64,000 nucleotides of DNA. Origin: Rubrivirga sp. SAORIC476. Lineage in GTDB: Bacteria > Bacteroidota > Rhodothermia > Rhodothermales > Rubricoccaceae. The notes below the pieces were generated by a model, which saw only the letters and a program-made list of their open reading frames with translations, was not told the origin of the DNA and made no database searches. Both the position numbers and the translations under genes were made by a program. This document shows positions 1-64,000 of the stretch, piece after piece (the stretch's first letter is position 1; every line of letters starts with the position of its first letter). Location: contig NZ_MVOI01000003.1 in the NCBI RefSeq assembly GCF_002283555.1, forward strand, positions 580,536 to 644,535. The letters run 5' to 3'.

Positions 1-1448
1 CGCTTCTGGACGACCGGAATGGACCACTCGGACGGCTCGGCGACGGGCATCGCGGCGAACGCCTGGCGCGCGGCGGCAGCGGGGCTCTCGACGCTCTGCA
101 CGGTCCGCCCCAGCGCGACCGCCACCACGGCGAGCGCCAGCACGCCGAGCAGCAGCCAGTACGCGCCCGGCGTCAGGAAGACGCCCAGCGCGAGCGCGAC
201 GACGGCCAGCACGGCGGCGCCGACCCATACCGGGAACGGGGGGAGGCCGGTCGGCATCCGCTCGATCTCGGTGGTGTTCGCCAGCCAGCGGCGCAGCAGG
301 TCGGCCGCCCGCGCCAGTTCGTCGGCGTCGTGGAAGCGGATGGCGTTGAGGCGTGCCTTTGCAGCGAGCCGCTTGCCCTCGAACTCCTCCACCTTGCCGC
401 GGACGCGCCCGGCGCGCTGGGCGAAGGCCGCGATGTCGCCGAGGGCGGCGAGGTCGACCGTCGGCGCCGTCTCGACGTGGCCGCCGAGGGCATCGCGGGT
501 GCGGCGCTCGCGCTCGGCGGCGGCGGCGCGGGCCTGGTCGGCCACCTCCAGCCCGCGCGTGGCGGCCTCCACGTCGGCGGCGCGGGCGCGCAGCTCGGCC
601 TCTTCGGGGAGCGTGACCGCGTCCCAGCCGTGCTCCGCGAGGGCCGCGCGCGCCTCCTCCCGCTTCGCGCCCACGTCCGACAGCCGCGCCTCGGCCTTGC
701 GGACCGCGATGCCGAGGTCGTCATACCGCTCCTGGGTGTCGGGTGCGACGGCGGCCAGCGCGTCGGGGAACTCAGCCACCATGCGGGCGGCTGCTTCGGC
801 GGAGGCGGCCGCGGCTGCGGCCTCTTCGAGCAGGCGGTACAGCTCGGCCCGTTCGGCGGCGTCGGTCGCCTCGGTGGCGCGGTCGGCGAGGTCGGCCAAG
901 TCCTGCTCGCGGCGGCGGAGCGCGTCCAGCTCATGCTGGCGGCGCATCACGGCGGCGGCGGCCTCCTCGGCCTGGACTGTCTCCTTCTTCCGCTTCGACG
1001 GCGCAGCCATGAAGCCGAGGCGCTCGCGCGCTGCGTCCAGGTCCACGCCCCCGGCGGCGTCGCGGCGGACCACGTCGGCGAAGGAGTCGCCGTCGGCCAG
1101 GAGGAGGTCGGCGAGGGAAAACTCGTAGCGGTCGCGGTACGACTTGTCGGGCAGGGGCAGGCGGTCTGCCGGGTCGCCCCCGCGGCGGTAGCGCGCCACG
1201 CCGCTCTCGATGTCCACCTGCCAGTCGTCGCCGCCGAAGTGGAACGCGGCCGTGTAGGTCGGCCGGTGGGTCTCGACCGTCTCAGGCCAGAGGACGCCGT
1301 GGATGGCGCGCGCGAGCGTCGTCTTGCCCTGCCCGTTCGGCCCGTAGACCACGTTGACGCCGGGCCCCAGGTCGGGCGCGGCGATGCCTGTCTGCGGGTG
1401 CCCGTAGAACGTGCGGACGGTGACGGCGGTCAGCTCGAAGCGGTCCAT
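1..1448 (-). CDS. SbcC/YhaN-like AAA ATPase, partial (C-terminus beyond window)
   Basis: SMC-like ATPase of the SbcC/YhaN type, expected to act with the neighbouring phosphoesterase in DNA end processing. The ATG at 1448 opens a frame with no stop to the window edge (482 codons). Residues 36-43 are a Walker A motif (GPNGQGKT), followed by an Ala/Glu/Arg-rich stretch that should be coiled coil. Around residues 405-443 there are two hydrophobic segments separated by a short TPGAYW turn. Such a membrane-like hairpin fits YhaN-type proteins better than classical SbcC. The gene starts 74 nt after the stop of the phosphoesterase, same strand, so the pair is probably one operon. The Walker B and signature motifs lie outside the window, so the subfamily is inferred. 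Confidence 0.8.
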   Translation of the reverse strand, partial: MDRFELTAVTVRTFYGHPQTGIAAPDLGPGVNVVYGPNGQGKTTLARAIHGVLWPETVETHRPTYTAAFHFGGDDWQVDIESGVARYRRGGDPADRLPLPDKSYRDRYEFSLADLLLADGDSFADVVRRDAAGGVDLDAARERLGFMAAPSKRKKETVQAEEAAAAVMRRQHELDALRRREQDLADLADRATEATDAAERAELYRLLEEAAAAAASAEAAARMVAEFPDALAAVAPDTQERYDDLGIAVRKAEARLSDVGAKREEARAALAEHGWDAVTLPEEAELRARAADVEAATRGLEVADQARAAAAERERRTRDALGGHVETAPTVDLAALGDIAAFAQRAGRVRGKVEEFEGKRLAAKARLNAIRFHDADELARAADLLRRWLANTTEIERMPTGLPPFPVWVGAAVLAVVALALGVFLTPGAYWLLLGVLALAVVAVALGRTVQSVESPAAAARQAFAAMPVAEPSEWSIPVVQK

Positions 1449-1522
1449 CGGGCGGTACAGGGTACGGGGGGCAGGAGTCGGGACGGCCGGAGGACACGCG
1501 CCTCTCGATCTCCCGCAAGCGA

Positions 1523-2833
1523 TCAGTCCGAGGCGCCCGCAGAGGCGGTCGGCGTCTGGGCGAGGGCCTCCTCCAGCAGCCGGAACGTCTGGCGGCGGAG
1601 GCGGAGGACGGCCTCCTCTCGCAGGTCCTCGGGAAAGCGGCCGGAGCGGCCGAGGGGGGTGAAGACGCGCGCCCGGCGGGCTTGCTGGAGCGCCTCGACA
1701 CTGCGGCGGATCAGCGCGAGGTCGCCTTCGGACGGCGTGCCCGCCTCCAGCCGACCGGCGAGGGCCGCCAGCGTGGCCACCGGGCCGCTGCCCTCGGCCA
1801 GCCCGTCCAGGTCGAGCGCCGGGCGGGCGCGCTCCTCGACGCGGTCCACGGAAACCGTTAGCCCGGACGCCGCCGTCTCGACGGTGTCGAGCAGTTCGCT
1901 CGCGACCGCCTCGACGGATCGGTACGCGGGCGTCCGGCCGCGCAGTGTCAGGCGGACCACGGCGCGGCGGAGCGCCGGGTTCTCGTCGCGGAGCGCGTCG
2001 GCGTGCTCGCGAATCCCGACCGCGACGCGCTCGCGGATCTCGGTCGCGTCGGCGGCTCCCCCGAGGTCGATGGAGAGGGCGTCGTAGCGGACGGTGGCGA
2101 GGGGCACCGCCTCGGCGGTCGCGGTGCCATCACCGGCCACGTCCACCAGCCAGGCGCCGTGGGGGCCGGGCTCGCCGGGGTCGAGCGGCTGCGGCGAGCC
2201 GGGGTACAGGATCAGGCGGCCGTCGCGCGTCCGCAGGTCGGGCGCGTGGATGTGGCCGAGCAGCCACGCCGAGGCGCCCGTCTCCCAGAGTCGGTCCGCG
2301 GTGACGGGCGCGTAGCGACTCCCAGCCACGTCCAGGTCGGCGTGGAGTAGGCCCACCGTCGGCACGTCGCCGGAGACGCCGGGAAAGGTGTCCAGCGGCG
2401 ACGTGTGGACGCTCGGTCCGGCGAACGACCAGCCCCAAAGGCGAAGCACCTCGCGCCCGTTCTTCTCCAGCGGCATCGACGCCCACGTCTCACCGCGGCC
2501 GAGCACGGTGACGCCCTCGCCCACAGCATCGGCCACGGACCCCAGCACGTCGTGGTCGTGGTTGCCCGCGACCGCGACCACCGGGATGCCCGCCTCGACG
2601 AGCCGGTGGAGCGCCCGCTCCAGCACGCCGAAGGCCTCGAAGTACTTGTTGCTCTGGTCCGCCACGTCGCCCGTGAGGATCACCGCGTCGACGTGGCGCT
2701 CGATGGCCTGGTCCACGAGGGCCCGCACGACGGCCTGGATCTCCAGGGCCGGGTCGCCGGGCGGCACGCGGCTCGGGTACCGGCCGAGGTGGAGATCGCC
2801 GCTGACGAGGAGGCGGGCGCGCAGTCCGGACAT
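1523..2833 (-). CDS. SbcD/YhaO-like metallophosphoesterase
   Basis: Calcineurin-like phosphoesterase, probably the nuclease partner of the ATPase downstream. The metal-binding motifs are in canonical order: GDLH (D13, H15), GDVADQ, GNHDHD and GHIH. The C-terminal part (about residues 270-436) is Arg/Glu/Leu-rich and helical-looking, like the capping region of SbcD/YhaO proteins. Length (436 aa) is normal for the family. ATG at 2833 is preceded by a TAGATTC promoter-like box at 2853-2859, 19 nt upstream. Cytoplasmic; no signal peptide. Assignment to SbcD versus YhaO cannot be settled from motifs alone. Confidence 0.88.
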   Translation of the reverse strand: MSGLRARLLVSGDLHLGRYPSRVPPGDPALEIQAVVRALVDQAIERHVDAVILTGDVADQSNKYFEAFGVLERALHRLVEAGIPVVAVAGNHDHDVLGSVADAVGEGVTVLGRGETWASMPLEKNGREVLRLWGWSFAGPSVHTSPLDTFPGVSGDVPTVGLLHADLDVAGSRYAPVTADRLWETGASAWLLGHIHAPDLRTRDGRLILYPGSPQPLDPGEPGPHGAWLVDVAGDGTATAEAVPLATVRYDALSIDLGGAADATEIRERVAVGIREHADALRDENPALRRAVVRLTLRGRTPAYRSVEAVASELLDTVETAASGLTVSVDRVEERARPALDLDGLAEGSGPVATLAALAGRLEAGTPSEGDLALIRRSVEALQQARRARVFTPLGRSGRFPEDLREEAVLRLRRQTFRLLEEALAQTPTASAGASD

Positions 2834-2852
2834 GGCATGGGGGGAACGCCCG

Positions 2853-2859
2853 GAATCTA
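2853..2859 (-). promoter_or_regulatory. Putative -10-like box TAGATTC
   Basis: Reads TAGATTC on the minus strand, 19 nt before the ATG of the SbcD-like gene. One of a series of TAnnTTG-like boxes at near-constant distance from start codons in this window (see findings). No clear upstream TTG element. Confidence 0.4.
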
Positions 2860-2926
2860 CCCCTTCATTCCTCCCCGACGCCGTGTGGTTCGCGGCCCGC
2901 CGTGCCCGGAGTCGGCGTGGGGTTCG

Positions 2927-3241
2927 TCACACCGGCAGGTGCGCGTCGAGCCAGAGCCGCACCTCTGCCTCGGGGAGCGCGCCGGTGAACTGGGCCGCGA
3001 CCGCGCCGTCGACGAACAGCTTGACCGCCGGGATGCCGCGGATCCCGAATCGGCGCATCAGATCAGGGTGCCGGTCGGTGTTGATCTTGACGAGGCGCCA
3101 CCGCCCCCCGCTCTCGCGCGCCAGCGCCTCCAGGGTCGGCCCGAGGGCGCGGCAGGGAGCGCACCACGGCGCCCAGAAGTCGACCACGACGGGCTTGTCG
3201 TGGCTCTTGTCGAGGACCTCGGTCTGAAAGCGGTCGGCCAT
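2927..3241 (-). CDS. Thioredoxin
   Basis: Small cytoplasmic thiol-disulfide reductase, 104 aa, the usual thioredoxin size. The active site is WCAPC (C27 and C30), a variant of the common WCGPC. A GIP segment near residue 70 supplies the cis-proline expected opposite the active site. No signal peptide, so it should act in the cytoplasm. It is the last gene of an apparent three-gene operon (DUF1080 lipoprotein, rhodanese, thioredoxin), with a 63 nt gap from rhodanese. No rho-independent terminator with a T tract is evident after it. Confidence 0.93.
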   Translation of the reverse strand: MADRFQTEVLDKSHDKPVVVDFWAPWCAPCRALGPTLEALARESGGRWRLVKINTDRHPDLMRRFGIRGIPAVKLFVDGAVAAQFTGALPEAEVRLWLDAHLPV

Positions 3242-3304
3242 CTCGGGAGAAGCGTGCAGTCTGGTGGATCGGCAGATCCCGCCCGGTCGGAACGTGAGGC
3301 CCGC

Positions 3305-3643
3305 CTAGGCGGGCTCGGCGCCCGCCCGGACGAGCGCGTCGAAGCCGCCCACGTTGACGGCGCCCGTGAGCCCCATCGACTGGAGGATGCCTGCGGCGGA
3401 ACCAGAGCGCTGGCCGGACCGGCAGTAGAGGTACACCGGCTCCTCGGTCGGCAGCTCCATCGCCTGAACCTGCTGCGCGAAGTCGGGCGCGAACACGTCC
3501 ACGTTGACGGCGCCCGCGAGGTGGCCCTCAGCGAACTCCTCCGGCGTGCGGACGTCGAGAACAGGAGACCCGGGCGCGCGCTGGGCGACGAAGTCGGACG
3601 GAGCGAGGACAGGTGCCGCGGGAGGGCGGGAGAAGAACGACAT
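3305..3643 (-). CDS. Rhodanese-like domain protein
   Basis: Single-domain rhodanese, 112 aa, expected to transfer sulfane sulfur through a persulfide on the catalytic cysteine. The active-site loop is CRSGQRS starting at C74, and the N-terminal LDVRTPEEF and GHLAGAVN motifs are typical. No signal peptide. Its stop is 63 nt from the thioredoxin start and its ATG is 22 nt after the DUF1080 gene, all on one strand. A link between sulfur transfer and thioredoxin reduction is plausible; the substrate is not shown by sequence. Confidence 0.9.
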   Translation of the reverse strand: MSFFSRPPAAPVLAPSDFVAQRAPGSPVLDVRTPEEFAEGHLAGAVNVDVFAPDFAQQVQAMELPTEEPVYLYCRSGQRSGSAAGILQSMGLTGAVNVGGFDALVRAGAEPA

Positions 3644-3665
3644 GGATCGGGAGCAGGGCGGCGGT

Positions 3666-4778
3666 CTACTCCGGGACCGCCGTGTAGGTGCCGCCGCCCA
3701 TCGTGAACGTCAGGCCCGTCACCGCGCCGTCGGCGCCGAGGGCCACATCGAATACGCCGTCGGTGTTGCGGAGGTGGAGGCGGGTCGGCGAGAGCGGGAC
3801 CAGTTCCAGCACGCCGGAACGCCACGGCATCGACAGGCCGAGCCCCTCGCCGAGGCGCTCGATGACGAACGTGCCGCCGCCGTCCCGCGCGTAGCGCCCG
3901 ACGAGCCGGTCGCGCTCGGCGGGGCTCAGGTCGGTGGCGGCGGGCAGGGCGTAGTCGGCGGGCGGGGCCGCGCGCTCGGGGAGGCGGCGGACCCATAGGT
4001 TGCGGAAGCGGACCGGGCTGCCGTGGTCCTGGAGCCCGATCACGCCCGGCCCGTGGGCCTCGTACGGGAGCGACTCCAGCCAGATCGTCATCGCGGGCAG
4101 GACCTCGTTGTTCTGCACCAGCACGCCGTTGTGGACGACCGTCAGGCGGGCCTCTTCCAGCAGGCTCCCGTCGGCGGCGAAGCGCGGGAGGCGGAAGAAG
4201 ACGTCGTAGGCCTGCCACTCGGTCGGCGGGCGGGTCGCGTCGAAGAGGGGCGGGAACTGGCCGTAGATGGCGGCAGCGCGGCCGTCGGCGTAGGTCCGGT
4301 TGTTCCACACGTCGAGGATCTGGACCTCGTAACGGCCGTCGACGAGGAACAGACCCGAATTGCTGCGGTCCTGGCTCGTCTTCTCGGGCTCGTCGGCAGG
4401 CATCCACTCGATGTGGACCTGCACGTCGCCGAAGGCCTCCTTCGTCTGGATGCCCCCCGTGCCCGGAGCGACGACGAGGGCGCCCGCCTCGGTCGTCCAC
4501 GGGATGGCGCCGCCGCTGGCCGTCTCCCAGTTCTCCGCGCCGGAGCCGTCGGGCCCGATCAGCACCACCGCGTCGGACGGCGGAGCGACGGGCAGCGCGG
4601 CGGCGGCCGGCTCCACGCGTGGCGGCTGCGGGCGCTCGATGTCGTGCTGCCGCCATCCGGGAGGCGCCGGCGTGTGCGGGCGAGCCGCCGTCACCGGACC
4701 GACCGGGCTCGTCGGCGAGGGGGTGCTGCACGCGCCGAGACCGGCGATCAGAACAAGGGCGAGGAGGCGGAGAGTCAC
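3666..4778 (-). CDS. DUF1080 (3-keto-disaccharide hydrolase-like) lipoprotein
   Basis: Exported lipoprotein, 370 aa. GTG start at 4778 gives a clean lipoprotein signal with lipobox LGAC (Cys17). The central part (about 70-275) carries features of DUF1080/3-keto-disaccharide hydrolase proteins: NSGLFL, a WQAYD motif, NNxV and GxIGLQDHG near the domain end. These concanavalin-like domains are linked to cleavage of 3-keto-glycosides, but the substrate here is unknown. The C-terminal 80 residues form an extra beta-rich module. The gene leads an operon with rhodanese and thioredoxin, an unusual context. A TATCCTTG box lies 22 nt before the start. Confidence 0.82.
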   Translation of the reverse strand: MTLRLLALVLIAGLGACSTPSPTSPVGPVTAARPHTPAPPGWRQHDIERPQPPRVEPAAAALPVAPPSDAVVLIGPDGSGAENWETASGGAIPWTTEAGALVVAPGTGGIQTKEAFGDVQVHIEWMPADEPEKTSQDRSNSGLFLVDGRYEVQILDVWNNRTYADGRAAAIYGQFPPLFDATRPPTEWQAYDVFFRLPRFAADGSLLEEARLTVVHNGVLVQNNEVLPAMTIWLESLPYEAHGPGVIGLQDHGSPVRFRNLWVRRLPERAAPPADYALPAATDLSPAERDRLVGRYARDGGGTFVIERLGEGLGLSMPWRSGVLELVPLSPTRLHLRNTDGVFDVALGADGAVTGLTFTMGGGTYTAVPE

Positions 4779-4800
4779 GGCGACGGGGCGAAGGACACGT

Positions 4801-4808
4801 CAAGGATA
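4801..4808 (-). promoter_or_regulatory. Putative -10-like box TATCCTTG
   Basis: Minus-strand TATCCTTG, 22 nt before the GTG start of the DUF1080 lipoprotein. It matches the Bacteroidota TAnnTTTG element except for one base. Position agrees with other start-proximal boxes in the window. Confidence 0.35.
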
Positions 4809-4930
4809 CCTCTCGGGCCACGACTCGGGTCTGTCCCACCCTCGCCCCCGGTTCCGCCCTACGCGAACGCGCGAGTCGCGGCGCTACCCTCTCCCCACTG
4901 TTCCTCTGCCTCCTGGCCGGTTCCCTCAGC

Positions 4931-6178
4931 ATGTCTGCTCTCCTCCGTCGCGACCTCGCGGCGCGGCTCGCCCCTCTCCTGGACGACGGGCACACCCTCG
5001 GGCTGTCCGAGGCGGAGCAGGTCGCGGTCCGAACCGGGCGCGCGGACACCCTCTCGCTCGATACGCTCGCCGACGCCCTCGCCCGCGCCGGCCGCCCGGT
5101 GCGCGCTCAGGACCTCCAGCCTGCCTCGACAGACACGGCGTACCACGACCTGTTCCAGTCGATCGCTGAGGGGTTCGGCGTCCTCGAGATGATCTTCGAC
5201 GCCGACGGGGCCGTGGGCGACTACCGGTTCATCGAGACCAACCCGGCCTTCGAAGCGCACACGGGGCTGAGCGAGGTGGTGGGGCGAACCATCCTGGAGG
5301 TCGTGCCCGACATCGAGCCTCGGTGGATCGAGACCTACGGTCGGGTCGCGCAGACAGGCGAGCCGACGCGCTTCCAGCAGCCCGCCGACGCGCTGGGCCG
5401 CACCTTTCGGGTGCAGGCCTTCCCGATGGGCGACGCCGCAGACCACCGCGTCGCCATCCTCTTCTCCGACATCACGGAGCGCCTCCAGGCCGAGGCCGCG
5501 CTGCGCCAGGCCAACGAGACGCTCGAAGAGGAGGTCGAGACCCGAACGCGAGAGCTGCGAGCCCTGGCCCGAGCCCTCACGATGGCCGAGCAGGAGGTCC
5601 GCCGCCGGATCGCCCACGTGCTCCACGACGACCTGCAGCAGGTCCTCCACGGCGCCCAGATCGCCACTCAGGTCCGGGACGCCGATCGACTCGAAGGCCT
5701 GCTCGACCGGGCGCTCTCGCTCACCCGCCTCCTGGCCCACGAGCTCAGCCCGCCGCTCCTCAGCGACACGGGCCTGGGCCCCCTGATGACCTGGCTCGCC
5801 GACAACCAGGGCGCCCTCTACGGCCTGACCGTGACCGTCGACGTGCCGGACACGGTGGTGGTCCACGAGGAGCACCTTCGGATCCTGCTCTACCAGCTCG
5901 TCCGCGAGTTGCTCTTCAACGTCGCCAAGCACGCCCGGACCCGGACGGCGCGGATCCGGGCCGAGGCCGACGAGGAGGTCATCCGCATCGTCGTCGAGGA
6001 CGACGGGGTCGGATTCACGCCTCCCTCCCTCATCGAGCTTCAGGAAGGTCGCGGGCTCGGGCTGTCGAGCGTGTGGGATCGGCTCACCCTGGTCGGCGGC
6101 CGGCTCGACATCGTGTCCGCCCCGGGTGCAGGCGCCCGGCTCGTGCTGGAGGTCCCGTCCGGGACGCCGCGTCCCTGA
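4931..6178 (+). CDS. PAS-domain sensor histidine kinase (HisKA_3 type), orphan
   Basis: Cytoplasmic sensor kinase, 415 aa from ATG 4931. The reading frame extends upstream to 4619, but that part is low-complexity antisense of the preceding gene. Domain order: N-terminal region of about 65 residues, PAS about 70-185, coiled-coil linker 185-222, HisKA_3 dimerisation helix with phospho-acceptor H232 in RRRIAHVLHDD, then HATPase with N330, DDGVGF 357-362 and GRGLGLSS. No transmembrane segment, so an internal signal (redox, ligand) is likely. No response regulator is adjacent; its partner must be encoded elsewhere. The preceding leader is pyrimidine-rich (CTCTGCCTCC). Confidence 0.88.
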   Translation: MSALLRRDLAARLAPLLDDGHTLGLSEAEQVAVRTGRADTLSLDTLADALARAGRPVRAQDLQPASTDTAYHDLFQSIAEGFGVLEMIFDADGAVGDYRFIETNPAFEAHTGLSEVVGRTILEVVPDIEPRWIETYGRVAQTGEPTRFQQPADALGRTFRVQAFPMGDAADHRVAILFSDITERLQAEAALRQANETLEEEVETRTRELRALARALTMAEQEVRRRIAHVLHDDLQQVLHGAQIATQVRDADRLEGLLDRALSLTRLLAHELSPPLLSDTGLGPLMTWLADNQGALYGLTVTVDVPDTVVVHEEHLRILLYQLVRELLFNVAKHARTRTARIRAEADEEVIRIVVEDDGVGFTPPSLIELQEGRGLGLSSVWDRLTLVGGRLDIVSAPGAGARLVLEVPSGTPRP

Positions 6179-6187
6179 TTCCGGCCG

Positions 6188-9100
6188 TCAGCGCACCACC
6201 GTCACCGGACGGGTGGCGATGCGACCGGTGACCGGGTCTGGCAGGCGGAGGACGTACGTGCCCGCCGGAAGCGCGCGGAGGTCCAGCGAGACCACCCCCG
6301 ACGTCGAAACCGGGACCTCCGTCAGGCGACGGCCGAGCAGATCGACCACGCTCAGCTCCGTTTCGGCACCCACCGCCACACGGACGCTCGCGCGGGCACG
6401 GGCGGGGTTCGGGTACACCGCCTCCATCCCGAACTCCGCCTCTGCCGAGGCCGGCCGCGATCCCACGATCGGTCCGTCAGTAAACGCCGACGACGTGAGG
6501 GCAACGTGACGGAGCAACGTGGCAGCCGTCTCGCCGTCGTCGCCCGATGCCACGAACAGACCCGCCAGGATCGGTCCTCCGAGGGCGGGCACGTCGCCCT
6601 CGGCCAGGAGGTCCCAGGTCTCGCCGTCCACAGATGTGAACGCCGAGAGCCGGCTCCCGGCCCGGTCGACGCGCAGCCAGATCGGCGCCGTCTGCCCGTC
6701 GGGGTCGATCACGGGCGTCGTGGGGCCGTCGGGGTCCAGGCGAGCCTGGACGAGCAGGCCCTGATCGGTCTGCACCAGCGCCCCATAGACGGCGCCGGGG
6801 TCGAGCGACGCCCGCAGCATCACGCCCGACATGGCGCCGGGCAGATCGGGCGTGAGTGCGTCTACGCGGACCACCAGCGATCCGTCGGCGTCGAGCGGCT
6901 GCCAGACGAAGGAGAACCGGTCCGCCGTACCGGCCACCCGGCCTGCCGCCTCGATCCCGATCGCGTCACCGACGCGTGCCGCACTGCCCCCCGGCGGCCC
7001 GACGGCGGAGACGGTCCACGGGGCGGGCACCCCGGCAATGTCGTCCGCATCCCCCTGTGCCCAGACGCGCAGCTCGCTGGCAGACACGAACCCGGCGGTG
7101 CCCCCGGGCGGCCCGATCAGACGGACCGCGTCGCCTTCAGCGGGTGCGAACGCGATCTCGTACCGGTCGAACGGCCGCCCGTCGTCGGCCCGGTACGCCG
7201 GTGAGATGCGGAGGTCGGTGACGTCGTGCCACGCCCCGCCGCGGCGGACCTGCGCTCGCGGGGGGGCCTCGAACCAGCCGCCGTCGGCCCAATGGAGGCC
7301 CTCCTGGAACGAGAGGCGCATGACGCGCCGGACCTGCCCGAGATCGGCCTGGACCCAGTCCTCCGCCCGGTCCCGCGTGCCCGTGTAGGTGGCGAACTGG
7401 CGGGACGCATCGGCGCCGGGCAGGGGCGTGACGCCATCCGTCAGGACGTTCAGGTCGCTGCTCCCACGGCCCGGCGCGGGCGCCGCGACAGACGCCGAGA
7501 GCACGCTGGTGGCCGACACATCCACCTCGCCGACGTCCCCGGCGAGGGAGAGCACGACTTCGTCGGTGCCCGTCATGCCGGAAGCGTCCCGTACCTCGGC
7601 GCGAACGCGGTAGTAGACGCGGTCGCCCGGCGCTCCGTGGTCCGGCACGACGAACGCCGTCTCGGCGTCGGCGCCCTCGAACACGTCGAAGTGGATGTGC
7701 TCGTTGTGCACCTGCACCACGCGCCACCGGACGAACAGGTCGGCGGGGTCCTGGTCGGGGTCGCTCACGTCGGCCGCGAGGCGGACCGACTGGCCGGCCG
7801 CGCCGCGGGTGACGGCCGACGGCGACGTGATGCGGATCGACGGGGGGCTGCCGCCACGGACCAGGACCTGGGTCGCGGCCTGCGCCGTGGTCGCGCCGTC
7901 GCTCACCGTCAGGGTCGCGGTGTAGGTGCCCGCCTCGGTGAACGTGTGGACGGGCGCTCGCTCGGACGAGGTCGCGCCGTCTCCGAACGTCCAGGCATAC
8001 GTCAGCGCCGCACCGCGCGGCGAGAACGAGCCGTCGGGCGAGAACTGGACGCGGAGGCCATTCGCCCCGCGGCTCCCCTGCATCGGCGACGCCGCCACGT
8101 AGGCGACCGGCGGGCCGGGGACGGTCTCATTCTCGTGCCGGAGACGCCGGATGCGGCCTACCCCCACATCGACCAGGTAGAGGTACTCCGTCTGGGCGTC
8201 GTAGGCATACGCCACGACCGGCCCCATGCCGGTCCCTACCAGCCGGTCCCGCCGCAGCCCGCCCCCCGGCGCCAGCGGCACCATCGCCGTCCAGCCCATC
8301 ACGTAGTCGCCGTAGAAGAGCGAGCCCCGGTACACCTCGGGGTAGCGGGTGCCGTTGTAGATCGCCCCGCCGACGATGGCCCGCGCCGTCCGGCCCGACG
8401 GGGAGGACATCGCCGGGTCGTCGTGGTGCCAGGTGAAGTCGGGCGGCGTGAGGACGCCCGCCAGCGGCGTGCCGCAGCCGTTGGTGGCGGGCGAGGCCTG
8501 CTGGTAGCCGTCGTTGGGGGCGGGGCCTTCGAAGCACGGCCATCCCAGGTTCTCCCCGCCGCGGACGCGGTGCAGGTCCTCCCACGCTGCCCATCCCACG
8601 TCGCCGACGTAGACGCGGCCGGGGTTGCCCTGGCCGGGGTGCGAGCGCCCGCCCCGTGGGTCCACCACGAACCGGTACGGGTTGCGGACGCCGAGCGCCC
8701 AGACGCGCGACGCGTTGTCGTTCAGGTCGCCGGTGTAGAACGGGTTCGAGGCGTAGCCGCGGCCGTTGCGTGGGTCGATGCGCAGGATCTTGCCCGCCAG
8801 ACTCTCCAGCCGCTGGCTCCGGAACGCGCCGATGTCCTCGCTGGCGTCCAGCCTGCCCGCGCCGAAACACGCGTCGTACTGCCCCCCCGGATCGACCGCG
8901 TAGTAGCTCGCGCCGTCGCCCGCGCCGACCAGCAGCGAGCCGTCCGACCCGAAGGCGAGCGTCCCGATGGTGTGGCTGTAGTAGCACGACGGGATGCCGG
9001 TGCCGAAGGTCTCGCCCAGCAAGACGCGGCGGGTCGAGAGATCGGCCACGGACGGGTTGTCGGCCCGGCCCGCGAAGCGCGTCACCCGCGCGAAGGCATC

Positions 9101-9493
9101 CAGGCGCGGCGCGTCCGCCGTCGAGTTGTGGTCGACGGTGTACGAGAGGTAGACGCGCCGGTTGGCCTCGAAGTCCGGGTCGACGGCGATGCCGAGCAGC
9201 CCGCGGTCGTGCTGGTCCAGCACCTCGTTCCGCAGGTCGACGAACGGCTGGGGCTGACGCACGCCGTTCTCGACCACCCAGACCATGCCCCGCTTTTCGA
9301 CCACGAACATCCGCCCGCCGGGCGCGAACGCGACCGCGACGGGGCCGGCGAACGTCGCGTCGACAGCGTCTTCGAGGTAGAACTTCCCCAGGTCGGGCGT
9401 CATCGCCGCGGAGGCCGTCGGGGCCGCGACCCGCTGGGCACCCGCAAAGGGGGCGGAGAGGGCCAGGAGCAGGAACGTGGAGAACCAGCGCAT
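6188..9493 (-). CDS. Secreted glucose/sorbosone dehydrogenase-like protein with PKD domain and type IX sorting tail
   Basis: Large exported protein, 1101 aa. Residues 1-19 are a signal peptide (cleavage near AGAQ). About 30-430 resembles PQQ-dependent glucose/sorbosone dehydrogenase beta-propellers (GLLGIAVDPDF, YLSYTVDHN, DRLVGTG). About 465-545 is a PKD module (GDGATSSERAPVHTFTEAGTY). Further beta-sandwich modules follow, including a 3-coordinate-like segment and a concanavalin-like one. The last 80 residues are a type A T9SS sorting domain (YPNPAR, LSVVDLLGRR, LPAGTYVLRL, ending TVVR). It should be exported by the type IX system and surface-bound or released. Cofactor and sugar substrate are not provable here. 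Convergent with the orphan kinase, 9 nt apart. Confidence 0.87.
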   Translation of the reverse strand: MRWFSTFLLLALSAPFAGAQRVAAPTASAAMTPDLGKFYLEDAVDATFAGPVAVAFAPGGRMFVVEKRGMVWVVENGVRQPQPFVDLRNEVLDQHDRGLLGIAVDPDFEANRRVYLSYTVDHNSTADAPRLDAFARVTRFAGRADNPSVADLSTRRVLLGETFGTGIPSCYYSHTIGTLAFGSDGSLLVGAGDGASYYAVDPGGQYDACFGAGRLDASEDIGAFRSQRLESLAGKILRIDPRNGRGYASNPFYTGDLNDNASRVWALGVRNPYRFVVDPRGGRSHPGQGNPGRVYVGDVGWAAWEDLHRVRGGENLGWPCFEGPAPNDGYQQASPATNGCGTPLAGVLTPPDFTWHHDDPAMSSPSGRTARAIVGGAIYNGTRYPEVYRGSLFYGDYVMGWTAMVPLAPGGGLRRDRLVGTGMGPVVAYAYDAQTEYLYLVDVGVGRIRRLRHENETVPGPPVAYVAASPMQGSRGANGLRVQFSPDGSFSPRGAALTYAWTFGDGATSSERAPVHTFTEAGTYTATLTVSDGATTAQAATQVLVRGGSPPSIRITSPSAVTRGAAGQSVRLAADVSDPDQDPADLFVRWRVVQVHNEHIHFDVFEGADAETAFVVPDHGAPGDRVYYRVRAEVRDASGMTGTDEVVLSLAGDVGEVDVSATSVLSASVAAPAPGRGSSDLNVLTDGVTPLPGADASRQFATYTGTRDRAEDWVQADLGQVRRVMRLSFQEGLHWADGGWFEAPPRAQVRRGGAWHDVTDLRISPAYRADDGRPFDRYEIAFAPAEGDAVRLIGPPGGTAGFVSASELRVWAQGDADDIAGVPAPWTVSAVGPPGGSAARVGDAIGIEAAGRVAGTADRFSFVWQPLDADGSLVVRVDALTPDLPGAMSGVMLRASLDPGAVYGALVQTDQGLLVQARLDPDGPTTPVIDPDGQTAPIWLRVDRAGSRLSAFTSVDGETWDLLAEGDVPALGGPILAGLFVASGDDGETAATLLRHVALTSSAFTDGPIVGSRPASAEAEFGMEAVYPNPARARASVRVAVGAETELSVVDLLGRRLTEVPVSTSGVVSLDLRALPAGTYVLRLPDPVTGRIATRPVTVVR

Positions 9494-9714
9494 GAAACAC
9501 CAGGAGGACGCGATGTCGATGCCTGCAAATCAGCACCCATCCAGCTCATCCTGAGGATGACAAAGGTGCGTGGTACGCACGGGTGACGTCCAGCACGTCC
9601 AACCTGCCGTTCGCGACGGTCGCCCCCATTGTTTCCTTCGCACGTCGGGCCCCGCCGGCGAACAGGAATTGGCCCCAGAACAGCCCTCCCTCGTGGCACA
9701 CCCGACGGGCGCGA

Positions 9715-10386
9715 CTACTCCCCGACCAGCCGCTCGCGGACGGCCTTCGCGACCGCCGCGCTGCCGTTGTGCACGTGGAGCTTGGCATAGATGTTTTGCA
9801 CGTGGCTGTTGACCGTGCTCAGGCTCACGAACAGCCGGTCGGCGATCTGAGGCTGGGTGTGCCCGGCCACCATCTCCCCGAGCACCTCCGTCTCGCGAGG
9901 CGTCAGGCCGTAGTCGGGGACGGTGGCGCGGGCCTCGAAGGAAGCCAGCACGAGGCGGGCCACCTGGCGCTGCATCAGCATCCCCCCGGCGCGGGCCTCG
10001 CGGATCGCCGCCAGCAGCTCGTCCGGCGAGGCGCTCTTGAGGAGGTAGCCGCTCGCCCCGGCGCCCAGCGCCGCATAGATGGTCTCGGCGTCGTCGCGGA
10101 TGGTGAGCATCACGACCACCGAGCCCGGCAGGCGCGACTTGAGCTGGCTCAGCCCCTCGATGCCCGACAGACCGGGCAGGTTGACGTCCAGCAACACCAC
10201 CTCGGGCCAGCCCCCCTCCGGCTCGCCCTTGCCGACGCTGTCGACGCGCGCCAGCACCGCCTCCACGCTCCCGAAGGCCTCCACAGACCGGACGTGCGTC
10301 GCCACCAGTTCGGCGACGGCCTCCCGGTAGTGAGCGTCGTCTTCGACGAGCCAGACGATGGACTCCGAGAGGTCTGAGGTGAACAT
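9715..10386 (-). CDS. NarL/LuxR-family response regulator
   Basis: Two-component transcription factor, 223 aa. Receiver domain residues 10-130 with acidic pocket EDD (15-17), phospho-acceptor D67 in LLDVNLPG, conserved T/K positions (TIRDD, LLKSAS). The C-terminal LuxR helix-turn-helix is at about 155-212 (LTPRETEVLGEMVAGHTQPQIAD, STVNSHVQNIYAKL). Encoded 61 nt downstream of the propeller histidine kinase on the same strand, so the pair is almost certainly cognate. An internal loop after the receiver beta-2 (GKGEPEGGW) is longer than usual. Confidence 0.92.
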   Translation of the reverse strand: MFTSDLSESIVWLVEDDAHYREAVAELVATHVRSVEAFGSVEAVLARVDSVGKGEPEGGWPEVVLLDVNLPGLSGIEGLSQLKSRLPGSVVVMLTIRDDAETIYAALGAGASGYLLKSASPDELLAAIREARAGGMLMQRQVARLVLASFEARATVPDYGLTPRETEVLGEMVAGHTQPQIADRLFVSLSTVNSHVQNIYAKLHVHNGSAAVAKAVRERLVGE

Positions 10387-10447
10387 GGAGCTGCGGATGG
10401 GTGGGGAGAAAAAGGTATTTGTCCTCGCGGTGAACGCCCTCGCGGAA

Positions 10448-13348
10448 TTACCCGAGATCGGTCTCGAAGCGGACGATGGTTCCGCCGCCCTCGCGGGGCG
10501 TCCAGGTGATGGCGCCGCCGAGCGCCTCGGCGCGACGGGTCATGGTGGTGAGGCCGCGGCCCCGCGCCACCTCGGACGGATCGAACCCGACCCCGTCGTC
10601 CTCCACGTCGAACGCGACGCGGTCCGCGCTGGCCTCGATGCGGACGGCGACGCACGACGCGCGAGCGTGCCGGACGGCGTTGTGGAGCGCCTCGGTGAAC
10701 AGCATGTACAGGTCCCGGCGGGCCTCCATCGTCAGCAGCCGTGGCGGCGGCGGCTCCGCAGGCGCCGTGACGTGGCCGCGGCCCGCCAGCGTCGCCACGG
10801 CGAACTGCTCCATCCGTGAGACCACCGAGGCGAGGTCGTCGTGGTCGGCGTCGACGAGCCAGACGGTGTCCCGCAGGTCGCCGACGACCGAGCGCGCCGT
10901 CGAGGACAACGTCGCGAGGGTCTCCCGCGCGGACTCCGGCATCGCGGCCGTCCGCCCGACCATGTCGAGGCGGAGCGCGACGCTGGAGATCTTGCTGCCG
11001 ATGCCGTCGTGGAGGTCGTCCGCGATGCGTCGGCGGGTCTGCTCGATGCGATGGATCTGCGCGATCCGGTAGCGGTGGCCCGCGTACCCGAGGCTCCCGA
11101 GAAGGCTCGCGATGAGCAGCCAGAACGGGACCGTCTGCCAGAACGGAGGGCGCACGCGGACCGGCACGCGGAGCGTGGGGCTCCAGTAGCCGTCGCGGTT
11201 GGTCGCGGTCACTTCGAACGTGTAGCGCCCCGGCGCCAGCGCGGGGTAGCGCGCCTCGGGCCCGGCCGCGGCCCACGCCTCCGAGGCGCCGAGCAGCCGA
11301 ACGCGGTAGCGCGTCTGGCCGGACTGCCGGAGGTCCAGCGCCGCATACCGGAACGCGACATCGTTCTCGCGGTGGCGGAGGTCGAGGGCGAGGTCGCCTG
11401 CGGGCATCGGGCGCTCCACCCCATCGACCACGACGCCGGTCAGCACCACCGGCGAGGGGGTGTCGTCCACGCCGATCCGCGCGGGGTCGAACACGGTCAG
11501 CCCGCCCGCGCCGCCGACGGCAATCTCGCCGGAGGGCGACTGGTCGCGGGCGTACCAGTAGAGTTCCGTCGACGCGAGGCCGTCGGCGGCCGTGAACGGC
11601 GTGAACACCTCCGCCTCGGGGTCGAACCGGACGAGTCCGAGGTTGGTGCTCATCCAGACCGTGCCGGACGCATCCGTGAAGAGCCCCCCGACCGCCTCCG
11701 GCAGCAGGCCGTCGTCCGGGGTGTAGACGCGGCAGGCGCCCGTCTCCCGGTCGTAGCGAACCAGCTGGTTGTCGCGCCCGCCGATCCAGAGCGCCCCCCC
11801 CGGCGCGACGGCCAGCGAGAGCAGCACGTCGCCCATCGGGCAGTCCGGCGCGACGCGCTCCGCCCGCCCGGTGCCGAGGTCGAGCCGCCAGAGGCCGAGC
11901 CGGGCCGTCGCGACCCAGAGGACGCCCTCGGCCTCCACCACCTGCCAGACGTTGTCGGCGGGGATCCGGTCGGCCCCCTCGACGCTGTCGTACCGCCGGA
12001 CGACACGCCCGCTCAGCGCGTCGACCCGGACCAGGCCGGCCTCACTCGTGCTCACCCAGAGCTGGCCCGGATAGCGTCGGCTCGGGGTGAGATCGGCGAC
12101 GAGCCCGCCGCGGTCGGACGCGAGGGGCAACGGCTCGGCCTGCCCCGTCTCGGGGCGGAACCGCCACAGCGTCGCCCCGCGCCCGCCCAGCCAGACGGAC
12201 CCGTCCGCCACCTCCTGAATCGCGAAGACCACCGCGAGCGGATGGGGCGCATCGAACCACCGCTCGGCCTGCCCCGTCTGGCGGTCGATCCGGTGGAGGC
12301 CGCCCTGGATGGTCCCTGCCCAGACCGTCGACGAGTCGCGCCTGGAGACGTGGACACTGACGACATCCGGCACGGCGAGCGGCTCGCCCGGTCCGCTGCG
12401 AAATGCCGTAAAGCGCGGACGCCCCACCGCCGCGTGGTAGACGCCGCGCGTCGTCCCGACCCACAGCACCCCGTTGCGCTCGACCAGGGACAGCACCTCC
12501 ACCCGGTCGAACGGCTCCGGCAGCCCCTCGGCGAGCGGCATCGGCGCGAGCGTGCCCGCCCGCGCGTCGAGCACACGGACGCCGCCGCCGCGGTAGCCCA
12601 CCCAGACCTCGTCCGGGCGCACACCCGACGGCGCCAGGGCCGAGACCGGCGCCCCGCCCCCCCCGAGGCGCACGCCGCCGGGTCCGAGGCCGACCACCTC
12701 GCCCGACTGGCGCCCGGCCCACACTCGCCCGCCCGCCTCCGCCAGCGTGGTCGCGTCCTCGACCGACCGGTCCACGCGCACGCGCCCCTGCTCGATCCGA
12801 GTCACCCCGCCGACCGTCGCCACCGCCACGCCGCCCGAGGCGAGCCGGACCACCGCGCGGACGGTGTCGGAGGCCAGGTGCCCACCTCGGGCCGTGTAGC
12901 GCCGGACCCGACCGCCCTCGATCCGAAGCAAGCCGTCGCCCAGCGTCCCCACCCAGAGCGTCTCCTCGCCCGCCTCCAGGGCCCGGACGGACACGTCGGC
13001 GAGGGACCCAAGGCGGACGCGTCGGAAGTCCGCAGCCCGTGGGAGGCGGCGCCACAGGCCATCTGCCCCCCCGGCCCACACCGTGCCGTCTGAGCTCTCA
13101 GCAAGAGCGAAGGTGTAGGCATCGTCCACGCCCGGCCCAAGCGCGAATGGTCGAAGCCGAGCACCATCGTACCGATCTGCCGCCCCCATCGAGCCGAACC
13201 AGATGAAGCCTCTGGCGTCTACCTCGACCGCTGTGACGACGCTGCTGCTGAGGCCGTCCGACAAGCCGAGATGACGGAACTGGAGCGGAGGCTGAGCCTT
13301 CGCGCAAAGGGGGAGCAGGAGGAGCGCCAGCCAGACGACGAGGCGCAT
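10448..13348 (-). CDS. Two-component propeller sensor histidine kinase
   Basis: Membrane sensor kinase, 966 aa. Signal peptide 1-18, then about 600 residues of repeated Reg_prop blades (recurrent GLWRL, GVLWVGT, GTVWMSTNLGL motifs) forming two periplasmic propellers. A Y_Y_Y domain follows at about 635-710, a single transmembrane helix near 735-760, HisKA_3 with H780 in RRRIADDLHDG, and HATPase at the C-terminus (EDDGVGF). This layout lacks the fused AraC domain of Bacteroides hybrid systems; output passes instead to the LuxR regulator encoded immediately downstream. In Bacteroidota such sensors often respond to glycans or cell-surface polymers; the ligand here is unknown. A TATGTTCG box lies 24 nt before the ATG. 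Confidence 0.93.
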   Translation of the reverse strand: MRLVVWLALLLLPLCAKAQPPLQFRHLGLSDGLSSSVVTAVEVDARGFIWFGSMGAADRYDGARLRPFALGPGVDDAYTFALAESSDGTVWAGGADGLWRRLPRAADFRRVRLGSLADVSVRALEAGEETLWVGTLGDGLLRIEGGRVRRYTARGGHLASDTVRAVVRLASGGVAVATVGGVTRIEQGRVRVDRSVEDATTLAEAGGRVWAGRQSGEVVGLGPGGVRLGGGGAPVSALAPSGVRPDEVWVGYRGGGVRVLDARAGTLAPMPLAEGLPEPFDRVEVLSLVERNGVLWVGTTRGVYHAAVGRPRFTAFRSGPGEPLAVPDVVSVHVSRRDSSTVWAGTIQGGLHRIDRQTGQAERWFDAPHPLAVVFAIQEVADGSVWLGGRGATLWRFRPETGQAEPLPLASDRGGLVADLTPSRRYPGQLWVSTSEAGLVRVDALSGRVVRRYDSVEGADRIPADNVWQVVEAEGVLWVATARLGLWRLDLGTGRAERVAPDCPMGDVLLSLAVAPGGALWIGGRDNQLVRYDRETGACRVYTPDDGLLPEAVGGLFTDASGTVWMSTNLGLVRFDPEAEVFTPFTAADGLASTELYWYARDQSPSGEIAVGGAGGLTVFDPARIGVDDTPSPVVLTGVVVDGVERPMPAGDLALDLRHRENDVAFRYAALDLRQSGQTRYRVRLLGASEAWAAAGPEARYPALAPGRYTFEVTATNRDGYWSPTLRVPVRVRPPFWQTVPFWLLIASLLGSLGYAGHRYRIAQIHRIEQTRRRIADDLHDGIGSKISSVALRLDMVGRTAAMPESARETLATLSSTARSVVGDLRDTVWLVDADHDDLASVVSRMEQFAVATLAGRGHVTAPAEPPPPRLLTMEARRDLYMLFTEALHNAVRHARASCVAVRIEASADRVAFDVEDDGVGFDPSEVARGRGLTTMTRRAEALGGAITWTPREGGGTIVRFETDLG

Positions 13349-13372
13349 GGGCAGTCAGAGACAGGGAGTCCG

Positions 13373-13380
13373 CGAACATA
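13373..13380 (-). promoter_or_regulatory. Putative -10-like box TATGTTCG
   Basis: Minus-strand TATGTTCG in the 71 nt gap before the propeller kinase, 24 nt from its ATG. Matches TAnnTTTG except for C in place of the last T. Likely drives the kinase/regulator operon. Confidence 0.4.
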
Positions 13381-13419
13381 GGGGCAGCGCGGCCCCCCTG
13401 TCTCCTTCTCATCCTGCGA

Positions 13420-14217
13420 TCACGCCCCGCTCGGATCCAGCACGAAGCCGCCGCAGGGATACGCGCTGAGCATGACGTTCCCAGGCTCCTCGGTCTCACT
13501 CATCGCAGGAGGGCACGGCCCGGTCGTCGGCGAGGTGCCGGGCACCATCTTGAAGCCGAGCACCATGTGGATGCCGCCCGCCGGGTTCACGTCGAGGTAG
13601 GTCTTGGTGGTCTGGCGGACCTCCTGGAACTCGGCCGTAAAGCTGGCCGGCAGCGCCTTCGGCCCCGACGCCAGCTCGGGCTGGGTCTTCTTGATCAGAT
13701 CCACCAGGTCGATGTCGTCGATGGCCCCTCCGCCCGCGGCGGCCTGGACGGCGGCACGGCCGCTGGCACTCGTCACGAGGCAGTCGATGGTCTGCATCAG
13801 CAGATCCCCGTAGCGGATCGTGTGCACGTCCGACAGGTTGGGCTGGACGTTGGCGATGGAGACACCGAGCGAGCCGCCCCCGACCGGCGGCCACTGGAAC
13901 GCGACCACGCCCGGCTGCAGGATCAGGTCGTCGACGTCCGGCTGGGTCGCCGGCACGAAGTTGACCGCCCAGCCGAGGGGCCAGTCGGCGCCCGTCCAGG
14001 TGGGCACCCCGGGGTCGCGCGTGTACGACTGGAGGATGGTGCCGACCATGGCGGCGATGCCGGGGACCGTCCCCCCCGCGCCGGTGTCGTCGACGACGCC
14101 CTGGCCATCGTTGGGGAGTTGGGCGAGTTCGTTGGCGAGGACGGCGTCCGTCCCTGACGGGGTGCCTCTCATGAAGCAGTCGATGTCGCCGAAGAAGTAC
14201 CAGTGGATGCGAGCCAT
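13420..14217 (-). CDS. Hypothetical protein (265 aa, no recognised family)
   Basis: I do not recognise this protein. The ATG at 14217 begins MARIHWYFFGDIDCF; an upstream in-frame start at 14265 would add 16 unlikely residues. No signal peptide, membrane helix or obvious repeat. It is rich in Gly, Asp and Pro, with five to six cysteines, and contains a basic-acidic core (VDLIKKTQPEL, FQEVRQTTKTYLDVNPAGGIHMVLGFKM). The segment VVAFQWPPVGGGSLGVSIANVQPN suggests beta strands. It has its own upstream region (TAGCCTA box at 14249-14255) and ends 71 nt before the propeller kinase, so it may be an independent unit. Normal base composition for the window. Confidence 0.7.
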   Translation of the reverse strand: MARIHWYFFGDIDCFMRGTPSGTDAVLANELAQLPNDGQGVVDDTGAGGTVPGIAAMVGTILQSYTRDPGVPTWTGADWPLGWAVNFVPATQPDVDDLILQPGVVAFQWPPVGGGSLGVSIANVQPNLSDVHTIRYGDLLMQTIDCLVTSASGRAAVQAAAGGGAIDDIDLVDLIKKTQPELASGPKALPASFTAEFQEVRQTTKTYLDVNPAGGIHMVLGFKMVPGTSPTTGPCPPAMSETEEPGNVMLSAYPCGGFVLDPSGA

Positions 14218-14270
14218 GACGTCCTGGGGTGGGTGGAGAGGAGGGCCATAGGCTACGCATCCCACCGTAA

Positions 14271-15203
14271 CTAATCCTCATGCAATGCCACGATCCCCCC
14301 GGACGCCGCCGCAGCGGGGCGAGCCGCGAGGGGAACGACCAGCACCGAGCACGGCGCCTCCGTCACGACGCCCTCGGCCACGCTGCCGAGGCGGAGCCGG
14401 TCCCACCCGTGCCGTCCGTGTGTCCCGACCACCAGCAGACCGGCGCGGGTCCGCTCGGCGAGGTGCACCAGATCCGGTACGGGGACGCCGGGAAGCACGT
14501 GCGTCTCGGCGCCGACCACCGACACCGCCTCGGCGACCGTGCCGAGGGCCGCGTGCGCCGCCTCGCGTGAGACCTTCTCCGGGGAGGGCGCCAGCCGCTT
14601 CCGATGCGGCCCGGTGCCGACCAGGGTGTCGGGCGTCACGGCGCGGACGGTGGCCAACTGGAGCGACGCGCCGAACACCGCCGCGACGTCGCGGGCCACT
14701 TCGAGTGCCCGCAGGCTCGGGTCCTCCAGATCTACCGCGGCGACCACCGGCGCCTCTGGGCCCGGCACGGTCGACGCAGACGCGACGAGGACCGGCACCG
14801 AGGACCGGCGGAGCACCTCCGCCGCGACGCTCCCTGCCAGCAGTCGCTCGAGTCCGCGGCGGCGGTGTGTGCCGAGCACCACCAGGTCCGCGCCCACCTC
14901 GGCCGCGCAGCGCAGGATGCCATCGGCCGGCGTCTCGCTCTGGAGGACGTGGAGGACCGGGGCGAGGACGTCGAAGGCCCCCTCCCCCAGGAGACGGTCC
15001 ACCGCCACCTGAATCCGACTGCGATACAGCGCCTTCAGGTCGGTCCCGTCGGCGTGCGACTTCGGGGCGTGGAACAGCGGGTCCACCTGGACGATGTGGA
15101 GCGTGGCGTGCACGCGCTCGGCGAGGTCGGCCGCGGCGACGAGGGCCTGCGCCGACGGCACGGAGTCGTCGAACGCGCAGAGGAGGGTGCGAAGGGACAG
15201 CAT
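14271..15203 (-). CDS. Tandem universal stress protein (two Usp domains)
   Basis: Cytoplasmic Usp-type protein, 310 aa, two domains in tandem (about 1-140 and 150-300). Start chosen at ATG 15203 because MLSLRTLLCAFDDS is the canonical first strand; the longer frame to 15257 adds an atypical leader. Domain 1 has the nucleotide-loop motif GTHRRRGLERLLAGSVAAEV; domain 2 has GTHGRHGWDRLRLGSVAEGV and a VPVP terminus-like strand (SVLVVPL). Both fit the G-2x-G-9x-G(S/T) ATP-binding pattern. One of three double Usp genes here; the closest in sequence is at 33418-34365. TACGCTG box at 15229-15235, 25 nt upstream. Confidence 0.92.
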   Translation of the reverse strand: MLSLRTLLCAFDDSVPSAQALVAAADLAERVHATLHIVQVDPLFHAPKSHADGTDLKALYRSRIQVAVDRLLGEGAFDVLAPVLHVLQSETPADGILRCAAEVGADLVVLGTHRRRGLERLLAGSVAAEVLRRSSVPVLVASASTVPGPEAPVVAAVDLEDPSLRALEVARDVAAVFGASLQLATVRAVTPDTLVGTGPHRKRLAPSPEKVSREAAHAALGTVAEAVSVVGAETHVLPGVPVPDLVHLAERTRAGLLVVGTHGRHGWDRLRLGSVAEGVVTEAPCSVLVVPLAARPAAAASGGIVALHED

Positions 15204-15228
15204 GGGAGAAGGAGGCGAAGCGATGCCC

Positions 15229-15235
15229 CAGCGTA
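15229..15235 (-). promoter_or_regulatory. Putative -10-like box TACGCTG
   Basis: Minus-strand TACGCTG, 25 nt before the Usp start. Weaker match to the TAnnTTG pattern (C replaces the first T), kept because the spacing is that of the better boxes. Confidence 0.3.
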
Positions 15236-15304
15236 CCCGCTCCGGAGCTGCGCCCATGCCGTGGCTGCCGGTCGGCCGGCGTCGGCATCGGCCCCGCCCG
15301 GCTG

Positions 15305-15333
15305 CCGGGTGCTCCCCTACGACGGCACCCCGG
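15305..15333. repeat. Intergenic hairpin with CCCCTAC loop
   Basis: Inverted arms 15305-15312 and 15325-15333 (one bulged base) enclose a 12-nt loop containing CCCCTAC. Lies between the porin-like gene and the Usp gene, just beyond the porin terminator. Member of the CCCCTAC hairpin set described in the findings. Confidence 0.45.
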
Positions 15334-15338
15334 ACACA

Positions 15339-15371
15339 GAGAAAGGGGCCGGCTCACCTGGAGCCGACCCC
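15339..15371 (-). terminator. Rho-independent terminator after the YceI/barrel operon
   Basis: On the minus strand an 11-bp stem (arms 15361-15371 and 15345-15355, one G-T pair) closes a 5-nt loop and is followed by TTTCTC. It lies about 80 nt past the stop of the outer-membrane barrel gene, in the right orientation for the operon. Confidence 0.8.
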
Positions 15372-15449
15372 TCGAGAACCAACCGGAGGCAGAGGCGAGA
15401 GCGAATCGCAGGCGGGTACGGGGGGTCCGATACCTACCCGAACGATGGT

Positions 15450-16766
15450 CTAGAAGCTGATGGTCGCTTCGAGCATCGCACCACTGAACTCGGCGCCCTG
15501 GAACTGGGCGTTGCCGTCGTAGGCCGCCCCGTCGTAGGTCTGCGACACGTACTCGGCCTTGGCCAGCACGTTGGGCGTCAGGAACCACCCGCCGCCCACG
15601 TTGACGCGCTGGATGTCCACCTCGGCGCCGCCGTCGGTCTGCTCCCCGCTGACCGTGTTGAAGCGCCCCCCCACGTAGAAGCTCTCGTCCGCGCCGAAGC
15701 GGTAGAGCAGCTCGCCACCGAGCTGGGTGTAGCCGCCGTCGGTGTCGCCGCCCCCCATGGCCCGCTCGAAGACGCCGAAGAACTCGGCGCCCATCACCTT
15801 CACGAACGGGTTGACCTGGACCGCCGTCTGCGTCGCGAAGCGCGGGTTGAAGCGGGGCAGGAAGTCGCTGGCGTCCTCGCCCTGGACCTGGAGGATGTTG
15901 TAGTACCGGGCCCCGGCGCGGTCGCCGCCGTAGAGGTAGTCCCGCGTCCCGCCGTCGGTGCTGTGGTAGACGGAGGCCGTCAGACGCGCCCGCATCGTCT
16001 CGTTGACCTGGGTGTCATACCCCACCTTGCCGTACATCGCGACGCCGTTGTCGCCCGAGAGCGGGCTCTGGTTGAGGCGCCCGTTCGAGAGACCGGCGAC
16101 GCCGATGAAGCCGGAGGTCTGCACGGTCACTTCCGCGTACGGCTCCGTCGTGAACGAGTCCATGATGTAGTTCCCCACGAACGGGTTGTAGATCACAGCG
16201 GCGTTGTCCGAGCGGCGGAAGTGCGCGTCGCCGTAGTTGATCTCGTCCATGCCGAACCGCAGCGTGGTCACGTCCATGACGCTCGACAGGAAGCCCTCCT
16301 GGATGAAGTCCAGGTTGTCCATCTGGAAGTAGCCGCCCTTCACGTACGACTCGGTGTGGTGGCGCGAAGAGAGGTAGGTGCGGAGGTGCATCCGCATGCC
16401 GTTCGCGATCTGGACATCGAGGTTCAGGTTCGCCGACGGCAGGTTGAAGTTGGGCGCGAGGTCGACCAACGAGTTGGTGTCGTTCGACTGGGAGAGTCCC
16501 TGGAACTGGATCGCGAAGTCACCGCCGACGTGCACGGCCAGGCCGTCGAAGCGCGCCCCGGCCTCCTTGGGGGCCTCGAAGACGTTGATGCCGTTCTGCC
16601 CCGGCTCCCGGTAGTACTGCAGCGAGGGACCGGTCTGCACGCTGGCCTCAGGCTGGGGTGCCTCGGTGCGGGGCGCGGGCTCCCCAGTGTTGTCGGCGAT
16701 CTGGGCCGAGGGGGCGACGGCCAGCGAGGCGAGCGCGCCCAGGAGCAGGAAGCGGAGGAAGGTCAT
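15450..16766 (-). CDS. Outer-membrane beta-barrel (porin-like) protein
   Basis: Exported protein, 438 aa, with a signal peptide (1-22) ending near PSAQ. The mature part alternates amphipathic strands with Gly/Asn/Asp-rich loops and ends in aromatic residues (ATISF), as expected for a BAM-inserted barrel. Features such as FAIQFQGLSQSND, LNLDVQIANGMRMHLRTYLSSR and RFGMDEINYGDAHFRRSDN resemble phosphate-selective/OprO-type or alkane-type porins of Bacteroidota, but I cannot name the solute. It is the last gene of an operon after two YceI proteins (31 nt gap) and is followed by a strong terminator. Confidence 0.82.
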   Translation of the reverse strand: MTFLRFLLLGALASLAVAPSAQIADNTGEPAPRTEAPQPEASVQTGPSLQYYREPGQNGINVFEAPKEAGARFDGLAVHVGGDFAIQFQGLSQSNDTNSLVDLAPNFNLPSANLNLDVQIANGMRMHLRTYLSSRHHTESYVKGGYFQMDNLDFIQEGFLSSVMDVTTLRFGMDEINYGDAHFRRSDNAAVIYNPFVGNYIMDSFTTEPYAEVTVQTSGFIGVAGLSNGRLNQSPLSGDNGVAMYGKVGYDTQVNETMRARLTASVYHSTDGGTRDYLYGGDRAGARYYNILQVQGEDASDFLPRFNPRFATQTAVQVNPFVKVMGAEFFGVFERAMGGGDTDGGYTQLGGELLYRFGADESFYVGGRFNTVSGEQTDGGAEVDIQRVNVGGGWFLTPNVLAKAEYVSQTYDGAAYDGNAQFQGAEFSGAMLEATISF

Positions 16767-16796
16767 GGGAAGGAGGGGATGGGGGGTGAGGGGCCG

Positions 16797-17357
16797 TCAG
16801 CGAGCGACGGCGACGAGGTCGAAGCGGGCGACGATGGCGTCGTGCGCGCGGACGAGGCCGAGCGCGTGGGAAGGGGGCCGGATGCCGAAGTCGGTCATGC
16901 GGAGCGCGTGCTCGCCCCGGAGGGCGACGCGGCCGTCGCCCAGGCGGCGCCCTTCGGCGGCGACCGACACGCGCCGCGTGGCGCCCGCGATCTGAAGGGT
17001 GCCGGTGGCCCGGACCGGCGCCCAGGCGCCCACGGCGCCGGCCCGAGGGGCGTCGGCGTGGGTGAGCACGAAGGCGATGGTCGGGTGAGCGTCGGCCTGG
17101 AGGGCGCGGTACAGGTCCCGGTTCATCGGGCCCGAGCCGCAGTCGAAGTCGCGCACCGGCACCGTGCCCTCGGCCGCGAGGTCGGCGCCGTCGGCCACCA
17201 GACCGTGGCCCCGGACCTCGTCGGCCTCGCACGTCCAGGCACCCGTCGTCGCGGTGCCGTCGATCCAGACGCGACTGCCCGAGGCGACCTCGTAGCGAGG
17301 CGGCGCGGTGGCCGTGACGCCGACGAGGATGGAGACGAGGAGACCGAGGCGGAGCAT
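16797..17357 (-). CDS. YceI-like lipid-binding periplasmic protein (copy 1)
   Basis: Exported YceI-family lipocalin-like protein, 186 aa, with a short signal peptide (1-18). Family features: an N-terminal strand with WIDGTATTGAWTCEA, the mid motif MNRDLYRALQADAHPTIAFVLTHA, and a C-terminal strand block RMTDFGIRPP. YceI proteins bind polyisoprenoid or fatty amide ligands in an 8-stranded barrel. It lies 25 nt after a second YceI gene and 30 nt before a barrel protein. The two copies are clearly homologous (MNxxLxxAL core) but divergent, so an old duplication. Confidence 0.88.
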   Translation of the reverse strand: MLRLGLLVSILVGVTATAPPRYEVASGSRVWIDGTATTGAWTCEADEVRGHGLVADGADLAAEGTVPVRDFDCGSGPMNRDLYRALQADAHPTIAFVLTHADAPRAGAVGAWAPVRATGTLQIAGATRRVSVAAEGRRLGDGRVALRGEHALRMTDFGIRPPSHALGLVRAHDAIVARFDLVAVAR

Positions 17358-17382
17358 GGCGGGAGCGGCGAGAGCAGACGGT

Positions 17383-17955
17383 CTAGCGAGTGGCCGTTAC
17401 GTCGAAGCGGACCGTGACGGCGTCGCCGGTCCGCAGGGCACCGGCCATGGCGCGCGGCGGGGCGACGCCGAACTGGCTCATCGTGACCGGCACCTCGCCG
17501 GTGAAGCGGAACCGACCGCCGCTGAGCGCCTGCCCGTTGGCGCGGACGCGCTGGGTGCGGGTCGTGCCGTGGATCGAGAGCTGGCCGTCCGCCTCGATGA
17601 GGAAGCGGCCGTTGTTGGGCGACCCCACCCGCGCGCTGGTGAGCGTGAAGCGTATCGGCGACGAGCCGAGCGCGTCGCGCAGCTTGCCGTTCATGATGCC
17701 GTTGTCGCAGTCCAGCCCGGCGACCGGCACGGTGACCGTGAGGGCGCTGAGGCCGGAGATGGCGCTGCCGGACAGGGCGGCGTCGAGCGTGGCGGAGGTC
17801 TGACCGGCGTCGCACGACCAGTCGTGGACGTTGGACGTGCCCTCCACCCAGATGCGGCTGCCGGAGGCGAACGTGAAGCGGGGGAGCGCCTGCCACCCGG
17901 CGACGCCGAGGACGAGGACCGTCACGAGGAGGAGGGAACGAGTGCGGAGAGTCAT
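17383..17955 (-). CDS. YceI-like lipid-binding periplasmic protein (copy 2)
   Basis: Exported YceI-family protein, 190 aa; signal peptide 1-22. Carries the WVEGTSNVHDWSC strand (HDW is typical of YceI), GIMNGKLRDAL and MSQFGVAPPRAM. First gene of the operon YceI-YceI-barrel. A CACCTTG sequence at 17985-17991 on the minus strand, 29 nt upstream, is a weak match to the promoter-like boxes elsewhere. A shared role in moving isoprenoid or lipid material through the envelope is inference from the neighbourhood. Confidence 0.9.
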   Translation of the reverse strand: MTLRTRSLLLVTVLVLGVAGWQALPRFTFASGSRIWVEGTSNVHDWSCDAGQTSATLDAALSGSAISGLSALTVTVPVAGLDCDNGIMNGKLRDALGSSPIRFTLTSARVGSPNNGRFLIEADGQLSIHGTTRTQRVRANGQALSGGRFRFTGEVPVTMSQFGVAPPRAMAGALRTGDAVTVRFDVTATR

Positions 17956-18277
17956 GGCTGGAGGGGGGCGAGAGCGGACGACGCCAAGGTGCCCGTCGGC
18001 CGTCCCGCTCTTTGCCAGCGACGGTCCGCGATGGTCCGTAGGCCGCGGACCTCACCCCCCTGTGGGGCCTGCCCCCGCACATCTGCCCGGCCACGCCTCG
18101 CCATACAACCCGCCGGTTTTTCCACTCACCATTCCGGCACCCGGCCGGCCATGACCGACCGTGGGGCCATGCCTTACGTATCAGAGGGATGAAGCCCGAG
18201 CGCGAGACGTGGAGCCTCCCTGCAGACCGCCGGCGCCGCCCGGCCGACGTTGCGGGCCTCCTCTCGCCTCCGGCACC
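17956..18277. other. Divergent intergenic region (322 nt) with inverted repeats
   Basis: Separates the minus-strand YceI operon from the plus-strand TonB-like gene, so it should hold both promoters. An 8-bp inverted repeat (18023-18030 with 18044-18051, 13-nt spacer) could be a hairpin or operator. CCCC-TGT-GGGG follows at 18057-18067, and a run of five T at 18117-18121. No convincing ORF or RNA gene is visible. Confidence 0.5.
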
Positions 18278-19003
18278 ATGGCCCTCCGCAAAGCCCCGTC
18301 CGCCGACTCCGCCCGCTGGCTCGTCGTCCACCGCCAGATCGGCTTCATCGCGTCCCTCGGCATCGCCATCGTCGCCTTCACCGTCCCGCTCCCGACTGGC
18401 GAGAACGTGACCGTGATCGAAGGCACGAACGAAGTAATCGAGCTGCAAGACATCGAGCAGACGCAGCAGGTCCAGCCCCCGCCGCCCCCACCCGCCGCGC
18501 TTCCGCCGCCCGTGGAGGTGGCCGACGACCTCCAGATCGAGGAGGAGATGATCGAGGAGGTCGTGCTCGACCTCGACAGGAGCGTCGCGCCCCCGCCGAC
18601 TCCCCCCGCCGCGCCCCCGCCGCCGCCCGAGCCTCCTCCGACGCCGATCGCGCCGCCGCCACCGCCTCCGCCGCCCGTCGTGGAGTCCACCGAGCCCGAG
18701 ATCTTCGAGGTCGCCGAAATCCAGCCCGAGTTGATCGGTGGCCTGGCCGGACTCCAGGCACGGGTCGAGTACCCCGAGTTCGCCATCCGCGCGGGCATCG
18801 AGGGCCAGGTCGTCGTCCAGTTCGTCGTCGACGAGCGCGGGAACGTGATCGACCCGGTCGTCCTGCGGAGCCCCAACCAGCTGCTCTCGGACGCCGCGGT
18901 GGAAGCCATCCTCGCGAGCCAGTTCCGGCCCGGCCAGCAGCAGGGCCGCCCCGTCCGGGTCCGCTACGCCGTCCCGGTCACGTTCACCCTCACCAGGGAC
19001 TGA
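18278..19003 (+). CDS. TonB-family energy transducer
   Basis: TonB-like inner-membrane protein, 241 aa from ATG 18278. One transmembrane helix near residues 24-38 (FIASLGIAIVAFTVPL) follows a basic cytoplasmic tail. A long proline/glutamate-rich spacer (about 65-145, with runs of six or more Pro) should span the periplasm. The C-terminal TonB domain (about 160-241) has YPEFAIRAGIEGQVVVQFVVDERG and the VRVRYAVPVTF terminal strand. It would power the TonB-dependent receptor at 52949. It precedes the cbb3 genes but is separated by 283 nt. Confidence 0.92.
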   Translation: MALRKAPSADSARWLVVHRQIGFIASLGIAIVAFTVPLPTGENVTVIEGTNEVIELQDIEQTQQVQPPPPPPAALPPPVEVADDLQIEEEMIEEVVLDLDRSVAPPPTPPAAPPPPPEPPPTPIAPPPPPPPPVVESTEPEIFEVAEIQPELIGGLAGLQARVEYPEFAIRAGIEGQVVVQFVVDERGNVIDPVVLRSPNQLLSDAAVEAILASQFRPGQQQGRPVRVRYAVPVTFTLTRD

Positions 19004-19286
19004 CCCCGTCCGCCTCGGCACGGCGGCAGACGCGGGGCGGCGGCAGCGGGGCCGTCGCCCCTCTCTGTATCGGCGAGCCGCGCGGTCGGAGGCACGAGCG
19101 AAATGAGGCAGCGTCCCGCGTGTGGGCGCCGTCGCGGTCCTGGCGGCACGCCCGAGGCGGAGAGCCGGCTGTAAGGCATGCCCCTACAGGCCCGACCGCG
19201 AGCGCCCGGCCGGGGCCTGCGGGGCCGACCGTCCCGCCCCCTCCCCTCGCGTGGGTCACTTGGAGCCGTCACCCCCTTCGCCCCCG
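19004..19286 (+). other. Upstream region of the cbb3 oxidase locus
   Basis: Gap of 283 nt between tonB-like and ccoN. It holds GC-rich inverted sequence and a CCCCTACAGG element at 19181-19190, about 97 nt before the ccoN start. I see no FNR/Anr-type dyad (TTGAT-N4-ATCAA) and no clear TAnnTTTG box, so the oxygen control common for cbb3 genes in Proteobacteria is not supported here. Confidence 0.4.
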
Positions 19287-20813
19287 ATGTCCGATTCGTC
19301 CGCCGCCGTCGCGGCGCCCGTCCTCCCCGGCACTGCACCGGACGCCTCCCGGTTCGAGGTGTTCACCTACGACGACCGGATCGTGCGCCAGTTCGTCATC
19401 GCGACGACGGTCTGGGGCTTCGTCGGGATGCTGGTGGGCGCGCTGCTGGCGCTCCAGCTGCCCTTCCCCGAGGCCAACCTCGGCGAGTACCTGTCGTTCG
19501 GGCGGCTGCGCCCGCTCCACACGAACGCCGTCATCTTCGCCTTCGCCGGCAACGCCATCTTCGCGGCCATCTACTACAGCACACAGCGGCTGTGCAAGGC
19601 CCGGATGTTCTCGGACCTGATGAGCAAGGTCCACTTCTGGGGCTGGCAGGCCATCATCGTGAGCGCCGCGATCACGCTGCCGCTCGGCATCACGACCTCG
19701 AAGGAGTACGCCGAGCTGGAGTGGCCCATCGACCTCGCGATCACCGTCATCTGGGTCGTGTTCGCGGTCAACTTCTTCGGGACGCTCTACCGGCGCCGCG
19801 AGAAGCACATGTACGTCGCGCTCTGGTTCTACATCGCCACCATCGTGACGGTCGCCGTGCTGCACATCGGCAACTCGATGGCGCTGCCGATCTCGCTGAC
19901 GAAGAGCTACCCGATCTACAAGGGCGTCCAGGACGCGCTCGTGCAGTGGTGGTACGGCCACAACGCGGTCGCCTTCTTCCTGACGACGCCCTTCCTGGGG
20001 CTGATGTACTACTTCCTCCCGAAGGCGGCCGAGCGCCCGGTGTTCTCGTACCGGCTCTCGATCGTCCACTTCTGGAGCCTGGTGTTCATCTACATCTGGG
20101 CCGGGCCGCACCACCTCCAGTACACCGCCGTCCCGGAGTGGGCCGCGACGCTGGGCATGGTGTTCTCCGTGATGCTGTGGATGCCCAGTTGGGGCGGCAT
20201 GATCAACGGCCTGTTCACGCTCCGCGGCGCGTGGCACAAGCTGCGCGACAGCGTGGTGCTGAAGATGTTCGTGGTGGGGATCACCTTCTACGGGATGGCC
20301 ACCTTCGAGGGCCCGATGCTGTCCATCAAGACGGTCAACGCGCTGAGCCACTACACGGACTGGAACATCGCGCACGTCCACTCGGGGGCGCTCGGCTGGA
20401 ACGGGTTCATGACCTTCGGGATGATCTACTGGCTCGCGCCGCGCCTGTGGCGGACGCCGCTGTGGAGCCAGAAGCTGGCCACGTGGCACTTCTGGATCGG
20501 GACGATCGGCATCCTGCTGTACGTGATCGCGATGTACACCTCGGGCGTCACGCAGGGCCTCATGTGGCGCGCCTTCGACGACGCCGGGCGCCTGCTCTAC
20601 CCTGACTTCATCGAGACCGTCGTCCAGATCCGCCCGATGTACTGGGTCCGCCTGATCGGCGGGACGATGTACCTCGTCGGCGTGGTGTTCATGATGGTCA
20701 ACCTGTTCATGACCATCCGGAAGGCGCCGAGCAGCCTGCCCGACCCGGCCGTCGCGGTGCCCCGCCTCGGGGGCGACGGGCACGCCGCCTCGTCCCCCGT
20801 CCTCGCCAGCTAG
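19287..20813 (+). CDS. ccoN: cbb3-type cytochrome c oxidase subunit I
   Basis: Catalytic haem-copper subunit, 508 aa, 12 predicted membrane helices. ATG 19287 is chosen over the longer frame because MSDSSAAV leads directly into the conserved FEVFTYDDRIVRQF. Visible hallmarks: RLRPLHTNAVIF with a haem-ligand His, WWYGHNAVAFFLT with a CuB His, the helix-7 IVHFWSLVFIYIWAGPHHL with the redox-active Tyr and the His pair, and HVHSGALGWNGF with two further haem ligands. It reduces O2 to water and contributes to proton motive force in the inner membrane. First gene of the cco locus; ccoO follows after 98 nt. Confidence 0.97.
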   Translation: MSDSSAAVAAPVLPGTAPDASRFEVFTYDDRIVRQFVIATTVWGFVGMLVGALLALQLPFPEANLGEYLSFGRLRPLHTNAVIFAFAGNAIFAAIYYSTQRLCKARMFSDLMSKVHFWGWQAIIVSAAITLPLGITTSKEYAELEWPIDLAITVIWVVFAVNFFGTLYRRREKHMYVALWFYIATIVTVAVLHIGNSMALPISLTKSYPIYKGVQDALVQWWYGHNAVAFFLTTPFLGLMYYFLPKAAERPVFSYRLSIVHFWSLVFIYIWAGPHHLQYTAVPEWAATLGMVFSVMLWMPSWGGMINGLFTLRGAWHKLRDSVVLKMFVVGITFYGMATFEGPMLSIKTVNALSHYTDWNIAHVHSGALGWNGFMTFGMIYWLAPRLWRTPLWSQKLATWHFWIGTIGILLYVIAMYTSGVTQGLMWRAFDDAGRLLYPDFIETVVQIRPMYWVRLIGGTMYLVGVVFMMVNLFMTIRKAPSSLPDPAVAVPRLGGDGHAASSPVLAS

Positions 20814-20911
20814 GTCGCAGCGAACGGCCGGTGGCCGAGCCCGATGGTCCTCCCCACCGCCTCTCTGCTCCTGGCGCCCTCCGCCCGGTCCCTGGCCCTC
20901 CTCCCCTCCCC

Positions 20912-21652
20912 ATGAGCCGCTTCCTCTCCGCCAACGGCGCCCATCGCCGCCTCGAAGGCTGGCCGCTGGTCTTCACCGTCCTGACCACGCTCGCGATCCT
21001 CGTCGGTACTGTGGTCGAGTTCGCGCCCATCTTCCTCGTCGGCGGCGCCGTCGAGCCGCTGGAGACGCTGGAACCCTACACCCCGCTGGAGCTGGCCGGC
21101 CGCGACCTCTACATCGCCGAGGGCTGCAACAACTGCCACAGCCAGATGGTGCGGCCGTTCCAGGACGAGGCGCTGCGCTACGGCCCGGCCTCGACGGCCG
21201 CCGAGGGGGCCTACGAGACGCCCTTCCTGTGGGGCTCGAAGCGGACCGGCCCCGACCTCGCCCGCCTGGGCGGCAAGTACCCGCATCTGTGGCACGTGCG
21301 CCACATGGAGGAGCCGACGTCCACGTCGCCGGGCTCCATCATGCCGCCGTACCCGCACCTGCTCACGACCGAGCTGGACCTGGACGGCCTGCCGGCGAAG
21401 CTGCGCGGCCTCGCCCGCCTCGGCGTGCCCTACTCCCAGGCCGACGCGGCGGGCGCCGTCGCCACCGCCCGCGCCCAGGCCGACTCGGTCGCGGCGCAGA
21501 TCGTCGCCCAGGGCGGGCCGGACCGGCTGGCCGACCGCGAGATCGTCGCCCTGGTGGCCTACCTCCAGCGCCTCGGCGTGGACGCGGCCCGGGCCGCCGA
21601 GCCCGAGCCCGTCACGTCACCCGACACCGCCACCGTCGCCCTCACCCGCTGA
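20912..21652 (+). CDS. ccoO: cbb3-type cytochrome c oxidase subunit II (monohaem)
   Basis: Membrane-anchored c-type cytochrome, 246 aa from ATG 20912. N-terminal helix (about 17-45, WPLVFTVLTTLAILVGTVVEF) and the haem motif CNNCH in EGCNNCHSQMVRPF, the hallmark CcoO sequence; Met ligand likely in PGSIMPPYPHL. It passes electrons from CcoP to CcoN. The C-terminus (AEPEPVTSPDT) is a short acidic tail. Its start is preceded by a run of CTCCCCTCCCC rather than a Shine-Dalgarno sequence. ccoQ begins 4 nt after the stop. Confidence 0.96.
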   Translation: MSRFLSANGAHRRLEGWPLVFTVLTTLAILVGTVVEFAPIFLVGGAVEPLETLEPYTPLELAGRDLYIAEGCNNCHSQMVRPFQDEALRYGPASTAAEGAYETPFLWGSKRTGPDLARLGGKYPHLWHVRHMEEPTSTSPGSIMPPYPHLLTTELDLDGLPAKLRGLARLGVPYSQADAAGAVATARAQADSVAAQIVAQGGPDRLADREIVALVAYLQRLGVDAARAAEPEPVTSPDTATVALTR

Positions 21653-21655
21653 GCC

Positions 21656-21850
21656 ATGTGGAAAGACACCGTCCGAGCCCTCCAGACCGGCGCCCTCGCC
21701 GAGGTGGCCGTGGTCGCCTTCGTGGTCGCCTTCGTGCTGGTCGTGGCCTACGCCCTCACGATGTCCAAGCGCCAGCGTGAGGACCTGAAGCAGCAGCCGC
21801 TCGCCGACGACGGCGAGTTCTTCCCCGAGTCCGCCCCCGACCATGTCTGA
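21656..21850 (+). CDS. ccoQ: cbb3-type oxidase small subunit CcoQ-like
   Basis: 64-residue single-pass membrane protein between ccoO and ccoP, the position and size of CcoQ. One transmembrane segment (about 15-37), then a cationic-acidic tail typical of CcoQ (TMSKRQREDLKQQPLADDGEF). It is thought to stabilise the oxidase complex. The stop overlaps the ccoP start by 8 nt, indicating translational coupling. Confidence 0.85.
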   Translation: MWKDTVRALQTGALAEVAVVAFVVAFVLVVAYALTMSKRQREDLKQQPLADDGEFFPESAPDHV

Positions 21851-22520
21851 GCCCCTCCCCGCTGCCGAGCCCGACGGCCCGGCCGTCCCCGACCCGGCCT
21901 CCCCGCTCCGCGACGCCGACGCCGACGTCCTGCCCACCGTCGCCGTGGGCGAGGGCACCGACGACCTCGTCATCCAGGGCCACACCTACGACGGCATCCG
22001 GGAGTACGACAACCCGATGCCCGGCTGGTGGGTGGGCCTGTTCTGGGCCTGCGTCCTGTTCGCGCCGGTCTACATGCTAGGCATCCACGTGTTCGACTGG
22101 ATCGACACCTACGAGGAGGACTTTGCCGAGGCGGGCCAGCGGCTGGAGGAGGTCCGCGCGGTCTATGCGGCCACCGGGCCGTCCTTCAAGACCGACGAGG
22201 GCGCCCTCCGCGAGTACGCCGACGACCCGGCCTTCGCTGCCGCGGGCGCGGCCACGTTCGCCTCGACCTGCGCGACGTGCCACGGCACCCAGGGCGAGGG
22301 GCTCGTCGGGCCCAACCTGACCGACGCCTACTGGGTCCACGGCAACACGCCGAGCGACATCTACCGCGTGATCTCGGAGGGGGTGCTGGACAAGGGGATG
22401 CCCGCCTGGGACGCGTCGCTCTCGGAAGAGGAGCAGGCGCAGGCGATGGCCTACGTCCTCTCGCTCCAGGGCACCGACCCGCCCAACCCGAAGGCGCCCG
22501 AGGGCGACCTCGCGCTCTGA
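21843..22520 (+). CDS. ccoP: cbb3-type oxidase subunit III, single-haem CcoP
   Basis: Membrane-anchored cytochrome c, 225 aa. An N-terminal soluble stretch, then YDGIREYDNPMPGWW leading into one transmembrane helix (about 58-80); this EYDNPMPGWW motif is diagnostic of CcoP. Only one haem motif is present, CATCH near residue 141, followed by GPNLTD and a likely Met ligand in DKGMPAW. Proteobacterial CcoP carries two haems and is about 300 aa, so this is a short monohaem form. The start overlaps ccoQ by 8 nt. Confidence 0.95.
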   Translation: MSEPLPAAEPDGPAVPDPASPLRDADADVLPTVAVGEGTDDLVIQGHTYDGIREYDNPMPGWWVGLFWACVLFAPVYMLGIHVFDWIDTYEEDFAEAGQRLEEVRAVYAATGPSFKTDEGALREYADDPAFAAAGAATFASTCATCHGTQGEGLVGPNLTDAYWVHGNTPSDIYRVISEGVLDKGMPAWDASLSEEEQAQAMAYVLSLQGTDPPNPKAPEGDLAL

Positions 22521-22552
22521 CCCGCCGCCTCGGCCCCGAGGCGGAGCCCCTC

Positions 22553-23998
22553 ATGTCTGCATTCATCCCGGCCGACGCCGTCGGCATCCTCGACTCGCCC
22601 GAGGACGTCCTGTCCACGCTCCACGCCGACGGCTCGCGCCGCTGGCTCTACCCGACGCCCAGCACCGGGCGCTTCTGGCGCCGCCGGCTGCTCGTCGGCT
22701 GGGGCCTGATCGCGTTCTTCGTCGCGCTGCCCATCGTCAAGATCGGGGGGCGGCCGGCGGTGCTGCTGGACGTGGCGGCGCGCGAGTTCACGTTCTTCGG
22801 CTTCACCTTCTACCCCACCGACACGTTCTTCCTGATGCTGCTCGGCATCGCGCTGCTGGTGTCGGTGGCCCTGCTGACGGCGCTGCTCGGGCGCGTCTGG
22901 TGCGGCTGGGGCTGTCCGCAGACGGTGTATCTGGAGTTCCTGTACCGCCCCGTCGAGCGGTTCATCGAGGGTCCGGAGCACGTCCGCGCGCGGCGCGACG
23001 CGGGCGGCTGGACGCTCGACAAGGCCTGGCGGAAGGCCGCCAAGTGGGGGGTCTACGTGGTCGTCTCTGCGTTCCTCGCCCACACCTTCACCGCGTACGT
23101 CGTCGGGTGGGAGCGGCTGATCGGGTGGATGACCGGCCCGCCGACCGAGCACTGGCCCTACTTCGTGATGGCGACGCTCACGACCGGGCTCGTGCTGTTC
23201 GACTTCGGCATCTTCCGCGAGCAGATGTGCACCATCACCTGCCCGTACGCTCGCTTCCAGTCGGTGCTGCTGGACCCGGACTCGCTGATCGTGTCCTACG
23301 ACCCGGCGCGCGGGGAGCCTCGGGCGAAGCGGGGCAAGAAGGCGCTCGCGGCGGAGGCGACGGGCGAGGCGCCCCCCCTGGGCGACTGCATCGACTGCGC
23401 CGCCTGTGTGCGGACGTGCCCGACGGGCATCGACATCCGCGACGGGCTCCAGATGGAGTGCATCGCCTGCACGCAGTGCATCGACGCCTGCGACGCCATC
23501 ATGGACCGGCTGGACCTGCGCCGCGGGCTGATCCGCTACACGTCCGAGCGCGCGCTGGAGGGCGCCCCGACGCGCGTCGTCCGCGGGCGGACGGTGGCGT
23601 ACGGGCTGCTGCTGCTGGCCGTCGGGACCGTGTTCACGATCGCGCTGGCCACGCGCCAGCCGTACGACATCGACCTCGGGCGGGCGGTGGGCGACCCCTT
23701 CGTGGAGCTGGCCGACGGGACGGTCGCCAACCGCTTCCGGCTGCGGGTCCGCAACCAGACCGCGACCGACGGCAGCGTGCGGCTGGACCTGCTGGCGCCC
23801 GAGGGCGGAACGCTCCGCGTGGGGGCCGTCCAACCGGTGCCGGTGGCGTCACGCGCGATGGCGCGCGTAGAGGGCTTCCTCGTCGTCCCCGAGGCGGCGT
23901 TCGGGGGCGACGCGCAGACCCCGGCGGTCGTCCGCCTGACGTTCGCCGACGGGAGCACGCGCGACGTGCCGTTCACGCTGCTCGGCCCCAGCCGCTGA
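22553..23998 (+). CDS. ccoG: cbb3 oxidase accessory ferredoxin-like protein CcoG
   Basis: Membrane protein with two [4Fe-4S] motifs, 481 aa from ATG 22553 (a longer open frame from 22028 is a shadow of ccoP). Several N-terminal helices include WCGWGCPQTVYLEFLYRPVE and REQMCTITCPYARFQ, both typical of CcoG/RdxA. The ferredoxin segment has CIDCAACVRTCP and CIACTQCIDACD (about residues 281-325). A final helix precedes a C-terminal IG-like FixG domain (about 375-481). CcoG is a cupric reductase that supplies Cu(I) for CcoN assembly. It starts 32 nt after ccoP. Confidence 0.95.
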   Translation: MSAFIPADAVGILDSPEDVLSTLHADGSRRWLYPTPSTGRFWRRRLLVGWGLIAFFVALPIVKIGGRPAVLLDVAAREFTFFGFTFYPTDTFFLMLLGIALLVSVALLTALLGRVWCGWGCPQTVYLEFLYRPVERFIEGPEHVRARRDAGGWTLDKAWRKAAKWGVYVVVSAFLAHTFTAYVVGWERLIGWMTGPPTEHWPYFVMATLTTGLVLFDFGIFREQMCTITCPYARFQSVLLDPDSLIVSYDPARGEPRAKRGKKALAAEATGEAPPLGDCIDCAACVRTCPTGIDIRDGLQMECIACTQCIDACDAIMDRLDLRRGLIRYTSERALEGAPTRVVRGRTVAYGLLLLAVGTVFTIALATRQPYDIDLGRAVGDPFVELADGTVANRFRLRVRNQTATDGSVRLDLLAPEGGTLRVGAVQPVPVASRAMARVEGFLVVPEAAFGGDAQTPAVVRLTFADGSTRDVPFTLLGPSR

Positions 23999-24014
23999 CC
24001 GCGCCGGCCCTGTG

Positions 24015-24048
24015 GGGCCGCCCCCTACACGGGCTGACGGGGCGGCCC
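24015..24048. repeat. GC-rich inverted repeat after ccoG
   Basis: Perfect 10-bp arms (24015-24024 and 24039-24048) around a 14-nt loop; CCCCTACACGG straddles arm and loop (24022-24032). It sits 16 nt past the ccoG stop and about 90 nt before the next gene. No T tract, so it may be an RNA-stability or processing hairpin rather than a terminator. Confidence 0.55.
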
Positions 24049-24140
24049 GGCCCGGGGCGACGGGACCGGCGGGCGAGCCCCGCCCCGCGGCTGGGCGATC
24101 CTGCGTCGCACCTCGCCTCCTGGCCGGTGCCCCTCTCTCT

Positions 24141-24317
24141 ATGACGCCGCCTCCCTCCGATCGCCGCCCCCCGCTCGTGCCGCCGCACATCGCGTGGCCC
24201 GCGTTCGTCATCCTGTTGCTGGTCATCAGCGTCGTGGCTGCCGTGGGCACCCTGATCGCGGCCCGCTCCGACGGCGGAGTCCGCATGGTCGAGACGCCGA
24301 CGCACGCGGCTCCGTGA
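24141..24317 (+). CDS. 58-aa single-pass membrane protein in the cbb3 locus
   Basis: Short protein from ATG 24141: Pro-rich cytoplasmic start, one strong transmembrane segment (about 19-42, AWPAFVILLLVISVVAAVGTL) and a short outside tail. Its stop overlaps the GTG start of ccoI (GTGA), which supports that it is really translated and coupled to ccoI. By position (after ccoG, before ccoI) it corresponds to CcoH/FixH, but those are about 150 aa and this lacks the FixH soluble domain. It could be a minimal CcoH or an unrelated small subunit. The preceding 142 nt carry a strong inverted repeat. Confidence 0.75.
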   Translation: MTPPPSDRRPPLVPPHIAWPAFVILLLVISVVAAVGTLIAARSDGGVRMVETPTHAAP

Positions 24318-26788
24318 CCACGACCGTCCTCTCCCCTCCCCGCGACGCAGAGGCGGACGCGCCGTGCGCGCACTGCGCCCTGCCCGTCGGCCCCCGACCT
24401 GCGCGGACGGCAGCGGGCGAGGCGTGCTGCTGCACCGGCTGCGCGGTCGTCCGCGACGCGCTCGCCGAGGCGGGCTTCCAGGCAACGGTAGACCGGCTCC
24501 GCGAGGTCGCGCCCGGGCGGCGGGAGCGCCCCCAGACACCCGAGGCGCTGGCGCTGGCCGAACTCGACCACGCGGCCTTTCTGGAATCCTCCACCCGCCC
24601 CGTCGACGGTGGGCGCGAGGCAGACCTGTTCGTGGACGGCGTCCACTGCGCGGCCTGCGTGTGGGTCGTCGAGCGGCTGCCACACGAGATGCCGGGCGTG
24701 ACGGCTGCCCGACTGGACCTCCCGCGCGCCCGCCTCACGCTGACCTTCGACCCCGAGCGGGTGCGCCTGAGCGAGGTCGGGCGGTGGCTGGCGCGGTTCG
24801 GCTACGCTGCGCGTCCCTCCCGGCCCGAGGCGGGCACGGCGACGGACGCCGAGCGGGCTCTGCTGGTGCGGATGGGGATCGCGTGGGCGCTGGCGGGCAA
24901 CGTGATGCTGATCGCCTTCGCCCTCTACAGCGGCCTCGACGCCGACCCGACGGCGCCGCTGGCGAGCGCCGCCCGGTGGCTCAGCCTCGCGCTGATCGTG
25001 CCGGCGGTCGGGTACGGGGCCGCTCCCTTCTTCCTGCGCGCGTGGGCCTCAGCGCAGGCGGCGTGGCGGGCACGCAGCGTGCGGCACCTCCACCTCGACA
25101 CGCCGATCGCGCTGGGCATCGCCGTCGGCGCCGGGCAGAGCGCGTGGGCGACGGTGACCGGCCGCGGCGAGGTCTGGTTCGACTCGGTCGCCGTCCTGAT
25201 CGCGGCGCTGCTGACGGCCCGCTGGCTCCAGCTCCGGAGCCGCCGTCGGGCGGGCGAGGCGTCCGAGCGGCTGCTCGCGCTCGTGCCCCGCGTGGCCCGC
25301 CGCGTCGGACCCGACGGCACGGCGTCCGCCGTGGACCTGGGCGAGATCCGCCCCGGCGACCTCGTGGAGGTTCCCCCCGGCGAGGTGGTGCCGGTCGACG
25401 GCGCCGTGGAGACGGGCGCCAGCCGCCTCGACCGAGCCGCGCTGACCGGCGAGGCCCGACCCGAGCCCGTCCGCCCCGGCGACGCCGTCGAGGCGGGGAC
25501 GACCAACCTGACGGCGCCGCTGCGCGTGCGGGCGGTCGCCGTCGGCGAGGCGACGCGCGTGGGGCGCCTGCTGGCGTGGGTCGAGCGCGGCGAGGTGCGG
25601 CGCGCGCCCGTGGTCCTCTGGGCCGACCGCCTCGGGGGCGCCTTCGTGCTGGCCGTGCTCGCGCTGGCCGCGGCGACGGCGGCTCTGTGGGCAGTCCTCG
25701 ACCCGGCGCAGATGCCGTCCCACCTCGCCGCGCTGCTCGTCATCACCTGCCCGTGCGCCCTCGGCATGGCGACGCCCCTCGCGCTTTCGGTCGCCTCGGG
25801 CCGCGCCGCCCGCGCGGGCGTGTTCGTCAAGTCCGAGGAGGCCGTCCAGCGGCTCACCGAGGTGGACACGGTCGTGCTCGACAAAACGGGCACGCTCACG
25901 GAGGGCCGGATGGACCTGGCGGAGACACACGGCTCGGAGGCCGCCATCGACCTCGCGGCGGCGCTCGAAGCCCACGCCACGCACCCCGTCGCGGACGCCT
26001 TCGTGCGCGCTCGCGGCGCCGGGGCCGGGCCGGTGACCTGCGTCGAGGCGGAGGCCGGGGCGGGGATCCGCGGCGTGGTCGCCGGCCACGCCGTCGTCGT
26101 CGGACGGCCGGACTGGGTCGCCGGGCAGACGCCGAGCCCTCTCCCTGCCGACCTCCGGCACGCCTTCCGGGGGGCCGCCGAGCGCGGACGAACGCCCGTC
26201 GCCATCGTCGTCGACGGGGCATGGGCGGGTGGCGTCGGCGTCGGCGACCGGCTTCGTCCCGAGGCCGCCGCGCTCGTCCGCCGCCTCCAGGCCGATGGGA
26301 CCGCCGTCCACCTGCTCTCCGGCGATGACCCGGCCGTGGTCGCCGCCGTGGCCCGCGAACTGGGCATCGCCGAGGCACACGGAGGCGTCTCGCCCGAGGC
26401 CAAGCGCGACCGCATCGCCGCGCTCCAAGCCGAGGGACGCGTCGTGGCGATGGTCGGCGACGGCGTCAACGACGCCGCGGCGCTCCGTCAGGCAGACGTG
26501 GGGGTGGCCGTCGGTGGCGGCTCGACCGCCGCCCTGGTCGCCGCCGACGTGTTCCTCACGCGACCCGGCATCGGCGCGCTCGTCGAGACCCTCGACGGCG
26601 CCGGGCAGGCCATGCAGACGGTCCGCCGGCTTCTCGCGCTCTCGCTCGCCTACAACGTCCTGGGCGCCTCCGCGGCCCTCGCCGGCCTGGTGACGCCGCT
26701 CGTCGCCGCCGCCGCGATGCCGGTCTCGTCGCTCGCCGTCGTCGGGCTCGCCCTCACCCAGCCGTCCTTCCGGCGCCGCCGACCGTGA
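24314..26788 (+). CDS. ccoI: Copper-exporting P1B-type ATPase for cbb3 assembly (CcoI-like)
   Basis: Heavy-metal P-type ATPase, 824 aa. GTG start at 24314 overlaps the previous stop; the ATG-led frame from 24194 adds antisense-like residues. The N-terminus has the Cys-rich CAHC/CCCTGC segment usual in CcoI/FixI ATPases. An HMA domain with CAAC (C112, C115) follows, then eight membrane helices with the CPC ion motif (C479-P-C481), the phosphorylation site D523 in DKTGTLTEG, an HP motif, and GDGVNDAAAL. It moves Cu(I) across the inner membrane for the CuB site. Overlaps ccoS by 4 nt at its end. Confidence 0.95.
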   Translation: MTTTVLSPPRDAEADAPCAHCALPVGPRPARTAAGEACCCTGCAVVRDALAEAGFQATVDRLREVAPGRRERPQTPEALALAELDHAAFLESSTRPVDGGREADLFVDGVHCAACVWVVERLPHEMPGVTAARLDLPRARLTLTFDPERVRLSEVGRWLARFGYAARPSRPEAGTATDAERALLVRMGIAWALAGNVMLIAFALYSGLDADPTAPLASAARWLSLALIVPAVGYGAAPFFLRAWASAQAAWRARSVRHLHLDTPIALGIAVGAGQSAWATVTGRGEVWFDSVAVLIAALLTARWLQLRSRRRAGEASERLLALVPRVARRVGPDGTASAVDLGEIRPGDLVEVPPGEVVPVDGAVETGASRLDRAALTGEARPEPVRPGDAVEAGTTNLTAPLRVRAVAVGEATRVGRLLAWVERGEVRRAPVVLWADRLGGAFVLAVLALAAATAALWAVLDPAQMPSHLAALLVITCPCALGMATPLALSVASGRAARAGVFVKSEEAVQRLTEVDTVVLDKTGTLTEGRMDLAETHGSEAAIDLAAALEAHATHPVADAFVRARGAGAGPVTCVEAEAGAGIRGVVAGHAVVVGRPDWVAGQTPSPLPADLRHAFRGAAERGRTPVAIVVDGAWAGGVGVGDRLRPEAAALVRRLQADGTAVHLLSGDDPAVVAAVARELGIAEAHGGVSPEAKRDRIAALQAEGRVVAMVGDGVNDAAALRQADVGVAVGGGSTAALVAADVFLTRPGIGALVETLDGAGQAMQTVRRLLALSLAYNVLGASAALAGLVTPLVAAAAMPVSSLAVVGLALTQPSFRRRRP

Positions 26789-26940
26789 ACGTCCTCTACG
26801 TCCTCGTCCCCCTCGCCCTCGGCCTCGCGCTCGCCGCCGTGGCCGCCTTCCGCTGGGCCGTCCGCGACGGCCAGTTCGACGATGTCGAAACGCCCGCCCT
26901 CCGCATCCTCCTCGACGACCTCTCCGACCCCGATGACTGA
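26785..26940 (+). CDS. ccoS: cbb3-type oxidase assembly protein CcoS
   Basis: 51-residue protein with GTG start, from an overlapping GTGA junction with ccoI. Begins VNVLYVLVPLALGLALAAVAAFRWAV, one transmembrane helix, followed by the CcoS-typical segment RDGQFDDVETPALRILLDD. CcoS is required for insertion of cofactors into CcoN. Its end overlaps the next gene by 8 nt, so the chain of coupled genes continues. Confidence 0.93.
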   Translation: MNVLYVLVPLALGLALAAVAAFRWAVRDGQFDDVETPALRILLDDLSDPDD

Positions 26941-27970
26941 CGCTTCTGCCCGCGCCGCCTCCGCGCGCCCCGTCCCGACCGCGCCCGTCGACGGCGCCGT
27001 CGCGCCCCTCGACGCCGTCGTGTTTCGGTGGACCGCGCCGCCCGGCACCCGCGTGTTCGACCTCCGCGTGGCCACCGCTGCGGCGCCCTCCGACGCCCTC
27101 TTCGAAGTGACCGGCCTCCCCTCGACCGAGGCGACGCTGGCCGGCGCCTTGCCCGCGGGCGACCTGCTGTGGTGGGTCCGCCAGGAGGGCGGCGCCTGGA
27201 GTGCCCCGGCGCGCTTCCACGCAGGAACGCAGGCCGATGTCGAGATCGCCCACCGCGCCGAAGCGGAGGCCGCCGCGCGCCGTCGCGCGTCCGAGCGAGC
27301 CGCCCAGGCGTCCGACATCCCGGACGCGCCCCCGCCCGCCCCGGTCTGGCCCTACGCCACCGGCGACGCCCTCGACGGCGCGCCCGAGGTGGACTGGGCG
27401 CGCGTGCCCGGCTTCGGCGCCCCGGCGCGCGCGGCGCTCCCCCGCGCCGGTGCCGCCGCCCCCACCCTGCTCGGTCCGCTGGGCGGGGAGGTGGCCGACG
27501 CCGGGACCGTGGCCCTCCGCTGGACCAGCGTGCCCGGCGCCGACCGCTACGAGGTGGAACTGTCGCCTCGGACCCGCTTCGACGCCGACGTGCTGACGCT
27601 CGACGCGGGGGGCGCGACCGAGCTGGTGCTGCCGGGCGTGGTCCCGGCCGCCGGGCACAAGATGCTCTGGCGCGTCCGCGCGCACGTCGGCAGAGGCGCG
27701 ACGGCATGGAGCCGCTACGGCCGCTTCTACCCCGCCGACGCCGACACGGCGGAGCGCTTCTCGCTGGCGATGGACCGTGCGCGCACCGCGCAGCGACTCC
27801 AACGCGACCATGCCCGGCGCGTGCAGCAACGGGAGATGGACCTGATCCCGCTCCACGAGCGCCCGGACGCGGTGACCTCGCAGGCGATGGTGACCGCGAT
27901 CCTGGCGATGGTGGTGTCGAGCGGCCTGCTGATCGCCCTCGCCGCCGTGTTCGCCGCCGTCTGGCTGTAG
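26933..27970 (+). CDS. FN3-like tail-anchored protein of unknown function in the cbb3 locus
   Basis: 345-residue protein from ATG 26933, overlapping ccoS by 8 nt and thus coupled to oxidase assembly genes. I do not recognise a named family. Two fibronectin-III/Ig-like modules are suggested: about 15-100 (APLDAVVFRWTAPPGTRVFDLRV, LLWWVRQEGGAWSAPARF) and about 175-265 (VALRWTSVPGADRYEVELSP, KMLWRVRAHVGRGATAWSRYGRFYP). An Ala/Arg/Glu-rich linker joins them. A basic, helical stretch (about 275-315) is followed by a single C-terminal transmembrane segment (about 318-343). There is no N-terminal signal peptide, so the modules probably face the cytoplasm with the tail in the membrane. Confidence 0.75.
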   Translation: MTDASARAASARPVPTAPVDGAVAPLDAVVFRWTAPPGTRVFDLRVATAAAPSDALFEVTGLPSTEATLAGALPAGDLLWWVRQEGGAWSAPARFHAGTQADVEIAHRAEAEAAARRRASERAAQASDIPDAPPPAPVWPYATGDALDGAPEVDWARVPGFGAPARAALPRAGAAAPTLLGPLGGEVADAGTVALRWTSVPGADRYEVELSPRTRFDADVLTLDAGGATELVLPGVVPAAGHKMLWRVRAHVGRGATAWSRYGRFYPADADTAERFSLAMDRARTAQRLQRDHARRVQQREMDLIPLHERPDAVTSQAMVTAILAMVVSSGLLIALAAVFAAVWL

Positions 27971-28002
27971 AGTCGCGCGTCGGACGTGTCCCGGCGCTCC
28001 CG

Positions 28003-28707
28003 CTACGGCGTCGGGAGGCAGACCTCGACGCCGTGGTGGGCCGCCGCAGGCCCCGGCGTGAGGGCCGACGCCCCGCGCGCGACGGTCAGCACGCCGATGG
28101 CGACGACGAGCACGCCCGCGAGCTGCTGCATCCTGCGGCGGCTGGTCGGACGGAGGCGCCCGCTGAGGACGCCCGCCAGCGCCAGCGCGGGGACCGTCCC
28201 GAGCCCGAACACAGCCATCGTGAGCGCCCCCGTGGCCGCCCCGCCCGTGGTCGCGGCGACGGCCAGCATGCCATAGACGAGGCCGCACGGCAAGAGCCCG
28301 TTCACCATGCCGAGAGCGACCAGCGCCCCCCGCCTCGGCGACGCCAGGAGCCGGGCGATGACGGACGACAGCCGCGCGGCCAGCCGTCCGCCAGGGGCCG
28401 TGCCGCGCGCCCACCCGACGCCGCACAGGCCCAGCCCGAGCCCGACCATCGCGGCGCCGAGGCCGACGCTCACCACCCCGCCGAAGGCGCCGAACAGATC
28501 CGCCAGCGACGCGCCGAAGGCGCCCGCCAGCGCGCCGAAGAGGGCGTAGGTGGCCGTCTTCCCACCGAAGTAAGCGGCCTGCCGGGCGGCGACCTCACGC
28601 CGGGCGCCCGCGCCGAGCCACACCACGAACCCGCCGCACATCCCGACGCAGTGGGCGCTGCCCAGGAGGCCAGCGGCGAAGACGGCGGCGAGGTCGAGGG
28701 GGGTCAT
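28003..28707 (-). CDS. DsbD_2/SafE-like six-helix membrane protein
   Basis: Integral membrane protein, 234 aa from ATG 28707. Six or so helices; the family signatures GSAHCVGMCGGF (near residue 15) and GLLPCGLVYG (near 140) place it in the group often labelled sulfite exporter TauE/SafE, which belongs to the DsbD transmembrane (DsbD_2) clan. Cysteines in helices 1 and 4 can relay thiol electrons. Such genes often sit beside cbb3 oxidase genes, and a role in copper or haem-cysteine chemistry is suspected. Convergent with the FN3-like gene (32 nt), with no T-tract terminator between. Confidence 0.85.
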   Translation of the reverse strand: MTPLDLAAVFAAGLLGSAHCVGMCGGFVVWLGAGARREVAARQAAYFGGKTATYALFGALAGAFGASLADLFGAFGGVVSVGLGAAMVGLGLGLCGVGWARGTAPGGRLAARLSSVIARLLASPRRGALVALGMVNGLLPCGLVYGMLAVAATTGGAATGALTMAVFGLGTVPALALAGVLSGRLRPTSRRRMQQLAGVLVVAIGVLTVARGASALTPGPAAAHHGVEVCLPTP

Positions 28708-28782
28708 GGACGACACGGACAGGGGGTACCGCACGAGGCTACGCGCCCGGACTCGGCGCCTCCGACGGCAGGCCCCGCCATG

Positions 28783-28825
28783 CCGTGTAGGGGTCCGCCC
28801 GGCACCGGCCGCCGAGACGGCCGGG
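28783..28825. repeat. CCCCTAC-associated GC-rich inverted repeat
   Basis: The minus strand reads CCCCTACACGG at 28793-28783. It is flanked by nested GC-rich inverted sequence (CGCCCGG with CCGGGCG; CCGGCCG with CGGCCGG). Located in the 195-nt divergent gap between the DsbD_2-like and nitroreductase genes. Confidence 0.4.
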
Positions 28826-28871
28826 CGCGGCCTCCGGGCCGACGCGGTCGCCGCACGCGCCCGGAGACCGC

Positions 28872-28878
28872 TAGCCTG
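28872..28878 (+). promoter_or_regulatory. Putative -10-like box TAGCCTG
   Basis: CTAGCCTG, 24 nt before the nitroreductase ATG. Near match to the TAGCTTG boxes at the same distance from other starts. Stretch to the start codon is pyrimidine-rich. Confidence 0.4.
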
Positions 28879-28902
28879 TCCCCCACCTACCGCCCCCCTC
28901 CC

Positions 28903-29880
28903 ATGCCCGACCTCCACCGCGACGCCCCCGCCCCTTCCGACCTCGACGCGCTCCTCGAGGTCGCCGTCCGCGCTCCGAGCCTCCTCAACTCCCAACCCTG
29001 GCGCTTCGTCGTCTCAGGCACCGGCGTGCTGCTCTTCGCCGACCGCGAGCGTCAGCTTTCCGCACTCGACCCGGACGGCCGCGAGTTGACGATGAGCTGC
29101 GGCGCGGCGCTCTACTACCTCCGCGTCGCGGCCCGGCACGCGGGCTGGGCGCCCGGCGTCCTCCCCTTCCCCAGTGGCGACGCGGACCTGCTCGCGGCCG
29201 TCACCTTCGAACCCACCGCTCCGCCGTCGGCCGACGACCGGCACTACCGGGCACTCTTCGCGCGCCACACGAACCGTCGTCCCTTCGCCGACGCGCCGGT
29301 CCCCCTCCCGGTCCTGGTCGAGCTGGCGCAGGCCGCCGCCGCCGAAGGCGCCTCGCTGGCCATCCTGGACACGCAGGACGAGAAAGATGCCCTGGCCGAC
29401 CTCGTCCGCGACGGCGTGCTGACGCAGGGCAGCGACCGAGAGGTGACCGCCGACATCGAGCGCTGGCTGCGCCCGGACGGCGACCCGCGCCCCGACGGCG
29501 TCCGCGACGGCGTCCAGGGGATCTGGGACCGCCACGCCGCCATGCGGACCCCGCCCTCGTCGGTGGCCGCCTACAAGAGCCGACTCATCCGCGAGACCCC
29601 CGCCGCGCTCGTGCTCACCACGGACGGCGACACCGAGGCGGACTGGCTGGCGGCGGGACAGGCGCTCGCACGCGTCCTCGTGACCGCCGCCGACCACGGG
29701 CTCGCGGCGTCGTACGCCAACGAACCGGTCGAGGTGGATGCCCTCCGCTCCCGGGTCAGCAGCCTCGTCGGCGGGCAGGTGTCACAGGCCGTCTTCCGGG
29801 TCGGCGCCCCGCAGGTGGAGCCCGCGACCAGCCGCCGCGGCGTCCGCGACGTGGTGGACCATCTCGGCGACGACGCGTAG
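28903..29880 (+). CDS. Nitroreductase-like (Acg-family) flavin protein
   Basis: 325-aa protein of the nitroreductase fold, closest by recall to the Acg/Rv2032 group of two-domain FMN-binding proteins. It shows VAVRAPSLLNSQPWRFVV (the SxxNxQPW flavin loop), MSCGAALYYLRVAARHAG, the internal ALFARHTNRRPF motif typical of Acg proteins, and a C-terminal AGQALARVLVTAADHGLAASYAN. Cytoplasmic, no signal. Acg-type proteins may store or sequester FMN under hypoxia; neighbourhood with a cbb3 oxidase and Usp proteins would fit low-oxygen or stress physiology, but that is inference. Confidence 0.85.
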   Translation: MPDLHRDAPAPSDLDALLEVAVRAPSLLNSQPWRFVVSGTGVLLFADRERQLSALDPDGRELTMSCGAALYYLRVAARHAGWAPGVLPFPSGDADLLAAVTFEPTAPPSADDRHYRALFARHTNRRPFADAPVPLPVLVELAQAAAAEGASLAILDTQDEKDALADLVRDGVLTQGSDREVTADIERWLRPDGDPRPDGVRDGVQGIWDRHAAMRTPPSSVAAYKSRLIRETPAALVLTTDGDTEADWLAAGQALARVLVTAADHGLAASYANEPVEVDALRSRVSSLVGGQVSQAVFRVGAPQVEPATSRRGVRDVVDHLGDDA

Positions 29881-29897
29881 CCTCTCGCGAGTGGCAG

Positions 29898-30551
29898 TCA
29901 GCGCCCGGCGCCTTCGCCCTCGACCCAGGTCACGGCGTGCTTCATCAGCTCGGTGCCGTTGGCGAGCCCCAGCTTGGTCTTGATCCGCGAGCGGTAGCTC
30001 TCGACCGTCTTGACGGAGAGGTGGAGGCGCTCCGATATCTCGCGCGTCGGGATGCCGCGGCCGGTCATCTCGAACACCTCCAACTCGCGGTCCGAGAGCA
30101 CCTCCAGCGGCGTCTGGGTGGCATCCTTGACGCCTGCGGCGGCGCCGAAGAGCAGCTTGTCCTTGAGGTCCTCGGAGAGGTGGATGCCCCCGCGGAGCAC
30201 GCGGCGGACGGCCGTCACGATCTGGTCGCCCGCGGCCAGCTTCGAGACGTACCCCCGCGCCCCGGCCCGGACGGCGCGCTCGGCGTAGAGGTCCTCGTCG
30301 TGACGCGAGACGACGAGCACGGGCAGGTCCGGGTGGAGCGCGAGGAGGTTCTTCATCAGCTCCAGGCCGTTCATGCCGGGCAGCGAGATGTCGGTCACCA
30401 CGAGGTCCGGCGCGACCGCGTCGAAGGTGGCGAGCGCCTCCTCGGCGTCACTGGCCTGCCCGGCGACCTCGAAGTCGGGCTCGGCGTCGAGCGTCATGGC
30501 GATGCCCTGGCGCAGAAGGGGGTGGTCGTCGACGAGAAGGATGCGGGTCAT
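29898..30551 (-). CDS. NarL/LuxR-family response regulator
   Basis: 217-aa regulator starting at ATG 30551. Receiver domain with DD pair (LLVDDH), phospho-acceptor D54 in VTDISLPG and K106 in YVSKL. The LuxR helix-turn-helix is at about 150-205 (LSDRELEVFEMTGRGIPTREISERLHLSVKTVESYRSRIKTKL). Overlaps the upstream histidine kinase by 4 nt (ATGA), so the pair is translationally coupled and surely cognate. Convergent with the nitroreductase gene, 17 nt apart. Possible targets are the adjacent Usp genes, which is inference. Confidence 0.94.
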   Translation of the reverse strand: MTRILLVDDHPLLRQGIAMTLDAEPDFEVAGQASDAEEALATFDAVAPDLVVTDISLPGMNGLELMKNLLALHPDLPVLVVSRHDEDLYAERAVRAGARGYVSKLAAGDQIVTAVRRVLRGGIHLSEDLKDKLLFGAAAGVKDATQTPLEVLSDRELEVFEMTGRGIPTREISERLHLSVKTVESYRSRIKTKLGLANGTELMKHAVTWVEGEGAGR

Positions 30552-32143
30552 GAGGGGGAGGCGTAGGAGTGGAAGCCGGGGCCGCGCAGCGGGACGGTGC
30601 AGGTCACGACGGTTCCGCCCTCCGCCCCCGGGCGGATGTCGAGGGCGCCGCCCGCGAGACGAGCGCGGTAGTGCATGATGCGGAGGCCCATGCCCCGGGC
30701 GTCGGTCGGCCGGATGGGGGCAGAGAGGCTCGCCTCGGCAGCGGCCTCGGGCGAGGCGTCGGGCGGCCGGGCGGAGGGTGCGAAGCCCGAGCCGTCGTCC
30801 TCGACCCGGAGGCGGAGCTGGGTCGTGCCACGGACGAGGACCACGCGGACGTGGGCGGCGCGGCCATGCTGGACGGCATTCGAGATGGCCTCCTGCGCGA
30901 TCCAGAACAGGTTGGTGGCGGCGTCGGCGTGGAGCGCGCTCGCCTCGGCAGGCCCAGAGCCCGTCGTCTCGGCCGTCACCGCGGCGCCGTAGAGCGACGC
31001 CGCGCGTCGGGCGAGGCGGCCGAGGGCCGCCTCCAGGCCGTTCTGCTCCAGTTCGACCGGCACCAGCGAGCGCGCCAGCCCGCGCGCGTCGGCGTCCGCA
31101 TCGGCGACGAGGCCGACGAGGCGGTGCGCCTCGGCCGCGTGCTCGGAGTCGTCGGCGTCGAGGTTCTTGGCGAGCCCGCGCAGGAACAGGCCGATGGCGG
31201 TCAGCTGCTGGCCCAGTCCGTCGTGGAGGTCCTGCCCGATGCGGCGGCGCTCGGCCTCGGCCACGCGGAGCACCTCGCGCTCCAGCAGCCGCCGTTCCGA
31301 GATGTCGCGCACGATGCCCGTGAACACGACGCCGCCGCCGTGCAGCGGCACCTCGCTCACGGCCAGGTCCATCGGGAACGTCGCGCCCGACTTGCGCCGC
31401 CCCACCACCTCGCGCCCGATGCCGATGATGCGCCGGACGCCGGACTCGCGGTAGTTCTCCATGTACCCGTCGTGCTCCGAGTGGAACGGCTCCGGCATGA
31501 GCACGGTCACGTTCCGCCCGATCACCTCGTCGGGGGCGTAGCCGAAGATCCGCTCGGCACCGGCGTTGAACGTCTCGATGCGGCCCCGCGTGTCGATCGT
31601 GATGACGCCGTCGACCGTCGTCTCGAACACCGACAGCGCGCGGGCGCGGCTCTCTTCGAGGGCGTGGCGCGTGTCGTCCAGGGCGAAGCGGGCATGCAGA
31701 GCCCCGGCGGCGGCGCGCAGGAACGCCCACGCCTCGGGCGGGAACGCGTCGGCCTCGGGCGACAGCGCCGCCAGCAGCGCGAACGGCCGGTGCTCCGTCC
31801 CGACGCGGACCACGAGGCCCCCGCCGACACCCGCTGCCGCCAGCGCGGGGGGCACCGGCCGGAGTTCGACGCAGGTGGCTCGGTCGAGCGCCTCTCGCAG
31901 CACGCCCTCGACCGGGACCGGGCCGGGCGGCGCCTCCCACCCCGCCACCACCGACGCCCGGAGCGCCTCGGGCTCCTCGTCGTCGAACGCAAACAGGGCG
32001 GCACCTGCGCCGAGCGCGTCGGCGATGATGGCGGCCTCCGAGCGGCCGGTCGCGTCGACAGACCCGAACCCGGCCTGACCGAGCTCTCGCAGGGCGAGCT
32101 CGGCCAGCGGCGCGGCTAGGTCGGGAGGGAGGGTCCGGGTCAC
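30548..32143 (-). CDS. GAF-PAS sensor histidine kinase (HisKA_3 type)
   Basis: 531-aa soluble kinase with GTG start at 32143 (no in-frame ATG is suitable). Order: GAF-like region about 20-155, PAS about 168-290 (VFETTVDGVITIDTRGRIETFNAGAERIFGY, NVTVLMPEPFHSEHDGYMENY resembling the FixL-type PAS), HisKA_3 with H307 in RRRIGQDLHDG, HATPase with NAVQHG, EDDGSGF and GMGLRIMHYRA. The PAS core (ERIFGY, MPEPFHSEHD) is like that of FixL haem oxygen sensors; haem binding would need a proper His ligand and is unproven. Coupled to the LuxR regulator by a 4-nt overlap. Confidence 0.92.
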   Translation of the reverse strand: MTRTLPPDLAAPLAELALRELGQAGFGSVDATGRSEAAIIADALGAGAALFAFDDEEPEALRASVVAGWEAPPGPVPVEGVLREALDRATCVELRPVPPALAAAGVGGGLVVRVGTEHRPFALLAALSPEADAFPPEAWAFLRAAAGALHARFALDDTRHALEESRARALSVFETTVDGVITIDTRGRIETFNAGAERIFGYAPDEVIGRNVTVLMPEPFHSEHDGYMENYRESGVRRIIGIGREVVGRRKSGATFPMDLAVSEVPLHGGGVVFTGIVRDISERRLLEREVLRVAEAERRRIGQDLHDGLGQQLTAIGLFLRGLAKNLDADDSEHAAEAHRLVGLVADADADARGLARSLVPVELEQNGLEAALGRLARRAASLYGAAVTAETTGSGPAEASALHADAATNLFWIAQEAISNAVQHGRAAHVRVVLVRGTTQLRLRVEDDGSGFAPSARPPDASPEAAAEASLSAPIRPTDARGMGLRIMHYRARLAGGALDIRPGAEGGTVVTCTVPLRGPGFHSYASPS

Positions 32144-32163
32144 GGCATGGCAGGAAGGGGATG

Positions 32164-32170
32164 CAAGCTA
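32164..32170 (-). promoter_or_regulatory. Putative -10-like box TAGCTTG
   Basis: Minus-strand CCTAGCTTG in the 46-nt gap between the Usp gene and the kinase, 20 nt before the kinase GTG. Identical heptamer precedes three other transcription units here. Suggests a separate promoter for the kinase/regulator pair. Confidence 0.55.
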
Positions 32171-32189
32171 GGCCCCCCGGCAGTCGGGC

Positions 32190-33398
32190 TCACGCGACCA
32201 CGGGCGTCCGCACGGAACGGACGGTCACCCGCTCCCGGGCGCCGTTCGCACCGACCACGTCGAACGTCCACGGCCCCGGAGCCTCCGGGTCGCTCACCCC
32301 CTCCGCGGCCCAGGCGCCCGCCTCCGACCGGACCGCGAACGGGCGGACGACGTGGTGCTCGCCCCCCGTCACAGCGATGTCGAGCGTGTCCGCCCGCGGG
32401 TCGTACGTCATGCCGACGAACGGGGCGGCGCGGAAGACCGGCCCCACAGCGTCGGACGAGACGACGTCGACCGACACCTCGTGCGGCGACGCCGCGGCAT
32501 GGCGCGAGAGAGCGTCGAACAGGTCGGGCCAGTCCTCGCGGGGCACGGCCGGCGCCGACGGGCGATCGGGACGGATGAGCGAGCGGGCGCCCATGCGGAG
32601 CGTCAGCACGGGACAGGAGGCCTCGCGCACCACGTCCTCGGCGACGCTTCCCAGCAGCCAGCGGCTGAGCCCGCGCCGCCCGTGGCTGGCCTGGACGACG
32701 AGCCCGGCGGACAGCGCGTGGGCGGCGGTCACGATCTCGTGAGCCGCGTCCCCGTAGCGCACCGCCGTCTCGATCGGGACGCGCTCGGCGAAGGGAGCGA
32801 CCCAGGTGTCGAGCGTGGCCTCGACGCCCTCCGCCAGGTCCCGCGTGTCGAGCGGCGGCAGCGCCATCATGTAGGGCACCGGCACGTCGATCGGTTCGAT
32901 CACGTGCAGCGCCACCCCATGCGTGCCGAGCGCCTCCGCCAGGGCCGCCGCGGTCTCCAGGCTCACATCCGACGCCGAGTCGAACGCGAGCGGCGCGAGC
33001 ACCGGCCCCACCGCGGCTCCCGCGGCGCGCGGACTCACGGTCAGCACCGGGCACGGGGCCCGCCGGAGCACAGACTCGACCGTCGAGCCGAGGGTGAGCC
33101 GGTCGATCCCGGTCCGCCCGTGCGTGCCCATGACCAGCAGGTCGGCGCCGATCTCCTCGGCGTACGCCAGGATCGCGTCGGCGGGCATGGGGAAGCGGCG
33201 ACGGACCTGGACGACACCGTCCGCCTCGATGCGCGGGGCGGCGGAGGCGGGCGCCACGCTCCCGGTCGCCGCCGCATCCACCCGGAGGACGTGCAGGGTA
33301 GCGCCGTGGCGCGTCGCGAAACGCTCGGCCAGGGGCCGGGCCGCCTCGGCCGCGGACGAGTCGTCGGTGGGGAAGAGAACCGTCTGGACGTGCAGCAT
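32190..33398 (-). CDS. Tandem universal stress protein with C-terminal extra domain
   Basis: 402-aa protein: Usp domains at about 1-130 and 135-275, plus an unusual C-terminal module (about 285-402). Domain 1 carries GTHGRTGIDRLTLGSTVESV and domain 2 ASHGRRGLSRWLLGSVAEDV, the ATP-loop patterns. The extra module begins PREDWPDLFDALSRHAAASPHEVSVDVV and ends WTFDVVGANGARERVTV. It resembles the small stand-alone DUF5335-type proteins as I recall them, a tentative match. It lies 19 nt after another double Usp gene and before the kinase pair. Confidence 0.9.
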   Translation of the reverse strand: MLHVQTVLFPTDDSSAAEAARPLAERFATRHGATLHVLRVDAAATGSVAPASAAPRIEADGVVQVRRRFPMPADAILAYAEEIGADLLVMGTHGRTGIDRLTLGSTVESVLRRAPCPVLTVSPRAAGAAVGPVLAPLAFDSASDVSLETAAALAEALGTHGVALHVIEPIDVPVPYMMALPPLDTRDLAEGVEATLDTWVAPFAERVPIETAVRYGDAAHEIVTAAHALSAGLVVQASHGRRGLSRWLLGSVAEDVVREASCPVLTLRMGARSLIRPDRPSAPAVPREDWPDLFDALSRHAAASPHEVSVDVVSSDAVGPVFRAAPFVGMTYDPRADTLDIAVTGGEHHVVRPFAVRSEAGAWAAEGVSDPEAPGPWTFDVVGANGARERVTVRSVRTPVVA

Positions 33399-33417
33399 GG
33401 GAGGAGGGAGTTGAGGG

Positions 33418-34365
33418 TTAGAACGGGAGCGGCGGCGCCGTCGCCGCGACCGGTCGGGGCGAAGACCGAAGCGACGCGGCCTCCTGGAGCGTCAGCACGG
33501 GGCAGGGCGCCCGACGGATCACGGCCTCGGAGACGCTGCCGATCAGGCGCGCGAGCCCGGTGCGGCCGTGGGTGCCGAGGACCACGGCCCCGGCGCCGCG
33601 CTCACTGGCCAGCGCGGCCACCAGCCGACCGGGTGCGCCGAGCCCGACGTGGAGCGCAGCCGGGGAGCACACCGTCGCCGCGAACCGCTCCAGGCGCTCG
33701 CGCACGGCGGCCCCCTGCTCCGGGTCGAAGTCGACCAGCGACAGGATGTGAGGCGCCAGCCCCGGGTACGGCCCGGCGTCGCGGACGACGTGGACCACCT
33801 CGACCGGCGCTCCGGTCGCCTCGGCGAGCACGCAGCCCGCCGCCAGCGCCCCCCGGCTGCGCTCCGAGAAGTCGACGCCCACCAGCACGGGCGCCTCGGG
33901 CCCCGGTCCGTCGACGGCGCCGCGCTCGGGGACGGTCAGCACCGGGCAGGGGGCGCTCGCCACGAGCGCCTCGGCGACGCTGCCGAGCAGCGCCCTCGAC
34001 AGCCCCGACCGACCGTGCGTGCCGACGACCAGCAGGTCCGGATTGACGGCGCCGAGGTAGCGCAGCACAGCCGCGTGGACCGACACGTCGCGGACCACGG
34101 CCACTGTCGGCTCGAGGCGGTCCAGACCGTCAGCATCGCGGAGCCCCAGCGTCTCCATCGCGAAGCGCTCGACGCGGACGCGGAGCGCGCTCGCGGGCAC
34201 GGCGTCGGGTGCGGCGCCATCACCCGACGCGTGGAACAGCACGTCGGCGTGGAGCAGGTGGAGGACGGCCCCCGACCGGCGGGCGAGGTCGGCCGCACGC
34301 ACGAGCGCGACGGCAGCGCCGGGAGAGAAGTCGATGGCGGCGACGACGGTGCGGAGAGACAGCAT
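33418..34365 (-). CDS. Tandem universal stress protein (two Usp domains)
   Basis: 315-aa double Usp. Domain 1 (about 1-145) starts MLSLRTVVAAIDFSPGA and has GTHGRSGLSRALLGSVAEAL; domain 2 (about 155-300) has GTHGRTGLARLIGSVSEAV. Both keep the nucleotide-binding loop. The starts of this protein and of the 14271-15203 protein are nearly the same (MLSLRT), which implies paralogy. Same-strand neighbours are the small exported protein (12 nt gap upstream) and the extended Usp (19 nt downstream), an apparent operon. Confidence 0.93.
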   Translation of the reverse strand: MLSLRTVVAAIDFSPGAAVALVRAADLARRSGAVLHLLHADVLFHASGDGAAPDAVPASALRVRVERFAMETLGLRDADGLDRLEPTVAVVRDVSVHAAVLRYLGAVNPDLLVVGTHGRSGLSRALLGSVAEALVASAPCPVLTVPERGAVDGPGPEAPVLVGVDFSERSRGALAAGCVLAEATGAPVEVVHVVRDAGPYPGLAPHILSLVDFDPEQGAAVRERLERFAATVCSPAALHVGLGAPGRLVAALASERGAGAVVLGTHGRTGLARLIGSVSEAVIRRAPCPVLTLQEAASLRSSPRPVAATAPPLPF

Positions 34366-34377
34366 GACAGGGAGGGG

Positions 34378-34863
34378 CTACAGAGCGAGGGGGGCGTCGG
34401 CGGCACGGAGCGCCCACCAGTGGCCCACCTCCGGGATCGTGTCGATCCGCGTGCCGACGCTGCGGAACCAGCCCTCCAGGCGGCCGTCGTCGGACAGGGT
34501 GCCGCGGAACTCGGTCTCCAGCGGAAGGCCCCACGCGGGGTCGTCGTAGCGGACGAGCGTGCCGCGCACCGTCCGGTCCTCGACGGTCACGTGGTGGACG
34601 GCCAGCGGGACGGGCGCGGGCATCGGGTCGTCGGCGGTCGGGCGCGGCACCATCAGCACGAGCGCGCGGACGGAGTCGGCGGTCGCGGCGAGGCGGAACA
34701 CCACGGTGCCCTGCCGCCCGCTGTCCTCGCCGACGTAGCCGCCCGCCCACTCTCCGACGAACGCCGCAAGGTCGGCCGGGTCGGCGGTGACGGGGGCGGC
34801 CGTCTGGGCCGCGCCGCCCGCTGAGGTGGCGAGGAAGCAGGCCGCGAGGAGGAGGAGACGCAT
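34378..34863 (-). CDS. Small exported hypothetical protein (161 aa)
   Basis: 161 aa from ATG 34863, with a signal peptide (1-20, ending near GGAAQ). I do not recognise a family. The mature part looks like a single beta-barrel or lipocalin-like domain: FVGEWAGGYVGED, TVVFRLAATADS, VHHVTVEDRTVRGTLVRYDDP, LEGWFRSVG. GEW...G openings occur in small binding proteins, but no ligand can be assigned. It ends 12 nt before a double Usp gene and may be its operon partner. Confidence 0.75.
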   Translation of the reverse strand: MRLLLLAACFLATSAGGAAQTAAPVTADPADLAAFVGEWAGGYVGEDSGRQGTVVFRLAATADSVRALVLMVPRPTADDPMPAPVPLAVHHVTVEDRTVRGTLVRYDDPAWGLPLETEFRGTLSDDGRLEGWFRSVGTRIDTIPEVGHWWALRAADAPLAL

Positions 34864-34949
34864 GGTGTGGAGGGCGGTGGGTCTCCCCAGGTTCGCCCGC
34901 TCCAGGCCCCCGTCCTGCCAGCCGCCTGCGGGTGCACGGGGCGTGCGTC

Positions 34950-34983
34950 CCCCCGCCACCGTGCGGGGGAGACCCCTACACGC
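34950..34983. repeat. Hairpin followed by CCCCTACAC between hprK and the small exported gene
   Basis: Arms 34950-34956 and 34963-34969 (7 bp, 6-nt loop) lie next to ACCCCTACACGC at 34972-34983. Downstream of the hprK stop on the minus strand. No T tract; another member of the CCCCTAC-associated group. Confidence 0.4.
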
Positions 34984-34995
34984 TCACCCTCCCCC

Positions 34996-36009
34996 TCACT
35001 CGATGTCGTTCTCGAACCAGCTGATGCCGCGCCCCATCGCAGGCCCGGCCTTCGTGTCGATCCGGTCGCGGAGGCGCTTCGAGAACGCCTCGGCGGGGTC
35101 GTTGCCGTAGTGCCGCAGGAGGTGGTTCATCGCGATCACCTCGCAGATGACGGTCACGTTCTTGCCCGGCGTGATGGGCAGCTTCACGAGCGGCAGGTCG
35201 ACGCCCAGGATCGACCGCATCTCGGTCACCATCCCGATCCGCGTGTACTCCTCGTCCTCGTCCCACGGGTGGATGCTCACCACCAGTTCGATCCGCTTCT
35301 GGAACCGGATCGCGCGGACGCCGAACATGGCGCGCACGTCGATGATGCCCAGCCCGCGGATCTCCATGAAGTGCTCCGCGAGCGTCGTCCCGGCGCCCAT
35401 CACCACACTGTCGCCCTTGCGCGTCGCCATCACCACGTCGTCGGCCACGAGGCGGTGGCCGCGCTCGACGAGGTCGAGGGCCATCTCGGACTTGCCGATG
35501 CCCGCCGGGCCGGTCAGCAAGAGCCCCACCCCGTACACGTCCACCAGCGAGCCGTGGACGGTGAGTTGCTCGGCGAAGTGGTCCTCCAGCACGTCGCGCA
35601 GGAGCCCCATGAAGGGGACCGTCGGGTCGGGCGTCTGGAACAGCGGCACGCCGTGCTCGGCGGCGAGCGCTTCGAGCGCGTCCGGGAGCCGGTTGCCTGC
35701 CGTCAGCACGATGGCGGGCGGGTCGAAGGACAGCAGGAGGCCGAACGCCTCAGCCGCCTGCTCCGGGGAGAGCCACATCAGGTAGCGGCACTCGGTGTTG
35801 CCGAGGATCTGGACGCGGCGGTGCTCGAAGTGCTCCGTGTAGCCCGCCAGCACCAGCCCCGGCCGGTGGACGTGGCGGACGGTCACCTCGCGACCCTCCG
35901 GGGGGCCGCCCCCGATCGCCTCGATGGCGATGCCGACGCGGTCGCGGAGGCGCTCGACGAGCGCGGGCAGCGCGATCGACTCGTGGCGGAACGGGGCAGG
36001 TGGGCGCAT
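34996..36009 (-). CDS. hprK: HPr kinase/phosphorylase homologue
   Basis: 337-aa HprK-type protein. N-terminal domain about 1-135; the C-terminal kinase has Walker A GPAGIGKS (about residue 167), VADD(V/V) after it (HRLVADDVVMA), the HPrK/P signature GLGIIDVRAMFG, and the C-terminal ITPGKNVTVICEVIAMNHLLRHYG. HprK phosphorylates HPr Ser46 in Firmicutes. Many Bacteroidota-related bacteria lack a full sugar PTS, so its substrate here is uncertain. Follows the MoxR gene by 43 nt on the same strand. Confidence 0.93.
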   Translation of the reverse strand: MRPPAPFRHESIALPALVERLRDRVGIAIEAIGGGPPEGREVTVRHVHRPGLVLAGYTEHFEHRRVQILGNTECRYLMWLSPEQAAEAFGLLLSFDPPAIVLTAGNRLPDALEALAAEHGVPLFQTPDPTVPFMGLLRDVLEDHFAEQLTVHGSLVDVYGVGLLLTGPAGIGKSEMALDLVERGHRLVADDVVMATRKGDSVVMGAGTTLAEHFMEIRGLGIIDVRAMFGVRAIRFQKRIELVVSIHPWDEDEEYTRIGMVTEMRSILGVDLPLVKLPITPGKNVTVICEVIAMNHLLRHYGNDPAEAFSKRLRDRIDTKAGPAMGRGISWFENDIE

Positions 36010-36052
36010 GGGGAGTGGAGCGTGAGGCGTGGCGTCCCACGCCCCGGCCGGC

Positions 36053-37093
36053 TCAGGGGACTTCGACGGCCGAGAGGACGCGGCGGACGATCTGCTCGGA
36101 GGTCACGTCCTCCGCCTCGGCCTCGTAGGTGACGGCCACGCGGTGACGCAGCACGTCGAGCGCGATGGCGCGGACGTCGTCGGGCGTGGCGTAGGCGCGG
36201 CCCTGGAGGAAGGCGTGGGCGCGGGCGGCGAGCGCGAGCGCGATGGACGCGCGCGGGCTGGCGCCGTAGGCCACGAGCCCCCGCAGGTCCGACAGCTTGT
36301 ATTTCTGCGGCTCCCGCGTCGCCAGCACCAGGTCCACGATGTACTCCTCGACGCGCGCGTCCAAGTAGATCTCGCCGACGACGGCGCGGGCGGACAGGAT
36401 CTGGGCGGGCGTGACCACCGGCGCCACGGCCGGGAGCGCCGTCCCGTGCGACATCCGACGCATGATCTCGATCTCCTCCTCGCGCGACGGGTAGCCGACG
36501 ACCACCTTCAGCATGAAGCGGTCCACCTGGGCCTCGGGCAGCGGGTAGGTCCCCTCTTGCTCGATCGGGTTCTGGGTGGCGAGCACGAGGAACGGCCGCG
36601 GCAGCGGGTAGGTCGTCTCGCCGATGGTGACCTGCCGCTCCTGCATCGCCTCCAGCAGCGCGCTCTGGACCTTCGCGGGCGCGCGGTTGACCTCGTCGGC
36701 CAGGATGACGTTGGCGAAGATGGGGCCCTTCTTGACCTGGAAGCTGGCGTCCGCCTGGTTGTAGATGAGCGTGCCCAGCAGGTCGGCCGGGAGGAGGTCC
36801 GGTGTGAACTGGATGCGCTGGAAGCGCGCGTCGATGGCCTTCGCGAGCGTCGAGACGGTGAGCGTCTTGGCGAGGCCGGGGACGCCCTCCAGCAGCACGT
36901 GGCCGCCGGTCAGCATCCCGATCAGCAGCCGCTCGACCATGTGGGCCTGCCCGACGACCACGCGGCCGACGGACTCCAGCAGCGCGGGCACGAAGCGGGC
37001 CTGCTCGGCGACGCGGGCGGTGAGAGCGCCGAGGTCGGGGGTGGCCGCCTCGGGCGGCTGCGGGGCGGGGACGGTGGGGTCGGGGGGGAGCAT
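36053..37093 (-). CDS. MoxR-family AAA ATPase
   Basis: 346-aa MoxR AAA+ protein. Walker A GVPGLAKT, Walker B ILADEVNRAPAKVQSALLEAMQE, sensor-1 ATQNPIEQEGTYPLPEAQVDRF and the lid with GASPRASIAL. MoxR ATPases usually sit next to DUF58 and von Willebrand proteins and act as chaperones in metal or complex insertion. Here no DUF58 gene is adjacent; the next gene is hprK. Cytoplasmic. Confidence 0.95.
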   Translation of the reverse strand: MLPPDPTVPAPQPPEAATPDLGALTARVAEQARFVPALLESVGRVVVGQAHMVERLLIGMLTGGHVLLEGVPGLAKTLTVSTLAKAIDARFQRIQFTPDLLPADLLGTLIYNQADASFQVKKGPIFANVILADEVNRAPAKVQSALLEAMQERQVTIGETTYPLPRPFLVLATQNPIEQEGTYPLPEAQVDRFMLKVVVGYPSREEEIEIMRRMSHGTALPAVAPVVTPAQILSARAVVGEIYLDARVEEYIVDLVLATREPQKYKLSDLRGLVAYGASPRASIALALAARAHAFLQGRAYATPDDVRAIALDVLRHRVAVTYEAEAEDVTSEQIVRRVLSAVEVP

Positions 37094-37232
37094 GCCTGCG
37101 CGGTGGGGGGCGGCGGAACGGGCGGCCGTCGGCCGGTCGTGCGGAGGATACGCAGGGGCGCGGTGGGTCAGTGCGTCGGTGCGTCAGTCAGCGGCTCCAC
37201 CTTGGCACCGAGGCGGGCCGACTCGCTCTGCC

Positions 37233-37260
37233 CGTTCCTCGTCCCGCGTTCCCCGTTCCG
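37233..37260. repeat. Tandem heptamer repeat CGTTCCN x4
   Basis: Four consecutive 7-nt units (CGTTCCT, CGTCCCG, CGTTCCC, CGTTCCG), in the 183-nt gap between moxR and the type IX cargo gene. Same periodicity and GTTC core as the element at 55241. Confidence 0.5.
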
Positions 37261-37276
37261 CGAGCGCCAGCGAGCC

Positions 37277-37888
37277 CTACCGCACCACCGTCACCCGCCG
37301 CACCTGCGCCTCGGCCCCCGCCACCACGCGGACGAGGTACACGCCCGGCGCCAGCCCCGCCGTCGGCCAGCGGACCTCGTGGGCGCCCGCCTCGGTGTCG
37401 CCCTCGGCCAGCACGCCCACCTCGCGGCCCAGCACATCGTAGGCCGCCAGACGCACCGGGCCGTCCCGGGGCACCACGAACGGGACCGTGATCGTGCCGC
37501 GCGACGGGTTCGGGTACGGCGCGTCGAGCGCCAGCGCCTCCGGCGGCGCGACCTCCAGCCGGACCGTGTGCGTGGCGACGACGGCCTCCCCGTCGCGGAC
37601 CTCGACGACGACCTCGCCGACCTCGCCGACCGGGGCGGTCCGCGCCACGTCGAAGGCGAGCCGGGCGACGGGCTCGGGCTCATCGTCGAGGCGGACCGCG
37701 TCGGCGACGGACTGGGCGAAGGTGAGCCATGCGGGCGCCTCGGCGACGGCGACGGTCAGCCCGGCGCCCGCCTCCCCGGCGACGGCCAGTTCGAGGGCGT
37801 TGTCGTGCGAGGCGAACGGGACGGCGTGGGGGGCCGGAGCCTGCGCCGAGGCGGACAGGGTGAGGAGCGCGATCAGGACAAGCCGCAT
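37277..37888 (-). CDS. Small exported protein with type IX sorting domain
   Basis: 203 aa. Signal peptide 1-16 (ALLTLSASAQA). About 25-115 is an Ig/cadherin-like module (LAFDVARTAPVGEVGEVVVEVRDG). The last 80 residues are a type A T9SS sorting domain: APYPNPSRGTITVPF, RLAAYDVLGREV, LAPGVYLVRVVAG, terminating RRVTVVR. With so little besides the tail it may be a decoration or adaptor of the cell surface. Follows the 306-aa gene by 18 nt. Confidence 0.85.
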   Translation of the reverse strand: MRLVLIALLTLSASAQAPAPHAVPFASHDNALELAVAGEAGAGLTVAVAEAPAWLTFAQSVADAVRLDDEPEPVARLAFDVARTAPVGEVGEVVVEVRDGEAVVATHTVRLEVAPPEALALDAPYPNPSRGTITVPFVVPRDGPVRLAAYDVLGREVGVLAEGDTEAGAHEVRWPTAGLAPGVYLVRVVAGAEAQVRRVTVVR

Positions 37889-37906
37889 GGTGTCTGGGAT
37901 AGGGAG

Positions 37907-38827
37907 CTACAGGCCCTGGTCCGGGAGCCCGGCGAAGTCGAGAATCGCCGTCCGGATCGCCTCTCGGAGAGGGACGCCCTCGTAGGTCGAGTAGCGCTCG
38001 CGCTGCCACGGGGTCAGACGCGCGACCCGCTCCCCGGCCCATCGATCGATCCCGGCGTAGACCGCGACGGGCTCACGGGCGGCCAGCGCGGCAAGGGCCT
38101 CCGCCGCTTGGGTCGGTGTCCGCCCAACGGCTACGCTTCCAGGGACCTGAGGCCCGAAGTACGGATGAGAGGACGACCCACTTTCTTGGGGGAGGATGAA
38201 CGAGTCCGCATGGGAGGCCATCTCGTAAGTCGCTTGATCGAGAGGCAGCCCCTCCCAACGTGCCTGGTACCGAAGGCCCGTCTCATACGCCGAGACGGCC
38301 ACCTGAAGCGTCGGACATCCCCAGCCCAAGGCACGAATTCTGGGCAGCATCGATGAGTCGGGCCGTACGGAGGCAGTCATGATTGCCTGTCTCAACGTAA
38401 GTCCGAGGTGACGCCATGCCGGAGTGAGTGAGTCGCTGCAACCCTCTGCTGTTCGCCGACTCTCAGCGTAATCCACTAAAGCTTCGGGCGGGACGCCGAC
38501 CCGGATCATAGCAAGAAAGGCCTGCGCCGAGAAGCCCCAGTATGCAGTAAGTCGATAGGCATCCACAATACTCCACAACTCGGCGACTGCGAAAGTATCC
38601 CTCTCTATCGATGTACGCTCAAGAACCGTCATGACGTCTCCGTTTGAGAGCTCACCGCGGCGCACTAGATCAAGACTAGCCTGTAGCGAGAGGTCGACGA
38701 GGGCTGGTTGTCGCTCCTCACTAAGGGCCATCTCTGCGGGAAGAGGGGCCTTGGGTGGCGAGGGAGCTCCAGGTTGAGCTACGGCAGGGGCACAAATCAG
38801 GCAGAGAAGAAGGGTGGACGACTTCAT
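37907..38827 (-). CDS. Hypothetical exported protein (306 aa), composition anomalous at its 5' end
   Basis: Unrecognised protein with a signal peptide (1-17, ending VAQ). Mature part is Ala/Leu/Glu-rich and largely helical (VDLSLQASLDLVRRGELSNGDVMTVLE, WSIVDAYRLTAYWGFSAQAFLAMIRVG), with cysteines at two places and a C-terminal segment repeating tract-like REAIRTAIL / RQAIMTA. The 5' half is clearly less GC-rich than the 3' half and continues the AT-rich stretch of the preceding gene. It starts 35 nt after that gene on the same strand. An operonic, possibly functionally linked partner of the giant zincin protein. Confidence 0.7.
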   Translation of the reverse strand: MKSSTLLLCLICAPAVAQPGAPSPPKAPLPAEMALSEERQPALVDLSLQASLDLVRRGELSNGDVMTVLERTSIERDTFAVAELWSIVDAYRLTAYWGFSAQAFLAMIRVGVPPEALVDYAESRRTAEGCSDSLTPAWRHLGLTLRQAIMTASVRPDSSMLPRIRALGWGCPTLQVAVSAYETGLRYQARWEGLPLDQATYEMASHADSFILPQESGSSSHPYFGPQVPGSVAVGRTPTQAAEALAALAAREPVAVYAGIDRWAGERVARLTPWQRERYSTYEGVPLREAIRTAILDFAGLPDQGL

Positions 38828-38862
38828 AGGATCGGTGCTGAAAATCGGTTCGGGGCTGCTGA

Positions 38863-41800
38863 CTAAAGACTCTGCCGTACTCTCAGAAGGCGGGGCTCGC
38901 GCGGCACAGTTGAGGCAGGCAGGGTTTCGAAAACGTGCCGAGAGCGCATCTGTAGTGCCTGAACGTCAAGGAATCGCTTTGATTCTCCATACCCCTCGAT
39001 ACTGTTCGGCGGGGAGCCACACTTGAGAAAGTTGGTGGCTCGTGCCGAGTGTCTATTCCACTCCGCACAGTCTGCCACCGGCGGAGTAGGACCAGGCTCT
39101 GTTCCTGCTATCAATACGTGGCCTGCTTCGTGCCCTAGCACGAAGGGGAGATCGTCGGGGGCGTTTGCTGCCACAGGCTCGACGACTACCGTGTTCACCG
39201 GAGAGAGTTCGTCAGGCCGCAGTTCTCCAGAGACGTAAGAACTGGCTTGGCCCCAAATCGCGCCAGGAGACGATCCAGGAGGGCCTGTCCAGAGACTGCT
39301 TCCCCTCGCCACTACGATATCGAGAGACTCAACTGCATTTCCAGCTCTAGCATTCATTCGGAGTATATCAATAAATTCAACATATAGATGGTTGTATGGA
39401 ATAGATACAGTAGCCAGGCTCAATTCACTAGAAGACATAAACGAATGGACCAAAATGGTTTTACCCTTAGCAACAAGAACCATCAATTCACCAGAGCTTG
39501 CCCAGAGATGTGCCGTGTTACCGTATGCCCAATCTTCATCTCCTGCGACGGCGATTGCGATCTCTCTACGAAATAGCAAAGCTATAGTTTCAATGCTCAT
39601 ACCTACACTATATTCGTATGACACGTTAAATGGGCCTATATGAGACCCATCCGTATTCACTATATCAAATGAGATACCTATCGATTCTTGATTTGATGAC
39701 ACCCAAGAGCTTCCAGATGAAGCCCCAGAGAATGGCGAGATAGAAAATACGTTCTGCACCTCACTGTACTCGACAGGAGGCCCCATCTGACGAAACTCGA
39801 TAGCAACCTGGGCATAATCTTCGCTCAGACGCATTGTGCTTACACTAGCATCTGCAATTCCCCCTGGGAGAGTTGCCCACCGAACGTTGACGAGGGCAGG
39901 CGTGTCCGGGTCTGTCAGGTTCCCCTCAACGTTCCCGACCGGCACCGACAGCGTCTCCGAAGACACGTCCTGAACGCCCACGGTCGCAACCGCCACGATC
40001 TCAACGATGTCACCGAGCTGGACTCGAACTGTTTGGCTCCCCTGGTACTGGTCATCGTAGGTGCCTCCATTCGAGTTAGCAGTTCCAGGTGAGCCTCCCT
40101 GTCCTGGCTCCGCGTTCGAGACAAATCGGATGAAGCGGTTCATTCGGCACTGGCCCTGCCGGTCTGAGACGTGAAATTCGCTGTCGTAGCTGTAATACTC
40201 ACCCTGTGGGCTTCCAACCCCCTGCTGACCGTCACCAGCTCGGAATGTCACGTAGTTGCCGTTGCGACGGACACGAAGCTGGAACTTGACATCCTTGCAG
40301 TCCACCTCAGGCCCGAACTCCAGAGCAGAGGGAATCGATCCTCGCACGACGAATCGGTCGCCTGCCTTTGCATTCCCCGTCAGTTCAGCCGTGTAGAAAT
40401 CACGCTGTGGGTCCTCGTTGTACTGATCTGTCGAGTACCGACCACCGCTGGGAAGTCGCTGGTCCGTCGGGAACCGGCTCACCATGACGTACCCGAGCGG
40501 ATACGGCGCATCGTTTACGCCTCTCAGCTGGACCTGGACCGCGGCAGGTTCCTCGCATCCATCCAGGCACCCCGGGCCTCCCGCGGGCTGGTTCGTCAGC
40601 GCGACCGCCTCCGAGGGCAGGATCGGCTCGCCGTCCGGCCCGTAGGCCACCGACACGAACTCTGCGCTGAACGACCCGATAAACACCATCCCCCCGGACC
40701 CGTCCGGGACGAACCCCACGCCCGCCTCGGCCACCACGCACGGCACCACGACCGAGCCCCCCTCCGTCCCGAGCGGAGTGCTACCCGGCAGGTCGAACTG
40801 TCCCGGAACGCCCCGCACCACCAGGCGGATGTCCGGGCTCCCGGCCGTGCAGCCGCCCGGCACCTCCACCCGCAGCGTGACCGTGCTGTCCGCGTTGGCC
40901 ACGACGGTAGCGACCAGTCGCGAGACGCCTCCGACCACCACCGAGGCACTGTCGGAGGCCAGACCCGCCGTGGACGCCACGATCCAGGTCTGCGCGCGCA
41001 CCGAGTCGGCCGAGGTCGAGTCGGAGAACGCCGCACCGCGCCAGCGGACAGCCTCCCGACGGCTCGTGAAGGCCGGCGGCGTCTCCTGCCGACCGAACGA
41101 CTCGAAGACGACACGATCCCGGGCTACCGCGTAGGGCACGTCGGCCAAGACGGCGCCTGCCTCGTCGGTGTCGAGCCGCCGCAACTCGCCGAGCGACGGC
41201 CGCGTGACGGAGAGCGTGACCGGTGTGTCGTCGGCACTATCGGGCACGTCGCACTGGTCTGCCGTGAAGAGCCGTACGGCGACGGAGGCGACGCCGCCAG
41301 CGGCGAGCGAGTCCGGCGCGACGGAGACGGTGAGCGAGTCCGGCGCAGTCGCCGTGCTGTGTCCTGCCACGATGATGGTCCTCGCCCCGGAGATGCCGCC
41401 GCCGCTCGCCGTCACCTCGACTGGCGTATCGCACACCGGACCCGGCCCGCTCCGCTGGGCGACCGGCACCCGCACCACCACGCCCTCCTCGGACGCGTCG
41501 TCGCCCCCGGTGTACCAGTACGGCACTGTCCGCGTCGGCCCCCCCTGCTGCAGGTTCGCCTGCCGCACCTCCAGCCACTCGCTCACCGCCGTGAACGTGA
41601 TCGGCGTGTTTGTCGGGTCCATCATCGTCACCGTCGAATCCGCCTGGATCGCCGTCGCCCGGATCCGCGAGCCCACCGGACCCGACACCCACACTGTGTC
41701 CCGCTCCGCGCTCAGGTCCAGCGCCACCGGCGGTGGCGGGATCAGACGCACCCAGACGTAGTCCATGCGGCCCCCTGCCGCGATGCGAACCTTGACCGAC

Positions 41801-42660
41801 CGAGGTACCGGCACCTCGGTGCACGGCGGCGCCACCATGGACACCTCCCCCATCCGCACGGTGGCGTAGTCGGTGTCCACCGAGAGCGTAGGGCCCGTGC
41901 CGCCCAGTTCCTCCAGCATCACCCGGGCCGCGGCGGGCTGCCCCCCCTCGTCCGAGAGACCGATCGAAGCCTGCGCGTCGGCCGACAGCCAGCCCTCCGT
42001 CGGGCCGGGCCGGATGGCGACCAGCGGCGCGGGGGCGGTCGTGCCGCACACGAGTTCGTCCGGCCACTCCGGCTGGAGCACGGCGACCTGCGTGGCCGCG
42101 CCCTCCCACGTTCGGTGAATCTCGGTCTCGGCAGCATGCGGGGGGTCGTCGGTGCAGCCGGAATAGAGCGCGCACCCGAACTGGGCCGTGAACTCCCCCG
42201 TGCCTCCCGAGCCGTTTCGGATCCACTCCTCGCCGAGGGAGCGGAAGACCTGCCGGTCCAACGACTCGACGGCGCGCAGCGGGACCCGCAGGACGGCCGT
42301 CGGCCCTGCGGAGACGTACGCGTAGCGGTCGTAGCCGCCGCTCGTTATGACGCCGTCGAGCGCGAAGAAGCTGTCGAAGGTGGCGGTGGTGACCCCGCAG
42401 GAGGTCTCGACATCGAGCGTGCCGCTGAGCGAATTGACGCGCGACCAGGCGCTGATGGGTGTGTAAACGGCATACCCGACGACGGGCCCGAAGCAGTACG
42501 TTGACGCCTGGGCCTGCGGCGCCTCAGCCCGGATGGGCTGCCTCGCGACCTCGACGCGCTCGCGAATGACGACCTGCGCCGAAGCGCCAACTGCTGACCC
42601 AATTCCACTTACGCACAACGCCGCGAACACGAGGACCCGGAGGCGAAAGAATGGCAGCAC
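38863..42660 (-). CDS. Giant exported Ig-like protein with C-terminal zincin motif, mosaic composition
   Basis: 1265 residues, GTG start at 42660 (an in-frame TAA lies just upstream). Signal peptide 1-28. About 330-640 contains repeated Ig/big-like beta modules (SLTVSVAPDSLAAGGVASVAVRLF and similar). Near the C-terminus HEAGH (1177-1181) follows a hydrophobic strand (LPFVLGH), a zinc-metallopeptidase signature; the third ligand is not obvious. There is no type IX tail. The first two thirds are about 70% GC; from roughly residue 780 the DNA turns AT-rich, reaching 33% GC at 39361-39420, with no break in the frame. Whether the zincin motif is active, and on what substrate, is unknown. Confidence 0.8.
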   Translation of the reverse strand: MLPFFRLRVLVFAALCVSGIGSAVGASAQVVIRERVEVARQPIRAEAPQAQASTYCFGPVVGYAVYTPISAWSRVNSLSGTLDVETSCGVTTATFDSFFALDGVITSGGYDRYAYVSAGPTAVLRVPLRAVESLDRQVFRSLGEEWIRNGSGGTGEFTAQFGCALYSGCTDDPPHAAETEIHRTWEGAATQVAVLQPEWPDELVCGTTAPAPLVAIRPGPTEGWLSADAQASIGLSDEGGQPAAARVMLEELGGTGPTLSVDTDYATVRMGEVSMVAPPCTEVPVPRSVKVRIAAGGRMDYVWVRLIPPPPVALDLSAERDTVWVSGPVGSRIRATAIQADSTVTMMDPTNTPITFTAVSEWLEVRQANLQQGGPTRTVPYWYTGGDDASEEGVVVRVPVAQRSGPGPVCDTPVEVTASGGGISGARTIIVAGHSTATAPDSLTVSVAPDSLAAGGVASVAVRLFTADQCDVPDSADDTPVTLSVTRPSLGELRRLDTDEAGAVLADVPYAVARDRVVFESFGRQETPPAFTSRREAVRWRGAAFSDSTSADSVRAQTWIVASTAGLASDSASVVVGGVSRLVATVVANADSTVTLRVEVPGGCTAGSPDIRLVVRGVPGQFDLPGSTPLGTEGGSVVVPCVVAEAGVGFVPDGSGGMVFIGSFSAEFVSVAYGPDGEPILPSEAVALTNQPAGGPGCLDGCEEPAAVQVQLRGVNDAPYPLGYVMVSRFPTDQRLPSGGRYSTDQYNEDPQRDFYTAELTGNAKAGDRFVVRGSIPSALEFGPEVDCKDVKFQLRVRRNGNYVTFRAGDGQQGVGSPQGEYYSYDSEFHVSDRQGQCRMNRFIRFVSNAEPGQGGSPGTANSNGGTYDDQYQGSQTVRVQLGDIVEIVAVATVGVQDVSSETLSVPVGNVEGNLTDPDTPALVNVRWATLPGGIADASVSTMRLSEDYAQVAIEFRQMGPPVEYSEVQNVFSISPFSGASSGSSWVSSNQESIGISFDIVNTDGSHIGPFNVSYEYSVGMSIETIALLFRREIAIAVAGDEDWAYGNTAHLWASSGELMVLVAKGKTILVHSFMSSSELSLATVSIPYNHLYVEFIDILRMNARAGNAVESLDIVVARGSSLWTGPPGSSPGAIWGQASSYVSGELRPDELSPVNTVVVEPVAANAPDDLPFVLGHEAGHVLIAGTEPGPTPPVADCAEWNRHSARATNFLKCGSPPNSIEGYGESKRFLDVQALQMRSRHVFETLPASTVPREPRLLRVRQSL

Positions 42661-42680
42661 GAGTTAGAGGGGTGGGCCAC

Positions 42681-42688
42681 CGAACCTA
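42681..42688 (-). promoter_or_regulatory. Putative promoter: TAGGTTCG with TTG 21 nt upstream
   Basis: TAGGTTCG on the minus strand ends 20 nt before the GTG of the giant gene. A TTG at 42712-42710 lies 21 nt further upstream, the spacing of Bacteroidota -33/-7 promoters. Confidence 0.45.
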
Positions 42689-42837
42689 CCCGTCCACCGT
42701 ATCGCCGGGCAATGAAGCACCGCGCGGGAATCGGGTAGTGCATGAAGAGGAGTCGGGGGGCTGGCGTCCTGGCTGTGGCGTCTCCGACTGGCCTCATTCC
42801 CCGTCCGTGGGTGCCCCACCTCGACGCCGAGGCGGAC

Positions 42838-45600
42838 CTAGTCGGCCTCCTCGCGCTTCGGCGGCAGCGGCGCTTGGTAGCCGATGAGAAGCCCCAGCAC
42901 GCCCACCACCAGGAACGCGCCGATGCGGACGAGCGCCTCGGCCTGCGACAGGTCCACCAGGAACAGCTTCACCACCACCAGCCCCAGCACGCCGACGCCG
43001 AAGAACCACAGCCCGCGGCTCTCGCGCCGCACGGCCCAGACCGTCAGCACGACCGCCAGCAGCGTCCACACGACCGCCAGCGCGGCCTGGACGGTGGACG
43101 AGGCGAAGAGGGCCTCGGCATCCCACGCGGAGGCCCCGGCGGCGTGAGCCGCGCGCAGGACCGCGGCCGTCAGCGCCCCGAAGCCGAGCGCGCCGACGGC
43201 GACGGTCAGCGCCTCGCGCCTCGCGTCCGACACGCGGCGGGCAGCGACGAGCCCGAGCAGGCCCGCGATGGTGGGCAGGCCGATGGGATCGAGCGGCGGG
43301 ACGGTCGGCAGCGGGGTCGCCGTGCCGGGGTGCGTCCACGAGAGGCCCATCCAGACGGCCACGGCCACGGCGAGCCCGCCGACGCTCAGGCCGCGCTCTC
43401 GCGCCGACGCCCACGAGGCGGGCAGGGCGATGGACAGCACCAGCCCCGCCACAATCACCGCGCCGGCGGCCCCGAGCGCCCAGGCTCCTGCGAGCCCCGA
43501 GAGCGCGTCCGCCAGCCCCCACGCGACCACGGCGACGGCCAGCCACACGGCCCCTACGAACGCCGACGTGCGGAACCGGTGGTGCGGGTACGTCCGCAGG
43601 GCGACCGCGGCGACGGCGAACAGCGCCGCCCAGCCCACGCCGCGCCACGCCACGACCGGTTCCCAGTCGTCGATCAGCGACACCATCCAGAGGAGCCACC
43701 CCGCGCCGACGACGCCGAACGCCGCCACGCCGAGCGCGGGCCAGCGCAGCACGCGCCCCAGCCCGAGGAAGAGGGCGCCCGAGGCCGCCGCGGCGCCCAG
43801 CAGCCCGGCGATCTCATACCGCTCCGGGGCGAGGTCGAGCACGTGGACCGCCGCCGTGGTGGTCCACCAGAAGAGCGCGAAGGCGAGGAAGCCGCGCCCT
43901 GCGGCGCGCTCGGCGGGCGCCCACCGTTCGCCGCCCTCCTCCGCCTCGGCCCCGAGGCGGGCGGGGTCGGGAGACGCGTAGAGGCCGCGCAGGACGTAGG
44001 CCGAGAGGCCCAGCCCGACGGCCACGATCCAGCCCGTCAGCGACTCGGGGCTGAACGTGGTGGACGGCCGCAAGACGCCCTCGGCGAACAGGACGGCCGC
44101 GGCGGCGCCCTGGAGCACGAGCCCGCCCAGCCGCATCCAGCCCTTCCGCTGCCGCGCGCCGACCCAGACGAGCCCGGCGCCCTCCAGCACCCACATCGCC
44201 CCGAACACGACGCGCTCGAAGGCCAGCGGGAGCGCCAGCGTCGCGAAGGCCAGCCCGATGGCGAGGAACGCGTCCGCGAGGAGCCGCACGCCGGACCGCT
44301 GGCGGAGCACGCCCGCCCCGAGCAGGTAGACCGCCGCCAGCGCCGCCGCGCTCCACGCCCGCCCGTACGGCACGACGCCCTCCACCAGCCCCGCCTGCAG
44401 CACGAACGTCGCCGCCGGGAGGCCGAACACGAGCGCGCCGTCGACCGCGAGCGCCCGCTCGGGCGTCTCCCGCGTCGCCGTCCGCAGCGCGAAGCGGACC
44501 GCCAGCGCGAGGTAGATCGCGAAGCTGACCACCACGAACGGCTGGACGCTGCCGTACCACTCGGGCCGGTAGCTCAGCCCGCCCCAGAGCGTCCCCGTCA
44601 CAAACGTCGACAGGAAGCCGACGACGGCCACCGACCGCCACCCCTTCGCCCACGACGACACCAGCACGCCGACGTTGAGGAGCGCGTAGTAGCTCAGCAG
44701 CAGCACGTGGTTGCCCTCGGCGGTCCCCGCGAGCACCGGCGCCGCGAAGCCGCCCGTCACCCCGAGCACGGCCAGCCCCGGCGCGTTCTGGAGGAACGCC
44801 AGCCCGCCGCACGCCACCGCGACGGCGCCCATCAGCACGATGGCGGGGAGCGACGGGATCAGCCCGTAGAGCGCGTACGCGGCGTAGATGGTCAGGTAGA
44901 GCGTCGCCACGCCGCCGCCCTGGAGCGTCAGCCCGAAGCCGGGCGTGCCGTCCCGCAGCCGCCACCCGACGCCGATCAGCACCAGCCCCGCCACGGCCGC
45001 GAACGCGAGACGGATCTCGACCGACAAAAACCCTTCCTCGACGGCGTACCGGATGCCCAGCCCCAGCCCGACGAACAGCACCAGCAGGCTGATGCGCGCG
45101 ACCAGGTTGCCGCCGGTCGCGAACGCCCACGCCCGCTGGAGCGGCGGCGGCAGGTCGTCGAGGGAGACCCCCGGCAGCGCCGGACGGTCGCGCGGGACGG
45201 GCCGGTCCTGCCCCAGCGACCGAGGCGCGGGGCGCGTCGCAGGCCGGTCGTCCGACGGATCCACGGTGCGGGCCGCCGGGCGCGGGGTCGGCGAGGACGG
45301 CTCGACGACCGGGACCGCCTCGACATCCGGCAGAGCCGGACGCGGCACGTCGTCCGCCTCGGTGCCCTCGCGGGAGGGATGGACGGACGGCATCGGGGCG
45401 GACGCGCGCACCTCGCGGAGACGCTGCACGAGCGCGTCGAAGCGGTCCTCCAGCCGCTCGATGCGCCGCTGGTCGCCGAGGCGCAGCAGCACGAGCACGC
45501 CCACCGCGACCGCCAGCACCGACACGGCCTCGTCGGAGGTCGTCACCGCCGCCCAGAGGACGACGCAGACGGCGAGCACGGTGGCGAGGGAGCGGAGCAC
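42838..45600 (-). CDS. DUF2339 multi-pass membrane protein
   Basis: 920-aa protein with GTG start at 45600 (in-frame TAG 15 nt upstream). About 25 or more hydrophobic helices run through almost the whole length. The N-terminus has a helix, a coiled-coil segment (RRIERLEDRFDALVQRLREV) and a Pro/Ala/Arg-rich linker (about 70-165), the usual plan of DUF2339 proteins; VARISLLVLFVGLGLGIRYAVEEG marks the first conserved helix block. Function is unknown; a wide membrane scaffold or transporter is suspected. TAGCTTG lies only 5 nt before the start. Confidence 0.9.
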   Translation of the reverse strand: MLRSLATVLAVCVVLWAAVTTSDEAVSVLAVAVGVLVLLRLGDQRRIERLEDRFDALVQRLREVRASAPMPSVHPSREGTEADDVPRPALPDVEAVPVVEPSSPTPRPAARTVDPSDDRPATRPAPRSLGQDRPVPRDRPALPGVSLDDLPPPLQRAWAFATGGNLVARISLLVLFVGLGLGIRYAVEEGFLSVEIRLAFAAVAGLVLIGVGWRLRDGTPGFGLTLQGGGVATLYLTIYAAYALYGLIPSLPAIVLMGAVAVACGGLAFLQNAPGLAVLGVTGGFAAPVLAGTAEGNHVLLLSYYALLNVGVLVSSWAKGWRSVAVVGFLSTFVTGTLWGGLSYRPEWYGSVQPFVVVSFAIYLALAVRFALRTATRETPERALAVDGALVFGLPAATFVLQAGLVEGVVPYGRAWSAAALAAVYLLGAGVLRQRSGVRLLADAFLAIGLAFATLALPLAFERVVFGAMWVLEGAGLVWVGARQRKGWMRLGGLVLQGAAAAVLFAEGVLRPSTTFSPESLTGWIVAVGLGLSAYVLRGLYASPDPARLGAEAEEGGERWAPAERAAGRGFLAFALFWWTTTAAVHVLDLAPERYEIAGLLGAAAASGALFLGLGRVLRWPALGVAAFGVVGAGWLLWMVSLIDDWEPVVAWRGVGWAALFAVAAVALRTYPHHRFRTSAFVGAVWLAVAVVAWGLADALSGLAGAWALGAAGAVIVAGLVLSIALPASWASARERGLSVGGLAVAVAVWMGLSWTHPGTATPLPTVPPLDPIGLPTIAGLLGLVAARRVSDARREALTVAVGALGFGALTAAVLRAAHAAGASAWDAEALFASSTVQAALAVVWTLLAVVLTVWAVRRESRGLWFFGVGVLGLVVVKLFLVDLSQAEALVRIGAFLVVGVLGLLIGYQAPLPPKREEAD

Positions 45601-45904
45601 GGACGCAAGCTAGACCCGGCCGACGGCTGCGCCCGGCCGCCTCCGCGCCTGTGCGGCTCCTGGCATCGACACAGAATGGGGACACCTCGCCCGATCCGGT
45701 CCCCGAGGCGGGCTGTGGGACGGGATCTACAAGCCGCGTCCGTGCAGGTGGGGCCGTGGATCTGCAGTTCGTGACACGCCCGGCGGCATCTCGTGACTCT
45801 TCGAGCGGCCGTGACGGCTCTGCCATGAACCCGGCCCGGAAATCCCCGAACCTGTGGACCATCCGCTTCCCCCCTCCCCGGACGCCCATCGCCTCCCCCT
45901 CCCC
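45601..45904. other. Divergent intergenic region (304 nt)
   Basis: Between DUF2339 (minus) and the Spy-like lipoprotein (plus). The minus-side promoter box is at 45606-45612. The plus side ends in a very pyrimidine-rich run before ATG 45905 (CTCCCCCTCCCC). No ORF, tRNA or strong hairpin is visible; GC palindromes are short. Confidence 0.5.
45606..45612 (-). promoter_or_regulatory. Putative -10-like box TAGCTTG (5 nt from start)
   Basis: TCTAGCTTG on the minus strand ends 5 nt before the GTG of the DUF2339 gene. If it is a -10-type element the transcript would begin at or next to the start codon. Confidence 0.5.
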
Positions 45905-46309
45905 ATGAATGCTCTGACCGCCTCTCCCTTCCGCACCCTCGCGCTCCTCGCCACGCTCTCGCTGTCGGTCTCCGCCTGCGCCCAGTCCCAGCCGACCCGC
46001 GACGGCGGCGACCGCGCCGAGCAGCGCCTCGACGAGCTCCGCCAGACCCTCGACCTGACGGACGCCCAGACGGCCGAGCTCCGGGCCGTCTTCCAGGCCC
46101 AGGCCGCCGACCGTCCGGCCCGGGGCGAGCGACGCAGCGGCGGCCCGGCCGACCGCGACGCCCGCCGCGCCCAGACGCAGCAGCGCCGCGCCGAGACCGA
46201 GCGCCAGATCGAAGCCATCCTGACGCCCGCCCAGGTGGAGCGCTACCGCGCGTGGCGCGCCTCGCAGCCCGAGCGCCGGAGCCGCGGACGCCGCGGCGGC
46301 TCCGACTGA
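45905..46309 (+). CDS. Spy/CpxP-like small lipoprotein
   Basis: 134 aa from ATG 45905 (the frame runs upstream to 45854 without a better start). Lipobox SVSAC gives Cys25. The mature part is charged and helical with an LTxxQ-type repeat (LRQTLDLTDAQTAELRAVF and ILTPAQVERYRAW), the Spy/CpxP pattern. It ends in an Arg/Gly-rich tail (RSRGRRGGSD) and has another such stretch in the middle (RPARGERRSGG). Spy-like proteins are periplasmic chaperones. It is 46 nt upstream of an outer-membrane barrel gene, probably in one operon. Confidence 0.8.
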   Translation: MNALTASPFRTLALLATLSLSVSACAQSQPTRDGGDRAEQRLDELRQTLDLTDAQTAELRAVFQAQAADRPARGERRSGGPADRDARRAQTQQRRAETERQIEAILTPAQVERYRAWRASQPERRSRGRRGGSD

Positions 46310-46355
46310 CCGCTCTTCTCGCCCGCCCCGCCGCCGAAGCCCATCCCCTCCTTCC

Positions 46356-49157
46356 ATGTCACGCGCCCCTCTCCTCCTCGCCCTGCTCCTGGCCCTGGCC
46401 CCGTCCGCCTCGGCCCAGTCGTCGGCCGTGACCGGCACCGTGCTCGACGCCGCCGACGGGCAGCCGCTCCCCGGCGCCACGGTGTTCCTGGTGAGCGCGG
46501 CGCCCGACAGCGCCCGCGCGGGAGCCGCGGCGGGCCTCGACGGGTCGTTCCAGATCGCAGCCGAGGCGGGCGCCTACCGCCTCCGCGTCTCGTTCGTCGG
46601 CTACCAGACGCTCGACCGCGACGTGACGGTCGGCCGGGGGACGCTGGCGCTGGGGACGCTCGCGCTCCAGCCGGACAACGAGGCGCTCGGCGAGGTCGAG
46701 GTGGCCGCCACCCGCCAGCGCGTCGAGGTCCGCGGCGACACGACGGCCTTCAACGCCGACGCGTTCGCCGTCAACCCGGACGCCAGCGCGCAGGACCTGC
46801 TCACGAAGCTGCCCGGCGTCACCGTCGAGGACGGCACCGTCACGGCCCAGGGCGAGACCGTCCAGCGCGTGCTCGTCGACGGCCGCGAGTTCTTCGGGAC
46901 CGACGTGCAGGGCGCGCTCAACAGCCTCCCCGCCGAGATGATCCAGGAGATCCAGGTGTTCGACCGCGCCAGCGAAGCGTCGCGCTTCTCGGGCTTCGAC
47001 GACGGCGACGCGGAGAAGACGATCAACATCGTCACGCGACCGGGCATGCAGAACGGGCAGTTCGGGCGGGCCTACGCCGGGGCGGGCCCCGAGGGCGAGT
47101 ACCTCGCGGGTGGCAACGTCAGCCTGCTCAACGGCGACCGCCGGATCACCATCGTGGGGCTGTCCAACAACGTCGACCAGCAGAACTTCGCGACTGAGGA
47201 CCTGCTCGGCGTCGTCGGCAGCAGCACGGGTCGCCGCGGAGGGCGCGGCGGCGGTGGCGGCGGACGGCGCGGCGGCGGCAGCTCCGACGTGAGCTCGCTG
47301 CTCGTCCCCGACCAGGACGGCCTCTCCACGACCAACGCCCTCGGCGTCAACTACTCGGACGTGCTCCTGGGCGGCGACCTCCGCCTGACCGGCAGCTACG
47401 TCTTCAACACCACCGACACCGACCTCGACGCGGCGCTCACGCGCGAGTACACGTCCGGCGGCACGGTCTCCCAGCGCTACACCGAGGCGGACCAGGCCGA
47501 CGGCACCAACGCGAACCACCAGCTCTCGCTCCGGGCCCAGTACGACGTCACGGAGCGGACGCAGCTCGTCGTCCAGCCCCGGCTGACGGTCCAGAGCAAC
47601 GCCTCCACCGGTACGCTCCTCGGGCTCACCGCCCTCCCGTCCGGCGACGCCCTCGCCCAGAGCCTGACGACGACCGACTCGGACGCGTCGGCGCTCTCGG
47701 GCCAGACGAGCGTCCGCCTCCAGCACCGCTTCGAGACGCGGGGCCGGACGCTCTCGTTCGGCATCGACGGCGGGGTGGAGGACCAGACGGGCGAGAGCCG
47801 GCAGGCCTACACGCTCGACTCGTTCTCGGACGGCATCGCGGCCGACGCGGCCGACCAGCTCTTCGACACCGACGCCGTCACGCGGTCGCTCGGCGCGTCG
47901 GTCCGCTACACCGAGCCGATCGGCGAGAACGGGCAGCTCCAGGTCAGCTACCGTCCGCAGGTGTCGCGGAGCACGTCCGACCAGCGCGCCTTCCTGGCCG
48001 ACGACGCGGGCGCCTACACGGTCCCGGACGCAGCCTACACGAGCCTGTTCAGCCAGCAGTCCGTGATCCAACGGGGCGGCGTCTCCTACCGGTACGGCGG
48101 GCGGGGCCGCGACGCGCTCTCGGCGCAACTCGGCGTCGACCTCCAGCACGAGAGGCTCCAGGGCGAGCAGACCGCCGCGACGGCTTTCGAGGTCGACCGG
48201 ACGTTCTGGTCGGTCCTCCCCTCGGCCCGCCTACGAGTCCCGCTCGCCGAGGGCCAGCGGCTCGACCTCGACTACCGCGCGCGGACGCAGACGCCGTCGG
48301 CGACGCAGCTTCAGAACGTGGTCGACAACACGAACCCGCTCCGGCTCACGTCCGGCAACCCCGACCTCGACCCGGCCACGACCCACTCGGTCCGCGCCCG
48401 CTTCAACGGGACGGACGCCGAGGGCGGCTCGGTGCTGGCGGGCTTCCTGAGTGCCTCGTACGGCGTCAACGCCATCGGCACGTCCACCACGACGGCGACC
48501 GTCGACACGCCGCTGCCGTCGGGCGTCGTGCTCCCGGCCGGGTCGCAGCTGATCACGCCCGTCAACGTGGACGGCGCGTGGAACACGCGGGCGCTCGTGT
48601 CCTACGGCCGGCCGGTGCCGTTCTTGGGCAGCAACGCCAACGCCTCGCTCGGGACCAGCTTCACGCGGACGCCCGGCCTGGTCGACGGCGTCGACAACAC
48701 GTCCGACCAGCTCGGCGTCGACGGGCGCGTCTTCCTGGGCAGCGCGCTCAGCCCGCGCTTCGACCTGTCGCTGGAGTACGGCGCCCGCTACACGGCCGTC
48801 ACCAACTCGGCCGCGCCGACGCTGGACGACACCTACGTGCGCCACCTCGCGGGCGCCAAGCTGACCTGGCTGCCCTGGCACGGGCTCGTGGTGAGCGGCG
48901 ACCTGAGCGCGCTCCACTACGCCGGCCTCGACGCCAGCGTGGACCCGACCCAGGTGCTGCTCGGCGGGCGCGTCGGCTACAAGTTCCTGCCGGGCGATCT
49001 CGCGGAGGTCAGCCTGAGCGTCTTCGACCTGCTCGACCAGCAGCGCGACGTGGAGCGGACGGTGACCGAGGCGTACATCGAGGACGCCCAGGCGACGGCC
49101 CTCGGCCGGTACGTGCTGCTCAACCTCTCCTACAAGCTCCGCGCCTTCGGCGGCTGA
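46356..49157 (+). CDS. Outer-membrane beta-barrel protein with carboxypeptidase-regulatory domain
   Basis: 933-aa receptor-like protein of the OMP_b-brl_3 type. Signal peptide 1-20, carboxypeptidase regulatory-like domain about 23-105 (TGTVLDAADGQPLPGATVFLV), a plug-like domain (DPDASAQDLLTKLPGVTVEDG, RVLVDGREFFGTDVQGALNSLP), then a 22-strand-type barrel to the C-terminus (LSYKLRAFGG). A notable Gly/Arg-rich loop at about 291-310 (GRRGGRGGGGGGRRGGG). No SusD partner is next to it. It may use TonB, but the transported solute is unknown. Confidence 0.9.
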   Translation: MSRAPLLLALLLALAPSASAQSSAVTGTVLDAADGQPLPGATVFLVSAAPDSARAGAAAGLDGSFQIAAEAGAYRLRVSFVGYQTLDRDVTVGRGTLALGTLALQPDNEALGEVEVAATRQRVEVRGDTTAFNADAFAVNPDASAQDLLTKLPGVTVEDGTVTAQGETVQRVLVDGREFFGTDVQGALNSLPAEMIQEIQVFDRASEASRFSGFDDGDAEKTINIVTRPGMQNGQFGRAYAGAGPEGEYLAGGNVSLLNGDRRITIVGLSNNVDQQNFATEDLLGVVGSSTGRRGGRGGGGGGRRGGGSSDVSSLLVPDQDGLSTTNALGVNYSDVLLGGDLRLTGSYVFNTTDTDLDAALTREYTSGGTVSQRYTEADQADGTNANHQLSLRAQYDVTERTQLVVQPRLTVQSNASTGTLLGLTALPSGDALAQSLTTTDSDASALSGQTSVRLQHRFETRGRTLSFGIDGGVEDQTGESRQAYTLDSFSDGIAADAADQLFDTDAVTRSLGASVRYTEPIGENGQLQVSYRPQVSRSTSDQRAFLADDAGAYTVPDAAYTSLFSQQSVIQRGGVSYRYGGRGRDALSAQLGVDLQHERLQGEQTAATAFEVDRTFWSVLPSARLRVPLAEGQRLDLDYRARTQTPSATQLQNVVDNTNPLRLTSGNPDLDPATTHSVRARFNGTDAEGGSVLAGFLSASYGVNAIGTSTTTATVDTPLPSGVVLPAGSQLITPVNVDGAWNTRALVSYGRPVPFLGSNANASLGTSFTRTPGLVDGVDNTSDQLGVDGRVFLGSALSPRFDLSLEYGARYTAVTNSAAPTLDDTYVRHLAGAKLTWLPWHGLVVSGDLSALHYAGLDASVDPTQVLLGGRVGYKFLPGDLAEVSLSVFDLLDQQRDVERTVTEAYIEDAQATALGRYVLLNLSYKLRAFGG

Positions 49158-49187
49158 GGCCGTACCCGGGGAGCGGGGGCCGGACGC

Positions 49188-49194
49188 TAGCTTG
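49188..49194 (+). promoter_or_regulatory. Putative -10-like box TAGCTTG
   Basis: GCTAGCTTG, 21 nt before the ATG of the M28 peptidase and 30 nt after the stop of the barrel gene. Same heptamer and spacing as the other boxes. Confidence 0.55.
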
Positions 49195-49215
49195 CCGTCC
49201 CGCTCCCCTCTCCCG

Positions 49216-50601
49216 ATGCGCGCCGCCTCCCTTCTCCTCGCCCTCCTCGTCACCGCAAGCGCTGCCCGGGCCCAGGCGCCGTCTCCCGCCGAGCCGTACG
49301 CCGCCGCCGCCGCGCGCATCGTCCAGGCCGCCCTGGCCGACAGCGCCGGCTACGACCGCGTCGCCTATCTCGCCGACACGTTCGGCCCGCGCCTGAGCGG
49401 CTCCGACGCGCTGGAGGCCTCCATCGACTGGATCCTCGACGCCATGCGAGCCGACGGCCTGGAGAACGTCCGCGGCCAGCCCGCGAGGGTGCCCACCTGG
49501 GTGCGCGGCGCCGAGTCGGCCACGCTGGTGACGCCCTCCGGCGGCGTAGACCTCCCCATGCTCGGCTTGGGCGGGAGCGTCGGCGGGACCGTCGAGGCGG
49601 AGGTGCTGGTCGTCGGCTCGTTCGAGGAGCTGACCAACCGCGCCGACGAGGCGCAGGGCCGCATCGTGCTGTTCGACGTGCCGTTCACGACCTACGGCGC
49701 GACGGTCGCCTACCGCGTCGGGGGCGCCGCCGCGGCCGCCGAGGTCGGGGCCGTCGCCAGCCTGGTCCGCTCGGTCGGGCCGACGGGCCTGAGCACGCCC
49801 CACACGGGCACGATGCGCTATGGCGAGGGCCTCCCCGAGATCCCGCATGCCGCCGTCACCATCGAGGCGGCCGAGATCCTGCGCCGCATCCAGGACCGCG
49901 GCGACCGGCCGGTGGTCCGCCTGGAGATGGCCGCCCAGACCCTGGAGGACCGCCTCTCGCGCAACGTGATCGGTGAGCTGCGCGGGCGCGAGATGCCCGA
50001 CGAGGTGGTGATCGCGGGCGGCCACATCGACTCGTGGGACGTGGGCCAGGGGGTCCACGACGACCTGGCCGGGTGCGTCGTCACCTGGGAGGCCGTGCGG
50101 CTGCTGAACCGCCTCGGCCTCCGCCCGCGGCGGACGGTCCAGGTGGCCCTCTGGACCAACGAGGAGAACGGCCTCCGCGGCGCCACCACCTTCCGCGACT
50201 CCCTCGGGACGGACGTGTCGCACATCCAGCTCGCACTGGAGAGCGACAGCGGCGTCTTCGAGCCGGTCGGCTTCGGCTACGGCGGCTCGGCCGAGGGACA
50301 GGCGATGCTCGCGGCACGCGTCGACCCGCTCATCGCCGGGGTGGTCGCCCACGACGCCGAGGCGGGGCCGCCCGGCGTCACGCTCGGCGGCGGCGGGGCC
50401 GACATCGGGCCGATGATGCGCGACGGCGTGCCCGGCCTCAGCCTCCGCACCGACAACGGCGACTACTTCGTCTACCACCACACGCCCGCCGACACGCTCG
50501 ACAAGCTGGACGCGAACCACGTCCAGCGGGCCGTCGCCATGACGGCCATCCTGCTCTACGTGGCCGCGGAGATGCCCGAGCGGCTGCCCCACGGCGAGTA
50601 G
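49216..50601 (+). CDS. Exported M28-family metallopeptidase (carboxypeptidase Q-like)
   Basis: 461-aa exported peptidase; ATG 49216 opens a signal peptide (1-18, ending ARAQ), whereas the longer frame begins at a TTG inside the promoter box. A PA insert domain lies in the middle (about 110-225), followed by the zinc-binding M28 core: GGHIDSWDVGQGVHDDLAG (His and Asp ligands), WTNEENGLRG (catalytic Glu and Glu ligand) and DYFVYHHTPADTLDKL near the end. The profile matches plasma glutamate carboxypeptidase-type proteins that cleave dipeptides. Ends 3 nt before a convergent sulfatase gene. Confidence 0.92.
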   Translation: MRAASLLLALLVTASAARAQAPSPAEPYAAAAARIVQAALADSAGYDRVAYLADTFGPRLSGSDALEASIDWILDAMRADGLENVRGQPARVPTWVRGAESATLVTPSGGVDLPMLGLGGSVGGTVEAEVLVVGSFEELTNRADEAQGRIVLFDVPFTTYGATVAYRVGGAAAAAEVGAVASLVRSVGPTGLSTPHTGTMRYGEGLPEIPHAAVTIEAAEILRRIQDRGDRPVVRLEMAAQTLEDRLSRNVIGELRGREMPDEVVIAGGHIDSWDVGQGVHDDLAGCVVTWEAVRLLNRLGLRPRRTVQVALWTNEENGLRGATTFRDSLGTDVSHIQLALESDSGVFEPVGFGYGGSAEGQAMLAARVDPLIAGVVAHDAEAGPPGVTLGGGGADIGPMMRDGVPGLSLRTDNGDYFVYHHTPADTLDKLDANHVQRAVAMTAILLYVAAEMPERLPHGE

Positions 50602-50604
50602 CCG

Positions 50605-52245
50605 CTACCGCGCCAGCGTCACCTGCGCCAGCGCCGACCCGCCTCCGCCCGTCACGCGGACGAAGTAGGTGCCGCTCGGCAGTCCGCCGCGCCGGAGCGC
50701 GACGCCGCGCGGCACGTTCGCCGTGACCGCGCCCTCGTAGAGCGTCCGCACGCGTCGGCCCACGACGTCCATCAGCTCGACGATCACGAAGCGCGTCTCC
50801 TTGCTCGTCACCTCGATCGTCGCCGAGGTCGAGAACGGGTTCGGCCCGACCCTCAGCCCCAGGTCAGAGGCTCCCGGAGGCGATGGCACCGAGAGGATGC
50901 CGGGGCAGTCCGAGAGGTCCGCGGGCTGCTCCGTCTCCAGCGTGATGTCGCTGGACGCACCGGGCAGGGTCAGATCGGCGAACGCGAGCCCGGCCTCCTG
51001 GAACGCCTGGGCCATCGGCCGATACGTGGAGAGGCTGTCGCTCTGCTCGGAGGGGTCGAGGTCGATGCGGAAGAACCCCTGGGCGACGTTCTCGGAGGTA
51101 CGGCGCGACGTGTACTTCCAGGTGGCGTTCTGGACGCCGAGCCACGAGCCGTCGCTGCCCGTGCGCCGGTACGAGTACAGCAGGCGCTCCAGGAGGGTGT
51201 CGGTCGGCCGCTCGCCCGCGAGTTGAGGCCCCTGGTTGGCTCCGTCGAGCGGAAGGAGCGGCGGCGAGGCGCCAGGCACGAGCCCCATCACGGTCGGAAA
51301 CACGTCGAGGTACCACACCGGGTGGTCGATGACGCGCGGCTCGAACCGCTGGGGCGCCCACACGACCGACGGCACACGGATCCCCCCCTCCCACGACTGG
51401 CCCTTCTTCCCCCGCAGGGGCCCGTTGTCGCCCCCCAGCTCGGCGGCCCCGCCGTTGTCGGAGAGGAACCACACGACCGTCTCGCGCTCGGAACTCGACG
51501 CCCGGATGGTCTCCATGATCCGCCCGATGGACCGGTCGAGGTTGGTGACCATCGCCGCGTACGTGCGGCGCGGCTCGGGCAGCGACGCGTACAGCGCGAT
51601 GTCCTCCTCGGGGGCCTGCAGCGGCGTGTGGGGCGCCGTGAAGGGCAGGTACAGGAAGAGCGGTTTCAGCCTGGGGACCGAGAGCACCTCCACGGCCTCG
51701 TCGGCGATCAGGTCGGTGGTGTAGCCGCCCGTGTCCACGGGCGCCACGCCTCGCCACCAGTCCGGGCCGACGATCGTGAGCCGGTTGTAGTAGTTGGCCC
51801 CGCCGCCGAGCATGCCGAGGAAGGCGTCGAAGCCGTGGAGGCCGGGGTGGTAGGGGCAATCGTCGCCGAGGTGCCACTTGCCCACCATCGAGGTCTCGTA
51901 GCCGGAGGCCTTGAGCGCCTCCGCGAGCGTCGTCTCGGCCTGCGGCAGACCGACCGTGTCGGCGCGCGTGACGGGCTCGTTGATGCCCATCCGGATCGGG
52001 TAGCGGCCCGTCAGCAGGCCCGCGCGCGACGGCGAGCACAGCGGCGACGTGTAGAAGCGGTCCAGCACGACGCCCTCGGCCGCGAGTTGGTCGAGGTGGG
52101 GCGTGGCGATCTCGGAGCCGTTGTAGCCCACATCCCCGAAACCCATGTCATCGGCCACGATGAGGACCACGTTGGGCTGGGCGACGGCCGGCGCGAGGAG
52201 CGCGCACACCACGGCGCAGAGGGCGAAAACCTGACGCACGGACAT
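50605..52245 (-). CDS. Type I sulfatase with type IX sorting tail
   Basis: 546 aa from ATG 52245 (the upstream frame is not conserved-looking). Signal peptide 1-22. The sulfatase core has ADDMGFGD (metal ligands), CSPSR with C70 as the formylglycine position, GKWHLGD, and DNGGAAELGGDNGPLRG. Activity would need an FGE/anaerobic maturase elsewhere. The C-terminal 80 residues are a T9SS sorting domain (VGPNPFSTSATIEV, IVELMDVVGRRV, LPSGTYFVRVTG). A surface enzyme on sulfated glycans is likely. TAATTTG box 22 nt upstream. Confidence 0.92.
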   Translation of the reverse strand: MSVRQVFALCAVVCALLAPAVAQPNVVLIVADDMGFGDVGYNGSEIATPHLDQLAAEGVVLDRFYTSPLCSPSRAGLLTGRYPIRMGINEPVTRADTVGLPQAETTLAEALKASGYETSMVGKWHLGDDCPYHPGLHGFDAFLGMLGGGANYYNRLTIVGPDWWRGVAPVDTGGYTTDLIADEAVEVLSVPRLKPLFLYLPFTAPHTPLQAPEEDIALYASLPEPRRTYAAMVTNLDRSIGRIMETIRASSSERETVVWFLSDNGGAAELGGDNGPLRGKKGQSWEGGIRVPSVVWAPQRFEPRVIDHPVWYLDVFPTVMGLVPGASPPLLPLDGANQGPQLAGERPTDTLLERLLYSYRRTGSDGSWLGVQNATWKYTSRRTSENVAQGFFRIDLDPSEQSDSLSTYRPMAQAFQEAGLAFADLTLPGASSDITLETEQPADLSDCPGILSVPSPPGASDLGLRVGPNPFSTSATIEVTSKETRFVIVELMDVVGRRVRTLYEGAVTANVPRGVALRRGGLPSGTYFVRVTGGGGSALAQVTLAR

Positions 52246-52267
52246 GGAAACCAGGGGGGCGGACGAG

Positions 52268-52274
52268 CAAATTA
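52268..52274 (-). promoter_or_regulatory. Putative -10-like box TAATTTG
   Basis: Minus-strand CTAATTTG, 22 nt before the sulfatase ATG, in an otherwise GC-rich gap. Confidence 0.5.
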
Positions 52275-52388
52275 GCCGGGCCGGGCCGCACAGGGGAGGG
52301 AGAGCGCTCGAATGCCCCCACATGCCTTTGCACACTCGCGCTCCTGTCCACGCTCGCCGCCGGGCAACGAGTCCGCTGCGTCCGGGTC

Positions 52389-52395
52389 TAGCTTT
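52389..52395 (+). promoter_or_regulatory. Putative -10-like box TAGCTTT (4 nt from start)
   Basis: TCTAGCTTT immediately before the ATG at 52400, with only 4 nt between. Candidate for a leaderless transcript. Confidence 0.5.
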
Positions 52396-52399
52396 CTCC

Positions 52400-52759
52400 A
52401 TGCGCCGCGCCCTCCTCCTGTCCGCTGCCGTCGTGGCCGGATGCGCCGGTGCGGCTCGCCTCTCCCGCGCCGACCTCGTGGGCACCACGTGGCGGGAGGT
52501 CTGCCCCGCGCCCGAGATCGCGACCGCCTACGTCCGCCTCGACGCCGACGGGCAGATGGCCTGGAGCTACGCCCACCCCGACTCGGTGCGCCGCGACACC
52601 GTCCACTCGTGGGCCGTCGAGGACGGCGAGCTGCTGTTGCGGTGGAACCTGGGCAGCGCCACCTCGCGCTACCCTGCCAGCGCGGACCCGCGCCGCCTGG
52701 AGGCCGACTCGTCGACGTTCTGCCTGGGCGAGCGACCGTGGCTGGACCGGGTGCGGTAA
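52400..52759 (+). CDS. Small lipoprotein of unknown function (119 aa)
   Basis: ATG 52400; short signal peptide with lipobox AVVAGC (Cys15). The mature 100 residues are not recognised. They contain GTTWREVCPAPEIATAYVRLDADGQMAWSYAHPDSV and WAVEDGELLLRWNLGSATSRY, reminiscent of small beta-sandwich lipoproteins such as lipocalin-like or HslJ-like domains, with cysteines at mature positions that could pair (REVC, TFC). Gene starts 154 nt from the divergent sulfatase. A promoter-like box directly abuts the start. Confidence 0.75.
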   Translation: MRRALLLSAAVVAGCAGAARLSRADLVGTTWREVCPAPEIATAYVRLDADGQMAWSYAHPDSVRRDTVHSWAVEDGELLLRWNLGSATSRYPASADPRRLEADSSTFCLGERPWLDRVR

Positions 52760-52948
52760 GGCGACCGGTCCGCGCGTCGATGGCGAGAGGCCGCCCGGCA
52801 CGGAAGCGCAACCTCGTCGGCTGTTGCCCCGTCGGGGCCAGCGGCGGCATGGGAACGACCTGAGTCTCGGGCATTTCGCGGGTTCCCCACGCCGGAGACC
52901 GAACCCCGCCGCCCCTTCCGCATCCACCGCCGGTCTTCCCCCCTGCCG

Positions 52949-55237
52949 ATGGCCCGCCGACTGCTTCTCCTCGCCCTCCTGGCGTCCCTCGCTGGCTCCG
53001 CCTCGGCGCAGACGGCGGCTCTCAATGGGTTCGTGCGCGATGCCCAGTCCGGCGAGACGCTGCTCCAGGCGACGGTCCGCGTGGAGGGCACCGCACGCGG
53101 CGCGGCCACCAACGTATCCGGCTTCTACACCCTCGGCGACCTGCCGCCCGGCGAGGCCACCATCACGGCCAGCTACCTCGGCTACCAGCCCGTCCGGCGG
53201 ACGGTCACGCTGACGGCGGGCGAGACGACGCGCCTCGACATCGACCTGGCGCCCGAGGGCGTCACCACCGACGAGGTGGTCGTGGAGGCGGAGGAACCCA
53301 TCGAGGAGGAGCGCGCGCCGGGTACGACCACGGTCTCCATCGACCTGGTGGAGGCGCTGCCGACCGTCTTCGAGGCCGACCTCTTCCGGTCCATCCAGTT
53401 GCTGCCGGGCGTCAAGGCGTCGAGCGACTTCTCGTCGGCCCTCTACATCCGCGGCGGCTCGCCGGACCAGACGCTCATCCTGCTCGACGGCACGACGGTC
53501 TACAACCCGACCCACTTCTTCGGCTTCTTCTCGACGTTCAACACCGAGGCCATCAAGGACGTGCGCCTCTACAAGGGCGCCTACCCGAGCACCTACGGCG
53601 GGCGGCTGGGGTCGGTGGTGGATGTCTACAACCGCGACGGCAACCGCAACGAAACGCACGGGTCGCTCAGCCTCGGGCTGCTGGCGAGCCGGGTCGGCGT
53701 GGAGGGGCCGATTCCGGGCGTGCCGGGCTCCTACTCGTTCAACGCGCGGCGGAGCACGCTGGAGCCGCTGCTGGCGGTCCTGCGCGAGCAGCTCGACGAG
53801 GACGGCATCCCGGAGAGCTTCTACTTCTACGACCTCAACGGCAAGGTCTCGGTGGACCTCTCGCCCAACGACCGCATCAGCGTCGCGTCGTACGCGGGCC
53901 GCGATCAGGTGGTGGTGCCCTTCGGCGACGATGCCCGCTTCGACCTCGACTACGGCAACCGGACCGGCTCGATCGCCTACAACCGCGTCCTCTCGGGGAC
54001 GGCGTTCGCGCAGACACGCCTGACCGCGAGCCGCTACTTCAGCTACCCCACCGGCGAGTTCGGCGAGACGGGCTTCGAGCGGCCCAACACGATCACCGAC
54101 TACTCGGTCCGCTCCGACGTGGAGTGGTTCCCGACGGGCGGCGTGGAGCTCAAGACGGGCGCCTGGGCCGGGCTCCTCGACCTCGGCTTGTCGAGTTCCT
54201 TCAACGGCTCCACGCAGACCGACTACCGCAACCCGTCGCGCTACGCCTCGGGCTACGTGCAGGGTCGCCTGAAGCCCGGCAACGGCTGGATCCTGACCGG
54301 CGGCGTCCGCGCGGAGTACTTCCGGAGCGAGACTGACGACCTCCTCGACGACGATCCGTCGGTGCCGGCGAGCTACGTGCGGGTCTCGCCGCAGGTGCAG
54401 GTCGAGAAGACGATGGGCGAGAACCTCGTGCTGCAGGCCGCGGCCGGGCGCTACCACCAGTTCCTGTCGCTCATCACCAACGAGGCCTTCTCGGGCTTCG
54501 ACACCTGGGTGACGACGGGCGTGGGCGTGCCGCCGCAGGAGTCGGACCAGCTGGTGCTCGGCGTCAAGACGAACCTCGGCCCGGCCTACCGGCTCGACGT
54601 GGAGGTCTACGGCCGGACGCTACGCGACCTGTTCGACACGCGCCCCGAGGTGCAGGACGTGGCAGGGCTGGACTACCAGGACCTGTTCCGCTTCGGCCGC
54701 GGCTACGCCTACGGCGCCGAGGTCCTGCTGGAGCGCGGCCTCGGACGCCTGACGGGCCTGGTCAGCTACACCATCGGCGTGACGCGGCGGCGCTACCCGG
54801 CCGAGCAGCAGTTCGACGTGTACTTCCCGCCCAAGTACGACCGCCTCCACGACCTGACGCTGGTCGCCAACTACGACCTGGGCCGCGGCTGGAAGGCGAC
54901 CGCCGTCGGCGCCTACGCGACCGGGCAGGCCTACACCTCGCCGTCGGGCCTCTACGTCATCGACGGGTTGCCGTTCGAGGACCCGGACCTGGTGGTCTCG
55001 CAGACGAACGCGCTCAACAGCGCGCGCCTGGAGCCCTACCACCGCGCCGACCTCGGCTTCACCAAGACCGGCGCCTGGTCCTGGGCGGACTACGAGTTGC
55101 AGCTCCAGCTCGTCAACGTCTACAACCGCCGCAACCTGTGGTTTTTGAACTACGACCGCGGCGAGAACCCCATCGGGGTGACCGAGGTGCGTCAGCTCCC
55201 GATCCTCCCCAACGTGTCCATCTCGCTGGCGTTTTGA
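52949..55237 (+). CDS. TonB-dependent receptor
   Basis: 762-aa outer-membrane receptor. Signal peptide 1-22; carboxypeptidase-regulatory domain about 24-105 (NGFVRDAQSGETLLQATVRVEG); plug about 115-230 (RSIQLLPGVKASSDFSSALYIRGGSPDQTLILLDGTTVYNPTHFFGFFSTFN, GRLGSVVDVYNRDGN); then the barrel, ending in VSISLAF. The plug is of the type paired with DUF4249 lipoproteins in Bacteroidota, and such a gene follows. Energy would come from TonB (18278). The substrate is unknown. Confidence 0.93.
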   Translation: MARRLLLLALLASLAGSASAQTAALNGFVRDAQSGETLLQATVRVEGTARGAATNVSGFYTLGDLPPGEATITASYLGYQPVRRTVTLTAGETTRLDIDLAPEGVTTDEVVVEAEEPIEEERAPGTTTVSIDLVEALPTVFEADLFRSIQLLPGVKASSDFSSALYIRGGSPDQTLILLDGTTVYNPTHFFGFFSTFNTEAIKDVRLYKGAYPSTYGGRLGSVVDVYNRDGNRNETHGSLSLGLLASRVGVEGPIPGVPGSYSFNARRSTLEPLLAVLREQLDEDGIPESFYFYDLNGKVSVDLSPNDRISVASYAGRDQVVVPFGDDARFDLDYGNRTGSIAYNRVLSGTAFAQTRLTASRYFSYPTGEFGETGFERPNTITDYSVRSDVEWFPTGGVELKTGAWAGLLDLGLSSSFNGSTQTDYRNPSRYASGYVQGRLKPGNGWILTGGVRAEYFRSETDDLLDDDPSVPASYVRVSPQVQVEKTMGENLVLQAAAGRYHQFLSLITNEAFSGFDTWVTTGVGVPPQESDQLVLGVKTNLGPAYRLDVEVYGRTLRDLFDTRPEVQDVAGLDYQDLFRFGRGYAYGAEVLLERGLGRLTGLVSYTIGVTRRRYPAEQQFDVYFPPKYDRLHDLTLVANYDLGRGWKATAVGAYATGQAYTSPSGLYVIDGLPFEDPDLVVSQTNALNSARLEPYHRADLGFTKTGAWSWADYELQLQLVNVYNRRNLWFLNYDRGENPIGVTEVRQLPILPNVSISLAF

Positions 55238-55240
55238 GTT

Positions 55241-55304
55241 CAGGGTTCGGGGTTCTGGGTTCGCAGAGGTGCGGGTCCTGGCGAACCCTGAACCCCGAAC
55301 CCTG
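55241..55304. repeat. Long inverted repeat of GGGTTCN heptamers between receptor and lipoprotein
   Basis: Arms 55241-55264 and 55281-55304, 24 nt each with one mismatch, 16-nt spacer. Each arm is built from 7-nt GGGTTCN units (GAACCCN in the right arm). Starts 3 nt after the receptor stop and ends 14 nt before the lipoprotein ATG. Would form a strong hairpin in the mRNA of the pair. No T tract follows, so an attenuator or stability hairpin is more likely than a terminator. Confidence 0.75.
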
Positions 55305-55318
55305 AACCACGAACTCAT

Positions 55319-56281
55319 ATGCGCATCTCCCTCCTCCTCGCCGTCCTGGCGCTCGCCCTCGGCGCGTGCGACGGCACCACCGACGACGGCTTCACGCCGC
55401 AGCTCGTGGTCGCGGCCCAGTTGGGCGCGGGCGAGCCGCTGCCGTCGGTTCGCCTGACACGCACGTCGCCCTTCCTCGACGTGTACGACCCGACCGACCT
55501 CGGCATCGTCGGGGCTACGGTCACGGTGACGCGCACCGGAGCCGACGAGGCGGTCTACGCCTACGTCCCCACCCAGACGCCGGGCGTCTACGCGCCCGCC
55601 GACGCGTCCGTGACCGTGACCGCCGGGACGACGTACCGGCTCCGCGTCGAGGCCGACGGCGAGACGGTCACCGCCGAGACCACGGTGCCGCCGACGCTGC
55701 TCACCGTCGGCGAGCCGCAGGTGTCGGTCGTCTACGGCGTCGGCCAGGGACCCGAGGTGCGCGTCAACCGGACCTCGACGGCGGAGCGACAGGCCACGTT
55801 CGTCGCCACCACGCGCGCCCTCGACCCGGCCGACTTCGTCGAGGTGGACGTGGACGGCGAGACGTTCTACCGGAGCGTCCCCGGGTCCGGCTTCCTCCTG
55901 ACGCCCATCTACGCGCGCATCCTTGACTGCGAGGACGAGGAGGGCGGCACGATCCTGTGCGCCGAGGACCCGCGCGACGACGGCATCCGCTCCGGCACGT
56001 CGCCCGTCATCAACGAGGCCAGCTACATCGACCTCGGCGACGGGTCGCTGCTGGTGCAGGTGCCGTTCCTCGCGTTCGGCTACTACGGCCCCAGTCGGGT
56101 GTCGCTGGTGTCGCTCGACGCGGCGCTCCAGGCGTTCGTCCAGACACAGGCCGTCCAGCTCGGCGGCAGCACCCTCTCGCCGGGCGAGATCCCCAACGTG
56201 ACCACCAACGTCGTGGGCGGGCTGGGCCTGTTCGGGTCGTACGCGCGGGTGAGCAACCAGACTGAGATCGTCGAGCCGTAG
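55319..56281 (+). CDS. DUF4249 lipoprotein, partner of the TonB receptor
   Basis: 320-aa lipoprotein, ATG 55319; lipobox LGAC with Cys17. DUF4249 features: early VVAAQLGAGEPLPSVRLTRTSPF, GATVTVTR, and PADASVTVTAGTTYRLRVEADGETVTAETTVP. The protein is beta-rich, sits on the outer-membrane surface beside its receptor and is thought to help capture substrate, analogous to SusD. Separated from the receptor by the heptamer hairpin (81 nt gap). No upstream promoter box is seen other than the hairpin. Confidence 0.9.
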   Translation: MRISLLLAVLALALGACDGTTDDGFTPQLVVAAQLGAGEPLPSVRLTRTSPFLDVYDPTDLGIVGATVTVTRTGADEAVYAYVPTQTPGVYAPADASVTVTAGTTYRLRVEADGETVTAETTVPPTLLTVGEPQVSVVYGVGQGPEVRVNRTSTAERQATFVATTRALDPADFVEVDVDGETFYRSVPGSGFLLTPIYARILDCEDEEGGTILCAEDPRDDGIRSGTSPVINEASYIDLGDGSLLVQVPFLAFGYYGPSRVSLVSLDAALQAFVQTQAVQLGGSTLSPGEIPNVTTNVVGGLGLFGSYARVSNQTEIVEP

Positions 56282-56323
56282 CCCGGTCCGCCTCGGCGCG
56301 TCCGCGGAGGGACCGAGGCGGGG

Positions 56324-57151
56324 TCAGGCAGCGACGGTGCGAGCGAAGCGCAGCTTCTCCGGGTGCGTCGCCCGGATGAGCGCCCGCGCCAGCGCCCGCG
56401 TCGAGTTGACGAAGGGCGTTCCCTCGTGGCGCCGCTCCGGGATCGCCAGCGGGAGTTCGGTGCAGCCCAGGATCACGGCGTCCGCCCCACGGGCGGCGAG
56501 GTGCTCGGTGGCGGCCAGCAGCGCCTCGCGGGAGCGCGGATCGGGCGGCGCGCTCTGCGCCTTCAGCCCCCACGGGCCGTAGATGGTCTCCTGGACGGCC
56601 GTCTGGTGGGCGGTGTCGGGCACGACCGCCTGGAGGCCGGCCGCCTCCAGCCCGATCTGGTGGAGCCGGTTCGAGACGGACGACGAGGTCGCCAGCACCC
56701 CGATGTGCGACGCGCCGGGCGCCACCTCGGACACGTTCTGCACGATCGCGTCCACGATATGGAGCAGGCGTATCTCCCGGCCGTCGGCGAGCAGCCCCTC
56801 GTGCAGGCGGTCGTAGATGGCCGGAGCGTGGGCCGTGTTGCAGGGGATGCCCGCGACGGCGCACCCCGCATCGTCGAGCCGACGGAGGACCTCCATCATG
56901 GCCGGGATCGGGCTCGGCGCCGTCTCGTCGGCCAGCCATGCCGCCCGGTCGGGGATGCGGTTGGAGTACGAGATGAGCGCCACCGGCAGGTGCTCCTGGT
57001 CGGCGTGCGCCTCGGTCTCGTCGAAAATCGCGCGGACGAGGTCGAGGCCGGCGTACGGACCGAGGCCGCCCAGGACGCCGATGGCAGAGCGCTCGTCGGC
57101 AGAGGGCGCGCCGTTGAGAGCGGAGAGGGCGGGGTCGAGCGTCGAGGGCAC
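56324..57151 (-). CDS. Aspartate/glutamate racemase family protein
   Basis: 275 aa from GTG 57151. The open frame extends through the divergent tRNA-Gln gene to 57550, which cannot be the real start. Two catalytic cysteines are visible: GIPCNTAHA and ILGCTELPLAI, the usual pair of cofactor-independent Asp/Glu racemases. GVLGGLGPYAG starts the first strand, 23 residues after the GTG. Length is near the family norm (about 235-250) plus the leader. Divergent from tRNA-Gln/prs. The substrate (Asp, Glu or another acidic compound) cannot be told; it is not clearly MurI. Confidence 0.85.
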   Translation of the reverse strand: MPSTLDPALSALNGAPSADERSAIGVLGGLGPYAGLDLVRAIFDETEAHADQEHLPVALISYSNRIPDRAAWLADETAPSPIPAMMEVLRRLDDAGCAVAGIPCNTAHAPAIYDRLHEGLLADGREIRLLHIVDAIVQNVSEVAPGASHIGVLATSSSVSNRLHQIGLEAAGLQAVVPDTAHQTAVQETIYGPWGLKAQSAPPDPRSREALLAATEHLAARGADAVILGCTELPLAIPERRHEGTPFVNSTRALARALIRATHPEKLRFARTVAA

Positions 57152-57244
57152 GGGATCGGGTGAAAAGAGAAGCAAGACCCGCTGACGACCGGCGAGGGAG
57201 GGGCGGGAGCGGAGAGAGTCGTGGTCCGCGCGGCCGGATCCGCC

Positions 57245-57251
57245 TAGCTTG
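57245..57251 (+). promoter_or_regulatory. Putative -10-like box TAGCTTG upstream of tRNA-Gln
   Basis: CCTAGCTTG ends 54 nt before the mature 5' end of tRNA-Gln. Same heptamer as three protein-gene boxes, which supports a transcriptional rather than translational role. Confidence 0.5.
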
Positions 57252-57305
57252 GGGCGTGCCCGGCCGGGACGACAGCCTACGCCGCCTGTCGCGACCGGTG
57301 CCGCC

Positions 57306-57376
57306 TGCCCCATGGTGTAATGGCAGCACACCACTCTTTGGAAGTGGTTGTGGAGGTTCGAATCCTCCTGGGGCAA
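57306..57376 (+). tRNA. tRNA-Gln (anticodon TTG)
   Basis: 71-nt cloverleaf. Acceptor arms TGCCCCA (57306-57312) and TGGGGCA (57369-57375) pair perfectly; discriminator A. Anticodon stem CCACT/AGTGG encloses loop CTTTGGA with anticodon TTG, reading CAA. TpsiC loop GGTTCGAATCC is canonical. The CCA end is not encoded. Only 52 nt separate it from the prs start on the same strand. Confidence 0.97.
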
Positions 57377-57428
57377 CTCCTGGTCGCTCCCCCGGGGCGA
57401 CTGCCGGTCCTCCCTCCCCTCCCCGACC

Positions 57429-58424
57429 GTGGCCCTCCTCGTGCCCGCCTCGACGCTGCCTGTCTCGATCTTTGCCGGGCGCTCCAACCCTGCGCTGGCC
57501 CAACGGATCGCCGAGGAAGGCGGTTGGACCCTGGGCGAGGTGACCCTCAAGGACTTCTCCGATGGCGAGATCTACGTTCGCTACGAGGAGTCGATCCGGG
57601 GCACCGACCTGTTCATCATCCAGTCGACCCCGCCGCCAGCGGAGCACTGGATGGAGCTCTTCCTGATGATCGACGCCGCGCGGCGGGCCTCGGCGGCGCG
57701 CATCACGGCGGTGCTGCCGTACTTCGGCTACGCGCGGCAGGACCGAAAGGACCAGCCCCGCGTGTCCATCGCGGCCCGCATGATCGCGAAGATGCTCCAG
57801 GACGCGGGCGTGGACCGGGTGCTGACGATGGACCTCCACGCGGCCCAGATCCAGGGCTTCTTCGACATCCCGGTCGACCACCTCTATGGCTCGGCGGTGT
57901 TCGAGACGTGGCTCGACGAGAACACGCTGATGCTGGCGGGCTCCAACGGCCAGACGGTCGAGGACTTCCGTCAGAACCTCGTGGTGGTCGCCCCGGACGT
58001 GGGCGCGTCGAAGATCGCGCGGGCCTACGCCAAGCGCTTCAAGGCCGGGCTGGCGCTCATCGACAAGCGGCGGCCGGAGGCCAACGTGGCCGAGGTGATG
58101 AACATCATCGGCGACGTGAAGGGCAAGAACTGCCTGGTGATCGACGACCTGTGCGATACGGCGGGCACGCTCACGTCGGGCGCGAAGGCGCTCTCCGACG
58201 CGGGCGCGCTGAGCGTGCAGGCGTTCTGCTCCCACCCACTGCTCTCCGGCCCGGCCGTCGACCGCATCGAGGCGAGCCCGCTCAGCCGCGTCATCGTGAC
58301 CGACTCGGTGCCGCTGGCGCGCACGTCCGACAAGATCGAGGTCATCTCGGTGGCGCCGCTCTTCGCCGAGTCGATCCACCGCATCGGCTCCGACGAGTCC
58401 ATCTCGACGCTGTTCGTGGAGTGA
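57429..58424 (+). CDS. prs: Ribose-phosphate pyrophosphokinase
   Basis: PRPP synthase, 331 aa from GTG 57429 (an alternative GTG lies at 57441; the frame upstream crosses the tRNA). Makes PRPP from ribose-5-phosphate and ATP for purine, pyrimidine, His and Trp synthesis. Motifs: FSDGEIYVRYEESIRG, YARQDRKDQPRVSIAARM (ATP loop), DLHAAQIQGFFDIPVDHLYG, and PRPP loop VIDDLCDTAGT. Length matches the family (310-320). Placed directly after tRNA-Gln and perhaps cotranscribed. The standard neighbours rplY and pth follow, interrupted by an acetamidase-like gene. Confidence 0.96.
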   Translation: MALLVPASTLPVSIFAGRSNPALAQRIAEEGGWTLGEVTLKDFSDGEIYVRYEESIRGTDLFIIQSTPPPAEHWMELFLMIDAARRASAARITAVLPYFGYARQDRKDQPRVSIAARMIAKMLQDAGVDRVLTMDLHAAQIQGFFDIPVDHLYGSAVFETWLDENTLMLAGSNGQTVEDFRQNLVVVAPDVGASKIARAYAKRFKAGLALIDKRRPEANVAEVMNIIGDVKGKNCLVIDDLCDTAGTLTSGAKALSDAGALSVQAFCSHPLLSGPAVDRIEASPLSRVIVTDSVPLARTSDKIEVISVAPLFAESIHRIGSDESISTLFVE

Positions 58425-58447
58425 CGGCCCCCGCTCGGATGGGGCCG
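58425..58447 (+). terminator. Possible terminator hairpin after prs
   Basis: 7-bp stem (58425-58431 with 58441-58447), starting just after the prs stop. No T tract follows, so termination is uncertain. Confidence 0.3.
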
Positions 58448-58538
58448 CCGGGCGGCCGCGCGTGCCTCCGCTCGGCGGCTCGGGGTTGCCTGGATTGAGG
58501 AGCGGTCGCCATCATGGTGCTTTGGCCCTCGCGATCCG

Positions 58539-59807
58539 ATGCGTCGTCTCCTCGTCCTCGTCCTGGCCGTTCCCGTCCTCGCCCTCGCTCAGGCCGGGCC
58601 GCCGTCTTCCATCGCGGGCGACTGGGTCTTCCGGATGGAGGGCGACCCGACGCCCCAGCGCGTCGCCCTGACGGCCGACGGCGATCTGATCCGTGGACGC
58701 GTTTACGGCTCGCCCTTCGAAGGCACGATGACAGGCGCCATGCTGGCCTTCGACGTCAGCGGGTACGCGTGGAGCGGCACGCAGGACGGCGACCGCCTGG
58801 AGGGCTGGATCGTGTCAGACGGAGACTCCAGTCGGTGGTCGGGCGACCGCTTCCGCGCCCCGGCCTCGCCGCGCACGTTCGAGGTGACGCCCACCACGTA
58901 CCACCGGCTCGTCGGCTCCGACGCTGAGCCCGCGCTCCGCCTCTACGCGGGCGACACCGTCCGCACCACGACCGTCGACGCGGCGGGCTGGAGCACGGGC
59001 GGCTACCGGGAGCCCGGCAACCGCGTCACGCGCGGCGGGAATCCCCTCACGGGACCGTTCGTGGTGGAGGGGACGCTTCCCGGCGACGTGCTGGCGGTGA
59101 CGCTCCACCGGGTCCGCCTCAACCGCGACTGGGCCTACAGCGGCGACGCGATCCTGTCGAGCGTCCTCGACCCGCAGGCCCTCGCCGACCGCGAGGTAGG
59201 GGGCACCCTCGTCCAGTGGGTGCTCGACCCCGACGCGGGCGTCGCCCGGCTGGCCGAGCCCCTGCCGACGCTGGGCGCGTACGAGACCCCGCTGACGCCG
59301 TTCTTGGGGAGCATCGCGGTCGCGCCTGGAGGCGGCGTGACGCCGAGTTCGCGCGACTCGGGCCCGTACGGCGGCAACATGGAGCTGTCGGCCGTGCGCG
59401 AGGGGGCGACCGTGTACCTGCCCGTCGGCGAGGAGGGCGCCTACCTCTACCTCGGCGACGGCCACGCCGCCCAGGGGGACGGCGAGCTGACCGGCGACGC
59501 GCTGGAGACGAGCCTCGACGTGACCTTCTCGGTCGAGGTGTTGCGGTACCGGTTCTACCAGGTGCCGCGCGTCGAGACCGAGGACGCGCTGGTGAGCGTC
59601 GGCATCGCGGGCTCGCTGGACCGGGCGGTCGAACAGGCGACCTCCGACCTCGTGCGCTGGCTGGGGGAGGCCTACGGGCTGACGGACACCGAGACCGCAC
59701 TCGTGATGGGCACCGCGCTTCGGTACGACATCCCCGACCTCGTGCAGCCCTGGATCAGCGTCTCAGCCCGCATCGACAAGGCTGCGCTGGCGGGGATCGG
59801 AGGGTAG
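58539..59807 (+). CDS. Exported acetamidase/formamidase-family protein
   Basis: 422 aa. A signal peptide (1-18, ending ALAQ) is followed by a short beta module (about 20-105) absent from cytoplasmic homologues. The acetamidase/formamidase core starts near 120: GDTVRTTTVDAAG, VEGTLPGDVLAVTLHRVRLNRD, GGGVTPSSRDSGPYGGNMEL (the family's PxxxGGNxD-type motif, with M in place of D), GDGHAAQGDGEL. Hydrolysis of simple amides is the family activity. The exported form suggests a periplasmic or surface amidase; the substrate is unknown. Inserted between prs and rplY. Confidence 0.87.
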   Translation: MRRLLVLVLAVPVLALAQAGPPSSIAGDWVFRMEGDPTPQRVALTADGDLIRGRVYGSPFEGTMTGAMLAFDVSGYAWSGTQDGDRLEGWIVSDGDSSRWSGDRFRAPASPRTFEVTPTTYHRLVGSDAEPALRLYAGDTVRTTTVDAAGWSTGGYREPGNRVTRGGNPLTGPFVVEGTLPGDVLAVTLHRVRLNRDWAYSGDAILSSVLDPQALADREVGGTLVQWVLDPDAGVARLAEPLPTLGAYETPLTPFLGSIAVAPGGGVTPSSRDSGPYGGNMELSAVREGATVYLPVGEEGAYLYLGDGHAAQGDGELTGDALETSLDVTFSVEVLRYRFYQVPRVETEDALVSVGIAGSLDRAVEQATSDLVRWLGEAYGLTDTETALVMGTALRYDIPDLVQPWISVSARIDKAALAGIGG

Positions 59808-59941
59808 CCTGCGCGGCGGCTCTTCGCCGATTTGTCGCGGTACGCCCCCCGTGCCCCGCCGTAGGCTTCGGGTTCGATCCGCGAGACAGGCCCGACCCCG
59901 GGACGGTCCTCGGTCCCCGACCCCCGCATCCGAACCGAATC

Positions 59942-60574
59942 ATGCAGTCCATCACGCTCGACGTCCAGCCGCGCGAGACCGGCAAGGTCGCCACGAAGGC
60001 CGTCCGCCGCGAGGGCCTCGTCCCGTGCGTCCTCTACGGCACCCACACGGAGCCCGTCCACTTCGCCACGGAGACGCTGAGCCTCCGCCCGCTCATCTTC
60101 ACCACCGAGACGTACCGCGTGGCGGTGTCGGTCGGCGGCGAGGACTACGAGGCGATCCTCAAGCAGGTCGACTTCCACCCGGTCACCGACCAGCCGCTCC
60201 ACGTCGACTTCCTGGCGCTGACGCCGGGCGAGGACCTGACGATGACGATTCCGATCCATCTGGAGGGCACCGCGCGCGGCGTCAAGGCCGGCGGCGCGCT
60301 GTCGCAGCCGCTCAACGACCTCCAGATCCGGGCCCTCCCGAAGGACATCCCGGGCCACGTCTCCATCGACGTGACCGCCCTGGAGATGGGCGAGTCGCTC
60401 CACGTCTCGGACCTCGCCCTCGGCGACGCCATCACGGTCCTCACCGACCCCGAGCGCACCATCGCGTCGGTCACCGCGCCGAAGGTGGTCGCGACCGACG
60501 ACGAGGAGGCCGAGGCCCTGGAGGCCGACCTCGAGGGCGCCGAGGAGGCACCCGAGGCGACCGAGGACGCGTAG
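59942..60574 (+). CDS. rplY: Large ribosomal subunit protein bL25 (general stress protein Ctc type)
   Basis: 210-aa bL25 of the long, Ctc type with a C-terminal TL5 domain. N-terminal part binds 5S rRNA (ITLDVQPRETGKVATKAVRREGLVPCVLYG); the second part begins near 95 (DLTMTIPIHLEGTARGVKAGGAL) and includes DIPGHVSIDVTALEMGESLHVSDL. The last 25 residues are very acidic (EEAEALEADLEGAEEAPEATED), common in this group. Start ATG 59942. Gene order rplY-pth is standard. A TAGGCTT segment lies about 75 nt upstream. Confidence 0.95.
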   Translation: MQSITLDVQPRETGKVATKAVRREGLVPCVLYGTHTEPVHFATETLSLRPLIFTTETYRVAVSVGGEDYEAILKQVDFHPVTDQPLHVDFLALTPGEDLTMTIPIHLEGTARGVKAGGALSQPLNDLQIRALPKDIPGHVSIDVTALEMGESLHVSDLALGDAITVLTDPERTIASVTAPKVVATDDEEAEALEADLEGAEEAPEATEDA

Positions 60575-60602
60575 GCGTCTCGTCGGCACGCACGATCCCC
60601 GT

Positions 60603-60629
60603 AGGGGCACGGCCCGGCGCCGTGCCCCT
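60603..60629. terminator. Strong hairpin between rplY and pth (possible terminator)
   Basis: Perfect 11-bp stem (60603-60613 with 60619-60629), 5-nt loop; the following sequence GCGTTCGTTT has only a weak T tract. Begins with GTAGGGGC, complement of the CCCCTAC motif. Could end rplY transcripts or act as an intergenic repeat or processing site. Confidence 0.5.
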
Positions 60630-60652
60630 GCGTTCGTTTCAGCCCCCCTGCG

Positions 60653-61288
60653 ATGTCCTGGCTCTCTCGCCTCTTCGGCGGCCCGCCACCGCCCGCCCTG
60701 GCCCCGTCGCGACTGATCGTGGGGCTCGGCAACCCCGGCCCCGACTACGTGGGCACGCGCCACAACGCGGGCTTCATGGTCGTCGACCGTCTCGCCGAGC
60801 GCCTGGGCGCGGACCTGTCCACGGAGGCCGCCCACGCGTTCGTCGGCGAGGTGACGGTGCCCGCCGAGGGCGACGCCGAGGCGGTGGTGCTCGCGCTGGC
60901 GAAGCCGCTCACGTTCATGAACCGGAGCGCGCGCGCGGTGACGGCCCTGCTCGACCGGTACGGCCTCGACGTGGACGACCTGCTGATCGTCTACGACGAC
61001 CTCGCGCTGCCCGTCGGCGGGCTGCGACTGCGCGGAAAGGGCTCCCACGGCGGCCACAACGGCATCCGCGACCTCATCCAGACCCTCGGCTCCACCGAGT
61101 TTCCCCGGTTGCGCGTAGGGGTGGGGAATAGTTTCCCCCCCGGCAGGCAGGTCGATTTCGTCCTGTCGCCTTTCGACGATGCGGAGGAAGAGGCGGTCTC
61201 GGCCGCCCTCGACGACGCGGCCGACGCCGCGCTCACCTTCGCCCGCGATGGCCTGACGGCCGCCATGAACCGGCACAACCGCCGCTAG
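60653..61288 (+). CDS. pth: Peptidyl-tRNA hydrolase
   Basis: 211-aa Pth, releases tRNA from stalled peptidyl-tRNA. Conserved [26 protein letters not shown] with catalytic His, [51 protein letters not shown], and RLRVGVG. An N-terminal extension of about 18 residues ([10 protein letters not shown]...) precedes the core. Family usual length is about 190-200. Follows rplY by 78 nt with a hairpin between; hppA starts 64 nt downstream. Confidence 0.97.
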
Positions 61289-61352
61289 GCGCCCGACGGC
61301 CCCTCACCCGACGAACCGCCCGCCAGGGCACCGACTCGCTCACCCCCACATC

Positions 61353-63662
<2,310 letters not shown>

Positions 63663-63686
63663 CACGGCCATCGGTCGACAGACTGA

Positions 63687-63721
63687 GCGCCCGGTCTCCG
63701 CGTGGAGGCCGGGCGCTTTTT
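63687..63721 (+). terminator. Rho-independent terminator after hppA
   Basis: 13-bp stem (63687-63699 and 63704-63716) with one G-T pair, loop GCGT, then TTTTTCT. It begins 25 nt after the hppA stop. Confidence 0.92.
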
Positions 63722-63862
63722 CTGATCCCGCCTCGGGCCCGAGGCGAGCAGGGCGGATGGAGAGGGGGATGCGTTAAGACACCGCGGCGAAAGCGCTTGC
63801 GAACGGACGCGGCGGAAACCCTCCGGAGCGGGGACGATTCACGCGAGGCCCCCTCCCTGCCG

Positions 63863-64000
63863 ATGCCCCCTCCTCTCTCTCTCCCACACACGCTCCGCCA
63901 GTACCGACTGGAGGCCACGCTCGGCAAGGGATCGTGGGGCACGGTCTACCGGGCCGTCGACACGCATCTGCTGCGGACGGTGGTGGTGAAGCTGCTCCAC
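63863..64000 (+). CDS. Serine/threonine protein kinase, partial (5' end only)
   Basis: First 46 codons of a eukaryote-like Ser/Thr kinase, cut by the window edge. The start ATG 63863 is preceded by a pyrimidine-rich leader. Gly-rich loop LGKGSWGTV (20-28) and the ATP-anchoring Lys at 43 (VVVKLLH) are visible. The rest, including the HRD and DFG motifs, is outside. Confidence 0.85.
   Translation, partial: MPPPLSLPHTLRQYRLEATLGKGSWGTVYRAVDTHLLRTVVVKLLH

Follow-up and report, generated by a model that had tools for sequence, protein, structure and literature searches.

In the window analysed here (64,000 nucleotides of Rubrivirga sp. SAORIC476, contig NZ_MVOI01000003.1, positions 580,536 to 644,535), five minus-strand genes form one operon that probably encodes an oxygen-sensing two-component system together with part of its own output, acting through a recurrent palindrome on eight promoters. 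The first gene of the operon encodes a small protein (34378..34863) with an apparent signal peptide, judged by eye, and no family match in Pfam or NCBIfam; its homologues precede a universal stress protein (Usp) gene in two loci of relatives (L039 and L043). It is followed by a tandem Usp (33418..34365; Usp 1.5e-51, two stretches), a second tandem Usp with a C-terminal DUF5335 (32190..33398; Usp 2.5e-48, two stretches; DUF5335 8.9e-9), a GAF-PAS-HisKA_3-HATPase sensor kinase (30548..32143; Pfam PAS, HisKA_3 and HATPase_c) and a NarL/DevR-type response regulator of 217 amino acids (29898..30551; Pfam Response_reg 8.9e-28, GerE 2.9e-15). All five genes that the sequence-only reading had described as closely packed are present, with gaps of 12, 19 and 46 nt and a single 4-nt overlap (ATGA) at the junction of kinase and regulator.

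The genes around the operon also agreed with that reading. The neighbouring gene that it had called an Acg-like flavin protein encodes an Acg/Rv3131-family FMN oxidoreductase (28903..29880, plus strand; NCBIfam NF047509, 273.9 bits against a cut-off of 199), beyond which lies a DsbD_2/SafE-type membrane protein (28003..28707, minus strand; PF13386 3.9e-44). The adjacent cbb3 oxidase cluster was confirmed by matches for ccoN, ccoG, FixO, Fer4_18/FixG_C and a P-type ATPase: ccoN, ccoO, ccoP and ccoG occupy 19287..23998 on the plus strand (TIGR00780 for ccoN, 686 bits; TIGR02745; FixO 2.4e-82; Fer4_18/FixG_C), followed on the same strand (24141..26788) by a 58-aa protein, with one hydrophobic stretch read from the sequence and start and stop codons checked, and a ccoI/fixI-type copper ATPase (E1-E2_ATPase, HMA). 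Cbb3 oxidases and their assembly factors serve respiration at low oxygen. Further along are a TonB-C protein (18278..19003, plus strand; PF03544 3.6e-19), a yceI2-yceI1-porin-like trio (15450..17955, minus strand; YceI 4e-10 and 1.6e-9) that was found again in relatives, its porin-like protein being named by eye and matching no Pfam family, and a third tandem Usp (14271..15203, minus strand; PF00582 3.8e-45, two stretches).

An imperfect 19-bp palindrome, TGTAGGGnnnnnCCCTACA (core TAGGGN5CCCTA), recurs before these genes. The search for a common operator proposed earlier thus yielded a candidate before the acg-family gene, the operon, the third tandem Usp and ccoN, as well as upstream of genes not on the original list (yceI-porin, tonB, the ccoI side and safE). 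Five sites were used to build the scoring matrix: those before the operon (34962..34980; 98 nt before the first start codon, 2 mismatches), in the divergent gap between the safE-like and acg-family genes (28786..28804; 98 nt to acg and 78 nt to safE, 2 mismatches), before ccoN (19170..19188; 98 nt, 1 mismatch, 23.4 bits, the best in the window), before the tonB-like gene (18160..18178; 99 nt, 15.8 bits, the weakest with 4 mismatches) and before the third tandem Usp (15303..15321; 99 nt, 15.4 bits, 3 mismatches). Two sites lay outside the training set, one between ccoG and the small membrane gene/ccoI (24011..24029; gap 111 nt, 18.6 bits, 1 mismatch) and one before yceI2 (18061..18079; 105 nt, 14.3 bits, 3 mismatches). 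Six of the eight distances between palindrome and start codon therefore fall within 98–105 nt. All seven window sites scoring at least 14 bits lie within 15.3–35.0 kb and the next best reached 9.5 bits, counts that are partly circular, five of these sites having been picked by eye to start the matrix. A generic inverted-repeat search missed the palindromes, all of which are imperfect. There was no Rfam match at gathering score in 13–36 kb and no sigma-70 consensus in 26.5–36.2 kb, the latter being uninformative in a genome of 72% GC.

The kinase carries a FixL-type PAS domain (31280..31660, minus strand), so that the haem-binding histidine sought in its GAF/PAS region is predicted in the PAS and not in the GAF. 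Six inspected pocket residues (His224, Ile239, Ile240, Arg244, Leu260 and Val262) are identical to those of Sinorhizobium meliloti FixL in the alignment, and FixL was the best PDB match to this domain (1d06, 4.9e-32; 1dp6, 1.5e-29). The predicted kinase model superimposed on O2-bound FixL 1dp6 with a TMt of 0.92 and an rmsd of 1.5 A over 116 columns (Z 19.1). The pocket His and Arg were kept in 33/33 aligned rows, one of them the window's own copy, and, in an overlapping set drawn from the best 80 of 452 named loci, the His was present in 80/80 and the Arg in 79/79 readable rows. We infer from sequence and predicted fold that the PAS binds haem b as FixL does. It is nonetheless conceivable, if unlikely, that this FixL-resembling PAS senses another signal (redox, a ligand, NO/CO), in which case operator and regulon would be real but not driven by oxygen. 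Consistent with this, the switching arginine of FixL (Arg206 in Bj, Arg200 in Sm) is replaced by Asn230 in this kinase, and no more than 8/80 relatives have Arg there; of the genome's three paralogue PAS domains, one has the equivalent His without the Arg, so that the His by itself is no proof of haem; and the GAF, as a second domain, could bind another ligand. Against it stand the complete match of the inspected pocket residues and the presence of cbb3 and its assembly factors among the palindrome-headed genes. Outside the PAS, the phospho-acceptor is likely His307 and the kinase core is of the HisKA_3 type, the NCBIfam FixL model giving 129.3 bits, far under its equivalog cut-off of 850.

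We then consider which protein would read the palindrome. The regulator's nearest solved structures were DevR/DosR (3c3w, 1.9e-32), NarL (1.1e-28) and FixJ (4.7e-14), its best NCBIfam model (UvrY/SirA/GacA) scored below cut-off, and its recognition helix reads KTVESYR (Tyr186). It adjoins the kinase in 20/20 relative loci (19 genomes), and at least one Usp, Acg-like, cco, YceI or porin gene lay within the fetched stretch in 19 of the 20, the loci having been chosen for holding the kinase; in a Rhodothermus-like genome (L055) the pair is present but the fetched 20 kb contains none of these neighbours. Across 99 loci, 64 sites of at least 15 bits were found outside the window (30 scrambled matrices: mean 6.6, max 18). 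Of these, 35 lay no more than 300 bp upstream of a homologue of a window gene (scrambled: mean 0.6, max 4) and 29 away from the start of any recognised homologue. A column-order permutation control (200 runs) admitted near-identical column orders and was set aside as rejected; in it, 0/200 runs reached the observed count at 14 bits in all three sets, and 2/200 did so at 16 bits for both the window and the family set. Among 24 Balneolota-titled loci, 12 have a site of at least 13 bits within 1.5 kb after the regulator (in genomes of 41–54% GC), which in 11 of the 12 lies within 400 nt before a porin match, and 8 have no 13-bit site, three of these lying on contigs that run out within 200 nt of the match to the regulator. 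Verrucomicrobiota and Planctomycetota kinases have few sites of at least 13 bits nearby and none before the window's target genes. Single sites were also seen near an M1-peptidase-domain protein (L078), PEPCK (L179), a PPDK-like gene (L190), a multihaem cytochrome (L185) and an Rrf2 regulator (L193), for which we do not claim membership of the regulon.

That the palindrome belongs to another regulator, or is a general promoter element, appears quite improbable. Its binding by this regulator is a prediction, and at up to 3 mismatches the pattern shows no genome-wide enrichment (52 places versus 147 for a reversed control); moreover, the genome encodes five proteins with cNMP-binding domains, of which one gives a weak match to a Crp-type HTH (E 0.025) and another has an HTH recognised by eye. 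However, only 2 places in the 4.48-Mb genome match with at most 1 mismatch and both are in the cluster (eight places at up to 2 mismatches, 4 of them outside it), and close matches are commoner in kinase-bearing genomes (n = 44; 73 sites versus 37 in the control, 8 genomes lacking any place at up to 1 mismatch) than in kinase-free ones (n = 16; 7 versus 12). The outer base also differs with the recognition helix, the base outside TARGG being G in 35/36 half-sites where the helix has Tyr and in 15/44 where it has His, a covariation based on two switches of the helix residue, a number too small for testing. An FNR/FixK alternative appears unlikely: there was no PF00325 match, all nine HTH_Crp_2 matches were below cut-off, and of the 13 FNR-like matches found with 2 mismatches (shuffles would give 1.39), none fell in the eight promoters.

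The proposal of a GAF-containing kinase held for the predicted structure, which matched the GAF domain 3trc (Z 15.6, rmsd 2.7 over 149 residues), but not for Pfam, where GAF_3 was under threshold (E 0.038). The fold call comes from the full kinase model, an isolated GAF predicted from one sequence (pLDDT 45) having been set aside. No GAF His was common to all eight rows, from the window and seven relatives; His150, alone in being partly shared (5/8 rows), sits in the connecting helix. A true DosR/DosS-like system, with the GAF as haem sensor and the cluster orthologous to the mycobacterial dormancy regulon, is thus very unlikely and was rejected on GAF, operator and sensor tests: DevR is the regulator's nearest solved structure, Usp and Acg-family genes are in common and DosS is among the structures matched by the ATP domain of the kinase (Z 13.9, predicted structure), but no GAF His is shared, the haem pocket is FixL-type PAS, VraS and DesK fit the kinase core better than DosS, and the DosR box consensus had 0 matches in the window at up to 3 mismatches.

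Compared to known systems, the module has the character of a hybrid. It shares with FixLJ of rhizobia and Burkholderia a haem-PAS sensor with the same predicted pocket, a LuxR-type output domain and linkage of the two-component system to cbb3 genes (fixNOQP/fixGHIS). It differs in its HisKA_3 core, in a regulator to which the FixJ model gives 86 bits against a cut-off of 255, in the replaced arginine and in having its palindromes immediately upstream of cbb3, Usp and Acg genes with no FixK-type relay found; a NarL-type kinase with a non-FixJ regulator is not FixLJ proper. In Mycobacterium, DosRS is reported to control acg (PMC3110807). The module shares with DosRST/DevRS a HisKA_3-type kinase, a NarL-type regulator whose gene lies behind its own palindrome, and Usp and Acg genes, which here stand behind the palindrome, whereas a FixL-type PAS would replace the haem GAF and cbb3 and yceI-porin genes would join the set; lacking a GAF His and a DosR box, the system is not DosR proper. 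NreABC of Staphylococcus is described as having a PAS O2 sensor kinase and a regulator that binds a GC-rich palindrome (PMC8139620, PMC5694512), two features that would have counterparts in the present case. NreB, in contrast, carries a 4Fe-4S cluster and its targets are nitrate/nitrite genes, while a Cys-ligated Fe-S site was not found here, PAS residues 165–292 of the kinase containing no Cys. The NreC site is TAGGGN4CCCTA, a core that resembles TAGGGN5CCCTA but for one base in the spacer; its exact strings were not found in the literature searched. NmpRSTU of Myxococcus xanthus is described as a haem-based pathway with an oxygen-utilization regulon that includes a cbb3 oxidase, with Usp discussed (PMC11841059), and is similar in these respects. 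It differs in its globin sensor, multi-component relay and NtrC-like regulator. The lxa locus of Burkholderia cenocepacia contains Usp. It is reported to be a low-oxygen-activated cluster and is alike in its link to Usp, but it belongs to another phylum, and the comparison covers gene content.

Taken together, the sequences and structure models support a low-oxygen module that combines a haem sensor with a shared palindromic operator. Of the three conditions named earlier as refuting such a module, the two open to computation, the lack of a common operator and of a haem site in the kinase, did not go against it. The suggestion of a DosR-like module survives in its predicted low-oxygen function, its DevR-near regulator and its Usp/Acg genes, and fails in the sensor, the GAF histidine and the DosR box. 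We propose that O2 bound to haem b in the PAS would keep the kinase off and that, as O2 falls, the deoxy kinase would be phosphorylated at His307 and then phosphorylate the regulator, whose dimer would bind TGTAGGGnnnnnCCCTACA about 100 nt before start codons. The seven sites would then activate eight promoters: those of the operon itself (positive feedback), the Acg-type flavoprotein, the SafE-like gene, ccoN, the ccoI side of the cbb3 cluster, yceI-porin, tonB and the third tandem Usp, with no need of a FixK/FNR relay.

With about even confidence, we extend this reading to Rhodothermota and Balneolota, which may have arrived at a separate solution to low-oxygen control at the level of whole phyla: a FixL haem sensor combined with a kinase of NarL type and with a DevR-like regulator may directly command the respiratory cbb3 genes, the dormancy-type tandem Usp and Acg and the envelope genes for YceI, porin and TonB via one conserved operator without FNR/FixK, the pair reaching Verrucomicrobiota and Planctomycetota with recognition helix and outer operator bases having diverged together. 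In the literature searched, FixL was not found together with Rhodothermus or Balneol-, and FixL and Salinibacter appeared together in one paper, on photoactive yellow protein. Two little-studied phyla gain a concrete candidate for an oxygen sensor, together with a predicted operator and the genes that it may govern, and cbb3, Usp and Acg genes would come together under one more type of haem switch, alongside DosRST and FixLJ. The palindrome is short, and with it the regulon could be recognised directly in the sequences of many uncultured genomes.

The five tightly packed minus-strand genes that the sequence-only reading had proposed as a possible low-oxygen module were present as claimed, with gaps of 12, 19 and 46 nt and one 4-nt overlap. 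They encode a NarL/DevR-type regulator (29898–30551), a sensor kinase overlapping it by 4 nt (30548–32143), a tandem Usp protein with a C-terminal DUF5335 (32190–33398; DUF5335 E 8.9e-9), another tandem Usp protein (33418–34365) and a small protein that appears to carry a signal peptide (34378–34863). The neighbouring plus-strand gene (28903–29880) scored above the cut-off of the Acg/Rv3131 FMN family, in line with its earlier description as Acg-like. Nearby are ccoN, ccoO, ccoP, ccoG, the gene of a 58-aa protein, ccoI, a gene whose product matched no Pfam family (26882–27970) and a SafE-type gene, in that order (19287–28707), as well as a third tandem Usp gene, Usp3 (14271–15203); three of the six open frames with Usp matches in the genome fall in the cluster's 20-kb stretch.

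Among solved structures, the kinase matched the haem-PAS of FixL best (1d06, 4.9e-32; 1dp6, 1.5e-29), then E. coli DosP and DesK-type kinases. In an AlphaFold2 model built on 36 rows (pLDDT 83, pTM 0.56), the predicted PAS superposed on O2-bound FixL at 1.5 Å (116 columns; TM 0.92 by target; Z 19.1), and the predicted N-terminus resembled GAF domains (Z 15.6 against 3trc, with 149 residues superposed at rmsd 2.7), for which Pfam support was limited to GAF_3 at E 0.038. In the alignment, pocket residues His224, Ile239, Ile240, Arg244, Leu260 and Val262 were identical to those of S. meliloti FixL. The role of FixL R220 was taken from a PDB entry title, and those of Ile209/210, Arg200/206, Leu236, Ile215 and Ile238 from excerpts of PMC10765370, which also gives the Soret bands of FixL as 418 nm (oxy) and 434 nm (deoxy).

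The pocket histidine and arginine were kept in all 33 rows from the order (one being the window's own copy) and, in an overlapping set, the 80 best among 452 named loci, in 80/80 and 79/79 readable rows, respectively. The position of the FixL switching arginine is Asn in the window kinase and Arg in 8 of those 80 relatives. Of three paralogous PAS domains in the same genome, one has a histidine at the pocket site and lacks the arginine, so the haem prediction draws on the whole pocket rather than on the histidine alone. Of the GAF and PAS domains, in which the sequence-only reading had proposed looking for a haem-binding histidine, the PAS has the FixL-type His/Arg pair. No GAF histidine was common to the eight rows compared, and His150 of the GAF region, common to five of the eight, is placed by the model in the connecting helix. 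The lack of a common GAF histidine and of any cysteine in the PAS speaks, at the level of sequence, against DosS- and NreB-type sensing. The closest solved structures of the regulator were DevR (1.9e-32), NarL and VraR, with FixJ distant (4.7e-14); its top NCBIfam model, UvrY/SirA/GacA, scored under the cut-off.

A shared operator had also been anticipated, and a 19-bp imperfect palindrome (core TAGGGN5CCCTA) was first spotted by eye in five promoters, from which a symmetric matrix was built. Scanning the 64 kb gave seven sites of at least 14 bits, all within 15.3–35.0 kb (next best 9.5), two of which (18061, 24011) lay outside the training set; with the matrix derived from window promoters, the window figures are partly circular. 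The nearer palindrome lies 98 nt from the start codons of ccoN, acg and this operon, 99 nt from those of Usp3 and tonB, 105 nt from yceI2, 111 nt from the gene before ccoI and 78 nt from safE, the Usp3, tonB and safE starts having been hand-picked during the same first look at the motif. Window sites differ from the consensus by 1 to 4 mismatches. At up to three mismatches there were seven matches in the window vs 0.84 in shuffles; these exclude the 18160 site (four mismatches) and include one (12895, three mismatches) inside the gene of a second HisKA_3 kinase. That kinase (Reg_prop propeller, Y_Y_Y), with an adjoining LuxR-type regulator, occupies 9715–13348 and has no such palindrome in front. 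Genome-wide, both places with up to one mismatch and four of eight with up to two lay in the cluster; 52 places with up to three, vs 147 for the reversed control, indicate that only close matches are informative.

Relatives of the kinase occur in records titled Rhodothermota, Balneolota, Bacteroidetes, Verrucomicrobiota and Planctomycetota. Across 1.55 Mb of sequence from 99 relative loci, not counting the window, the matrix gave 64 sites of at least 15 bits. Of these, 35 lay no more than 300 bp upstream of window-gene homologues (ccoN 11, Usp2 7, yceI2 3, tonB 3, porin 3, others 8) and 29 elsewhere; 30 scrambled matrices averaged 6.6 sites in all (max 18) and 0.6 close to such homologues (max 4). 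Thirteen loci of other families held 18 sites at 14 bits vs a mean of 1.87 (max 11) over 200 column permutations. A site of at least 13 bits followed the regulator within 1.5 kb in 12 of 24 Balneolota-titled loci, 11 of these 12 within 400 nt before a porin match, and eight of the 24 had no site of 13 bits or more; with GC of 41–54% in these loci, high GC is not the cause of the sites. Of 60 genomes, 44 have the kinase (E below 1e-70); they held 73 places with up to one mismatch vs 37 for the reversed control (at least one place in 36/44, a control match in 25/44), and the 16 without it held 7 vs 12 (Fisher p 0.02). Three of those 7 were in one genome, 81% complete, that has a kinase-bearing congener. 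Four Rhodothermus-like genomes carry perfect sites flanked by a Usp gene and an Acg-like gene, at places separate from the kinase.

Other loci provided separate observations. A congeneric genome has two kinase–regulator pairs ~18 kb apart (L040, L041), the second grouped with ccoNOP, two Acg-like genes, one Usp and TonB, its kinase 61% identical to the window kinase over residues 171–522. At L058 (G007), the kinase match is in two pieces with a TAG counted within the second, indicating a pseudogene or an assembly error. A perfect palindrome lies 94 nt before the chosen start of an Rrf2-family regulator gene at L193 (G024), and L194 (G010) has the same layout, the Rrf2 family and the palindrome having been identified at L193. 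Single sites before PEP carboxykinase (L179), a PPDK-like gene (L190) and a multihaem cytochrome (L185), one genome each, suggest a possible wider regulon.

The base outside TARGG varied with the recognition helix. Counting sites anywhere in the loci, it was G in 35/36 half-sites with helix KTVxxY, to which the window regulator belongs through Tyr186, and in 15/44 with KTVxxH (Fisher 1e-9). Such a core occurred in 16/56 and 18/37 loci, respectively, and two rearranged control patterns combined gave 7 and 10 matches vs 18 and 22 sites. The helix switched twice on a tree built without DNA-binding columns, so that a descent-aware test has no power.

The proposed likeness to DosR held for regulator type (DevR nearest) and Usp/Acg gene content, acg being under DosRS control according to excerpts of PMC3110807, but not for the sensor type or the DosR box, which had no match in the window at up to three mismatches. 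FixLJ shares the sensor type and the cbb3 link, whereas its kinase core and regulator are unlike. NreBC resembles the system in kinase type and regulator type, and its regulator binds a GC-rich palindrome (excerpts of PMC8139620 and PMC5694512) that may be akin to the one here; the excerpted text of PMC9918477 prints no NreBC site sequence. Myxococcus NmpRSTU acts via a haem globin, and a cbb3 oxidase is among the genes of its regulon (excerpts of PMC11841059). A non-exhaustive literature search found neither the motif strings nor anything joining FixL with Rhodothermus or Balneol-, and FixL with Salinibacter only in one paper, on photoactive yellow protein. We conclude that the system is real and conserved and combines features of known kinds as a hybrid; we found no description of it in the literature searched. 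Most likely, the deoxy form of the predicted PAS haem would activate the kinase, a polarity that we infer, and the kinase would then phosphorylate the regulator. The phosphorylated regulator would in turn most likely bind the palindrome and induce the oxidase, Usp, Acg and envelope genes together with its own operon.
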